38,301 nt of DNA from Megasphaera massiliensis (GTDB lineage Bacteria; Bacillota; Negativicutes; Veillonellales; Megasphaeraceae). The notes under the pieces were generated by a model. That model saw only the letters and a list, made by a program, of their open reading frames with translations. It made no database searches and was not told the DNA's origin. Each line of letters opens with the position of its first letter. Positions within the stretch are counted from its first letter, which is position 1. Below, piece after piece: positions 1 to 38,301 of the stretch. The translations under genes and the position numbers were made by a program. Where the stretch lies: the NCBI RefSeq assembly GCF_000455225.1, contig NZ_HF954537.1, positions 1,231,629 through 1,269,929 on the forward strand. Direction: 5' to 3'.

Positions 1-91
1 GTAATTTTTTTTATAATTTTTTTCATGCTTTTTTATTATACCTTATCGAGAGGCCATATGACAAGTAATTGTTCACCCGGCCCCTTTCGCC

Positions 92-133
92 AAACAAAAA
101 GGAGCTGCCTTGAAAGACAACTCCTTTTTGTTT
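92..133 (-). terminator. Rho-independent terminator of argGH
   Basis: Positions 92-104 pair perfectly with 121-133, and the stem continues inward with G-U pairs to a six-base loop. Read leftward the right side of the stem is T-rich. It lies just after the argH stop. Positions 1-91 are AT-rich and show no gene. Confidence 0.85.
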
Positions 134-142
134 CAATCGCTG

Positions 143-1576
143 TTACTTCAGTAGTTCATAGACAGAGGATACGACATCGTCCCAAGTTCCGATTTGGGTC
201 TGTTCACCGGCAATCGTATCGCGGCCGGCCTTGCATTGACGCGCAACGGACGTTGGCGACGTGCCGTTATATGTGTTACGCTGTTTGACGCACGTTTCGA
301 TATCCAAGTAATGATGGATATCTTCGGCGAAGAGAGGGCTCATGGCCTGCAGCTCTGACAGCGATAACTGCTGTAATACCTTGCCCTGTTCGATACAGTA
401 GTGGACGGCTTTCCCGACGACGGCATGGGCTTCACGGAAAGGAAGTCCTTTTTTGGCCAGGTAGTCGGCCATATCGGTAGCGTTCGAGAAATCGCTTTCC
501 AGCACTTCCCGCATATGCTCGCCGTTGACGGTCATTTTGTCAATCATGGCGGCATAGATGGTCAGGGCAAATTTCAAATTGTCGATGGCATCAAAGACGC
601 CTTCCTTATCTTCCTGCATGTCCTTGTCATAGGCCATGGGAATCCCCTTCATCATAGTGAGGACGCCCATGAGGTGGCCGTAAAAGCGGCCGGTCTTGCC
701 GCGGACGAGTTCGCAGATGTCGGGATTCTTCTTCTGGGGCATGATGGACGAACCCGTGCAGTGAGAATCGTCTAGTTCAATGAATTTAAATTCCGAGCTC
801 GACCAGAGGATGAATTCTTCCGACAAGCGGCTGAGGTGCATCATGAGAACAGCGGCAAATTCCAAGAAAGCAATGATATAATCCCGGTCGCTGACGGCAT
901 CGAGACTGTTGTCATAGAGCTTCCCAAACTTGAGCGTCTCAGCGACAAAGGGCTGATCAAGGGGATAGGTCGTCCCGGCCAGGGCACCGGCGCCAAGGGG
1001 CATCATATCGGCCATCTCCCAGGCATATTTCAAGTGGATGAAGTCACGGGACAACATCGAGAAATAGGCCATGAGATGGTGACTGAAGAGGATCGGCTGA
1101 GCCCGCTGCAGGTGCGTATATCCCGGCATGATGACGTCGCTGTACTTTTCAGCAGCCTTCACCAGGGACTCTTGGAGCTTGACCAAGAGGTCGGCAATGG
1201 CAGCGATTTCCCGGCGAATATAGAGGTGCATATCGAGGGCTACCTGATCGTTGCGGCTCCGCCCCGTATGAAGGCGTTTTCCCGCTTCGCCAATGGCATC
1301 GGTAAGTCTCTTTTCAATATTCATATGAATATCTTCGAGTTCGACAGAAAAATCAAAATTCCCGTCCTCGATTTGCTGGAAAATAACCTTCAAGCCTTTT
1401 ACGATGACGTCCTTATCCGCTTCCGAAATGATGCCTTCTTTGGCCAGCATCGTCGCATGGGCGATGCTGCCGCAAATATCTTCGGCGTACATCCGGCAGT
1501 CGAACTGAATGGATGCATTGAAGGCTTCTACACTTTTATCTGTGGCCTTAGTGAACCGGCCGCCCCATAACTTCAT
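143..1576 (-). CDS. argH: Argininosuccinate lyase
   Basis: This enzyme splits argininosuccinate into arginine and fumarate, the last step of arginine biosynthesis in the cytoplasm. The 477-residue length is usual for the family. The fumarase/aspartase superfamily signature GSSIMPQKKNPD is present, along with the N-terminal LWGGRF segment typical of ArgH and the substrate-binding run TGRSRNDQ. The start ATG at 1576 follows a GGAG ribosome site. The gene begins 15 bases after argG ends, so both are read leftward as one operon that ends at the hairpin at 92-133. No anomaly was seen. Confidence 0.97.
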   Translation of the reverse strand: MKLWGGRFTKATDKSVEAFNASIQFDCRMYAEDICGSIAHATMLAKEGIISEADKDVIVKGLKVIFQQIEDGNFDFSVELEDIHMNIEKRLTDAIGEAGKRLHTGRSRNDQVALDMHLYIRREIAAIADLLVKLQESLVKAAEKYSDVIMPGYTHLQRAQPILFSHHLMAYFSMLSRDFIHLKYAWEMADMMPLGAGALAGTTYPLDQPFVAETLKFGKLYDNSLDAVSDRDYIIAFLEFAAVLMMHLSRLSEEFILWSSSEFKFIELDDSHCTGSSIMPQKKNPDICELVRGKTGRFYGHLMGVLTMMKGIPMAYDKDMQEDKEGVFDAIDNLKFALTIYAAMIDKMTVNGEHMREVLESDFSNATDMADYLAKKGLPFREAHAVVGKAVHYCIEQGKVLQQLSLSELQAMSPLFAEDIHHYLDIETCVKQRNTYNGTSPTSVARQCKAGRDTIAGEQTQIGTWDDVVSSVYELLK

Positions 1577-1591
1577 ATCATTCGCTCCTTA

Positions 1592-2836
1592 TTATTTACC
1601 CTGCTTTTCAACATGCTGCTTCATCAGGGCCCGCATCTTGAGGGGCAGTCCGAAGAGGTTGATGAACCCTTCGGCATCGGTCTGGTCATAGACATCGTCT
1701 TCACCAAAGGTGACGAATTCTTCATTGTATAAAGAATAAGGCGACGTCGAACCGGCACTGATGATATTGCCCTTGTAGAGTTTCAAAATAACCTGACCGG
1801 TAACGGTCTGCTGCGTTTCATCGACGAAGGCCGAAAGAGCTTCGCGAAGCGGCGAGAACCATTTACCGTCATAGACGAGTTCGGCAAACTTGTTGGCTGC
1901 CGTTTCTTTATAGTGGAAGGTGTCGCGGTCGAGGCAGAGGTATTCCAATTCTCTGTGAGCATACATGAGGATGGCACCGCCCGGGTTTTCGTAAATACCG
2001 CGGCTCTTCATGCCGACCAAACGGTTTTCAACGATATCGACGATGCCGACACCATTGCGGGCACCGATTTCATTGAGGACCGTAATCAAGGTAACGGCGT
2101 CGTGTTTTTCACCATTGACGGCGACGGGAATCCCTTTTTCAAAATCGATGGTAACGTATTCCGGAGCGTCCGGAGCCTGTTCCGGCGTCTTGGTGACCAT
2201 GTAGACCATGTCTTTCGGGGCATTGGCCGGATCTTCGAGGTCATCACCTTCATGGCTCAAATGCCAAATATTCCAGTCCATGCTGTAGGGATAGGGATTT
2301 TCTTCCGATTTATAGTCGATAGGAACGTTGTGGGCTTCCGCATAAGCCAGTTCGTCTTCACGAGATTTGAGGTCCCACATCCGCCACGGTGCAATCAAGG
2401 TCATTTCCGGAGCCAGGGCTTTGACCGTCAATTCAAAGCGAACCTGATCATTCCCCTTACCCGTAGCACCATGGGCAATGGCTTCGGCCCCTTCTTTTTT
2501 AGCGACTTCAACGAGTTTCTTAGAAATGAGCGGACGGGCAAAGGACGTGCCGAGAAGGTATTTTCCTTCATAGACGGCGCCGGCTTTTACCGTCGGCCAT
2601 ACGTATTCTTCCATAAATTCTTTCTTGATATCCATGACGTACACTTTAGAAGCACCGGAAGCATAGGCTTTCTTTTCAATGGCTTCAAAGTCGTCCGGCT
2701 GGCCGACGTCAGCACAGGCAGCGATGACTTCAGCGCCGGGGTAGTTTTCTTTTAACCAAGGAATGATGACGGATGTATCGAGTCCGCCGGAATAGGCAAG
2801 GACAATTTTTTTAATCTCTTTTTTCGTATTGCTCAT
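1592..2836 (-). CDS. argG: Argininosuccinate synthase
   Basis: This enzyme joins citrulline and aspartate with ATP to form argininosuccinate, the step before ArgH. The protein has 414 residues and carries the N-type ATP pyrophosphatase P-loop [10 protein letters not shown] near residue 14. The ATG at 2836 has a clear AGGAGG site upstream. It is the first gene of the argGH operon. The promoter upstream is overlapped by an operator-like inverted repeat, which suggests repression by an arginine regulator, although no argR gene is in the window. Confidence 0.97.
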
Positions 2837-2904
2837 GATAAGTTCCTCCTCTATCGAATGAACGACTGCGATTGTTGGTAAGTTTTGTTCTGTCTACGTT
2901 TGAT

Positions 2905-2946
2905 AGTATACATCAGACAGAAAAATTATGCAAGTATTTTGCATAA
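2905..2946 (-). promoter_or_regulatory. argGH promoter with overlapping inverted repeat (ArgR-like operator)
   Basis: Read leftward, a -35 TTGCAT (2928-2933) and a -10 TATACT (2905-2910) are separated by 17 bases. The -35 is inside a perfect inverted repeat, TTATGCAA, 5 bases, TTGCATAA (2926-2946). The core TGCAA-N5-TTGCA resembles but does not match the classical ARG box TGAAT-N4-ATTCA. Assignment to ArgR is inference from the genes served. Confidence 0.65.
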
Positions 2947-3003
2947 AAATTTTACATGTTTTTTTTAAGCCGTCTCAAAGTTCCATCGGCCTCTAAAGTA
3001 TAG

Positions 3004-3028
3004 TATAATAGGGATGTTTAATAGGAGG
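3004..3028 (+). promoter_or_regulatory. -10 box and ribosome site of the transglycosylase gene
   Basis: A TATAAT at 3004-3009 implies transcription starting near 3016. That is downstream of an in-frame ATG at 3014, which therefore cannot be the start. AGGAGG at 3023-3028 sits six bases before the ATG at 3035, which is chosen. The -35 is weak (TTCCAT at 2981-2986). Confidence 0.6.
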
Positions 3029-3034
3029 AATGTG

Positions 3035-3829
3035 ATGAAACGAAAATACATCGCCATTTTCATCTTGGCCTTTGTCCTCTGCGCCGGCTGGAATATCGTC
3101 TTCGACACCACGAAAACGACGAAGCCGCCGACCGGGACAACGAGCCGGATAAAGGAAACAACCGAGCCCCAAGGGACTTGGCCGGCCCCGCTCCAACCTC
3201 TTGAAGCCAGTCTTTATCCCTATTTACACTTTCATCAGGCCATGGATGCCAAAATCAAAAAGATCCCCGTCTATGTGGCTATCGGAGCCATCTCAAAACC
3301 GATGCAGCACGCCGTCGTCGCCACCGAAGACCGCCGCTTCTATTCCCATGGAGCCATCGACCCCATCGGCATCGGTCGGGCTATTTTGACCAATATTCAA
3401 TCCGGTGAAACCGTAGAAGGCGGCAGTACCCTGAGCCAACAAGTCGTAAAAAATGTCTTTCTGTCCCAAGACCGGACCATCGCCCGAAAAGCCCAGGAAT
3501 TCGTCATGGCCTTCTTATTGGAACAGAATTACAGCAAAGATGAAATTTTAGAGATCTACCTCAATACGGCATATTTCGGTGCCAATGCTACGGGCATCGA
3601 TGATGCCGCCCGGACCTATTTTACAACGTCGCCGGAAAAATTAGACCTGGCCCAAGCCTCCATGCTGGCCGGCCTGGTACAGGCTCCGACCTATTATAAC
3701 CCCCTGCAAAACTATCAGGCTGCCAAAGCCCGTCAAAAAATCGTCTTGACCCTCATGACCGAACAAGGCTACATCAGCCCGGAACAAAGTAATGATGCTT
3801 ACAAAAAAGACCTCGGATTACAACGGTAA
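3035..3829 (+). CDS. Monofunctional peptidoglycan glycosyltransferase (GT51)
   Basis: This enzyme polymerises lipid II into glycan strands outside the cytoplasmic membrane. The 264-residue protein starts with a basic end and one hydrophobic segment (about residues 4-22), which should anchor it. The GT51 motifs appear in order: ATEDRRFYSHGAIDP (catalytic Glu), EGGSTLSQQVVKN, the RKAQEFVMAF segment, and KDEILEIYLNTAYFG. No transpeptidase domain follows, so it is MtgA-like or a stand-alone PBP1-type glycosyltransferase. It is divergent from argG, has its own promoter, and ends in a hairpin that overlaps its stop codon. Confidence 0.9.
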   Translation: MKRKYIAIFILAFVLCAGWNIVFDTTKTTKPPTGTTSRIKETTEPQGTWPAPLQPLEASLYPYLHFHQAMDAKIKKIPVYVAIGAISKPMQHAVVATEDRRFYSHGAIDPIGIGRAILTNIQSGETVEGGSTLSQQVVKNVFLSQDRTIARKAQEFVMAFLLEQNYSKDEILEIYLNTAYFGANATGIDDAARTYFTTSPEKLDLAQASMLAGLVQAPTYYNPLQNYQAAKARQKIVLTLMTEQGYISPEQSNDAYKKDLGLQR

Positions 3830-3842
3830 TCTGAGGTCTTTT
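3805..3842. terminator. Bidirectional terminator between transglycosylase and flavodoxin
   Basis: Positions 3805-3820 pair with 3827-3842 with one mismatch. There are T runs on both outer sides, so it can end the rightward transglycosylase gene, whose last codons it contains, and the leftward flavodoxin gene. Confidence 0.8.
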
Positions 3843-3856
3843 CACAGCCTTAAGGG

Positions 3857-4303
3857 CTACTGTTTTTGAACACGGCTCATCGTATCTTGCGCAAAAGCCC
3901 GAGCCTGATCGAGGTTCAATTCGCTTTCATCGACGGGAACCTGCATGTATTTATCTTTATCCGTCCAGGTGACATAGGTTCCGATGACGCCACTGCCGGG
4001 TTTTAAGAGTTCCACAGCACCGCGCAGGTGTTTCGAAGCCTGGTCCGAATAGGGATCATCATGAAGGGTTGCAAAAACAGCTACGTTGTTGTTTTTAATC
4101 TGTCTCAAAGCTTCCTGGCCTTTGGGATCAGCCTGATCTTTATCGCTCCAAAAGCCGACGAAAACGCAGTCATAACCGGAAAGATCTTTCGGCATTTCAT
4201 CGACGCTGACGCAGGGCGTCCCTTCCGGAAGACCGGATACAACGGCCTCGGCAATCTGTTTGGTGCGGCCGGTCTGGGATGAATATACTACAATGGCGTT
4301 CAT
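3857..4303 (-). CDS. Flavodoxin
   Basis: This is a small FMN-binding electron carrier of 148 residues. The N-terminal YSSQTGRTKQIAEAV segment is the flavodoxin phosphate-binding loop. The next loop, VGFWSDKDQAD, belongs to a subfamily common in anaerobes. The start is placed at 4303, the ATG preceded by AAAGGAGA, rather than at an upstream in-frame ATG that would add 17 residues not matching the fold. A Fur-like site lies 52 bases upstream of the start, fitting the known role of flavodoxins in replacing ferredoxin when iron is scarce. It appears monocistronic. The redox partner is unknown. Confidence 0.88.
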   Translation of the reverse strand: MNAIVVYSSQTGRTKQIAEAVVSGLPEGTPCVSVDEMPKDLSGYDCVFVGFWSDKDQADPKGQEALRQIKNNNVAVFATLHDDPYSDQASKHLRGAVELLKPGSGVIGTYVTWTDKDKYMQVPVDESELNLDQARAFAQDTMSRVQKQ

Positions 4304-4354
4304 CTCAACATCTCCTTTTACTATGTAATATTTTAATACTATTTTAATATTCAT

Positions 4355-4369
4355 TGATATTTATTATCG
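4355..4369 (-). promoter_or_regulatory. Putative Fur box upstream of flavodoxin
   Basis: Read leftward the 15-mer is CGATAATAAATATCA. It matches the 7-1-7 Fur consensus TGATAAT-N-ATTATCA at 12 of 14 positions. It lies in an AT-rich leader upstream of the flavodoxin start. No fur gene is in the window. Confidence 0.5.
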
Positions 4370-4509
4370 TTTATTGTAGTATATCATGAAATGGCCGCAT
4401 TTGTCCAATAGTTTTTTTATTAACAATAAGTTTATTTTTTATAATATTAAGTACAAACTTTAAACAATAAAGTACGTATAGCTTATACCTGCTTTATGAA
4501 AATAAATTC

Positions 4510-5919
4510 TCAAAAATTAGAGGGTTGTTCAATAACCTTGCCCGGATTCAATATCCACTTAGGATCTACGGCGCTTTTCAAGGTCTTCATCAGGTCGAGT
4601 TCAGCCGGATCCGTATATTCTTCCATATACTTGAGCCGCTTCAAACCGATTCCGTGTTCACCGGACAGACGGCCTCCCAGATTATATACATAAGTATACG
4701 CCGTCGACCGGAAGTCCTTCAATTGCTGTTCCCAAGCTTCATCGCTCATGTCACATTTTAAAATCTGGAAATGCAGGTTGCCGTCACCGGCGTGGGCCAG
4801 GCAGAAAATACGAAAGTCGTATTTTTTACTTTCGTTGACCAAATGCTGAATGCAGTCAGCAATCTTAGGAACGGGAACGACTAAATCTTCCGACGTAGCG
4901 ACTTTTGAAAAAGCCCTTGTGCTTTCCAGACAGTTGCGGCGGACCTTCCATACCCGATCGTCGGCTTCGACGATATCTGTCGCTCCGCATTCTTCACAGA
5001 CGGCCGCCAGTTTTTCCATCTTGTCGTCCAATTCATCTTCGTTGAAGGTTTCAATGGAAATGATGTCATAACAGCCGTCTTCGTAATGGGGCAGCTTCAA
5101 GTCACTGTAATCGCTGGCGCTGCGGACGAAATTGTTGTCCATGAATTCGACCGACGTCGGATTGAGGCCGGCCTTAATGAGTTTCGGGACCAGGGCTGTC
5201 GCCTTGGCAAGGTCGGTAAAGACGGCCAGGACATCGAGTTTATACGGCGGCAGAGGCACGAGTTTCAGCGTCGCTTTGGTAATGATGCCCAGCGTCCCTT
5301 CGGAACCGATGATCAGCTGATCCAAACAGAATCCCGTAGAACATTTCTGAAGATTCGCCCCAAGGTTTACGATTTTCCCCGTCGGCAAGACGGCTTCGAT
5401 GGCATAGACCTGGTGGCGGGTCGTACCGTAACGGACGGCCTTATTGCCGCCGGCATTGGTTGCCAAGTTGCCGCCAATGAGGCAGCTGTCGGAACTGCAA
5501 GGGTCACCGGCGTAGAGCAGTCCCTTTTCGCGGGCTGCATTTTGAATGTCAATCGTCCGAACGCCGGCTTCAACAGTCATATACATGCCGTCTTCGTCCA
5601 GCTCAAGGATTCTATTCATCCGTTCCATGAGCAGGACGATGCCTTCATAGGCCGGAACGGCACCGCAGCTGACGCTGGTACCGGCACTGCGCGGCGTGAC
5701 CGGGACGCCAAATCGGTTGGCAATCTGAAGGACCTCAGAAACCTCTTCGGTATTCGCCGGCAAGACGACGACTTCCGGTGTCCTCCAAAAAGACGGCGCC
5801 AGGCTTTCATCCGATTTATACACGTCGAGGATGGCCGGATCGGTCTTGACGTATTTATCGCCAACGGCATTTTTTAAAGCTTCTAACACTTCATCCGTAA
5901 CCGGATTATATTTTTCCAT
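4510..5919 (-). CDS. FAD-linked 2-hydroxyacid oxidoreductase (GlcD/Dld-like), probable D-lactate dehydrogenase
   Basis: The protein oxidises a 2-hydroxyacid, probably D-lactate or glycolate, to the keto acid with FAD. The 469 residues show the PCMH/FAD_binding_4 fold (VTPRSAGTSVSCGAVP, then GDPCSSDSCLIGGNLATNAGG and IIGSEGTLGIITK). The C-terminal FAD-oxidase domain contains LAHAGDGNLHFQILK and ends with LSGEHGIGLKR and WILNPGK. There is no iron-sulfur extension, so electrons must go to a partner, possibly an electron-transfer flavoprotein as known for lactate dehydrogenases of anaerobes. No etf genes are in the window. The lactate racemase gene lies just upstream, which supports lactate. It has its own promoter and no clear terminator after it. 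Confidence 0.88.
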   Translation of the reverse strand: MEKYNPVTDEVLEALKNAVGDKYVKTDPAILDVYKSDESLAPSFWRTPEVVVLPANTEEVSEVLQIANRFGVPVTPRSAGTSVSCGAVPAYEGIVLLMERMNRILELDEDGMYMTVEAGVRTIDIQNAAREKGLLYAGDPCSSDSCLIGGNLATNAGGNKAVRYGTTRHQVYAIEAVLPTGKIVNLGANLQKCSTGFCLDQLIIGSEGTLGIITKATLKLVPLPPYKLDVLAVFTDLAKATALVPKLIKAGLNPTSVEFMDNNFVRSASDYSDLKLPHYEDGCYDIISIETFNEDELDDKMEKLAAVCEECGATDIVEADDRVWKVRRNCLESTRAFSKVATSEDLVVPVPKIADCIQHLVNESKKYDFRIFCLAHAGDGNLHFQILKCDMSDEAWEQQLKDFRSTAYTYVYNLGGRLSGEHGIGLKRLKYMEEYTDPAELDLMKTLKSAVDPKWILNPGKVIEQPSNF

Positions 5920-5998
5920 CGTAAAATCCCCTTTGCTGTTTCGCAGAAATGGAACTGAGGTTTCGCCCAGCGCAACTGCTTTTTTTAATTTTATGACT

Positions 5999-6027
5999 AT
6001 TATAGTACAGGCGCCCCTATTTGTCTC
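5999..6027 (-). promoter_or_regulatory. Promoter of the GlcD/Dld-like gene
   Basis: Read leftward, GAGACA (6022-6027) and TATAAT (5999-6004) are separated by 17 bases, about 80 bases before the gene. Together with the larA terminator this suggests separate transcription from larA. Confidence 0.55.
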
Positions 6028-6126
6028 TAAAATTTCAAAAAAAGGATATATCCCTTTATCATTTTATTTATATCTTCCCTATATCTTAAAGAACGGTTAA
6101 ATCCATGGGTTTTATATAAAAAAAAG

Positions 6127-6148
6127 AAGCTGTCTAAAAAGACAGCTT
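6127..6148 (-). terminator. Rho-independent terminator of larA
   Basis: A perfect 9-base stem (6127-6135 with 6140-6148) with a 4-base loop is followed, read leftward, by a run of eight T residues. It closes the ispE-gntR-larA transcription unit. Confidence 0.9.
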
Positions 6149-6191
6149 GCTGTATCTATCGTGCGCGACGGCAGATGCTGAAAAAGATTCC

Positions 6192-7475
6192 TTATAGTAC
6201 GGGAAAGGTCGCTGCCGCATGGCCCATGACGGTAACGGTATAATCTTCAGGAAGGTTTTCCTGTGCTTTTGCCCAGGCCTCTTCCAAAGACGCCGCCGGG
6301 ATGAGACCGCTCTGACGAATGATATCAAAGTTTTCAGGCCGGGTTACGACATAGACAGCCTGCATGGAACGGAAAATACAGTGTGACTTGAAGGCTACAA
6401 AGGCCGGAATGGAAAAGTCGGCCCGCAGGTCCCGTTCAAAAGCCGTCATGTCGCTGCGGAAGAACCAGTCCGTAAAGACGGCCGGTTCTTTGATATCGGG
6501 GCAGTCGAGGGTGAGGATCATCGTGCCGCCGGGTTTCGTCGCAAAGACGGCATTCATAGGAGCCTTCATGCTCTGATAGAGGTTCATATCCTTAGGATAG
6601 CCGCCGGCCGAGGCCAAGGTGATATCTGCCCTTTCAGCAATAGGCACGCTGGCAAAGGAAAGAAGGTCATCACAGCCTTTCTTCCAGGCGGTATACCAGT
6701 GACCGCCGACGACTTCAGCCAGCTCCCCGTCTGCCGAAAAGACGGTATTGACCAGGAAGCAAGGATTCAGCAATGCCGCTGCCTGCTTCATATCGTCGTG
6801 AAGGGGGTTATCCTCTAAGAGGCTCGTTTCACAGCGTTCATTGCAGCCGCCGCCAAAATCTTCAGTCAGCGCCAAGGCATGGTTGCGCATAATCGTTTCA
6901 TAGCCGGCAATTCCCGGCAAGACAGCTTTACGGCCGCCGCCAAACCCGGCCATAGGATGGAAGGATACGGCACCGGTCACGATAACCTTATCGGCCCGAA
7001 CGGCTTCGGCATTAAGCCATACCTCATTGCCGTGCGTCGTCGTCCCGACTTTTAAGAGGTTTTCCTTATCGCGGCAGTCATGATTGATGATGGTAAGACG
7101 ACGTACCATTTCTTTGCCGCAGACCAACTCGTCTTCTTCCGGCGTATGAGCCCGGTGAGTCCCTTGGGCCGTAACGACCTTGATCTGCTCATCAGGAATA
7201 CCGGCCAGATTCAATTCATTTACAATGACCGGCAGCATCTGTGCCGTATGGACGGGGCGGGTAATGTCGCTGACGATGATGGCTACGGTGTCCCCGGGTG
7301 CTACGACGTCAGCCAAGGGAAGGCTGTCAATGGGTTGGCGCAGGGCCTTTCGGACAGCGGCGGCCTCATCGGAGACGGCTTTTACATGATTCCCATGTAA
7401 ATCATATAATATGTGTGTTTCATCAAGGGAAATCTGCTGTTCCCCTTTCCCAAAAGGAAGTGAATAGGTTTTCAT
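6192..7475 (-). CDS. larA: Nickel-dependent lactate racemase LarA
   Basis: LarA interconverts D- and L-lactate with a covalently bound nickel-pincer nucleotide. The 427 residues keep every residue known in the Lactiplantibacillus plantarum enzyme. D70 and R73 lie in SDITRP, H107 in GTHR, H173 in SFHPMAGFGGGRK, and K183, the cofactor attachment lysine, in the same motif. H199, the nickel ligand, is in MRNHAL, with Q301 and K304 in YQSMKA. The early numbering is shifted by only one. The LarB, LarC and LarE cofactor genes are not in the window. The start follows GAAGGAT, which overlaps the end of the preceding 53-codon gene. A FadR-type regulator is two genes upstream and a lactate-type flavoprotein is downstream. 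LarA paralogues acting on other 2-hydroxyacids exist, so the substrate is likely but not certain. Confidence 0.92.
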   Translation of the reverse strand: MKTYSLPFGKGEQQISLDETHILYDLHGNHVKAVSDEAAAVRKALRQPIDSLPLADVVAPGDTVAIIVSDITRPVHTAQMLPVIVNELNLAGIPDEQIKVVTAQGTHRAHTPEEDELVCGKEMVRRLTIINHDCRDKENLLKVGTTTHGNEVWLNAEAVRADKVIVTGAVSFHPMAGFGGGRKAVLPGIAGYETIMRNHALALTEDFGGGCNERCETSLLEDNPLHDDMKQAAALLNPCFLVNTVFSADGELAEVVGGHWYTAWKKGCDDLLSFASVPIAERADITLASAGGYPKDMNLYQSMKAPMNAVFATKPGGTMILTLDCPDIKEPAVFTDWFFRSDMTAFERDLRADFSIPAFVAFKSHCIFRSMQAVYVVTRPENFDIIRQSGLIPAASLEEAWAKAQENLPEDYTVTVMGHAAATFPVL

Positions 7476-7490
7476 AAAAATATCCTTCTA

Positions 7491-7652
7491 TTAAAATAGA
7501 TTCCAATGTCCCATATACAAGGCGACAAGGGAGCGAATGAATAAACAGACAAACAAAATATAGGTCAAAACATAGAGAAAGTTTTCAAAGTCTTCCATGT
7601 GCTCAGAACGTTCATGAATTTCGTGAAAATGGTCGAGTAAAAAATGTCCCAT
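7491..7652 (-). CDS. Small His-rich single-span membrane peptide between gntR and larA
   Basis: This is a 53-residue open frame with no family I recognise. The N-terminal half is polar and histidine-rich, with DHFHEIHERSEHMED (His at 3, 8, 10, 13 and 18) forming HxH and HxxH spacings. A hydrophobic segment follows (about residues 25-46, FLYVLTYILFVCLFI onward), then a short tail containing one more His. The ATG at 7652 has AGGAAGGG eight bases upstream, overlapping the gntR stop. Its stop is 15 bases before larA, so it is translated in the same tight leftward operon. What is seen is the frame, the ribosome site and the composition. A role with nickel or membrane placement of LarA is inference. 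It could also be a translational-coupling leader for larA. Confidence 0.65.
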   Translation of the reverse strand: MGHFLLDHFHEIHERSEHMEDFENFLYVLTYILFVCLFIRSLVALYMGHWNLF

Positions 7653-7667
7653 TTGAAAGTCCCTTCC

Positions 7668-8405
7668 TTATCCGTCTTGATGAGGGAATAATTCATGGAC
7701 GCGTCGAGCCGATTCTTCATCTTGGCGAATCCCTTTCAGCAGGGTGCGTTCTGAATTTTCCATATGTTTTTTAGCCACTTTTCGCGCCATGGCGCTATTA
7801 TGATCGGCAATATTTTCTACCATCTGCCGATGTTCCTCCCAGGTCGCCGCCAGACGGCCGGGATAGTGCATGGAAATAGAGCGAAAGCGAAGCATCTGTT
7901 CGCGTAAATTGTTCAAGATATCAACTAAACGCTGATTGCGGCTGGCGTGGTACAAAACGTCGTGGAAGCGAATGTCAGCATCGACGATCTTATCAAACTG
8001 GTCATTATCAATATATTCATTGATTTCGACGAGGATCCGTTCCAAATATTCTAATTCATCCGGCGTAATTCGCTCGGCAGCAAGGCCGGCTGCCAGTTCT
8101 TCCAAGGCGCTTCGGATTTCGAAAACCTGCGCGATATCCTTTAAAGAAATATCGGCTACATAGGTTCCGCGCCGCGGCACCATGACGACGAAGCCTTCAA
8201 GTTCCAATTTTCGGATAGCCTCGCGAATCGGCGTCCGGCTGACGCCCAATTCCTCAGCCAGTTGAATTTCCATCAGCCGCTCACCGGGCTTCAATACGCC
8301 ATCTTTAATGGCCTGACGCAAGGCCTCGCTGACGACTTCCCGCAGCGGTCGGTAAGCATCTAATTTTATCGGTTCTAAGGCATGCCTTTTCGTTTGCTTT
8401 TGCAT
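7668..8405 (-). CDS. GntR-family regulator, FadR/FCD subfamily
   Basis: This is a 245-residue transcription factor. The N-terminal winged helix contains ELGVSRTPIREAIRKLELEG (about residues 53-72). A helical FCD ligand-binding domain follows from about residue 85, with FEIRSALEELAAGLAAERI, the metal-binding pattern DADIRFHDVLYHASRN, and late histidines. FCD regulators typically bind carboxylic acids such as lactate or gluconate. It begins three bases after ispE and is followed directly by the small peptide gene and larA, so control of the lactate genes is likely. An ispE-gntR pairing is, from general knowledge, common in Negativicutes, so its target could also lie elsewhere. Confidence 0.88.
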   Translation of the reverse strand: MQKQTKRHALEPIKLDAYRPLREVVSEALRQAIKDGVLKPGERLMEIQLAEELGVSRTPIREAIRKLELEGFVVMVPRRGTYVADISLKDIAQVFEIRSALEELAAGLAAERITPDELEYLERILVEINEYIDNDQFDKIVDADIRFHDVLYHASRNQRLVDILNNLREQMLRFRSISMHYPGRLAATWEEHRQMVENIADHNSAMARKVAKKHMENSERTLLKGIRQDEESARRVHELFPHQDG

Positions 8406-8408
8406 CGA

Positions 8409-9275
8409 TCAGTATTCACCATCCTCTCGTTTCACTATGGTAGTCATATAGGTATCAACATCAGTCCATGTCATCACCTGACGTCGTACGTCCTCTTCCC
8501 GCAGTGGCGGAACCAAAGCAAAGACCGTAGGACCACTGCCGGCCATGAGCGGCTGCAGTCCCAGAGAAGCAAGGCGTTCCCGGCACCGGATCACTTGAGG
8601 CACGTCGGGCATCACCAGTTCCTCAAAGGTATTTCCCATGGCGGTCGTCACAGATTCGAACTGCCCTTGACGGATAGCTGCTTCGACGGCGTCGACATCG
8701 ATGGTGCCGGTCTTTTTTTTGCCGTCAAAGAGGGCATAGGCTCGTTTCGTCTGTACCGCAACGCGTGGGTGAAGCACGACGACAGGCCAGGACGGCAGTG
8801 ACGGAAGCCTTCGAAGCTGCTCGCCAATCCCGGTCCCGCGCATGGTCCCGCCGCAGATGCAAAAAGGCACATCGGCGCCGAGTTTAGCACCGATACGGCA
8901 TAGTTCCGGCTGCGATAAAGAGAGCTCCCACAACCGATTCAGCCCGCGCAAAACAGCGGCACAGTCCGTACTGCCTCCGGCAAGGCCGGCGGCAATGGGA
9001 ATCCTTTTTTCAATATGGATAGCCACGCCATGATTGTCCTTTTTATATGGACAGAGCGCCTTCCATGCCCGGTAGGCCAAATTCGTTTCATCGCAAGGCA
9101 GTGACTCGACGGAACAGGTTAACTGAAATTCCCCCACTTCCCTTAGCGTTACCGTATCACAGAGACCGATGGATTGAAAGATCGTATCGATATTGTGATA
9201 ACCATCCTCTCGAGCGCCTGTAATCGCCAACGCTAAGTTAATTTTTCCATATCCGGTTTCTACTATTTCAGTCAT
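8409..9275 (-). CDS. ispE: 4-(cytidine 5'-diphospho)-2-C-methyl-D-erythritol kinase
   Basis: IspE phosphorylates CDP-methylerythritol in the MEP pathway of isoprenoid precursor synthesis. The 288-residue GHMP kinase starts with YGKINLALAITGAREDGYH, which holds the substrate-binding KINL and DGYH elements. It carries the ATP loop PIAAGLAGGSTDCAAVLRGLN near residue 93 and the C-terminal glycine motif LMAGSGPTVFAL. It is the first gene of the leftward run ispE-gntR-peptide-larA. The pairing of a housekeeping kinase with lactate genes is probably positional rather than functional. Confidence 0.96.
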   Translation of the reverse strand: MTEIVETGYGKINLALAITGAREDGYHNIDTIFQSIGLCDTVTLREVGEFQLTCSVESLPCDETNLAYRAWKALCPYKKDNHGVAIHIEKRIPIAAGLAGGSTDCAAVLRGLNRLWELSLSQPELCRIGAKLGADVPFCICGGTMRGTGIGEQLRRLPSLPSWPVVVLHPRVAVQTKRAYALFDGKKKTGTIDVDAVEAAIRQGQFESVTTAMGNTFEELVMPDVPQVIRCRERLASLGLQPLMAGSGPTVFALVPPLREEDVRRQVMTWTDVDTYMTTIVKREDGEY

Positions 9276-9310
9276 ACTGTCACTCCATGTATAAAATGTG
9301 CCCTGCCTTA

Positions 9311-9338
9311 TTGATTAAAAAATTCTCTATGTTATAAT
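9311..9338 (+). promoter_or_regulatory. Promoter of the YitT-family gene
   Basis: TTGATT (9311-9316) and TATAAT (9333-9338) are separated by 16 bases. Transcription should start near 9345, leaving a leader of about 120 bases before the start at 9468. Confidence 0.6.
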
Positions 9339-9467
9339 GAGACAAAGCAGGGATTTACTGCCTTCACAGCATCCTGTACGAATGCACAGAAACTTCAATT
9401 ATGCTATCATGATTATACCGTTTTTTCCTTTGCTTTACAATTGTTCATTCAAACTGGGGGAAAAATT

Positions 9468-10424
9468 ATGAAAAACTTACTACCGGCACAAAATTTGTTA
9501 CCAGCCCAGACTCTTTGGGAATTAGCGGTTCCTTACATTGCTTCCTTCGTCGGCAGCCTGGTCGTCGTCGTCGGGATGAATGCTTTCTTCATCCCCTTCC
9601 ATTTATTGAGCAGCGGCATCAGCGGCGCAGCGATCATGATTTATTTTGCAACGGGTCTTCCTGTCGGGACCGGGATATTCATCCTCAACATCCCGATCAT
9701 GATCGCCTGCTACAAATTCATGGGACGGCGGTACACCCTCCTTAGCATCGTCGGCACCATTATGCTTTCGATTTTAGCCGACGCCACGGCCTTCTTATCG
9801 ACGTGGAAAATCATGGATGATCCCATGCTCTCGTCCATTACCGGCGGTATCCTGTCGGGTATCGGCTTTGGCATCATTTACAAATATAACGGCAACAGCG
9901 GCGGCCTCGACGTCATCGGCGCTATCGTCAAAAAATACTATTCCCTGGAAATGGGGACGGTCACGATGATTCTCAACCTGGTCATCTTGTCAGCAGCGGC
10001 TTACATGTTCTCCTTGGAACGAGCCGTCCTGACCTTCGTCGCTATCTATATCGCCGCCTTCATTACCAATAAAGTCGTCCTCGGCTTGAAACAGCGAAAA
10101 AGTGTTCTCATCATTTCCAACCGCTCGACACCCATCGCTCAGGTCCTCATGCGCTACATCGGTCATGGCGCCACCTATATCCACGGCCAGGGTGCCTATA
10201 CCATGCAGGACAAGCGAGTCATCTACGCCGTCATCAAATTGACGGAAGTAGCCAAGGTCAAAGAAATCGTCAACAAACTCGATCCCCAGGCCTTCATGAT
10301 CATCAGCGATGCCTCGGAAGTCGTCGGCCGCGGCTTCACCTCATCTCCGGTCAAATATCACCAATACCCGGGCGATGCACTCTCCATGCCCCATACTCAA
10401 AAGAATATGCCTCCGGAATATTGA
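9468..10424 (+). CDS. YitT-family membrane protein with C-terminal DUF2179 domain
   Basis: This is a 318-residue integral membrane protein with about five hydrophobic segments in the first 210 residues. The family motif appears as NGNSGGLDVIG (usually GSTGGTDI). A cytoplasmic DUF2179 domain, usual for this family, follows at about residues 215-300. The function of most YitT proteins is unknown, and some are suspected transporters. The start at 9468 follows GGGGGA, and an in-frame upstream ATG is passed over. The N-terminus carries a short tandem duplication, NLLPAQ repeated before TLWEL. The gene is monocistronic with its own promoter and terminator. Confidence 0.85.
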   Translation: MKNLLPAQNLLPAQTLWELAVPYIASFVGSLVVVVGMNAFFIPFHLLSSGISGAAIMIYFATGLPVGTGIFILNIPIMIACYKFMGRRYTLLSIVGTIMLSILADATAFLSTWKIMDDPMLSSITGGILSGIGFGIIYKYNGNSGGLDVIGAIVKKYYSLEMGTVTMILNLVILSAAAYMFSLERAVLTFVAIYIAAFITNKVVLGLKQRKSVLIISNRSTPIAQVLMRYIGHGATYIHGQGAYTMQDKRVIYAVIKLTEVAKVKEIVNKLDPQAFMIISDASEVVGRGFTSSPVKYHQYPGDALSMPHTQKNMPPEY

Positions 10425-10483
10425 TTAAAGCCTGATCTGATTGGCGCCAGCCCCCATTTATAGTGCCCCAAAAAGGTAGACCT

Positions 10484-10513
10484 AACCACCGCAGCAAAAA
10501 CGCTGTGGTGGTT
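10484..10513 (+). terminator. Terminator of the YitT-family gene
   Basis: Positions 10484-10495 pair with 10502-10513 (one G-U pair) around a six-base loop, followed by T residues. It is placed 60 bases after the YitT stop. Confidence 0.85.
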
Positions 10514-11310
10514 TTTCTATGCAGCAGAATGACGAAAACAGTATGCTGCCGGTCTGCAGCACCAGCCAAGGTTTCCTTTCTGCTTCGTTCATTATAGCAT
10601 TTGATAGAAGACCGAAAAGCTTTTTCATGATGCTTATGCTGTTGTAAAAATCAAAAACGGATCAAGGTAAAGCTTTTTCGTGACTATGCGTCCTTTTCAG
10701 TGCTGACTTACAATCATTTCTACGTCAGAATTGTATTTCCGACTCCTATGATTAAGGTTGCGACGTGAAGTCCCACCTTCATACTCGTAGTTTTATGAAT
10801 GAGTTTAATTATTTCAAGCCAGCATCTTTTGAAGAGCGATTGAAACTCTTCGGTGTTGCTTCTGCCTCTAAACGCAATCGTCTCAATCAAAAAAACAAAC
10901 AAGTCCTAGCCTTAGACGATTATTTTCTTTTTCCAATTGGTTCAGATACTCTTGTTGTTCATTTTTCGTTTTCTTACTCTGGATGGTTTAGCCATTGGAG
11001 GATTTCCACCTTTTCCCGGAAAATGAAATCTCTATACCAACAGACCGATAGCAGCTGACAGAGCACGCAAGAACGGATAGCACTTTCATACGTAAGTCAA
11101 AAGTGAGATTCTCATAGCGGGTATCTGTGCTTAAGTATAATTTTACCGCATGACGTTAAAACTTAAAAGTGTGCTTTGCAAAAAACGCCTCCTGAATCTA
11201 GATTTTCAAGTTCCCCGCAAGGGCTCCGTTCAGTTCCGCTCCGGATATCCTCCGAATTGAGCACCTTAAGACAAGAAGAACCTTTTCTAATATATTCGGA
11301 ACAAAATGAA
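10514..11310. other. About 0.8 kb without a convincing gene; possible decayed element
   Basis: The stretch is AT-richer than its neighbours. The only open frames are short (97 codons at 10765-11058 rightward, 60 codons leftward over the same area), lack good ribosome sites and have no family resemblance I can name. One leftward frame, broken by stops, reads QEYLNQLEKENNRLRLG near 10890-10950. This coiled-coil-like stretch resembles those in IS3-type OrfA proteins. That would fit a decayed insertion sequence, but no terminal inverted repeats or target duplication were found. Confidence 0.35.
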
Positions 11311-11341
11311 GAGAACCGCTTCTGTAACAGGAGCGGTTCTC
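11311..11341 (-). terminator. Terminator of the polyol PTS operon
   Basis: A perfect 10-base stem (11311-11320 with 11332-11341) surrounds an 11-base loop, 30 bases after the stop of the last leftward gene. The T tract is weak on both sides, so strength is uncertain. Confidence 0.65.
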
Positions 11342-11371
11342 TTTCCGTTATACCTCAGTTATGATTGAGTA

Positions 11372-12694
11372 TTAGAGGAGTTTATAGCCATTGTTATACA
11401 TCTGGTCTTGGAGTTTACGCGTCTTATACAACTGCGTCGTCGTATCCAATTCAACCATATCCAGTGTCAAGAGCTGACCTTTTTTAGCATCCTTCTTCAT
11501 TCTCGTATTTTTGTTGATCAAACCGTATACGACATAGCCTTTAGCATAGCAATCTTCTGCCGTTGTAATGGAGCCGTATGTAGTATAACCGCCGATACCG
11601 TCAATGGTCTGACCGGCTTTCAAATCTGTCTTAGCTACGGTAATGACTTCACTGACCGGCCCGTCAAGCGGTACAATTGTCGGTTCATGGTCAAGAATAG
11701 CTTTAGCAACCGTCAACGGAGTTTCAAGATTGCAGAGATGGTACGGACGGTACAGCGTCCACAACGGGCCAGGACCCATGCTGTGATACTGCATCTGATA
11801 AGCAATTTCTTCATTCGGAGTCGAAACGGTAACAAAGACGCCCGGTGCAATGCCATTTACATATTCTACGACACCGTGTTTATTAAGAATACCACCGTCT
11901 TGTTTCAATTTGAAAATCTGATTCAACTCAGCGCAGCGATCTTTGGGAGAAGCTTCCGGACCATGACCACCAACTACATCAGGAATCAATCCGGTAGCAT
12001 TCGACATAGCCGTCATTTCAACCATTGTCTTTGTGCCGTCTTTAAAGGAGCAAAGCATGCGCGGGCTCATCTTACGTCTCGTAGCTTCTTCTAAGACAGT
12101 ATCAGGATTGCAATCATAATCGAGTTTATTATTTTTACCCTTGCCCATAACTTCTACGGTCATTCCCATAGCCCGTGCAAAGGAATACAATTCCATGACG
12201 GCACCCGGTTCGTCACCGGCAGACCCGGTATAGATGACACCATTCTGGTCGCCCAGTTTTTTCAGATAGGAGCCGATAACAACATCGGTTTCAACGTCCA
12301 TCATGACGACGTGTTTATGGTTGTTCATGGCATCAACGGCAATTTTTACACCGACTTCAGGAACACCCGTAACATCAATCGCGCAGTCAACTAAATTAGC
12401 CCGAGCAATGATGTCCGAGTTATCGGTAGCAACAAATTTGCCCATTTCCATGTACTTATTGGCTTCTTCTAACGTATGCGCTACAGCAATATCTTCATCT
12501 TTAATTCCTGCATAGTGGAAAGCATTGATTACATTTTCAAATTTAATATCGGAAACGATGGCCGGCATCATCCCTTTCATAAGAGCCATCTGCGTAACCA
12601 TGCCACGTCCCATCTGACCGGCGCCAACAATACCGGCACGAATAAGCTTACCTTCTTCTTCCAGTTTTTCTAACTTCTTGTCCATGTTTAACAT
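11372..12694 (-). CDS. COG4091/DRL-like NAD(P)-dependent oxidoreductase with SAF domain
   Basis: The protein has 440 residues. An N-terminal Rossmann domain begins at AGIVGAGQMGRGM (about residues 20-32). A homoserine-dehydrogenase-like catalytic middle contains YTGSAGDEPGAVMEL and GPGPLWTLYRPYHL. A C-terminal SAF-type domain starts near VITVAKTDLKAGQTID. This is the COG4091 family, often labelled 'homoserine dehydrogenase-like'. It includes the Brucella DXR-like enzyme DRL, which makes 2-C-methylerythritol 4-phosphate from deoxyxylulose 5-phosphate. It is the last gene of the PTS operon, where a polyol-phosphate dehydrogenase would be expected, so it probably acts on the phosphorylated PTS product. 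The exact reaction is unknown. A conventional homoserine dehydrogenase is unlikely from the context. Confidence 0.85.
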   Translation of the reverse strand: MLNMDKKLEKLEEEGKLIRAGIVGAGQMGRGMVTQMALMKGMMPAIVSDIKFENVINAFHYAGIKDEDIAVAHTLEEANKYMEMGKFVATDNSDIIARANLVDCAIDVTGVPEVGVKIAVDAMNNHKHVVMMDVETDVVIGSYLKKLGDQNGVIYTGSAGDEPGAVMELYSFARAMGMTVEVMGKGKNNKLDYDCNPDTVLEEATRRKMSPRMLCSFKDGTKTMVEMTAMSNATGLIPDVVGGHGPEASPKDRCAELNQIFKLKQDGGILNKHGVVEYVNGIAPGVFVTVSTPNEEIAYQMQYHSMGPGPLWTLYRPYHLCNLETPLTVAKAILDHEPTIVPLDGPVSEVITVAKTDLKAGQTIDGIGGYTTYGSITTAEDCYAKGYVVYGLINKNTRMKKDAKKGQLLTLDMVELDTTTQLYKTRKLQDQMYNNGYKLL

Positions 12695-12750
12695 ATGAAT
12701 TAGCCTCCTTAAAATTGGATCTTATATATTTAGTGAAATGTAACTACTAC

Positions 12751-13122
12751 CTAATGAATTTCAATGGTTGTACCGACTTTTATATCAGCTGCAAGCAGTG
12801 CTTCATCTCCTTCCACCATAATGCAGCCCGGTCGTTCAGGTTCATTTCCACCTTTGAAAACAATCGTGCAATGCCCCAACGTACGAAGTGTCTCTTTGGC
12901 TTCCTCCCCGACAGCCGTAATGGTAAAGATTTTATCGCCAATGATAAGCGTGTCATCCGGAGCCGGCACCTGCGTCAGATTCCCGACTGTATGAAGTATC
13001 GAAATATCAGCCAGCTCTTCTGGAGCATTTTCATTAAAGAGAATGATGAAGTTTAAATCCGGTTCCTGCAAAAACTGAAGCGCTTCATCTCCCCAGCCCG
13101 TTACACTGCAGTGAAATTTCAT
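12751..13122 (-). CDS. srlB: PTS glucitol/sorbitol-family IIA component
   Basis: This soluble 123-residue protein of the glucitol IIA family receives phosphate from HPr and passes it to IIB. It contains NAPEELADISILHTVG, whose His is the likely phospho-acceptor, and GDKIFTITAVGEEAKETLRTLGH, typical of SrlB. The start is placed at 13122, nine bases after AAGGAG; an in-frame ATG six bases upstream is too close to the ribosome site. It follows srlE with a gap of about 23 bases, and the DRL-like oxidoreductase comes next. Confidence 0.92.
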   Translation of the reverse strand: MKFHCSVTGWGDEALQFLQEPDLNFIILFNENAPEELADISILHTVGNLTQVPAPDDTLIIGDKIFTITAVGEEAKETLRTLGHCTIVFKGGNEPERPGCIMVEGDEALLAADIKVGTTIEIH

Positions 13123-13145
13123 AGACATTATCTCCTTCTATAAAT

Positions 13146-14129
13146 TTATGAATACATGCCAATACTAGCAACATAAGCAATAACAACAGCAATGGGGCCC
13201 GTCAAAACGCGAGAATACAATACAGCCGGCACACCTAATTCAATCGTTTCCGGTTCAGCTTCTCCCAAACTTAGGCCAACCGGGACGAAGTCACAACCGG
13301 CCTGTGCATCGATAGCGAAAAGTGCAGGCAGGGCATACTGCGGAGGGATATTCCCCAAACCGATCTGAGCACCGAGTAACGTTCCGACAACCTGCGCAAT
13401 AACGGCACCGGGGCCAAGGACCGGAGAAATAAACGGCATGGCACAAATGAAGGAAATGATCAACATCCCCGGAAGCGTACTTGCAACAGGCGAGATGACG
13501 TTTGCAATGACATCGCCGATACCGGACGCCTGAATAATCCCCAAAATCATACTTACGAAAGCCATAAACGGCAGGATGCTCTTCAAGGTGACATCGATGG
13601 TTTCACGGCCGGCAGCATAAAACTTGCTGATGATACTGCCTATGCCAATGCCAATCCGAGTAAAGATATTTTTCTTGGCTTCCGGAGCCTTTTCCTGTGC
13701 GGGAGCAGCCTTCACTTCCGGTACCGGTGCTGCCGGCGTTTCCACCTTCGCAGCTTCCGCTTCATCAATATAAGCAAAGCACGATTCATCGACAGCCGAT
13801 ACATAGATATCTTCCGTAATATACTTGGCTAAGGGCCCTGTCTTACCGACAGGCATTACATTCAATGTATTGATTCGTTTTTTCGGATAGACCCCGCAGC
13901 GAGCCGTACCGCCGCAGTCAACAACAACCGCTAAGATTTCATTATCCGGCACCCCGTTCGTAAATCCATCGATAACGTCACAACCGGTCATCGTCGCCAG
14001 CGACGTCGCTACCGGGTGAATGCCACCGCCTGTAATACTGACAATTTTATGTCTTTCGTCACTCGGGACCAACGTCAGAGGGCCGCCCCAACCTCCTTTA
14101 CCAGCTACAATCTTTACCGCTTTATACAT
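13146..14129 (-). CDS. srlE: PTS glucitol/sorbitol-family IIBC component
   Basis: The protein has 327 residues. An N-terminal IIB domain carries [17 protein letters not shown], whose cysteine is the expected phosphorylation site. A linker rich in Ala, Pro and Glu (about residues 130-155) leads to a hydrophobic IIC half with several membrane segments and the family run [20 protein letters not shown]. It forms the permease with SrlA and phosphorylates the polyol during entry. Its ATG lies three bases after the srlA stop, with GGAGGTG overlapping the end of srlA. Confidence 0.94.
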
Positions 14130-14132
14130 AAC

Positions 14133-14684
14133 TTATTCACCTCCGACAGCTTTTTTCTTCTGCTGACTATTGTACATATAGCTGTAAATCCGTTCGGTAA
14201 TGACCCCGCGAATAAAAATGACGACAATACCGACTAAAAAGTAACGAACCGCTAAATCCCCCAACGACAGTCCCTGCTGCGTTAATCCGGCTGCAATCCC
14301 CATGTAGACGAACAATTCTGCGGGATTTGCATGCGGGAATAGGCCGGTTACCGGATGTATAAAGCTTACAGTTGTATCATAGAAAGCCGGTTTATATTTT
14401 TCTTTTACAAACCGTCCCAACGTATAGCACATCGGATTTCCCAAAAATACAACCGCTAAAATCGGCAAAATCGTGTATCGAGTAATCATATATTTCGTCG
14501 ATTTTTCGGCTAGCCGATTGACTTTGTCTTCCCCGATCAACTTAATCAAAGAGTTGAATGCTGTCATCATAACGATAACCAGCGGGATGATCCCTGCAAC
14601 CCATCCGGCAAAAATTGTCGCACCGGATTTAAATAATTCAATAAACGCATTTGCAAACCAAGCAATTGATTCCATAAAAGCCAC
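14133..14684 (-). CDS. srlA: PTS glucitol/sorbitol-family IIC component
   Basis: This is a 183-residue membrane protein of the EIIC-GUT family. It shows four or more hydrophobic segments and the characteristic stretch FVKEKYKPAFYDTTVSFIHP, followed by TGLFPHANPAELFVYMGIAAG. It forms the transport channel with SrlE. The family normally takes linear polyols such as glucitol, and related systems take other polyols, so the substrate cannot be fixed from sequence. AGGTGG precedes the ATG at 14684, and the gene sits 55 bases after gutM. Confidence 0.93.
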   Translation of the reverse strand: MAFMESIAWFANAFIELFKSGATIFAGWVAGIIPLVIVMMTAFNSLIKLIGEDKVNRLAEKSTKYMITRYTILPILAVVFLGNPMCYTLGRFVKEKYKPAFYDTTVSFIHPVTGLFPHANPAELFVYMGIAAGLTQQGLSLGDLAVRYFLVGIVVIFIRGVITERIYSYMYNSQQKKKAVGGE

Positions 14685-14739
14685 CTTTCTTTCTCAAAAT
14701 ACTATCCGTTCAGTTAATCTTTCCGAATCCCAGCGGCAA

Positions 14740-15138
14740 TCACACCTCCTGGCAGCCGGGCAATCCCAATCGCTCTTCTAAAACATCAAGAGCTTGTATA
14801 TACCCTTTATAGAGATTTTGTTTGCGCTTCGATAAGTTCATGTACTCTTGCTTCAATTGAGAGATATGTTTTCCAACAATCCCTTTTTCTTTTTTGAAAT
14901 GACTGAAGATGGTCATCCCCTTCATGATTTCCGAATCGATAATCATGCCTTCGTTATCACAGGCTATGATGATGACATAACCGGGACCTAACTTTCCTCG
15001 TCGTCCTCCGATTCCGACATTGCCTTGTCGGTGCAGACGCCGTATCGCCTTATGATAAGCTCGAACTTGTAACCTCATACCGATGAGCTGCATTAAGACC
15101 AGTAGGAAAAAAATTCCAAAGATCGTATAGATGTCCAT
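14740..15138 (-). CDS. gutM: GutM-family glucitol operon activator-like protein
   Basis: This is a 132-residue protein with an N-terminal hydrophobic segment (about residues 3-20) and the GutM core GNVGIGGRRGKLGPGYVIII, followed by KGMTIFSHFK. GutM helps activation of the glucitol operon in Escherichia coli by a poorly understood route. Here it is the first gene of the leftward operon gutM-srlA-srlE-srlB-oxidoreductase. An AGGAGG lies six bases before the ATG. The membrane segment suggests it may sense transport rather than bind DNA directly; that is inference. Confidence 0.85.
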   Translation of the reverse strand: MDIYTIFGIFFLLVLMQLIGMRLQVRAYHKAIRRLHRQGNVGIGGRRGKLGPGYVIIIACDNEGMIIDSEIMKGMTIFSHFKKEKGIVGKHISQLKQEYMNLSKRKQNLYKGYIQALDVLEERLGLPGCQEV

Positions 15139-15194
15139 TATTGCCTCCTTTACATAGGATCTTTCGTTTGATTAATTATCATCTCGTTAATGAT

Positions 15195-15223
15195 AATATA
15201 TCATTTATTTTTAATTTTTACAA
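15195..15223 (-). promoter_or_regulatory. Promoter of the gutM-srlAEB operon
   Basis: Read leftward, TTGTAA (15218-15223) and TATATT (15195-15200) are 17 bases apart, about 55 bases before gutM. The large inverted repeat at 15236-15284 lies directly upstream of the -35, an activator position. Confidence 0.65.
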
Positions 15224-15235
15224 TATCTTTGAATA

Positions 15236-15284
15236 GAACATATGTAAAAATGTAAACAATGGAGGATTATTTTTACATATGTTC
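15236..15284. promoter_or_regulatory. Perfect 16-bp inverted repeat, probable SorC-type operator
   Basis: The left arm GAACATATGTAAAAAT (15236-15251) is repeated inverted without mismatch at 15269-15284 after a 17-base spacer. Each arm contains the palindrome ACATATGT, and the two copies are 33 bases apart, about three helical turns. It lies between the convergent end of the sorC gene and the gutM promoter. A tetrameric SorC/DeoR-type regulator bound at both arms is the simplest reading. Confidence 0.7.
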
Positions 15285-15308
15285 AGATCAGGAAATATTA
15301 AAATAAAA

Positions 15309-15360
15309 AGCCAGGGTATCACTTGTCAGAAAAATTCATCCTTCAAGTCATATCCTGGCT
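15309..15360 (-). terminator. Terminator of the SorC-family gene
   Basis: Positions 15309-15325 pair with 15344-15360 with two mismatches, and the leftward side continues as TTTTTATTTTAAT. It follows the sorC stop by about 12 bases. Confidence 0.75.
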
Positions 15361-15371
15361 TCCTTATTATT

Positions 15372-16343
15372 TTATTCACTGATTTCCAACAATCGTTGAG
15401 CGCAATCAATATCCGTAATCAAGACGTTGATGTATTTTCCCCGAATAGCTCCGAGAACAGCCGCAGCCTTTTGCGGCCCGCTGGCAACCCCTACGCGATA
15501 CGGCACTTCGTTCAGCTCCTCGATCGATATACCTGAAACGCGGCTGTTAAATTCGTCAAAGGGCTCCATATTTCCATTGATATCAAAAAACCGGAGGGCA
15601 ATGTCTCCGACTGCACCATTTTCGGTAAAAGTCTGGAGAATCCTTTTATCGACATATCCGGTTCTTAAAATAGTCGAATTCTGCGTATTGGGAATGCCGA
15701 TGCCCATAATGACCAAATTCAGTTTCTTATATAGCTGAGTCACGTGACGAATGGTCTGTTCCTGCAAAAAGCCTTGAAGAACTTCTTTCTGTGAAAATAC
15801 AGCCGGTGAAAAAAACTGTATGCATTTCCCTCCAAAGAGTGATGCAAAGCGTTGTGTCAAATAATTAGAATGTATTTCTAAGAGGCTGTCGCCGATGCCG
15901 CCTAAAATGGGAATAAAGGTACAGGGGATTTTTTCACTGATAAAGTAGTCCGTCCGCACGATGTTCTGAATGGCAAACCCCATAGAGACCCCGACATAAT
16001 CTCCCTCATGCAAAACACGTTCCATATAGTGGAGCGTCCCTCGCCCCAACTCAGAATTAATCGGTTTACTTCCCCCGACCAGCGGACTCGACGGCACAAT
16101 GTTAACTTCTTGCAGCTGAAACCGCTCTTCTATATCTCGTTCCAGTTTTCCATACATGACGTTCTCCGGATTCTTCAGCTCGATTTGCACGATCCCCAAT
16201 TCTTTGCCGCGATTGAGCATCCGAGAAACAGTAGGTCTGGAAATGCCTAACTGATTGCAAATCTGCTGTTGACTCTTATTGTCCTGATAGTATAAGTAAC
16301 AACATTTGTAAATGAGCCGTACGTCATCAATTAGTTTTTTCAT
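15372..16343 (-). CDS. SorC-family sugar-phosphate-responsive transcriptional regulator
   Basis: This is a 323-residue regulator. The N-terminal helix-turn-helix spans about residues 18-45 (QQQICNQLGISRPTVSRMLN). It is followed by the SorC effector domain related to sugar-phosphate isomerases, with DYVGVSMGFAIQNIV, VIMGIGIP and the C-terminal YRVGVASGPQKAAAVLGAIRG. Members bind a phosphorylated sugar made by the pathway they control. The start at 16343 is chosen because the helix-turn-helix begins soon after; its ribosome site (AAAGGAT) is only fair. An upstream in-frame start would add 15 residues. It is transcribed toward the gutM operon, whose upstream repeat is its likely target. Confidence 0.9.
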   Translation of the reverse strand: MKKLIDDVRLIYKCCYLYYQDNKSQQQICNQLGISRPTVSRMLNRGKELGIVQIELKNPENVMYGKLERDIEERFQLQEVNIVPSSPLVGGSKPINSELGRGTLHYMERVLHEGDYVGVSMGFAIQNIVRTDYFISEKIPCTFIPILGGIGDSLLEIHSNYLTQRFASLFGGKCIQFFSPAVFSQKEVLQGFLQEQTIRHVTQLYKKLNLVIMGIGIPNTQNSTILRTGYVDKRILQTFTENGAVGDIALRFFDINGNMEPFDEFNSRVSGISIEELNEVPYRVGVASGPQKAAAVLGAIRGKYINVLITDIDCAQRLLEISE

Positions 16344-16440
16344 ACGCACCAAAATCCTTTGCAAGTGATTCACACACCTAAAAATCATAACCCATATATA
16401 TTTTTATTATATACGAAATCCTCTAAAAAATGGATAAAAA

Positions 16441-16492
16441 AAACATCTCATTAATTTTGCCGACAAATTGCCAGCAAAATAACGAGATGTTT
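16441..16492 (-). terminator. Terminator of the yjbQ unit
   Basis: Positions 16441-16460 pair with 16474-16492 nearly perfectly, and the leftward side continues in a T run. The hairpin separates the isomerase-yjbQ unit from sorC, so these are different transcripts. Confidence 0.9.
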
Positions 16493-16508
16493 CTAACCAA
16501 ACGTATGC

Positions 16509-17030
16509 TTACTCTCCCATGACGACAATGTGGCACTTTCTCGTCCGACTCCGTGTGCGGTCAAAATCGACGAAGTAGACATATCCCGTCGTGCCGACGC
16601 CCAGTTTCCCCTGGTCAACTAAAAAGGTTTCACTCGAGCCGATCAAAGTCGCTTTCAAATGAGCATCCCCATTCAGCAGCGCCGTCCGATCGCCGTTCGG
16701 CAAGTAGGCCTCCGCATCCGGCCAGGATGCAACAGCCTGATAGTGCTTTTCTCCTGGATAGCGATATTGACCTTCCTTCAATTCGTCAGGAATCAGTTTT
16801 TTCAAAACATCATTCAAATCAAGCTGCAAAAATTCAGTGCCCTTTTCATCCGTATCATGGACATATTCTTCAAAAAACACTGCACACGTCGTATGGGGTG
16901 AAATAATCGTGCAAATTCCGTCTTGAACACCGCTGTCTGCAATAGCAGCCTTTACTTCATCCGTAATATTAATAAAAGTCGGTTCGCCGCCATTAGATTG
17001 AAGCTTAATCGTCGTCTTGTATACACTCAT
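16509..17030 (-). CDS. YjbQ/UPF0047-family protein
   Basis: This is a 173-residue member of the UPF0047 family. The conserved segments are GICTIISPHTTCAVFFEE, YPNGDR-like YLPNGDRTALLNGDAH, and QGKLGVGTTGYVYFVDFD near the end. The histidines line the putative active site in known structures. Escherichia coli YjbQ has weak thiamine phosphate synthase activity, but family members occur in sugar operons and the true role is unclear. The start at 17030 is directly after the upstream isomerase gene and has AAGGGGG nine bases ahead. It is co-transcribed with that isomerase gene, which suggests a task in sugar-phosphate metabolism. Confidence 0.87.
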   Translation of the reverse strand: MSVYKTTIKLQSNGGEPTFINITDEVKAAIADSGVQDGICTIISPHTTCAVFFEEYVHDTDEKGTEFLQLDLNDVLKKLIPDELKEGQYRYPGEKHYQAVASWPDAEAYLPNGDRTALLNGDAHLKATLIGSSETFLVDQGKLGVGTTGYVYFVDFDRTRSRTRKCHIVVMGE

Positions 17031-17031
17031 T

Positions 17032-17736
17032 TTATACAGCCCCCTTTTCCTTTTTATCACGATTGGCTTGTACAATAGCCTTTGTCATTTCTTCTACACG
17101 TACAGCCGGATCCGGCGCATTCAAAATACCACTGGTCGCACCGGTGCCCTCAGCCCCTAAGAAAATGACGCGATAACAATCTTCTGCCGTCGTAATACCG
17201 GAAGCAATCATGACAGCAATATCCGGATTTACGGCCTTGATTTTACTGCAAGAATCAAAAATGTAGTTGTCCCCGGCTGTTTCTCCCGTTCCAATCAAAT
17301 CGGTCGGTTCACACAGCAGTATATCAGGATTGAATCGTGCGAGGGCTTCACCTTCCGTAACGGAATCAGCACAGACAATCGTCAATAAGCCTAATTCCTT
17401 CGCCCGCTGAACAGCCGCATACAGTTCATGAACGATCAACGGATTTTCTGCATGGTTCAAAACAACAGCACCTGCACCGGCAGCTTTCAGTGATTCGGGG
17501 AGTACATGCCCCATACCTCGTCCCGGTTTTAAGGATTCCATATGCTGAGCTGTAACAATAATGTGTTTCGTATGCTCCTTAATATAACGGATATCCGAAA
17601 AAGGGCAGGAAAAGAACATCGTTAAGCCGTACTTTTCAGCAATCACATCAGTCGCCTTGGCCAGTGCTAAAGATTCATCGCCATATAAATAAGATTTAGG
17701 GTTCACTAACAGAAAGGGATATAAACTTTTTTCCAT
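17032..17736 (-). CDS. Archaeal-type triosephosphate isomerase family protein
   Basis: This is a 234-residue TIM barrel, shorter than usual bacterial TpiA (about 250). It keeps the catalytic set: K14 in VNPKSY, H95 in LNHAEN and E143 in CEPTDLIGTG. It also has the phosphate-binding tail MIASGITTAEDCYRVIFLGA. The segments TAQHMESLK and HVLPESLKAAGAGAVVLNHAE resemble archaeal TIMs more than bacterial ones. The substrate may be a triose phosphate or, as for the TIM-like EryH of erythritol degradation, a tetrulose phosphate. AGGAGG eight bases upstream fixes the start at 17736. The promoter is overlapped by operator copies that match sites at the neighbouring gntR-aldolase unit. Confidence 0.85.
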   Translation of the reverse strand: MEKSLYPFLLVNPKSYLYGDESLALAKATDVIAEKYGLTMFFSCPFSDIRYIKEHTKHIIVTAQHMESLKPGRGMGHVLPESLKAAGAGAVVLNHAENPLIVHELYAAVQRAKELGLLTIVCADSVTEGEALARFNPDILLCEPTDLIGTGETAGDNYIFDSCSKIKAVNPDIAVMIASGITTAEDCYRVIFLGAEGTGATSGILNAPDPAVRVEEMTKAIVQANRDKKEKGAV

Positions 17737-17754
17737 GAAGAGCACCTCCTATTT

Positions 17755-17800
17755 TTACCTTTGGTAATTTAAATATACCAAAGGATAAAAAATAAATCAA
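17755..17800 (-). promoter_or_regulatory. Promoter of the TIM-yjbQ unit with overlapping operator copies
   Basis: Read leftward, TTGATT (17795-17800) and TATATT (17772-17777) are separated by 17 bases. Two operator-like 13-mers flank the -10: TTACCTTTGGTAA (17755-17767) and a weaker ATACCAAAGGATA (17775-17787). Together they create the inverted repeat CCTTTGGTA, 9 bases, TACCAAAGG (17758-17784). The placement implies repression. Confidence 0.7.
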
Positions 17801-17824
17801 GGTTTAAAAAAAGTAATTTTAACA

Positions 17825-17837
17825 TCACCAGTGGCTA
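17825..17837. promoter_or_regulatory. Operator copy upstream of the GntR/UTRA regulator gene
   Basis: TCACCAGTGGCTA shares the ACCA-N-TGG core with the sites at 17755 and 18674. It is placed between the divergent TIM and gntR genes and may serve autoregulation. Confidence 0.5.
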
Positions 17838-17920
17838 TCTATTTTCCCTACATCCATGGTAAAATAAATGTAATACGTAGTATCAGACTATATTCATCAT
17901 TCGATAATAGAGGAAAATCC

Positions 17921-18643
17921 ATGAAAAAAGAATTACTTCACACGCAAATACAGAAAAGATTAAAGGAAAAATTCGATGAACTCCCGTATATGTCCCCATT
18001 GACTAGTGAAAGAGAGCTTTGTCAAGAATATCAAGTAAGCCGACCAACAATTCGAAAAGCCTTAGCTGCCATGGAAGAAAATGGCCAAATTATCCGTATT
18101 CCGGGAAAAGGCTCCTTTTACATCGGCAATAAAATCCCTATAGACTATTCTAATGAAAAAAGACACGGCTTCGGATTGTCTCAAACCCTGATGTCCGTTG
18201 GTAAAGTCACGCACAGCCGTGTTTTGCAGCAAGTTATCGAAATTGCCGATGAAGATATTGCCGGCCATCTTCATATAGAACCGGGCGATCTCGTCTTTCA
18301 CCTACAGCGTCTTCGGTATGTAAATAACGAATTATACTCCTTATCTAATGACTACCTTCCACTGGCATTGTGCCCATCATTAATGGAAATCGACTTTTCT
18401 AAAAATTCACTGATGCAGACCCTTCAGAAGAATCAAATTCATCCGAGGCGAACAGACAACATTATCGAATTCTCCAAAGCGGATTCTCAAACGGCCGCTT
18501 ATTTACGCTTAAAGAAAGGAGCCCCTGTTTCAGTAACACGCATCACCATTTATGATGATAAAAATAAAATCATACAATATGCCATTTCACGATCGGATGC
18601 CTATAAAAGCCGCTTCCACGTCATATCTACACTGACAGACTGA
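17921..18643 (+). CDS. GntR-family regulator, HutC/UTRA subfamily
   Basis: This is a 240-residue regulator. The winged helix contains LTSERELCQEYQVSRPTIRK (about residues 25-44), and the wing IRIPGKGSFYIG follows. A UTRA effector domain then runs to the end (about residues 85-240), with SNDYLPLALCPSL and the common C-terminal pattern ending in YAISRSDAYKSRFHV. UTRA domains bind sugar phosphates and similar small molecules. The start at 17921 has AGAGGA upstream. It lies between the TIM-yjbQ unit and the aldolase gene, and 13-bp palindromes occur in all three control regions, so it is the probable local repressor. Confidence 0.9.
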   Translation: MKKELLHTQIQKRLKEKFDELPYMSPLTSERELCQEYQVSRPTIRKALAAMEENGQIIRIPGKGSFYIGNKIPIDYSNEKRHGFGLSQTLMSVGKVTHSRVLQQVIEIADEDIAGHLHIEPGDLVFHLQRLRYVNNELYSLSNDYLPLALCPSLMEIDFSKNSLMQTLQKNQIHPRRTDNIIEFSKADSQTAAYLRLKKGAPVSVTRITIYDDKNKIIQYAISRSDAYKSRFHVISTLTD

Positions 18644-18665
18644 TTCACATATTTCAAATCCCATA

Positions 18666-18694
18666 TTGACATATTACCACTGGTAAATTATCAT
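18666..18694 (+). promoter_or_regulatory. Promoter of the aldolase-isomerase unit with operator in the spacer
   Basis: TTGACA (18666-18671) and TATCAT (18689-18694) are 17 bases apart. The perfect palindrome TTACCACTGGTAA (18674-18686) lies between them, where a bound repressor would exclude RNA polymerase. Confidence 0.75.
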
Positions 18695-18737
18695 ATAGAC
18701 AAATGGTTATATATTGTTCAATAGTGAGGTGGCTTAT

Positions 18738-19592
18738 ATGTTAACAAGTGCTAAAGAAATACTTACCCACGCTAAGGAAAAAAAATATGGCGTCGTTGCT
18801 CCTGATTTATGGGATTTAAATACAGGACGTGACTATGTGCAAGTCGCAGCAGAGTTAAACGCTCCTCTTATCTTGTCTTTTGCCGAAGCGCATCAACACT
18901 TAATCTCCTTGGAAGAAGCTGCTGCCATTGGCAACTATCTAGTATCTTCCGTCAAGATTCCCATAGCGCTTCACCTAGATCATGGTACTGACTTTGAATA
19001 TATCAAAAAAGCCATCAGTCTGGGATTTAATTCAGTTATGATTGACGCTTCCATGTACAGCTTTGAAGAAAATGTGCGCCGTACAAAAGAAGTCGTCGAT
19101 TATGCGCACGCACACAACGTATCCGTTGAAGCAGAAATCGGCCATGTCGGCGGAACAACCGAAACCTTGGTAGAACAAGCATCAGGAGAATCAGTCTACA
19201 CCACCGTCGAAGAAGCTGCCGCTTTCATTGAACAAACCCATGCCGATTCCTTGGCCGTGTCCATAGGAACTTCCCATGGCGTATATAAAAATCAAAAAAA
19301 TCCAACGTTAAACTTTGAACGGCTTCATGAATTAGCCACAGCCGTTCCGGTACCCCTAGTCCTTCATGGCGGATCCGGAACCGGTGATGATAACCTAAAA
19401 AAATGCGTCGCCGGAGGCATCACTAAAGTAAACGTTTTTACCGAATTCACCACAGCCGCCTTAGCAGGAGCGCAAAAAGCCATAGCAGAAGGCAATCTGA
19501 AGAGTTTCATGCGCGTACAGGAACTGGCTGATACGGAAGTAAAAAAAGTACTCCGCCACTATATTAAATTATTGACGTTGAAAGAAATCTAG
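18738..19592 (+). CDS. Class II (zinc) ketose-bisphosphate aldolase
   Basis: This is a 284-residue aldolase of the FbaA/GatY/KbaY family, which cleaves a ketose (bis)phosphate reversibly to DHAP and an aldehyde. It shows the catalytic Asp and zinc His in LHLDHGTDF (D81, H82), EAEIGHVGG (E131, E133), the zinc His in SIGTSHGVYK (H180) and LVLHGGSGTG (H210). The phosphate-binding segment reads KVNVFTEFT where fructose-bisphosphate aldolases usually have KINIATD, so the substrate may differ. The start at 18738 follows GAGGTGG. It is co-transcribed with the GmhA-like isomerase gene 17 bases downstream and is controlled by the operator in its promoter. Confidence 0.9.
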   Translation: MLTSAKEILTHAKEKKYGVVAPDLWDLNTGRDYVQVAAELNAPLILSFAEAHQHLISLEEAAAIGNYLVSSVKIPIALHLDHGTDFEYIKKAISLGFNSVMIDASMYSFEENVRRTKEVVDYAHAHNVSVEAEIGHVGGTTETLVEQASGESVYTTVEEAAAFIEQTHADSLAVSIGTSHGVYKNQKNPTLNFERLHELATAVPVPLVLHGGSGTGDDNLKKCVAGGITKVNVFTEFTTAALAGAQKAIAEGNLKSFMRVQELADTEVKKVLRHYIKLLTLKEI

Positions 19593-19609
19593 AATAACGA
19601 GGTACCTTC

Positions 19610-20167
19610 GTGGACTTAATCAAAGAACGGATATGTGAACATGCAGCAATATTAAATCAGGTTCATAACTTAATCCCGCAAATAGAAGCAGCAGGAAACA
19701 TCATCACAAAAGCCATTCAACAAGGCAACAAAATCATCTTTTGCGGTAACGGAGGCAGTGCTGCTGATGCCCAACATTTAGCGGCCGAAATCGTAGGACG
19801 CTTTCAGAAAGAACGCCAGGCATTACCGGCACTCGCATTGACAGTCGATACCTCAGCACTGACAGCAATTTCTAATGATTACGGCTTTGAAAATGTTTTT
19901 AAAAGACAGCTGGAAGGCCTTGGAAGAAAGAACGATGTCCTTATCGGCATCTCTACCTCGGGCAATAGCATAGACGTAATTCGAGCTGTAGAATACGCCA
20001 ACCAACATGAAATCGTCACAATTGGTTTCACCGGAAATGGCGGAGGCGCATTAAAAGACATGTGTGATATTTCGATTGACATTCCCAGCAAAAAAACTAC
20101 GCACACTCAAGAAATGCATATTATGATTGGTCATATTTTATGTGAAATAGCCGAACTCGCCTATTGA
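19610..20167 (+). CDS. GmhA-type phosphoheptose isomerase (SIS domain)
   Basis: This 185-residue SIS protein closely follows GmhA, which converts sedoheptulose 7-phosphate to D-glycero-D-manno-heptose 7-phosphate. It contains FCGNGGSAADAQHLAAEIVG (catalytic Glu near 60), DTSALTAISNDYGFENVFKR, GISTSGNS, and the C-terminal IGHILCEIAE with the catalytic His at 175. The start is GTG at 19610 after GAGGT. Its position in a regulated sugar operon, away from heptose-nucleotide genes such as hldE or gmhB, suggests a catabolic or alternative role rather than LPS heptose synthesis. LPS synthesis remains possible in a diderm organism. Confidence 0.88.
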   Translation: MDLIKERICEHAAILNQVHNLIPQIEAAGNIITKAIQQGNKIIFCGNGGSAADAQHLAAEIVGRFQKERQALPALALTVDTSALTAISNDYGFENVFKRQLEGLGRKNDVLIGISTSGNSIDVIRAVEYANQHEIVTIGFTGNGGGALKDMCDISIDIPSKKTTHTQEMHIMIGHILCEIAELAY

Positions 20168-20210
20168 GACAAATTTCAAAAACTTCAATTTACAAAGGCC
20201 ATCAAAAAAA

Positions 20211-20253
20211 GAATCCCCCATAAGGCACTACGAACGTGTCTTATGGGGGATTC
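20211..20253. terminator. Strong bidirectional terminator
   Basis: An 18-base stem (20211-20228 with 20236-20253; one G-U pair) surrounds a seven-base loop between the converging GmhA-like and phoU genes. The leftward reading has a seven-T tract. Confidence 0.92.
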
Positions 20254-20276
20254 TTGCTTATCAAAATCCGTATCTC

Positions 20277-20927
20277 TTAGATTCGAATTTCGTTGGTATC
20301 GCGATAGATGAGCCATTCAGCAATGTTGTTTGCATGGTCAGCCATTCGTTCGATGTACTTAATAACCAAGACTAAGTCGATGTAATCTTTGGAATTTTCC
20401 GGATGCTTAGTCATTTCGGCCGACAGGTCGAGCATCAGGTTGTTGAAAGCCTGGTCGACGATATCGTCTTTATCCCGCATGAATTCTGCCTGGGACGACG
20501 TGCCGCGTTCTTTGTAGAAGTCGATGACGTCACTGACCATAGAGGACATGACACCGTACATTTCCTTTACGCCTGCCGGCAAGGGTACGTCATGGTTAGT
20601 CTGTTTCAAGTGGATGACGTAGTGGCTGATATCAGCGCAATGATCGGCAATGCGTTCTAAGTCGGAGAGGATTTTCAGCGTCGCCATCAAGCTCCGATAA
20701 TCAGCCGCCACGGGACCTTGCATCAAACTAATCGTCAAGTCTTTTTTCATGCACGATTTGACCAGTTCATCGATGGCATCGTCGCCATCGAAGATACGCT
20801 GAGCCAATTCGACATCTTTGCGTTCCAAGGCCTTCCACGTGCTTTCTACGGCCTGTTCTACTTTCATGCCCAAGCCGATCATATCCTGCTTCAGCTCGGC
20901 CAATTCTTTTTCATAAATTTCCAGCAT
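20277..20927 (-). CDS. phoU: Phosphate transport regulator PhoU
   Basis: This is a 216-residue all-helical protein made of two PhoU repeats. The metal-binding motifs appear as LSDLERIADHCADI in the first half and VIKYIERMADHANNIAEW in the second. PhoU links the Pst transporter to the PhoR kinase and represses the response when phosphate is ample. It is the last gene of pstSCAB-phoU, 17 bases after pstB, and is followed by a strong terminator. Confidence 0.96.
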   Translation of the reverse strand: MLEIYEKELAELKQDMIGLGMKVEQAVESTWKALERKDVELAQRIFDGDDAIDELVKSCMKKDLTISLMQGPVAADYRSLMATLKILSDLERIADHCADISHYVIHLKQTNHDVPLPAGVKEMYGVMSSMVSDVIDFYKERGTSSQAEFMRDKDDIVDQAFNNLMLDLSAEMTKHPENSKDYIDLVLVIKYIERMADHANNIAEWLIYRDTNEIRI

Positions 20928-20944
20928 AAGTCCCTTTCCTCCTC

Positions 20945-21801
<857 letters not shown>

Positions 21802-21802
<1 letters not shown>

Positions 21803-22680
21803 TAGTTGTTTCCTCCCATTTTCTTATCGATTCGATAGCTTAAATAGCGTGCCAGTAAGCTGAAGACCAAGACCATGATCATCAGGATTGCAGAAGATGC
21901 CGCAGCCTGCTGCGCTGCATCAGGATGAAGGGCTTCCGTACGCAGAGCCCAGATGTGCAGGGCCAAGGTTTCGCCGGGACGGAAGGGGTTAAGAGGACTC
22001 GACTTGGTCGTAATATCCCAGTTGGTCCAGTCAATATCCGTCGACATACCGGCGGTGAACATCAAAGCAGCAGCTTCACCGAAACCACGGCCGGCAGCCA
22101 TGATAAGGCCGGTCATGATACGGGGGAAGCAGGCCGGCAAGAGAACGTGCCAAATGGTCTGCCAATGGGAGGCGCCGAGGCCCAAACTGCCGTTGCGGTA
22201 GCTCGGCGGCAAGTTGCGCAGAGCATCTTCTGTAACCGACGTAACCAAGGGCAAGGTCAGAATGGATACGGCCAAAGCACCGGCCATGAGGTTCCACTGG
22301 GAACCGGTCATGACGATGAAGACCAAGTAACCGAACAAGCCGACGACGATAGACGGCAGGGATGCCAAGGTTTCAACAGCCATGCGGACCCAATGGGTAA
22401 TGCGTCCTTTTTTCGCGTATTCAGCCAGGAAGATACCTGCCGGAATACCGATAATCGCACTGGCAACCAAGGCTAATACGACTAAATAGATCGTATTAAA
22501 GAACATGTTTCCTAAGCCGGCACCGGTAAAGGATAAGAGTTGCGGTGTCATGCCGCTTACGCCGCTGACGACGACGTACAGAACGAAGGCAATCAGCAAT
22601 ACGACAGCAAAGGCTGCGCCACACGTAAAAAGTGCGGTCATCATTTTATCTTTACTTTTTTTGGTTTCAATACTTGTCAT
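21802..22680 (-). CDS. pstA: Phosphate ABC transporter permease PstA
   Basis: This is a 292-residue inner-membrane permease with six hydrophobic segments. The EAA loop that contacts PstB reads [20 protein letters not shown], and the segment [15 protein letters not shown] is typical of PstA. It begins one base after pstC ends and its stop overlaps the pstB start. With PstC it forms the phosphate channel. Confidence 0.96.
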
Positions 22681-22681
22681 A

Positions 22682-23605
22682 TTAACTCCGTCCTCCTTTT
22701 AATTCGGAAGCGGCATTGATCTGGTGGATAATAAAAATGAACAGGAACGACAACAGGAACAAGAGCAAGGCCATCGTCCACAATGCGGCATTGTATTCGC
22801 CGCCTTCCATCGCGCCCCCCATATCCGCAGAGATTGCCGTCGTAAGCGTGCTGGCCGGCAGGAACAAGGACGTCGGGAAGACTTTCATCTGACCGATAAC
22901 CATAGCAACAGCCAAGGCTTCGCCCAAGGCACGGGCCAGGCCCAGGATAATGCCGGTGAAAATACCGCTCTTAGCCGCAGGAAGTACGACGTGAGCAATC
23001 GTTTCCCAGCGAGTCGCGCCGAGGCCGTAAGAAGCTTCGCGCCACGATTTGGGAACAGCCGCCATCGCGTCGGCAGACATCGTCGTAATCGTCGGGAAAA
23101 TCATGACGGCCAAGACGATACCGGCAGCTAAGACAGAAAAGCCAAACGGCATGGGGAATATATGGCGCAGGGCCGGAATGAGCACTGTCATGCCGACAAA
23201 GCCATAAACAACAGAAGGAATGCCCGTAAATAATTCGATAGCCGGCTGAATCAGGCGGCGCCGCTGGGGCGTCGCGATTTCAGTCATATAAATTGACGAG
23301 GCCAGGCTGAAGGGCAAGGAAATAAGTAACGCCAACAGACACGTAACCAGTGAACCTGCCAAGAACATAGCAGCCCCGATTTGACCGCCGCCTTCGGCCG
23401 TATCGCTCGGTTTCCATTGACCGGAAAAGAGAAATTCAGTTACGCTGTGGCCAAAAGTGAAAAACGTATCTGTACCTTTAACAAAGAGAAAAGCGCCAAT
23501 GAGAAGCGGCACCAGTGCCATACCGATGCCGCAAATGGTGATGAACGTTTTGGCTGCTTTCTCGTTACGATGGGCCCTTTGGACCACCGTTTCGATTGCA
23601 TTCAT
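22682..23605 (-). CDS. pstC: Phosphate ABC transporter permease PstC
   Basis: This is a 307-residue permease with six membrane segments. It contains the PstC runs LFTGIPSVVYGFVGM and KSWREASYGLGATRWETIAH, the EAA loop, followed by GLARALGEALAVAMVIGQ. It is encoded 18 bases after pstS in the phosphate-uptake operon and pairs with PstA. Confidence 0.96.
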   Translation of the reverse strand: MNAIETVVQRAHRNEKAAKTFITICGIGMALVPLLIGAFLFVKGTDTFFTFGHSVTEFLFSGQWKPSDTAEGGGQIGAAMFLAGSLVTCLLALLISLPFSLASSIYMTEIATPQRRRLIQPAIELFTGIPSVVYGFVGMTVLIPALRHIFPMPFGFSVLAAGIVLAVMIFPTITTMSADAMAAVPKSWREASYGLGATRWETIAHVVLPAAKSGIFTGIILGLARALGEALAVAMVIGQMKVFPTSLFLPASTLTTAISADMGGAMEGGEYNAALWTMALLLFLLSFLFIFIIHQINAASELKGGRS

Positions 23606-23623
23606 ACCCGTTCCTCCAATAAA

Positions 23624-24505
23624 TTAATGAACTTCTTTCGTCTGCATCTTCGAGCTTACGCCGTAGCCAAGTTCTTCGATACGTTTGCCGTATTCGGCAC
23701 CTGTGATGTATTCGATGAAAGCTTTAACAGCCGGTTTCGGATCTTTGCTCGTGTAGATATGTTCGTAGCCCCATACGCTGTATTTACCGTTGTAGGTATT
23801 TTCCAAAGTAGGTTCTACGCCATCGATGGAAACGACGCCGACGGAATCATTGTTCAGCAAGTACGGCAATGCGACATAGCCGATAGCACCGGGGTTCTGG
23901 GAAACGCTCTGAATAAGAATGCCGGAGTTATCCGTTTCAAGGGATTTGTTGTCGGCTTCTTCAGCACCGTTGATAGCATATTTCTGGAAGAGTGCGCGAG
24001 TACCGGAGGTCTTTGGACGCGTTACCAATACGATCGGCATATCCTGACCGCCAACATCTTTCCAGTTAGTAACTTTAGCCGTGAAGATGTCCTGCAGCTG
24101 CTGACGCGTCAAGTTTTTAACGCCTACGTCTTTATTGATGATCGTAGCAACGGTCATAACAGCGACTTTATGGTCTTCCAATTTGTCGGCTTTTTCTTTA
24201 TCGAGTTTCGTTTCGGCCGGTACGTCGGAGTTCCCCATATCAACAGAACCATCAGAAACCTGTTTCAGACCCGTACCGGAACCGCCGGCATTGAGGGTAA
24301 TGGTGACGTCTTTGTTCGTTGCCTTGAATTTTTCAGCTGCGTCTTTAACTAAAGGCAGCAAGGCCGAAGAACCAGAGCCAGTAATACTTCCGGAAACGCT
24401 CGCTTGTTTTGACGAATCACTACTCTGCTGCTGACTTCCGCAACCAGCGACGCCAATAGCCATAGTGGCTGCCAAAGCGATGAGAACTAATTTTTTCAAC
24501 TTCAT
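23624..24505 (-). CDS. pstS: Phosphate-binding lipoprotein PstS
   Basis: This is the periplasmic phosphate receptor of 293 residues. The signal sequence ends in the lipobox AIGVAGC (Cys 22), so the mature protein is lipid-anchored. Phosphate-binding loops appear as ITGSGSSALLPLV, LNAGGSGTGLKQV and KTSGTRALFQKY. It is the first gene of pstSCAB-phoU and is preceded by Pho-box-like direct repeats. Confidence 0.96.
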   Translation of the reverse strand: MKLKKLVLIALAATMAIGVAGCGSQQQSSDSSKQASVSGSITGSGSSALLPLVKDAAEKFKATNKDVTITLNAGGSGTGLKQVSDGSVDMGNSDVPAETKLDKEKADKLEDHKVAVMTVATIINKDVGVKNLTRQQLQDIFTAKVTNWKDVGGQDMPIVLVTRPKTSGTRALFQKYAINGAEEADNKSLETDNSGILIQSVSQNPGAIGYVALPYLLNNDSVGVVSIDGVEPTLENTYNGKYSVWGYEHIYTSKDPKPAVKAFIEYITGAEYGKRIEELGYGVSSKMQTKEVH

Positions 24506-24583
24506 AACGAAATCCTCTCCTTTAAATAAAAGAATCTGAAAGATGTTCCTGATTCTGAATACAGTCTTATCCTATCAACAGGA

Positions 24584-24621
24584 TGTAAGGTTTGGATGTA
24601 TGTATTGTAAAATATTGTAAA
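24584..24621 (-). promoter_or_regulatory. Pho-box-like direct repeats upstream of pstS
   Basis: Read leftward, TTTACA elements occur at about 24616-24621 and 24606-24611, followed by a degenerate copy and then CTTACA at 24584-24589. The last three lie on an 11-base period. The spacing and sequence fit PhoP/PhoB boxes of the TTnACA type. The site lies about 80 bases before pstS. Confidence 0.55.
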
Positions 24622-24622
24622 A

Positions 24623-24674
24623 AAATCACCACTCCCCGCCAGGCCTGATCAGGCCTGGAAGGTAATGGTGATTT
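24623..24674 (-). terminator. Terminator overlapping the phoR stop codon
   Basis: A nested hairpin pairs outer arms 24623-24631 and 24666-24674. Inside it is a perfect 20-base palindrome (24639-24658) that contains the phoR stop. T residues follow leftward. It separates phoPR from the pst operon. Confidence 0.75.
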
Positions 24675-26349
24675 CAGTGCCTTCGTTTTCTTTACTGGTA
24701 AGGGCAATCGTACCGTGATGCTGTTCGACAATGTGTTTGACGATAGCAAGTCCCAGGCCGGTACCCTTGATTTTCTGAGAGCGACTGGAGTCAGCACGGT
24801 AAAAGCGTTCGAAGACTCGCTTCTGCTTATCTTCCGGAATGCCGATGCCCGTGTCGCGAACGATCAAAACGGCACGGTGACCGTCATGACGGACGGTAAC
24901 GTAAACGTGACCGCCCGGGCGGTTGTACTTCACGGCATTGTCGAGGAGGTTCATAATGAGTTCCCGGCACAGGCCGCGGTCGCCAAGGATCGTCGTATCA
25001 TCCATCGTACAATGGATGGTTACCTTTTTCTCCATGAGGACCGGTTCCATAAATTCGACGATTTCTTGAATAAGTTCGCGAAGGTCTACGTCTTCCATCT
25101 TTATCTGGCGTTTACCATCTTCGATGCGGGCCAGGTGCATGATTTCTTCAATCATCTGCAAGAGGCGCAGGGCTTCTTTGCGAATGAGGGTACCAAAATG
25201 GACGATATCGTCCTTATTAGTGCAGATCCCCGTCGACAGTACTTCGGCAAAGCCGCTGATCGACGTGAGAGGTGTCTTTAATTCATGGGATACATTGGAC
25301 GTAAATTCCCGCCGCAGCTGTTCCCGCCGTTCTTGTTCCGTCACGTCGTCGACGATAAACAGCATCCCATAAAAATCATCATCTTTATAGACCGGCTGAA
25401 TCGTCAAGAGATAACGGCGGTCCGCTCGGATCAATTTTTCTTCGCAGACCCCTTCCAAATGCTGCAAGTGGCTCCACGGCGCATCGGGCATGAGTTCCTT
25501 TAAGTTGCGCTGCAGCAGCGCCTGGGTATGATCGGCGCCTAAAAAGTGAGCAGCCCTCAGATTGAGACCGGCAATGCCGTACGATTTGTCGGTCAGGATG
25601 ACGCCTTCCTGAAGGTTTTCCATGATAAGGCGCATCATGTTCCGCTGCTGCTCCAAACTTCGCAAGTTGTCGGTAATGGTCTGACTTTGGAAGAAGATCT
25701 TATCGACCAAGGGCTGCAGCTCATGATCGACCGACGGCGGTTCCGTCATCTTAACGTTAACATCATTGATTTGGCGAATAAAAAGTGCCGTCTGCCGCAA
25801 AGGACTGAGAAGACTGGCTGTCAGAATACGCGACGCTCTGACACAGGCCAGGGCCGACAGACCTAAGAGAAGCAGAGTCCAAGGAAGGAGGTTCAAGAAG
25901 TGGGCATAAAAAGTATCCCGCTCGAGACTGACCCGTAAAATCGTTCCGTCAGGCAATCGCTTGGCATAGTAGTACAAGGCCTTGGAAACGGTCTGCGAAT
26001 CGCGGACGGCCATGCCTTCCCCATTGGCAATAGCGGCTCTTACCTCAGGACGTTCTAAATGATTTTCCATGACGCCCTTATCATAATCTGATTCAAAGAG
26101 GACGACACCATACGTACTGATCCAGGTAATGCGCAGGCCGTCATTATTATGAAAGCCCATTTTTTGCAGGTACAGCGTCGTATCATTGCCTTCTTCAATC
26201 GTCGTTTCCACGACATTCATCGTCATTTCCAATTCCTGCTGGATTTGGCGTTGCGTAGAGTTCCAAAAAAACCAAGTCGATATGAGCAGCGTGACGGCCA
26301 TGCAGGCCAGCCCCATGACCAGCAGGCTGGCGTAGACCTTACGCTTCAT
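24649..26349 (-). CDS. phoR: Phosphate-response sensor histidine kinase PhoR
   Basis: This is a 566-residue membrane kinase. It has transmembrane segments near residues 8-29 and 155-172 flanking an extracytoplasmic sensor of about 120 residues, then a HAMP-like linker and a PAS domain (about 235-335). The phospho-acceptor H355 is in SNVSHELKTPLTSISGFAEV. The ATPase boxes follow as RELIMNLLDNAVKYN, VRDTGIGIPEDKQKRVFERF and GTGLGLAIVKHIVEQH. It phosphorylates the adjacent response regulator when phosphate is low. The start overlaps the phoP stop by four bases. Confidence 0.93.
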   Translation of the reverse strand: MKRKVYASLLVMGLACMAVTLLISTWFFWNSTQRQIQQELEMTMNVVETTIEEGNDTTLYLQKMGFHNNDGLRITWISTYGVVLFESDYDKGVMENHLERPEVRAAIANGEGMAVRDSQTVSKALYYYAKRLPDGTILRVSLERDTFYAHFLNLLPWTLLLLGLSALACVRASRILTASLLSPLRQTALFIRQINDVNVKMTEPPSVDHELQPLVDKIFFQSQTITDNLRSLEQQRNMMRLIMENLQEGVILTDKSYGIAGLNLRAAHFLGADHTQALLQRNLKELMPDAPWSHLQHLEGVCEEKLIRADRRYLLTIQPVYKDDDFYGMLFIVDDVTEQERREQLRREFTSNVSHELKTPLTSISGFAEVLSTGICTNKDDIVHFGTLIRKEALRLLQMIEEIMHLARIEDGKRQIKMEDVDLRELIQEIVEFMEPVLMEKKVTIHCTMDDTTILGDRGLCRELIMNLLDNAVKYNRPGGHVYVTVRHDGHRAVLIVRDTGIGIPEDKQKRVFERFYRADSSRSQKIKGTGLGLAIVKHIVEQHHGTIALTSKENEGTEITITFQA

Positions 26350-27029
26350 AGGCCGCCTCCGATGACATAGCCTACGCCGCGAACGGTATGGATGATCTTG
26401 CCGCCGTCCCCGAGTTTCTGCCGCAGGCTCTTGATATGCATGTCGATGGTCCGGCTTTCCCCTTCATAGGTAAAGCCCCAAACGGCTTCCATGATCTGTT
26501 CTCGTTTCAAAACGATGTCCGTATTGACCAAAAGGTACCTGAGAAGTTCAAACTCCTTAACGGTCAGATGACAGGGCTTCCCGTCGACGGAAACGGTATG
26601 TTTTTCCTGATCGAGGGTCACCAAGCCATAGGTATAGACGTTGGTTTCCGTACTCTGTCGTGTCGACCGGCGCAGGACGGCGCGGATACGGGAAATGAGC
26701 TCGACGATTCCAAAGGGTTTGCAGACGTAGTCATCGGCACCGCCGTCAAGGCCTTTGACGATATCATATTCGCTGGTCTTGGCCGTCAGCATAATGACCG
26801 GCAGAGACTTATACTGCGGCGATTTATGCAGTTTGTCGAGGATGTCATTGCCGCTTTCACCGGGCATCATGATATCGAGCAGCAACAGGGCCGGCATCCG
26901 ATTTTCAAGAGCCGGCCAAAATTCCCGGCTGTCGGCAAAGGTTTCTACCTCAAAATCCTGGCTGCGCAGGGCATAACCGACGAGTTCACGGATATTTTCA
27001 TCATCTTCCACACAGTAAATCAAAGGCAT
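26346..27029 (-). CDS. phoP: OmpR-family response regulator PhoP/PhoB
   Basis: This is a 227-residue regulator. The receiver domain has D52 as phosphorylation site in LLLDIMMPGESG, with T82 and K104 (in VCKPFG) completing the active site. The C-terminal winged helix ends in LRQKLGDGGKIIHTVRGVGY. It binds Pho boxes to activate phosphate-starvation genes, here probably pstSCAB-phoU and its own operon, whose promoters carry TTTACA-type repeats. Confidence 0.93.
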   Translation of the reverse strand: MPLIYCVEDDENIRELVGYALRSQDFEVETFADSREFWPALENRMPALLLLDIMMPGESGNDILDKLHKSPQYKSLPVIMLTAKTSEYDIVKGLDGGADDYVCKPFGIVELISRIRAVLRRSTRQSTETNVYTYGLVTLDQEKHTVSVDGKPCHLTVKEFELLRYLLVNTDIVLKREQIMEAVWGFTYEGESRTIDMHIKSLRQKLGDGGKIIHTVRGVGYVIGGGL

Positions 27030-27074
27030 AGGAACACATTCCTTTCATAAAAACAATAAGGCTATTTTATACTT

Positions 27075-27120
27075 ATTATAACCTAATCGCGAGAAAATCG
27101 GCTGTAAAATTACCGTAAAA
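27075..27120 (-). promoter_or_regulatory. Promoter and Pho box of phoPR
   Basis: Read leftward, TTTACG and TTTACA are repeated exactly 11 bases apart within 27103-27120. They lie 22 bases before a -10 TATAAT (27075-27080), and no good -35 is present. This is the arrangement of a PhoP-activated, autoregulated promoter. Confidence 0.6.
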
Positions 27121-27131
27121 CTACAAATAAA

Positions 27132-27156
27132 GGGACTGCCTTCATCGGACAGTCCC
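27132..27156 (-). terminator. Terminator of the envelope operon
   Basis: GGGACTG (27132-27138) pairs with CAGTCCC (27150-27156), extended by two inner GC pairs. T-rich sequence follows on the leftward side, just after the LptD-like gene. Confidence 0.8.
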
Positions 27157-27182
27157 CCTCTATAGCTTTTTACTTCCATATC

Positions 27183-28685
27183 TTACAAGTCAAAGTCCTT
27201 AGCCTGTACCTTAACTTGCCACTCTTTTTCAACCTGCTTGTAGGTAATGATGGCGATAAAAGAGTGGAGGTCGCGGACCCACGTATAATTCCGGGTTGCA
27301 ATATCATTGTTATCGAGATTCTGAGCCAAGGAGAAGATGACCGTATCCCGCGGGGTCAGGACATATCCGACGGAAAAACCTTTCTGTCGCGGCTTATCCA
27401 GGGTATCGAAGCGATACGGCGTGTAGCCGCTGACATTATGCTTCTTGTACCAGAAACTGGTCCACAGACGATCGTTGATGCCTTGGTTCAGGATGACCCC
27501 TGAATAAGGATCGCGGCGCTGGGCATCTTTAGTCGAGTACAAGTCCTTACGGTAGCCGGCAAAGAACCTGAGGTTTGCCTTGGTCCACAAGTGAATGGGA
27601 ACATGAGTGATTTCCGTCCGGAACCCCTTGTGAGTGCCGGTCTTGACGCCGTCTTCGGCCCAGCGGCCCCAACTGGCTCTGGAGTCGATGTATATCCCCG
27701 TCGAGCCGAGGTTGATGCGAGGCGCAAAGTACTCGAGTTCCGGCCACTTCGTAGCCCAGATATTATCGTCGTTATCGGTACTTTCTTCTTTGCTGTAGCC
27801 AAAGCGGAAAGTACCGTACTTTGTGTTCTTTTGAATACGCGCTGCCGGTTTGAATCCAATCTTGCTGCCTAAGGCATAGCTGGCATAGAAGCTCAGATCC
27901 CCGGACTCATTGAGGGGTATATTGGCATAGCCTCGGACGCCAAATCCGTCATCGCTGTTATAGGTCGGACGGGGCAGCAAGGTAAAGAGATAAGGCCGCG
28001 TATTCTGTCGATTATCGAGACGGCCTTCGTAGTGTCCATACGTAAACAAGCGGACGTGTTTAAACCATAGTGCCGTATTTTCAGACGTAAACTTTTCGCC
28101 GGGATAAATGCGGATATCGTCACCGGTAATGTAATAGTCCGGCGTCTTGGCGACGGCATGAGGCGTCGTAATGAGGCCGTGCTTCACATAGCCGATGTTG
28201 TCGTACATTTCGGCATCGGTGCCGCGAATATACGTCGTCGGGCCGATAAAGCCTTCGATGTTATCCATATTCATGCTGCTGGTCTTACTGTTATAGGTAA
28301 CATCTTTGCCCGTCAAGGCGTTGGTCTCGTTGACATAGACGACGGGACCTGTCGTATGATAAATGCCGGTATTGGTATTTCCTTCGACATAATTCGCATG
28401 GACTTCTTCCATCCCCTGCTGAATATCGACATTGCCCCGGCTTTTCACATACCCATCGGAATTGCGGACTAAAAGGTTATCGGCCGTCATATGGACCGGC
28501 TGCTGAGGCAAGACGACATCCTGAGCCGTCGCAGCCTTATCTAAATCGACGGGAATAATCGTCTTTTCCGTCACCGGAACGGCCATGGTCTTATCGGTAT
28601 AAAGTTGATCCGTATCGGCTGCCCTGATAGAAAAAGTCAGCGGCAGCAAGGCAGCGACCATTGCCGCTGTCCATGTTTTATTCAT
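27183..28685 (-). CDS. Compact LptD/OstA-like outer-membrane protein
   Basis: This is a 500-residue exported protein. A signal peptide (about residues 1-22, ending SIRAAD) is followed by an OstA/LptA-type beta-jellyroll (about 60-180), recognisable in VHMTADNLLVRNSDGYVKSR and GNVDIQQGMEEVHANYVEG. The rest looks like a beta-barrel with alternating aromatic strands and ends in L, with an aromatic residue two positions before. It is much shorter than proteobacterial LptD (about 780 residues), and I see no cysteines, so the usual disulfide control is absent. The start at 28685 (after CAGGTGA) overlaps the previous gene by eight bases. Earlier in-frame ATGs would spoil the signal peptide. LPS assembly is likely but unproven. 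Confidence 0.8.
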   Translation of the reverse strand: MNKTWTAAMVAALLPLTFSIRAADTDQLYTDKTMAVPVTEKTIIPVDLDKAATAQDVVLPQQPVHMTADNLLVRNSDGYVKSRGNVDIQQGMEEVHANYVEGNTNTGIYHTTGPVVYVNETNALTGKDVTYNSKTSSMNMDNIEGFIGPTTYIRGTDAEMYDNIGYVKHGLITTPHAVAKTPDYYITGDDIRIYPGEKFTSENTALWFKHVRLFTYGHYEGRLDNRQNTRPYLFTLLPRPTYNSDDGFGVRGYANIPLNESGDLSFYASYALGSKIGFKPAARIQKNTKYGTFRFGYSKEESTDNDDNIWATKWPELEYFAPRINLGSTGIYIDSRASWGRWAEDGVKTGTHKGFRTEITHVPIHLWTKANLRFFAGYRKDLYSTKDAQRRDPYSGVILNQGINDRLWTSFWYKKHNVSGYTPYRFDTLDKPRQKGFSVGYVLTPRDTVIFSLAQNLDNNDIATRNYTWVRDLHSFIAIITYKQVEKEWQVKVQAKDFDL

Positions 28686-29841
28686 TCGCGTCACCTGCTG
28701 TATTCGATTGAATCTGGACGACTGTTTCATCATCGTGGCCGGTATTTTCTAAATCGACAGGCGTGACCGTCCCTGCTTTGAGGCCGGCCTGCAAATCACC
28801 TTCACTGCTGTCTCCGTCATGTTCGGCCTCTGCACTGTCATCAACATCGCTGTCACTGACGGGATTAAACGACGGAACGGTTACGCCGCTGGCCGCCATA
28901 TCGGCCGTTTCCATATCGTCCATGACACCGTTTTCCTTAAAACCGACGACTTCTGTATTTTCCTTCGTTTCGGCATACATCGTCGTGCCGGCCGGAATAT
29001 CGACTTCATTGCCGTGGACAAAGAGACCTCCGACTAAGCCGACAGGGCCTAAGATGACGGCACCGGCAGCCGAAGCACCGACGGCACCGGCCGTCCGTTT
29101 GTATTGATCCTTCGTCTTGTCGCCGACCATGAGGGCCACGGGCGAACCGTCCGCTGCGCGAACGTGGTCGTACATGATTTCGATTTTGCCGTCTTTGCCA
29201 AAGCGTCCTGATTTACGGGCTTTAGTAACCGTCCCGTTTACTTCCATGCCGCGGGGAATGGCAATGACATCGCCGACGAGGACGTCATCGGAAACGGTAA
29301 AGCGTACGACATCGCCTTCTTGAATCGTCTTTGAGTTGAGTTCATCAAGATTGGTCATGGTAACTACCATATTGGCCGGGATGATGACTCGCTGAGAAAT
29401 ATATTTCGTATTGCCCAAGAGTGCCCGCCGAAGAGCCATGACTCGTCCTTCCAAGGAACCGGTCATGACCTTGCCGTCGATATCCTGTTCCATCGATTCG
29501 ACGCGGACTAAAATCGGTTCCGCCGTAATCTGACCGGAGTACTGCCACTGCAGGAGATTGACCGCCGTGAGCAGAGATAAATCCGCCCCGGAGTTACCGT
29601 ATACATCTTTATATAACGAATTGGCTTTGTCCTGTAAACTGCCGGAAACAGTTGACTTTCCGTTGAGCAGTTTATCGACCGACGCAATCCGTTCATTCAA
29701 GGAACCCGTCTGAGTCGTCCCATAAATCGTCGTTTCTACTTTATCGGCCTTTTCCAAAACCGTATAATCTGCTGCACCGGCAGCCATGGTACCGCACAGG
29801 GCCAGCACGGCTAACAGGCAAGAAACTTTTTTATTCCACAT
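28678..29841 (-). CDS. Exported protein with GSL repeats and glycine zipper, function unknown
   Basis: I do not recognise a named family for this 387-residue protein. It starts with a clear signal peptide (residues 1-24). Three imperfect repeats follow (about 36-61, 64-83 and 117-144), each with a GSL core followed by a short amphipathic helix (TGSLNERIASVDKLLNGK, SGSLQDKANSLYKDVYGN, TGSLEGRVMALRRALLGN). A beta-rich region (150-245) comes next, then a glycine-zipper-like hydrophobic stretch (251-276), and an acidic Ser/Asp-rich tail. It is translated together with the LptD-like protein, its overlapping downstream neighbour, so a role in the outer membrane or periplasm is inferred. It has its own strong promoter. 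Confidence 0.75.
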   Translation of the reverse strand: MWNKKVSCLLAVLALCGTMAAGAADYTVLEKADKVETTIYGTTQTGSLNERIASVDKLLNGKSTVSGSLQDKANSLYKDVYGNSGADLSLLTAVNLLQWQYSGQITAEPILVRVESMEQDIDGKVMTGSLEGRVMALRRALLGNTKYISQRVIIPANMVVTMTNLDELNSKTIQEGDVVRFTVSDDVLVGDVIAIPRGMEVNGTVTKARKSGRFGKDGKIEIMYDHVRAADGSPVALMVGDKTKDQYKRTAGAVGASAAGAVILGPVGLVGGLFVHGNEVDIPAGTTMYAETKENTEVVGFKENGVMDDMETADMAASGVTVPSFNPVSDSDVDDSAEAEHDGDSSEGDLQAGLKAGTVTPVDLENTGHDDETVVQIQSNTAGDANE

Positions 29842-29914
29842 AGGCGTACCTCCACGTCAAAATTTACATCTATATACGAACGGCATCGTTCTCTGTTTTA
29901 TGGATACTATCCTT

Positions 29915-29943
29915 ATTATATAAGACTGATGTATAAAATGCAA
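29915..29943 (-). promoter_or_regulatory. Promoter of the exported-protein/LptD-like operon
   Basis: Read leftward, TTGCAT (29938-29943) and TATAAT (29915-29920) are separated by 17 bases, about 75 bases before the start at 29841. Confidence 0.7.
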
Positions 29944-29983
29944 TAAAAGGCTTTTTCTCTGTCCCTTAGCTTTCATTATTTAA

Positions 29984-29999
29984 TCAATAACGATTATCA
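29984..29999. promoter_or_regulatory. Weak Fur-like site between the envelope operon and rubrerythrin
   Basis: TCAATAACGATTATCA contains one perfect Fur half-site (ATTATCA) and a degenerate partner, about 11 of 14 consensus positions. It lies between two divergent promoters and could serve either. Confidence 0.35.
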
Positions 30000-30023
30000 A
30001 TTAAAATTATTTACAAATTATCC

Positions 30024-30052
30024 TTGATTTTGCCCGGTCCCTTTGTTATAAT
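30024..30052 (+). promoter_or_regulatory. Promoter of the reverse rubrerythrin gene
   Basis: TTGATT (30024-30029) and TATAAT (30047-30052) are 17 bases apart. Transcription should start near 30059, at the edge of the inverted repeat at 30058-30084. Confidence 0.8.
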
Positions 30053-30057
30053 AATTC

Positions 30058-30084
30058 CGTAACAAATACGTTCTATTTGTTACG
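30058..30084. promoter_or_regulatory. Perfect 11-bp inverted repeat at the rubrerythrin transcription start
   Basis: CGTAACAAATA, five bases, then TATTTGTTACG, without mismatch. It covers about +1 to +27 of the transcript, so it could be a repressor operator or a leader hairpin. It does not match PerR, Fur or Rex consensus sites well. Confidence 0.7.
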
Positions 30085-30129
30085 ATTACATGAATATACA
30101 ACCATAAAGCAATTCAGGAGGAATGAATG

Positions 30130-30678
30130 ATGAAAAAATTTGTATGCAGCATCTGCGGTTTTGTTTATGAAGGTACGGAAGCTCCGGAAAAGTGTCCTCA
30201 GTGCGGTGCTCCGAAATCGAAATTCACAGAACTCGTTGCCGGCGTTAAAGAATATGCAGACGAACATCGCGTAGGTGTCGCTGAAGGCGTTGACGAACGC
30301 ATTATCGAAGGTCTCCATCTCAACTTTACCGGCGAATGCAGCGAAGTCGGCATGTACCTCGCTATGAGCCGCGTTGCGGACCGCCAGGGCTATCCGGAAG
30401 TTGCTGAAGCTTACAAACGCATCGCTTTTGAAGAAGCTGAACACGCTGCTAAATTTGCTGAACTCCTCGGTGAAGTCGTTACCCCGGATACGAAGAAAAA
30501 CCTCGAACTGCGTGCAGCTGCTGAACAGGGTGCCTGCGCTGGTAAAAAAGAATTAGCAACCCTTGCAAAACAGCTCAACCTCGACGCTATCCACGATACG
30601 GTCCACGAAATGGCAAAAGACGAAGCTCGTCACGGCCGTGTCTTCGATGGCCTCTTGGCTCGTTATTTCGCAAAATAA
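30130..30678 (+). CDS. Reverse rubrerythrin (NADH peroxidase component)
   Basis: This is a 182-residue non-haem iron protein that reduces hydrogen peroxide in anaerobes. The rubredoxin-like Fe(Cys)4 domain comes first (C6 and C9, then C22 and C25, in [10 protein letters not shown] and CPQCGAP). The diiron four-helix domain follows, with [35 protein letters not shown] and [12 protein letters not shown]. This domain order is the reverse of classical rubrerythrin and matches the clostridial oxygen-stress proteins. Two adjacent ATGs are possible; the second (30130) is better spaced from AGGAGG at 30116. A strong promoter and regular codon use suggest high expression. Confidence 0.94.
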
Positions 30679-30697
30679 TCCGATTCAACCAGATTCT

Positions 30698-30726
30698 AAA
30701 GAACTGTCGCTGCGCGGCAGTTCTTT
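30698..30726 (+). terminator. Terminator of the rubrerythrin gene
   Basis: Positions 30698-30710 pair with 30714-30726 (one G-U pair) around a three-base loop, followed by a T run. Confidence 0.9.
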
Positions 30727-30777
30727 TTTTATGCCGTTCCCACTTCCGAAAAGGGAAGGTAAACGCCTGGTCATCGA

Positions 30778-30810
30778 AAAAAGCGCTGTCTTTGAGAGAC
30801 AACGCTTTTT
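30778..30810 (-). terminator. Terminator of the TVP38-family gene
   Basis: AAAAAGCG (30778-30785) pairs with CGCTTTTT (30803-30810) and the stem continues inward. T residues follow on the leftward side. It overlaps the stop codon of the gene at 30809. Confidence 0.75.
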
Positions 30811-31516
30811 AGGACCGTTCTTTACTGCAGTAAGGGCGCTTTTTTTTGATGTATCGCTTCCGCCACCAGATAATGCCGTAAATAAAGGCGACGATAGCGA
30901 CCAGGACGATAAGGCGGCCCCAATGTTCCTGAATGCGGAGCAAATCATGACCGAGCCACACTTCGACTAAGACGGCCGGGAACTTCCCCAAAACGTTAGC
31001 AATGAAGTGGTCCCGGTAAGAGATATGGCTGAGGGCGCTGAAAGCCGTAACGACGACATTCGGTGCATACGGAATGGCCCGCCCCATCATGACCGTCTTA
31101 ATACAGCTGTACGAATCGAGTTTCTCGAGCATCTTACTCCGCGAAATAACTTTCTGTGCCTGTTTGCGGAGCAGGGTCCTCGTCAGGCGGAAACTGATTT
31201 CAATCCCGATGACTTCGCCGACCCAGGAGATGAGGATCCCCGGAATGAGGCCGAAGATGATGCCGTTTACCGTCAGGAAGGGAATCGACGGCAGACCGAT
31301 GGCATTGACAAAGGCAATCAGGAAAATACTAAGCCCGACGGCATAAAATCCGAAGGAATCAATATAGTCCGCCAAGCCATCCAAATCACCACTGACCGTC
31401 AAACGGTACATGGTCGAGTAGAAATCAGGCGCCATGAGTTGAATCGACAGCAACATTAAAATGACTAATAAGCCCCCACCGATATGAAGGAGCCAGCCTA
31501 AATATTTATCATTCAT
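30809..31516 (-). CDS. TVP38/TMEM64-family membrane protein
   Basis: This is a 235-residue protein with about five hydrophobic segments and the family (SNARE-associated Golgi/VTT) pattern. That pattern includes GLPSIPFLTVNGIIFGLIPG, then GEVIGIEISFRLTRTLLR, and GRAIPYAPNVVVTAFSALSH in the second half. Relatives may move lipids or other envelope precursors between leaflets; the substrate here is unknown. The ATG at 31516 has GAGGAT upstream. A -10-like TATAAT (31561-31566, leftward) overlaps the end of the upstream trpD-like gene. The C-terminus is very basic (KRYIKKKRPYCSKERS). Confidence 0.85.
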   Translation of the reverse strand: MNDKYLGWLLHIGGGLLVILMLLSIQLMAPDFYSTMYRLTVSGDLDGLADYIDSFGFYAVGLSIFLIAFVNAIGLPSIPFLTVNGIIFGLIPGILISWVGEVIGIEISFRLTRTLLRKQAQKVISRSKMLEKLDSYSCIKTVMMGRAIPYAPNVVVTAFSALSHISYRDHFIANVLGKFPAVLVEVWLGHDLLRIQEHWGRLIVLVAIVAFIYGIIWWRKRYIKKKRPYCSKERS

Positions 31517-31561
31517 AGAAATGCGATCCTCACGTAATAATCAAATTTTCATTACCCTTCA

Positions 31562-32644
31562 TTATACCATATCTTCAGGGTCTCTGTCTGCTATGATTTC
31601 CATTTTTTCAGCCTCGCCCAGGCGATGGCTCATGACGATGAAGTCGTCCAATTTCTGACGGGCCGAACCGCTGTCGATGAGTCGGGCCGCTTTACGGACA
31701 CCGGAGGCAAAATCCTGCGCTTGCCCGCCAATATAAAGGCCGGCACCGGCATTGAGGAGAACGGCCGTCCGGGCACCGCTCTTTTCCCCATCAAAAATAC
31801 GCCTGGTAATGAGGGCATTCGTTTTCGGAACCCCACCTTCCAAATCCTGGCGCGAGGCCACGGGCAAGGTAAAGTCTTCGGGCCGCACTTCATAAGTGGA
31901 GAAAGAGCCCGGTGTAAATTCACAAATCGTCGTCGGTGCCGCAGCCGAGATTTCATCACTGCCGTCCTTACCGTAGACGACCATGCCGTGACGGACGCCG
32001 AGAGCCGCTAAGACGTGCGCCATGGGCTCGACTAAATGGGCTTCGCTGACGCCGAGGATTTCATAAGCGGCATGAGCCGGATTGGTCAAAGGACGAAGGA
32101 CGTCAAAGACCGTTCCGATTCCCATTTGTTCCCGAACGACATCGATGCGCTTCATCATATAGTAATAGTACCGCGTATAAAAGTAGCAAAGGCCCAGATC
32201 TTTCAGCATAGAAAGGCAGCTTTCGGGACTGAGGAAGATATTAGCACCCAAAGCTTCGAGGAGATCCGCCGACCCGCTGCGCGACGTCTTCGCCCGATTG
32301 CCGTGTTTTGCGACGCGAACACCGCCGGCAGCAATGACAAAAGCGGCCGTCGTTGAAATATTGAAGGTCTTCATACGGCCGCCGCCAGTGCCGACGATGT
32401 CGAATACATCGTCGCTGCAAGGTACATTCATGCTGTATTCCCGCATCGTCCTGGCGAGGGCGATCACTTCCCGCTGAGAGGCTCCCTTCGTCGTCAAGGC
32501 AGCCAGGAATGCCGCCAACTGAATATCTGACATGGCGCCTTCCATGATTTGTTCCATCACAAAAGAAGTTTCTCTATCGCTAAGATCCTGTCCCTTAGTG
32601 ATAGCAGCTAATAAACTCGTCAGCATGGTCCTCACCTCCGGCAA
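31562..32644 (-). CDS. Anthranilate phosphoribosyltransferase-like protein with altered active site
   Basis: The protein has 360 residues and the TrpD fold. It contains the PRPP-binding motif VGTGGGRMKTFNIST (85-99), AKHGNRAKTSRSGSADLLEA (112-131), PLTNPAHAAYEILGV, and the metal pair D230-E231 in KDGSDEIS. Two features differ from classical TrpD. The GTGGD aspartate is replaced by Gly. The anthranilate-binding stretch normally read as AP-YHPAM is YTRYYYYMM (156-164), lacking the His and Pro. There are no other trp genes nearby. It may be a divergent TrpD or a paralogue using another aromatic or heterocyclic acceptor. The ATG at 32644 was taken; a later Met at residue 7 is possible. Confidence 0.75.
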   Translation of the reverse strand: MPEVRTMLTSLLAAITKGQDLSDRETSFVMEQIMEGAMSDIQLAAFLAALTTKGASQREVIALARTMREYSMNVPCSDDVFDIVGTGGGRMKTFNISTTAAFVIAAGGVRVAKHGNRAKTSRSGSADLLEALGANIFLSPESCLSMLKDLGLCYFYTRYYYYMMKRIDVVREQMGIGTVFDVLRPLTNPAHAAYEILGVSEAHLVEPMAHVLAALGVRHGMVVYGKDGSDEISAAAPTTICEFTPGSFSTYEVRPEDFTLPVASRQDLEGGVPKTNALITRRIFDGEKSGARTAVLLNAGAGLYIGGQAQDFASGVRKAARLIDSGSARQKLDDFIVMSHRLGEAEKMEIIADRDPEDMV

Positions 32645-32739
32645 AAAAACGGGATTGTTCTATTTGCATTTATTATACCATATTATTTTGTTTTTTTGTT
32701 TTTTATTGGCAAGAAATACCGCAAAACAGCCATAAATGA

Positions 32740-33522
32740 TTAATTTTCCAGCGATTTGATACGCAAAGTCAGTTCCCGTTCATCATAAAAGACCTTTTCT
32801 AAACAAAGTCCCTGAGCCGGTGCCGTAGCACCGAGCTGTGTCCGGTCGCCGCTTTCCAAGATTTCCCGAAACCGCACCGGCGTAATTCGATGGAGTCCCA
32901 AATCGACGAGACCGCCGGCAATGTTGCGCACCATATGATATAAAAAACCGTCGCCGACGACATCGATATCGAGGAGATGTCCCCGCTCATGAAAGGTGAT
33001 GGAATAGAGGGTCTTTACCGGATTCATGGGCGTCGTATTCTGCCCTTCAAAGGCCGAAAAATCATGGGTGCCCAAAAGGACCGCTGCTCCTTCCTTCATG
33101 GCCTCCCGGTCAAGGGGCTTGCGAATGAACCAGGCGTAGCGCAGGCCAAAGGGATCGTGCATCCGATTGTTGTCGATGGTATAACGATAATGCTTGCCGA
33201 CGTTGTCATGACGGACACTGAAGTGTTCCGGCATTTCTTTCGCCGAGAGGACGGCAATTTCCGGCGGCAAATAGCCTTTCATGGCATAGGGAATCTTTTC
33301 GGTCGGAATCGAACCTTCCCCGTAAAAATTGACGACCTGACCGCGGGCATGGACGCCGGCATCGGTCCGAGCCGCCCCGTAAATCGTAATCGGCGACTGG
33401 AAGATGGCCGACAGTCCCTGTTCGATACAGGCCTGGATCGAAGCGGCATTGGTCTGGCGCTGAAAGCCGTGGAAATCCGTGCCGTCATAGGCGACGACGA
33501 GGCAAATATTCTTCTTGGCCAT
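32740..33522 (-). CDS. truA: tRNA pseudouridine(38-40) synthase
   Basis: TruA isomerises uridines 38-40 in the tRNA anticodon arm. The catalytic Asp lies in ARTDAGVHARGQV. Other family segments are VAYDGTDFHGFQRQ near the N-terminus and DGFLYHMVRNIAGGLVDLG near the C-terminus. Length is 260 residues from the ATG at 33522, which overlaps the ecfT stop as TAATG; an alternative ATG nine bases upstream would give 263. It is the last gene of ecfA1-ecfA2-ecfT-truA, a common Firmicute arrangement. No clear terminator is seen in 32645-32739, which is T-rich. Confidence 0.95.
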   Translation of the reverse strand: MAKKNICLVVAYDGTDFHGFQRQTNAASIQACIEQGLSAIFQSPITIYGAARTDAGVHARGQVVNFYGEGSIPTEKIPYAMKGYLPPEIAVLSAKEMPEHFSVRHDNVGKHYRYTIDNNRMHDPFGLRYAWFIRKPLDREAMKEGAAVLLGTHDFSAFEGQNTTPMNPVKTLYSITFHERGHLLDIDVVGDGFLYHMVRNIAGGLVDLGLHRITPVRFREILESGDRTQLGATAPAQGLCLEKVFYDERELTLRIKSLEN

Positions 33523-34319
33523 TACAGCCACCGCATGGCCGCCAGGATGGCCGTCACGATCAGCACGGCCGCCATGGCGATGGCATCACGATACGTGCAG
33601 GACAATTCATTCATCCGCGTCCGCCCTTCCCCGCCGCGATAGCAGCGAGCTTCCATGGCTGTCGCCAGGTCATCGGCCCGCCGAAAGGCACTGACAAAGA
33701 GAGGTACCAAGAGAGGAATCATGCTCTTGCCGCGCTGAATGAGGCTGCCGCTGGTAAAGTTAGCTCCTCTCGCCGTCTGGGCTTTCATGATGCGGTCCGT
33801 TTCTTCCAACAGGGTCGGAATAAAGCGCAGAGCAATGGTCATCATCATAGCCAGTTCATGCGCCGGCACACCGATTCGCTTAAAGGGATTCAAGAGATGT
33901 TCGATGCCATCGGTCAATACGATGGGCGACGTCGTATACGTCAACAGGGATGAAAAGACGATGAGGAAGACTAAACGGGCCGTCATCAAAGCGCCTTGAT
34001 ACAGCCCTTCTTTGGTAATGTGCAGTACACTGTACTCCCAAAGGACTTCGCCGGGCGTCGCAAAGACGTGGACGGCCATGGTAAAGATAATGATGACCCA
34101 CAAAGGCTTTAGGGATTTAAAAATAAACCGAACAGGCAGACGGGAAATGGCAAAATTCAAGGCCACAAAGGCTGTGACAATACCGTAGGACTCCAAGGAA
34201 TTGGCCAAAAAAATGGCGACGATGAAAATCATAACGGCGATTATTTTTACCCGTGGGTCGAGTCGGTGCAGGAAAGACGTCCCCGGGAAATACTGACCCA
34301 GTGTAATATCAGTGAGCAT
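33522..34319 (-). CDS. ecfT: ECF transporter transmembrane component EcfT
   Basis: This is a 265-residue membrane coupling protein of energy-coupling-factor vitamin transporters. It has several hydrophobic helices. The two cytoplasmic helices that contact the ATPases carry the Ala-Arg-Gly type motifs, seen as IMKAQTARGANF and FRRADDLATAMEARCYRGG. It overlaps ecfA2 by 11 bases and truA at TAATG. The module serves substrate-binding S proteins encoded elsewhere. Confidence 0.94.
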   Translation of the reverse strand: MLTDITLGQYFPGTSFLHRLDPRVKIIAVMIFIVAIFLANSLESYGIVTAFVALNFAISRLPVRFIFKSLKPLWVIIIFTMAVHVFATPGEVLWEYSVLHITKEGLYQGALMTARLVFLIVFSSLLTYTTSPIVLTDGIEHLLNPFKRIGVPAHELAMMMTIALRFIPTLLEETDRIMKAQTARGANFTSGSLIQRGKSMIPLLVPLFVSAFRRADDLATAMEARCYRGGEGRTRMNELSCTYRDAIAMAAVLIVTAILAAMRWL

Positions 34320-35181
34320 GACCCGTCCCTCCCTTCAGGCAGTCATAGATAGCCGCGGCGCCTTGTTCTACCGTCCGTACCCGGTCGTCAACGGCAAGGC
34401 CCCGGCCTTTCAGATATTGAAGCACACCGTTCACCGGCGGAACGGCTACGCCGGCTTTTTGCAGTTCATCACCGTGCTGCGAAAAAATCGACAAGGGGTC
34501 GCCGTCAAGGACTATACTTCCTTGAGAGAGGACCAAAAGGCGGTTGGCCATCTGGGAGATATCTTCCATATTATGGGACACCAAGATGACGGTAACGCCC
34601 TTTTCCTTATGCCAGCGCTGGATTTCAGAAAATATTTCCCGCCGCCCGACAGGGTCCAGACCGGCAGACGGTTCATCGAGGATAAGGTAAGCCGGATGAA
34701 TGGCGATGACGCCGGCAATGGCAACACGCCGCATCTGACCGCCGCTTAACCGAAAAGGCGAGCGATTGGCATAGGTATCGTAGTCAAGGCCGACAAAATC
34801 CATGGCTTCCTTGACCCGGTCCTCCACGTCTGTCTCGCTAAGGCCGAAATTGCGGGGCCCGAAGGCGATGTCGCGAGCAATCGTTTCTTCAAAGAGCTGA
34901 TATTCGGGATACTGGAAGACCATACCCACTTTATGGCGTACCGCCAGGGCTTCTTTCGTATTCTTCCCGATATCGGTACCGTCGACGGTTACGGAACCGT
35001 TCGTGGGCTTTATGAGGCCGTTTAAAATTTGAACCAGCGTCGACTTGCCCGATCCGGTATGGCCGATGATACCGATGAATTCACCTTCATGAATCTCTAC
35101 ATTCGTATCGCTGAGGGCCGTCTTTTCAAAAGGCGTTCCCAAGCCATATGTATGGGTCACGTTCGTTAACTTAATTGACAT
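34309..35181 (-). CDS. ecfA2: ECF transporter ATP-binding protein EcfA2
   Basis: This is a 290-residue ATPase. It has Walker A GHTGSGKSTLVQ, signature LSGGQMRRVAIAG, Walker B YLILDEPSAGLDPVGR, and switch His in VILVSHNMEDISQM. It pairs with EcfA1 to drive EcfT and exchangeable S subunits. The start overlaps the ecfA1 end by 16 bases. The reading is the usual EcfA2 version, with a C-terminal extension that contacts EcfA1. Confidence 0.94.
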   Translation of the reverse strand: MSIKLTNVTHTYGLGTPFEKTALSDTNVEIHEGEFIGIIGHTGSGKSTLVQILNGLIKPTNGSVTVDGTDIGKNTKEALAVRHKVGMVFQYPEYQLFEETIARDIAFGPRNFGLSETDVEDRVKEAMDFVGLDYDTYANRSPFRLSGGQMRRVAIAGVIAIHPAYLILDEPSAGLDPVGRREIFSEIQRWHKEKGVTVILVSHNMEDISQMANRLLVLSQGSIVLDGDPLSIFSQHGDELQKAGVAVPPVNGVLQYLKGRGLAVDDRVRTVEQGAAAIYDCLKGGTGHAH

Positions 35182-36005
35182 AATGCGTCTCCCAATTCCT
35201 TTTCCGTTATAATCGATGCCGGAAGGGGTATCCCTTTTTGGCGCAGCCGTTCCGCAAGTTCAGCGGCAACAGGCACATCAAGGCCCATATCTTTCAGTTC
35301 CTTGACCTTTGAAAAGACGTCCCGCGGCGCGCCATCCATCTTGACTTCCGCCTTGTCGATGACGACGACCCGTTCCGCTTGGACGGCTTCTTCCATAAAG
35401 TGTGTAATGATGATGACCGTAATACCTTCACGGTTCAACTGATGGAGGGTATCCATGACTTCCTTACGGCCTACGGGATCGAGCATAGCCGTCGGCTCAT
35501 CGAGGACGATACAGTCACACTGCATAGCGAGGATGCCGGCAATGGCAATGCGCTGTTTTTGGCCGCCGCTCAAGAGGTGCGGGCCGTGTTTAGCATAAAT
35601 CGTCATATTGACCCTTTTTAAGGCATCGCTGACACGGGACTTTATCTCATCGGACGGAATGCCCAGGTTTTCCGGCCCGAAGGCTACATCTTCTTCGACG
35701 ACAGCCGCTACGATTTGGTTGTCCGGATTTTGGAAAACCATGCCGACGTGCTGGCGTATCTTCCATATATTCTCAGCCTCGTCAGTCCGCATACCACAGA
35801 CTTCACACGTGCCTGACGTCGGCGTCAGCAGGACGTTAAAGTGCTTGGCAAGGGTCGACTTACCTGAGCCGTTGGTGCCGATAATGGCGACGAACTCCCC
35901 CTTATCGACGGTCAGCGAAATGTCCTTTAAAGCATAGACGACCTTGCCGTCCTCATCTTCATAGGCATGGCACAGGCGGTCTGTCTTTATCATAGGTATT
36001 GTCAT
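35166..36005 (-). CDS. ecfA1: ECF transporter ATP-binding protein EcfA1
   Basis: This is a 279-residue ATPase. It has Walker A GTNGSGKSTLAKHFNVLL, the Q-loop QNPDNQIVA typical of EcfA1, signature LLSGGQKQRIAIAG, Walker B CIVLDEPTAMLDPVGR, and a switch His in IIITHFMEEAVQ. The start at 36005 is set by AGGAGA (36011-36016); an in-frame upstream start would add five residues. It is the first gene of the four-gene operon and has a good promoter upstream. Confidence 0.94.
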   Translation of the reverse strand: MTIPMIKTDRLCHAYEDEDGKVVYALKDISLTVDKGEFVAIIGTNGSGKSTLAKHFNVLLTPTSGTCEVCGMRTDEAENIWKIRQHVGMVFQNPDNQIVAAVVEEDVAFGPENLGIPSDEIKSRVSDALKRVNMTIYAKHGPHLLSGGQKQRIAIAGILAMQCDCIVLDEPTAMLDPVGRKEVMDTLHQLNREGITVIIITHFMEEAVQAERVVVIDKAEVKMDGAPRDVFSKVKELKDMGLDVPVAAELAERLRQKGIPLPASIITEKELGDALCQLS

Positions 36006-36047
36006 ACTACGTCTCCTCACGTAAGAAAAAAGGCTATATTCTTGAAT

Positions 36048-36076
36048 ATTATACAGTCAATAGCAGTCCCTGTCCA
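36048..36076 (-). promoter_or_regulatory. Promoter of the ecfA1A2T-truA operon
   Basis: Read leftward, TGGACA (36071-36076) and TATAAT (36048-36053) are separated by 17 bases. The leader is short and no riboswitch-like structure is evident. Confidence 0.75.
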
Positions 36077-36088
36077 TAGATACACGCA

Positions 36089-36120
36089 AAAAGGCCGCGC
36101 CTCATGACGCACGGCCTTTT
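36089..36120 (-). terminator. Terminator of the DUF805 gene
   Basis: AAAAGGCCG (36089-36097) pairs with CGGCCTTTT (36112-36120), with a further inner GC pair. T residues follow on the leftward side. Confidence 0.85.
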
Positions 36121-36155
36121 CAAATCAGCTTATAAACAAGGGATCATACAGATTA

Positions 36156-36713
36156 TTACCGCGCCCGTTCGGGACCATAGGCATTATCACCGTCAGTCCC
36201 CTTCACCGTCGCCAGCCCTAAGTAGCAAACGGCCATGATCGACTGTGCCGCCAAAGCTGCCGTATCCAAAGCAAGGACCGGCAGTATATAACTTGCCAAA
36301 TAAGCCATATACGGAACAGCAAACAAGGCCCCCGGTTTATTGAGGTCGTGGAAGCGCCGGGTACCGAGGGATATATGGGCCCACACCGTGGGAACCGTCA
36401 ATACCAAAAAGATGAGCCCGAAAATAATGGCATAATCTTCATGACCAATTAAAATGGATTCGATGATTTTGCTGTAAAGGATAAGGGAAAACATAAATTG
36501 GGCCACCATCAAAATCAAAGTCCGCGCCAAAAAGGGGCGGCGCTGAATGCGGCCGGTAAAACGGAAATATTTAGCCTTCAGGTCGGCAAAGTCGCGAAAG
36601 CTGACCAAACTGTTTTCACTGCCGGGACCGACAGGCATGGCAAAGCCGCGATGGATCCGGGCCGACTGGCGGGAACGTTTCTTTAGTTGAATCTTTTTGT
36701 TTTTTTGAGCCAC
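36156..36713 (-). CDS. DUF805-family membrane protein
   Basis: This is a 185-residue protein. A basic N-terminal tail of about 45 residues leads into the DUF805 pattern. FTGRIQRRPFLARTLIL precedes a first membrane segment, two or three more follow, and the central motif HISLGTRRFHDLNKPG is present. The function of the family is unknown. The start is not ATG. A GTG at 36713, eight bases after AGGAGG, is preferred over the TTG directly before it. It is a single-gene unit between the ecf operon and a divergent acidic orphan gene. Confidence 0.8.
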   Translation of the reverse strand: MAQKNKKIQLKKRSRQSARIHRGFAMPVGPGSENSLVSFRDFADLKAKYFRFTGRIQRRPFLARTLILMVAQFMFSLILYSKIIESILIGHEDYAIIFGLIFLVLTVPTVWAHISLGTRRFHDLNKPGALFAVPYMAYLASYILPVLALDTAALAAQSIMAVCYLGLATVKGTDGDNAYGPERAR

Positions 36714-36796
36714 CAAAACTACCTCCTACATAGGATTCTCCTTACTATCGTACTATATTAAGGGGCATGATTCAATTCATTTCTGCTAAAATATGG

Positions 36797-36825
36797 TATA
36801 ATGAAAAAAATTACCCTCAAGGAGG
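36797..36825 (+). promoter_or_regulatory. -10 box and ribosome site of the acidic orphan gene
   Basis: TATAAT at 36797-36802 overlaps an in-frame ATG at 36801, which therefore cannot be the start. AGGAGG near 36820-36825 precedes the ATG at 36831, which is chosen. The -35 is poor. Confidence 0.6.
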
Positions 36826-36830
36826 CTTCC

Positions 36831-37292
36831 ATGGAATCTACTGTTTTTACGAATCTGAAGGGCTCAGAAGGAGCCCTGACCTTCAATTTTTTCTGCGAAT
36901 CCCTGATTACATCGCTCCACACCTTGACGCACATCATGGAGGACGAAGGACTTACCGTCCCGGACAATCTCGCCGATGTCACCGATGCCCTCAGTGAGAT
37001 GGGCGGACACCTCATGGACGATTACGCTCGGGGAGAGCTCGATTTAGACCGCTTCAAAAATGAAATCCTCGATTTTTATGACCTGAACTTTGCCGTCAAT
37101 GACGCCTTATCGGCAACCATCATGAGTCATGACGATCTGCAGTATTACTACTATATTTACATGCAGGGACTCTATATTTTCTTCCCCAATATGATGGAAG
37201 CCTTTCATGCCGACATCGATGACGACAACGTCGCCTCCGTCTTAAACCAACTCATTGCCGAGTTCGAACAGTTATCGAGCAGCGGCTCCTAA
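36831..37292 (+). CDS. Acidic cytoplasmic protein of unknown function
   Basis: I do not recognise a family for this 153-residue protein. It is strongly acidic, lacks a signal peptide or membrane segment, and is predicted mostly helical. Runs such as LADVTDALSEMGGHLMDDYA and a tyrosine-rich segment (YYYYIYMQGLYIFF) in the second half stand out. It has a good ribosome site, its own promoter and a terminator, so it is a real monocistronic gene. The neighbours (DUF805 and uppP) give no clear clue to its job. Confidence 0.75.
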   Translation: MESTVFTNLKGSEGALTFNFFCESLITSLHTLTHIMEDEGLTVPDNLADVTDALSEMGGHLMDDYARGELDLDRFKNEILDFYDLNFAVNDALSATIMSHDDLQYYYYIYMQGLYIFFPNMMEAFHADIDDDNVASVLNQLIAEFEQLSSSGS

Positions 37293-37303
37293 AAACGCCA
37301 TCA

Positions 37304-37366
37304 AAAAAGACTGCCCCCGGGAAACTTTATCGGTAAAGATAGAGTTCCACAGGAGGCAGTCTTTTT
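37304..37366. terminator. Shared bidirectional terminator
   Basis: AAAAAGACTGCC (37304-37315) pairs exactly with GGCAGTCTTTTT (37355-37366) around a 39-base region that can fold further. It lies between the converging acidic orphan and uppP genes. Confidence 0.8.
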
Positions 37367-37368
37367 GG

Positions 37369-38196
37369 TTAAAAGATAAAGAAATAAATGAAAGAAATAG
37401 CGGCAACGATAAACCGATAGTAAGCAAAAGAGGCCAGCGTCGACCTATTCATGAATTTAAGGAACCACAAGACCGATACATAAGCTACGATAAAGGCCGT
37501 AATAAAGCCGATGACAATCATGATCAAATCATTGCTGTTAAGATCGCTCAGGCTCTTCAACAGGTCGTAGAAACAAGCCACAATCATGACCGGTACAGCA
37601 ATAATGAAGGAAAAGTCGGCCGCTGCCTTACGACTGAGGCCTAAGAACAGACCGCCGGCGATGGTCGATCCGGACCGGGAGAAGCCGGGCCACAAAGCCA
37701 AAATCTGAAAGATTCCCGTTAAAAAGGCTTGAGCAACGGTCATCTTTTCAACATCGTCACAGACCGTTTTCGTACCGTGTTTTTCAGCCATCAGCATGAA
37801 CAGACCGCCGATAATGAGGCCGATGATAACCGTTCCGGTCGAGAAGAGATAGGTCTTGATGGCATGATGAGCCAGATATCCGATGCCCATGACGGGGATG
37901 ATGCCGGCAGCGATATGAGCCAAAGTCAGGCCGGTATCATTGCGGAACCAGTTTTTCGGCTGCAGGAGGTTCCAGCAGCGGTACTGATGGAGCATACGGG
38001 TAAATTTTTCTTTATAAATAATGACCACCGACAGAATGGCACCTAACTGGATAAAAATCTCAAACACGCTGGCCCGGGGACCGGTAAAGCCTAACATATC
38101 CCCGACGAGAATCATATGTCCCGTTGAAGATACGGGCAAATACTCGGTGAAGCCTTCAACAATCCCCAAGATAATGGCAATAATAGAATCACTCAT
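37369..38196 (-). CDS. uppP: Undecaprenyl-diphosphatase (BacA-type)
   Basis: UppP dephosphorylates undecaprenyl pyrophosphate to recycle the lipid carrier of cell-wall synthesis; overexpression gives bacitracin resistance. The 275-residue membrane protein carries the two catalytic motifs EGFTEYLPVSSTGH (residues 14-27) and LWPGFSRSGSTIAGG in the middle, plus seven or eight hydrophobic segments. The start at 38196 follows AAAGGAG; an upstream in-frame extension of 26 residues is rejected because it lacks a ribosome site. A -10-like TATACT lies leftward at 38253-38258. Confidence 0.95.
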   Translation of the reverse strand: MSDSIIAIILGIVEGFTEYLPVSSTGHMILVGDMLGFTGPRASVFEIFIQLGAILSVVIIYKEKFTRMLHQYRCWNLLQPKNWFRNDTGLTLAHIAAGIIPVMGIGYLAHHAIKTYLFSTGTVIIGLIIGGLFMLMAEKHGTKTVCDDVEKMTVAQAFLTGIFQILALWPGFSRSGSTIAGGLFLGLSRKAAADFSFIIAVPVMIVACFYDLLKSLSDLNSNDLIMIVIGFITAFIVAYVSVLWFLKFMNRSTLASFAYYRFIVAAISFIYFFIF

Positions 38197-38268
38197 TGTT
38201 TTATCTCCTTTTCGCTTTAATCGTCCTACCAAAAGCCTTACAATACTAAAAGAGTATACCACACTAGC

Positions 38269-38301
38269 TGACAAAAAAAAAGGCTGTCCGCGAAGGCAAA
38301 C
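38269..38301. other. Possible left half of a terminator cut by the window edge
   Basis: A run of A residues is followed by GGCTGTCC, which looks like the first arm of a hairpin for a leftward gene outside the window. The partner arm is not visible. Confidence 0.3.

Follow-up and report, generated by a model that had tools for sequence, protein, structure and literature searches.

Sorbitol (Gut/Srl) operons usually carry their phosphotransferase system (PTS) genes in the order SrlA-SrlE-SrlB, and the sorbitol PTS of Salmonella is reportedly able to transport methylerythritol, a plant and aerosol compound. The erythritol (ery) pathway of Brucella has a SorC-type regulator, and a TIM-type isomerase acts there on a sugar phosphate. 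DXR-II, represented by Brucella DRL (3UPL/3UPY), is known as a biosynthetic synthase of 2-C-methylerythritol 4-phosphate (MEP), which it links to deoxyxylulose 5-phosphate (DXP) (PMC3847144, sections covered here). Judged by title and start of abstract, we found no methylerythritol catabolic pathway in the literature and, judged by title, nothing on DXR-II in that on Listeria lmo0542-0546.

In a 38,301-nt stretch of the Megasphaera massiliensis genome (the window, taken at full length, whose positions are used throughout), gutM, srlA, srlE and srlB are followed by a gene for a 440-residue DRL-like protein, an order that was first read from the sequence alone and is borne out by open reading frames and Pfam matches. 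The cluster shares the SrlA-SrlE-SrlB order and GutM with the Gut/Srl operon, but differs from it in having GutM first, DRL in place of SrlD, a SorC-type regulator and extra TIM-like, YjbQ-like and aldolase genes, instead of which relatives may add E1, E2 and E3 genes. As the sequence-only reading had stated, a scan of the operon genes revealed no SrlD-type dehydrogenase. A SorC-type regulator and a TIM-type isomerase are held in common with the Brucella ery pathway, but the scan of the operon genes showed neither an EryA-type kinase nor an EryB-type dehydrogenase, and a PTS and DRL are present instead. The same reading had ended the cluster at 15138, which is too short: SorC, YjbQ-like, TIM-like, GntR and class II aldolase genes continue it. 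The SorC, TIM, YjbQ and aldolase part had been overlooked, as had an acetoin-dehydrogenase-like module in relatives; we count these four genes as part of the cluster, and other genomes also carry them together with the PTS and DRL. The features are as follows.

11309-11343, unstranded: terminator-like hairpin after DRL (17-nt arms, 94% complementary)
11372-12694, minus strand: DRL, a DXR-II-like NAD(P)-dependent reductoisomerase, 440 aa (PF21135, 213 bits); proposed to convert MEP to DXP
12751-13128, minus strand: srlB/gutA, PTS glucitol-type IIA (PF03829, PTSIIA_gutA, 110 bits; below NCBIfam cut-offs)
13146-14129, minus strand: srlE, PTS glucitol-type IIB(C) (PF03612, EIIBC-GUT_N, 229 bits, and PF07663, EIIBC-GUT_C, 158 bits; NF049924 above cut-off)
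14133-14684, minus strand: srlA, PTS glucitol-type IIC, GTG start (PF03608, EII-GUT, 258 bits; NF049923 above cut-off)
14740-15138, minus strand: gutM (PF06923, 87 bits; below NCBIfam cut-off)
15236-15284, unstranded: probable SorC operator upstream of gutM, a perfect 16-nt inverted repeat, GAACATATGTAAAAAT, with a 17-nt spacer
15308-15361, unstranded: terminator-like hairpin between SorC and gutM (18-nt arms, 89% complementary)
15372-16388, minus strand: SorC/DeoR-type sugar-binding transcriptional regulator (PF04198, 206 bits)
16509-17030, minus strand: YjbQ/UPF0047-like protein (PF01894, 96 bits); proposed partner in isomerase steps
17032-17745, minus strand: TIM-like (archaeal-type) isomerase (PF00121, 64 bits; NF003302, 177 bits; 1hg3, E = 5e-43)
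17752-17790, unstranded: putative GntR operator, an inverted repeat between the TIM-like and GntR genes (15-nt arms, 87% complementary)
17831-18643, plus strand: GntR/UTRA regulator, divergent (PF07702, 107 bits; PF00392, 38 bits)
18714-19592, plus strand: class II aldolase, divergent (PF01116, 280 bits; nearest solved structure the YdjI aldolase, 6ofu)
19610-20167, plus strand: SIS-domain (GmhA-like) isomerase after the aldolase, of uncertain membership (PF13580, 102 bits)

No SIS-domain isomerase was seen beside the aldolase in two related loci (L032 and L184).

With moderate confidence, we read the cluster as an operon for the breakdown of 2-C-methyl-D-erythritol (ME) or of a branched tetritol very similar to it. 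The glucitol-type PTS would import ME as MEP, and DXR-II would oxidise MEP to DXP, running the first step of isoprenoid synthesis in reverse; cleavage of DXP would then yield a triose phosphate and a C2 unit. SorC may sense a pathway phosphate through the putative operator at 15236-15284. The operator half-site occurs in the window only in these two copies, with 0.14 expected and two reached in 1 of 100 shuffles; a paired half-site at the same 39-nt offset is present in Pectinatus (L035), and no such site was found in 8 of 15 loci looked at. The oxidative direction proposed here differs from the biosynthetic role of DXR-II and runs against an equilibrium of DXR that favours MEP. Also counting against import by the PTS as MEP, Salmonella phosphorylates ME with an ATP-dependent kinase rather than a PTS, according to the part of PMC3994034 covered. 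The transport described for Salmonella resembles our proposal in that a sorbitol PTS carries methylerythritol, but there it reportedly feeds isoprenoid mutants (Testa 2004, judged by title), with no route of breakdown named.

The sequence and predicted fold of the window protein indicate that it is DXR-II-like, and the kinship with DRL first proposed for it holds. The protein matched DRL_cat (PF21135) at 213 bits against a Pfam cut-off of 27, and a PDB search returned Brucella DRL (3upl/3upy) as the sole matches (E = 2e-100), with 174 of 405 aligned residues identical (43%). The comparison with the DRL crystal structure that the sequence-only reading had suggested gave an AF2 model (pLDDT 93.7) superposing on 3UPY over 428 residues with Z 54.6 and an rmsd of 1.4 Å; the next-best structural match after DRL was DXR-I, with Z 18. 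The likeness to Brucella DRL extends to length, substrate residues and clade-diagnostic residues as given in the covered sections of PMC3847144: K191, K193 and T229 (Brucella numbering), named there as substrate and fosmidomycin residues, correspond to K185, K187 and T223 in the window, and the clade-diagnostic G121, H250 and V351 and the dimer residues E174, F178, R320 and Y322 are identical (7 of 7). K185, K187, N188, T223 and R316 are kept in all 76 aligned DRL rows labelled as PTS-linked, a label that one row (L052_PB_4035, really a second DRL 6 kb off) carries wrongly, leaving 75 true PTS rows. The DXR-II-diagnostic His and Val vary across relatives; the position of window H244 is His in just 64 of the 76 PTS-labelled rows, which counts against the ME reading. 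A tree of 120 DRL proteins, in which no named DLO1/DLO2 reference is included, has members from C. difficile, Listeria, Bacillus pumilus, Ochrobactrum and Mesorhizobium, genera listed as having DXR-II in the covered part of PMC3847144. PTS-linked DRLs do not form a clade of their own in this tree (23 label changes, at least 16 of them forced).

These similarities bear on whether this could be an ordinary sorbitol operon, with DRL either turned into a sorbitol-6-phosphate dehydrogenase or a bystander homoserine dehydrogenase, two identities that the sequence-only reading had named as its competitors. SrlA (NF049923) and SrlE (NF049924) do pass the NCBIfam sorbitol equivalog cut-offs, but SrlB and GutM fall below theirs, the conserved neighbouring modules are not required for sorbitol catabolism, and DRL has the identity, fold and residues of DXR-II. 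We rejected homoserine dehydrogenase because its catalytic domain was missing in the Pfam scan, which gave DRL_cat only; NCBIfam gave nothing at E 1e-3. An ordinary sorbitol operon is therefore very improbable.

The genomes with a PTS beside DRL, which the sequence-only reading had proposed to collect, turned out to be numerous. In 81 loci, comprising the best 80 of 243 DRL relatives plus the window and thus not a random sample, 55 have two or more PTS subunits no further than 10 kb from DRL (these locus statistics are without kinship correction). Across a phylum sample of 398 genomes, 38 have DRL; at least 23 of these show the linkage and 12 examined do not, a count made without G266, G080 and the short DRL contig of G362. 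The PTS-DRL linkage is not due to chance. The association, which the earlier reading had overlooked in Listeria (L094) and many Firmicutes, also extends across phyla (L089, L100 and L111) and onto plasmids (L142 and L146); the L082 genome lies outside this data set. In one locus (L144), an ABC sugar transporter and a sugar kinase occupy the place of the PTS, and SorC-DRL-E1-E2-E3 is kept.

A PTS beside a DXR-II could also serve ME salvage for isoprenoids alone, with PTS-made MEP entering through IspD, DRL as an auxiliary MEP synthase and no breakdown. Isoprenoid genes are indeed found near PTS-DRL: ispE lies about 2 kb away in the window, ispD-ispF directly follow DRL in L183 (G318), and within 10 kb there is ispD in L038 and ispDF in L057 (whose ispD scores below the NCBIfam cut-off) and L066. 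A further link, at L050, was rejected, as the best match was ribitol-5-phosphate cytidylyltransferase (253 bits), although ispD also passes (191 versus 181). Absences of DXR-I and IspG were read from drafts and metagenome-assembled genomes (MAGs) and call for caution. IspG is present without DXR-I in 16 of 53 PTS-linked hosts, which counts for salvage, and 12 of the 16 have a single DRL (all titled as MAGs except L032 and perhaps L038); DRL probably makes MEP in such hosts, judging by these gene sets. Against salvage, IspG is missing from 10 of the 53 (seven titled as isolates), which implies that DRL there is not for isoprenoids; both DXR-I and IspG are already present in 27; and salvage gives no role to the E1/E2/E3 or TIM/YjbQ/aldolase modules. 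We consider salvage alone quite unlikely. Under the ME reading, DRL-type enzymes of hosts without DXR-I seem to act in MEP biosynthesis as well, or to have been taken over for it. Six Selenomonadales loci encode DRLs 76-87% identical to that of the window; L032, L033, L034, L036 and L046 are in genomes with IspG and without DXR-I, and the sixth, Pectinatus L035, has DXR-I. No PTS is near DRL in L036 and L046. DXR-I is also carried by the window-like hosts L035, L037 and L058, which counts against the ME reading. The window's own genome has DXR-I, so need cannot identify its DRL as an MEP synthase, and we rejected DRL as the sole one there. Finegoldia magna has neither MEP nor MVA enzymes, yet its DXR-II activity was confirmed (class E of PMC3847144); no explanation is given in section 7 or the other sections covered of that paper.

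How DXP might be cleaved is suggested by two modules. In many relatives, module B encodes E1/E2/E3 proteins that would convert DXP, CoA and NAD+ to acetyl-CoA and glyceraldehyde 3-phosphate; we propose it as the DXP cleaver because DXP, like acetoin, is an acyloin. E1-alpha and E1-beta genes lie within 10 kb in 17 of the 55 PTS-DRL loci but in 0 of 26 non-PTS DRL loci (best 80 of 243 plus the window), and an E1 match lies within 20 kb of DRL in 19 of the 38 DRL genomes of the phylum sample; the window's genome gave none at E 1e-60. E1 presence is not a DRL-specific marker, as 67 of 360 DRL-less genomes match at that threshold; of 11 inspected, nine have an AcoX-like gene (named by eye) near E1. 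By E1-alpha tree, the nearest relative of module B is acetoin dehydrogenase (AcoABCL, AcoX), with PDH far off. In the first tree, which excluded duplicate loci and ten weaker E1 matches that had no locus, all DRL-linked rows fell in one clade (99/91) with three others. The second, built on 35 chosen DRL-linked rows without L070, L159, L161 and L165, gave a DRL-linked clade of 37 rows, two of them others (SH-aLRT 96); its 11 rows L212-L222 were all labelled AcoX, a gene that two of them did not show. The DRL-linked clade is separate from the acetoin-type rows, which joined only at 80, with L150-L152 outside. Module B is linked to DRL, whereas acetoin dehydrogenase is linked to AcoR- or AcoX-like genes. 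Small polar residues replace Phe and Ile in module B, and the residue beside the catalytic-type His is K in 34 and R in 2 of 36 DRL-linked E1-alpha rows, versus E in 12, V in 1 and I in 1 of 14 acetoin-type rows. Such a basic residue fits a phosphorylated acyloin. Since the Ser-x-Ser after the E1 His occurs in PDH as well, only the Lys is distinctive in this loop.

In the window genome, module A may act instead: the TIM-like and YjbQ-like proteins would shift the carbonyl from C2 to C4 by two isomerisations, and the class II aldolase would cut the resulting 5-deoxypentulose 1-phosphate into DHAP and acetaldehyde. Module A is the least certain step of the pathway, and we found no enzyme in it that would consume the acetaldehyde. 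In the 81-locus set (the window and the best 80 of 243), the module is found in 13 of the 55 PTS-DRL loci, the window included; the YjbQ-like gene occurs in 14 of all 81, 13 of them also with the TIM-like and aldolase genes, and the same aldolase subfamily in 14, 13 with TIM and YjbQ and one (L095) without. The Lys, His and Glu of the TIM-like protein, which we take to be catalytic-type residues, are invariant in 24 of 24 rows compared. The window YjbQ-like protein is longer than solved YjbQ proteins, with an unmatched middle part, and solved relatives align in two pieces. The two modules do not overlap in the 81 loci (chance 0.004, kinship ignored), but strict mutual exclusion was rejected because the L172 genome has both. 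Within 10 kb, 23 of the 55 PTS loci have neither, and two more have part of A.

Modules A and B each also occur beside a Gat-type PTS (named by eye) with no DRL nearby, as expected if the DRL product is their common substrate; the substrate of module A need not be DXP. This occurrence of module A counts in favour of some other polyol, short or branched (apiitol, hamamelitol, erythritol, threitol or 1-deoxypentitol), whose phosphate DRL would oxidise and perhaps rearrange. DXR-type chemistry would convert such phosphates too, and TIM-like isomerases occur in erythritol pathways. However, apiitol and hamamelitol would yield ordinary ketose phosphates, for which an acyloin-cleaving complex is needless, erythrulose phosphates would be poor products with either module, and the window DRL retains the residues that serve the DXP/MEP pair in DXR-II. 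Another polyol is thus possible but unlikely. The sequence-only reading had proposed oxidation and rearrangement of a branched-polyol phosphate: a protein of the DXR-II kind does replace the polyol-phosphate dehydrogenase and most likely catalyses this, although its activity and substrate are what we infer. Among the substrates then listed, 2-C-methylerythritol is favoured, and apiitol, erythritol and threitol less so.

The ME pathway looks like a previously undescribed route of sugar-alcohol breakdown. We give about even chances to a broader proposal, in which many bacteria use ME as a carbon source through MEP and DXP, cleaved by a DXP dehydrogenase complex or by two isomerases and an aldolase, and in which DXR-II is at root catabolic and was repeatedly recruited to replace DXR-I. 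Exogenous methylerythritol entering through a Gut PTS could feed the pathway past DXR, which would bear on fosmidomycin-type drugs. If the proposal is true, it predicts an acyloin dehydrogenase of a new kind, which cleaves DXP, and would explain the spare DXR-II of bacteria that have no isoprenoid use for it, such as Finegoldia (class E in the covered part of PMC3847144). The patchy DXR-II family would gain a physiological home, and gut and soil bacteria a new carbon source.

The sequence-only reading placed gutM, srlA, srlE, srlB and a gene for a 440-residue DRL-like oxidoreductase at 11372-15138 and saw no SrlD beside them; our analysis bore out the positions, the identities and that absence, with all five genes on the minus strand and the fifth encoding a DXR-II-like reductoisomerase (DRL, PF21135). 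The cluster is larger than these five, having genes for SorC, a YjbQ-like protein and a TIM-like protein upstream and, divergent, those for GntR and a class II aldolase. It carries the following signals:

15236-15284, perfect inverted repeat of 16 nt, upstream of gutM
15308-15361, terminator-like hairpin, after SorC
11309-11343, terminator-like hairpin, after DRL

Given the repeat before gutM and the hairpins behind SorC and DRL, gutM-srlAEB-drl looks like a single transcript. The half-site of the repeat has no further copies in the window. Among 15 loci inspected, a similar pair with identical spacing was seen in a Pectinatus locus (L035) and its duplicate (L185), a single half-site in four others and none in eight. 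Elsewhere in the window, ispE (8409-9275) lies on the strand of DRL about 2 kb beyond it, with an opposite-strand YitT-family gene between, a proximity that may be coincidence; 6192-7475 encodes a protein like LarA, the nickel-dependent lactate racemase (named by eye), and 20277-26349 holds a phosphate-uptake set comprising PhoU, ABC transporter parts, a phosphate-type binding protein and a PhoR/PnpS-like histidine kinase.

The DRL of the window is 43% identical to Brucella DRL across 405 aligned residues and retains the residues to which PMC3847144 ascribes substrate binding and dimer contacts, as well as those it uses to tell the clades apart. Its AF2 model (pLDDT 93.7, built from 27 sequences) matched 3UPY with a Z of 54.6, the next matches being DXR-I at 18. 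The host genome has one DRL match and one DXR-I match. DRL is absent from two sampled genomes of the same genus (G071 and G361), and the nearest DRLs, 88-90% identical, belong to a different family of the same class, so the cassette looks accessory and moved within the class.

On our main reading, the PTS would import 2-C-methylerythritol (ME), phosphorylating it to MEP, and DRL would convert MEP to deoxyxylulose 5-phosphate (DXP). Transport of methylerythritol reportedly has a precedent in work by Testa from 2004. PMC3994034, which cites Testa 2004, credits an ATP-dependent kinase with the phosphorylation of ME. Two alternative modules could then act on DXP, either of which would turn one C5 compound into a C2 unit and a triose phosphate. 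Module B (acetoin-dehydrogenase-like E1, E2 and E3) would yield acetyl-CoA and glyceraldehyde 3-phosphate. Module A (TIM-like, YjbQ-like and class II aldolase) would shift the carbonyl and then cleave by an aldol reaction, giving DHAP and acetaldehyde; its details, the weakest part of the mechanism, are possible rather than probable. The TIM-like protein of the window resembles archaeal TIM, and its catalytic-type Lys, His and Glu are kept in all 24 rows compared; the closest solved structure to the aldolase is YdjI.

To survey neighbourhoods, we scanned GTDB genomes and took, of 243 named relatives, the 80 best, which with the window gave 81 loci; 55 of these were PTS-linked, having two or more PTS subunits no further than 10 kb from DRL. 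In this set, 17 of the 55 PTS-linked loci had the module B genes E1-alpha and E1-beta, 13 had all of module A (one of them, L042, with an additional stray 42-bit E1 match), 2 had part of module A and 23 had neither. Neither module was found at any of the 26 loci without a PTS, one of which (L054, on a truncated contig) had a solitary TIM-like gene. Module genes thus accompany 30 of 55 loci with a PTS versus none of 26 without (p = 2.5e-7, loci being counted as independent despite their kinship). At six of the 26 (L085, L086, L087, L092, L099 and L102), DRL is accompanied by genes for an FGGY kinase and for a Zn-dehydrogenase, no PTS lying within 10 kb; this is a third style of uptake. PTS-linked and unlinked DRLs were intermixed in the tree, with 23 changes, at least 16 of them forced, and close pairs occurred inside single genomes. 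Such interleaving is expected if one chemistry runs in both directions.

We scored IspG and DXR-I in 79 host genomes.

Host genomes by IspG and DXR-I status
PTS-linked DRL (n = 53): both, 27; IspG only, 16; DXR-I only, 1 (Listeria farberi); neither, 9
Non-PTS DRL (n = 26): both, 3; IspG only, 19; DXR-I only, 0; neither, 4

In some of the hosts with IspG and no DXR-I, a PTS-linked DRL appears to be the sole enzyme making MEP, which supports DXP/MEP chemistry. Single absences are weak, because the 12 such hosts with a single DRL are all labelled MAGs except L032 and perhaps L038. In the IspG-less hosts, 7 of 10 of which are labelled isolates, PTS-linked DRL cannot serve isoprenoids. The available part of PMC3847144 describes an active DXR-II from Finegoldia magna, though the species lacks both pathways, and offers no explanation. 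In L183, a class-level relative, ispD and ispF stand directly behind the PTS-DRL operon on one strand (7222-8478; DRL from 8599), and in a Selenomonadaceae MAG (L046; IspG present, no DXR-I match) about 7 kb of a single contig separates ispG from DRL:

G454 contig C184, 24606-25631 and 32096-32593, the ispG/DRL pair

In a phylum sample of 398 genomes, DRL was found in 38 and an E1-alpha match (E threshold 1e-60) in 93, with both in 26 (odds ratio 9.5) and within 20 kb of each other in 19 of the 38 DRL genomes. The usual order was SorC-GutM-SrlA-SrlE-SrlB-DRL-E1a-E1b-E2-E3, followed in L157 and L160 by PtsI (named by eye from its N-terminus); L172 had both modules. The combination of PTS, DRL and E1 is also present in a MAG of the Rubrobacteraceae (L089), in Xenophilus (L100) and in Lichenifustis (L111); Priestia (L142) and Rhizobium (L146) carry it on plasmids. 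A Sinorhizobium plasmid (L144) has SorC-DRL-E1a-E1b-E2-E3 opposite genes for a sugar kinase and an ABC-type sugar transporter, and the 17-kb stretch contains no PTS; an Aminobacter plasmid (L145) carries DRL-E1a-E1b-E2 with neither SorC nor PTS. Across these layouts DRL-E1-E2 is thus the constant core, and the uptake part is exchangeable. On the Rhizobium rhododendri plasmid (L146), thiC-thiO-thiS and a thiazole synthase gene (13432-16963) lie about 2 kb behind DRL-E1-E2; thiamin is built in part from DXP, and ThDP is required by E1.

Both modules also occur with a Gat-type PTS and no DRL close by. For module A this is so in L204-L207, which form a second catabolic cluster, one that lacks DRL and has a LevR-like regulator of about 975 aa in three of the four (PTS type and regulator named by eye); for module B it is so in L143 and, with an additional Zn-dehydrogenase, L223. 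This is expected if import delivers a compound at the same ketose level or one ordinary dehydrogenase step away from it. TIM-like matches occurred in 11 phylum-sample genomes, 8 of them lacking DRL, and TIM-YjbQ pairs appear in other sugar contexts too (L208-L211), so these are general sugar-phosphate tools.

All DRL-linked E1-alpha rows fell into a single clade in two trees, making up 21 of its 24 rows in the first (support 99/91) and 35 of 37 in the second (support 96). The remaining members come from a locus of Bacillus safensis/pumilus type (L147, L223) and from loci of C. difficile (L143, L148), which have a Gat-type PTS where the neighbourhood is visible and whose species hold PTS-DRL elsewhere (L078, L186, L063). 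The closest rows outside the clade are acetoin-dehydrogenase-type genes, not PDH; they have an AcoR-like or AcoX-like neighbour, named by eye. Behind a His that we take to be of catalytic type, the DRL-linked clade has the loop S-K/R-S in 36 of 36 rows, and the acetoin-type loop is mostly F-E-G (F in 13, E in 12 and G in 14 of 14). The clade is further marked by Thr in place of Phe and Asn in place of Ile. From these residues we infer that the basic side chain and a roomier polar pocket would suit a phosphorylated acyloin such as DXP.

The components are known one by one, namely DXR-II, the Gut PTS and methylerythritol uptake. We did not find the proposed pathway in the open-licence PMC literature, and the words sorbitol and PTS do not occur in PMC3847144. 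We file the cluster as a PTS polyol operon carrying a new pathway, in which a new enzyme activity for module B is a plausible claim.
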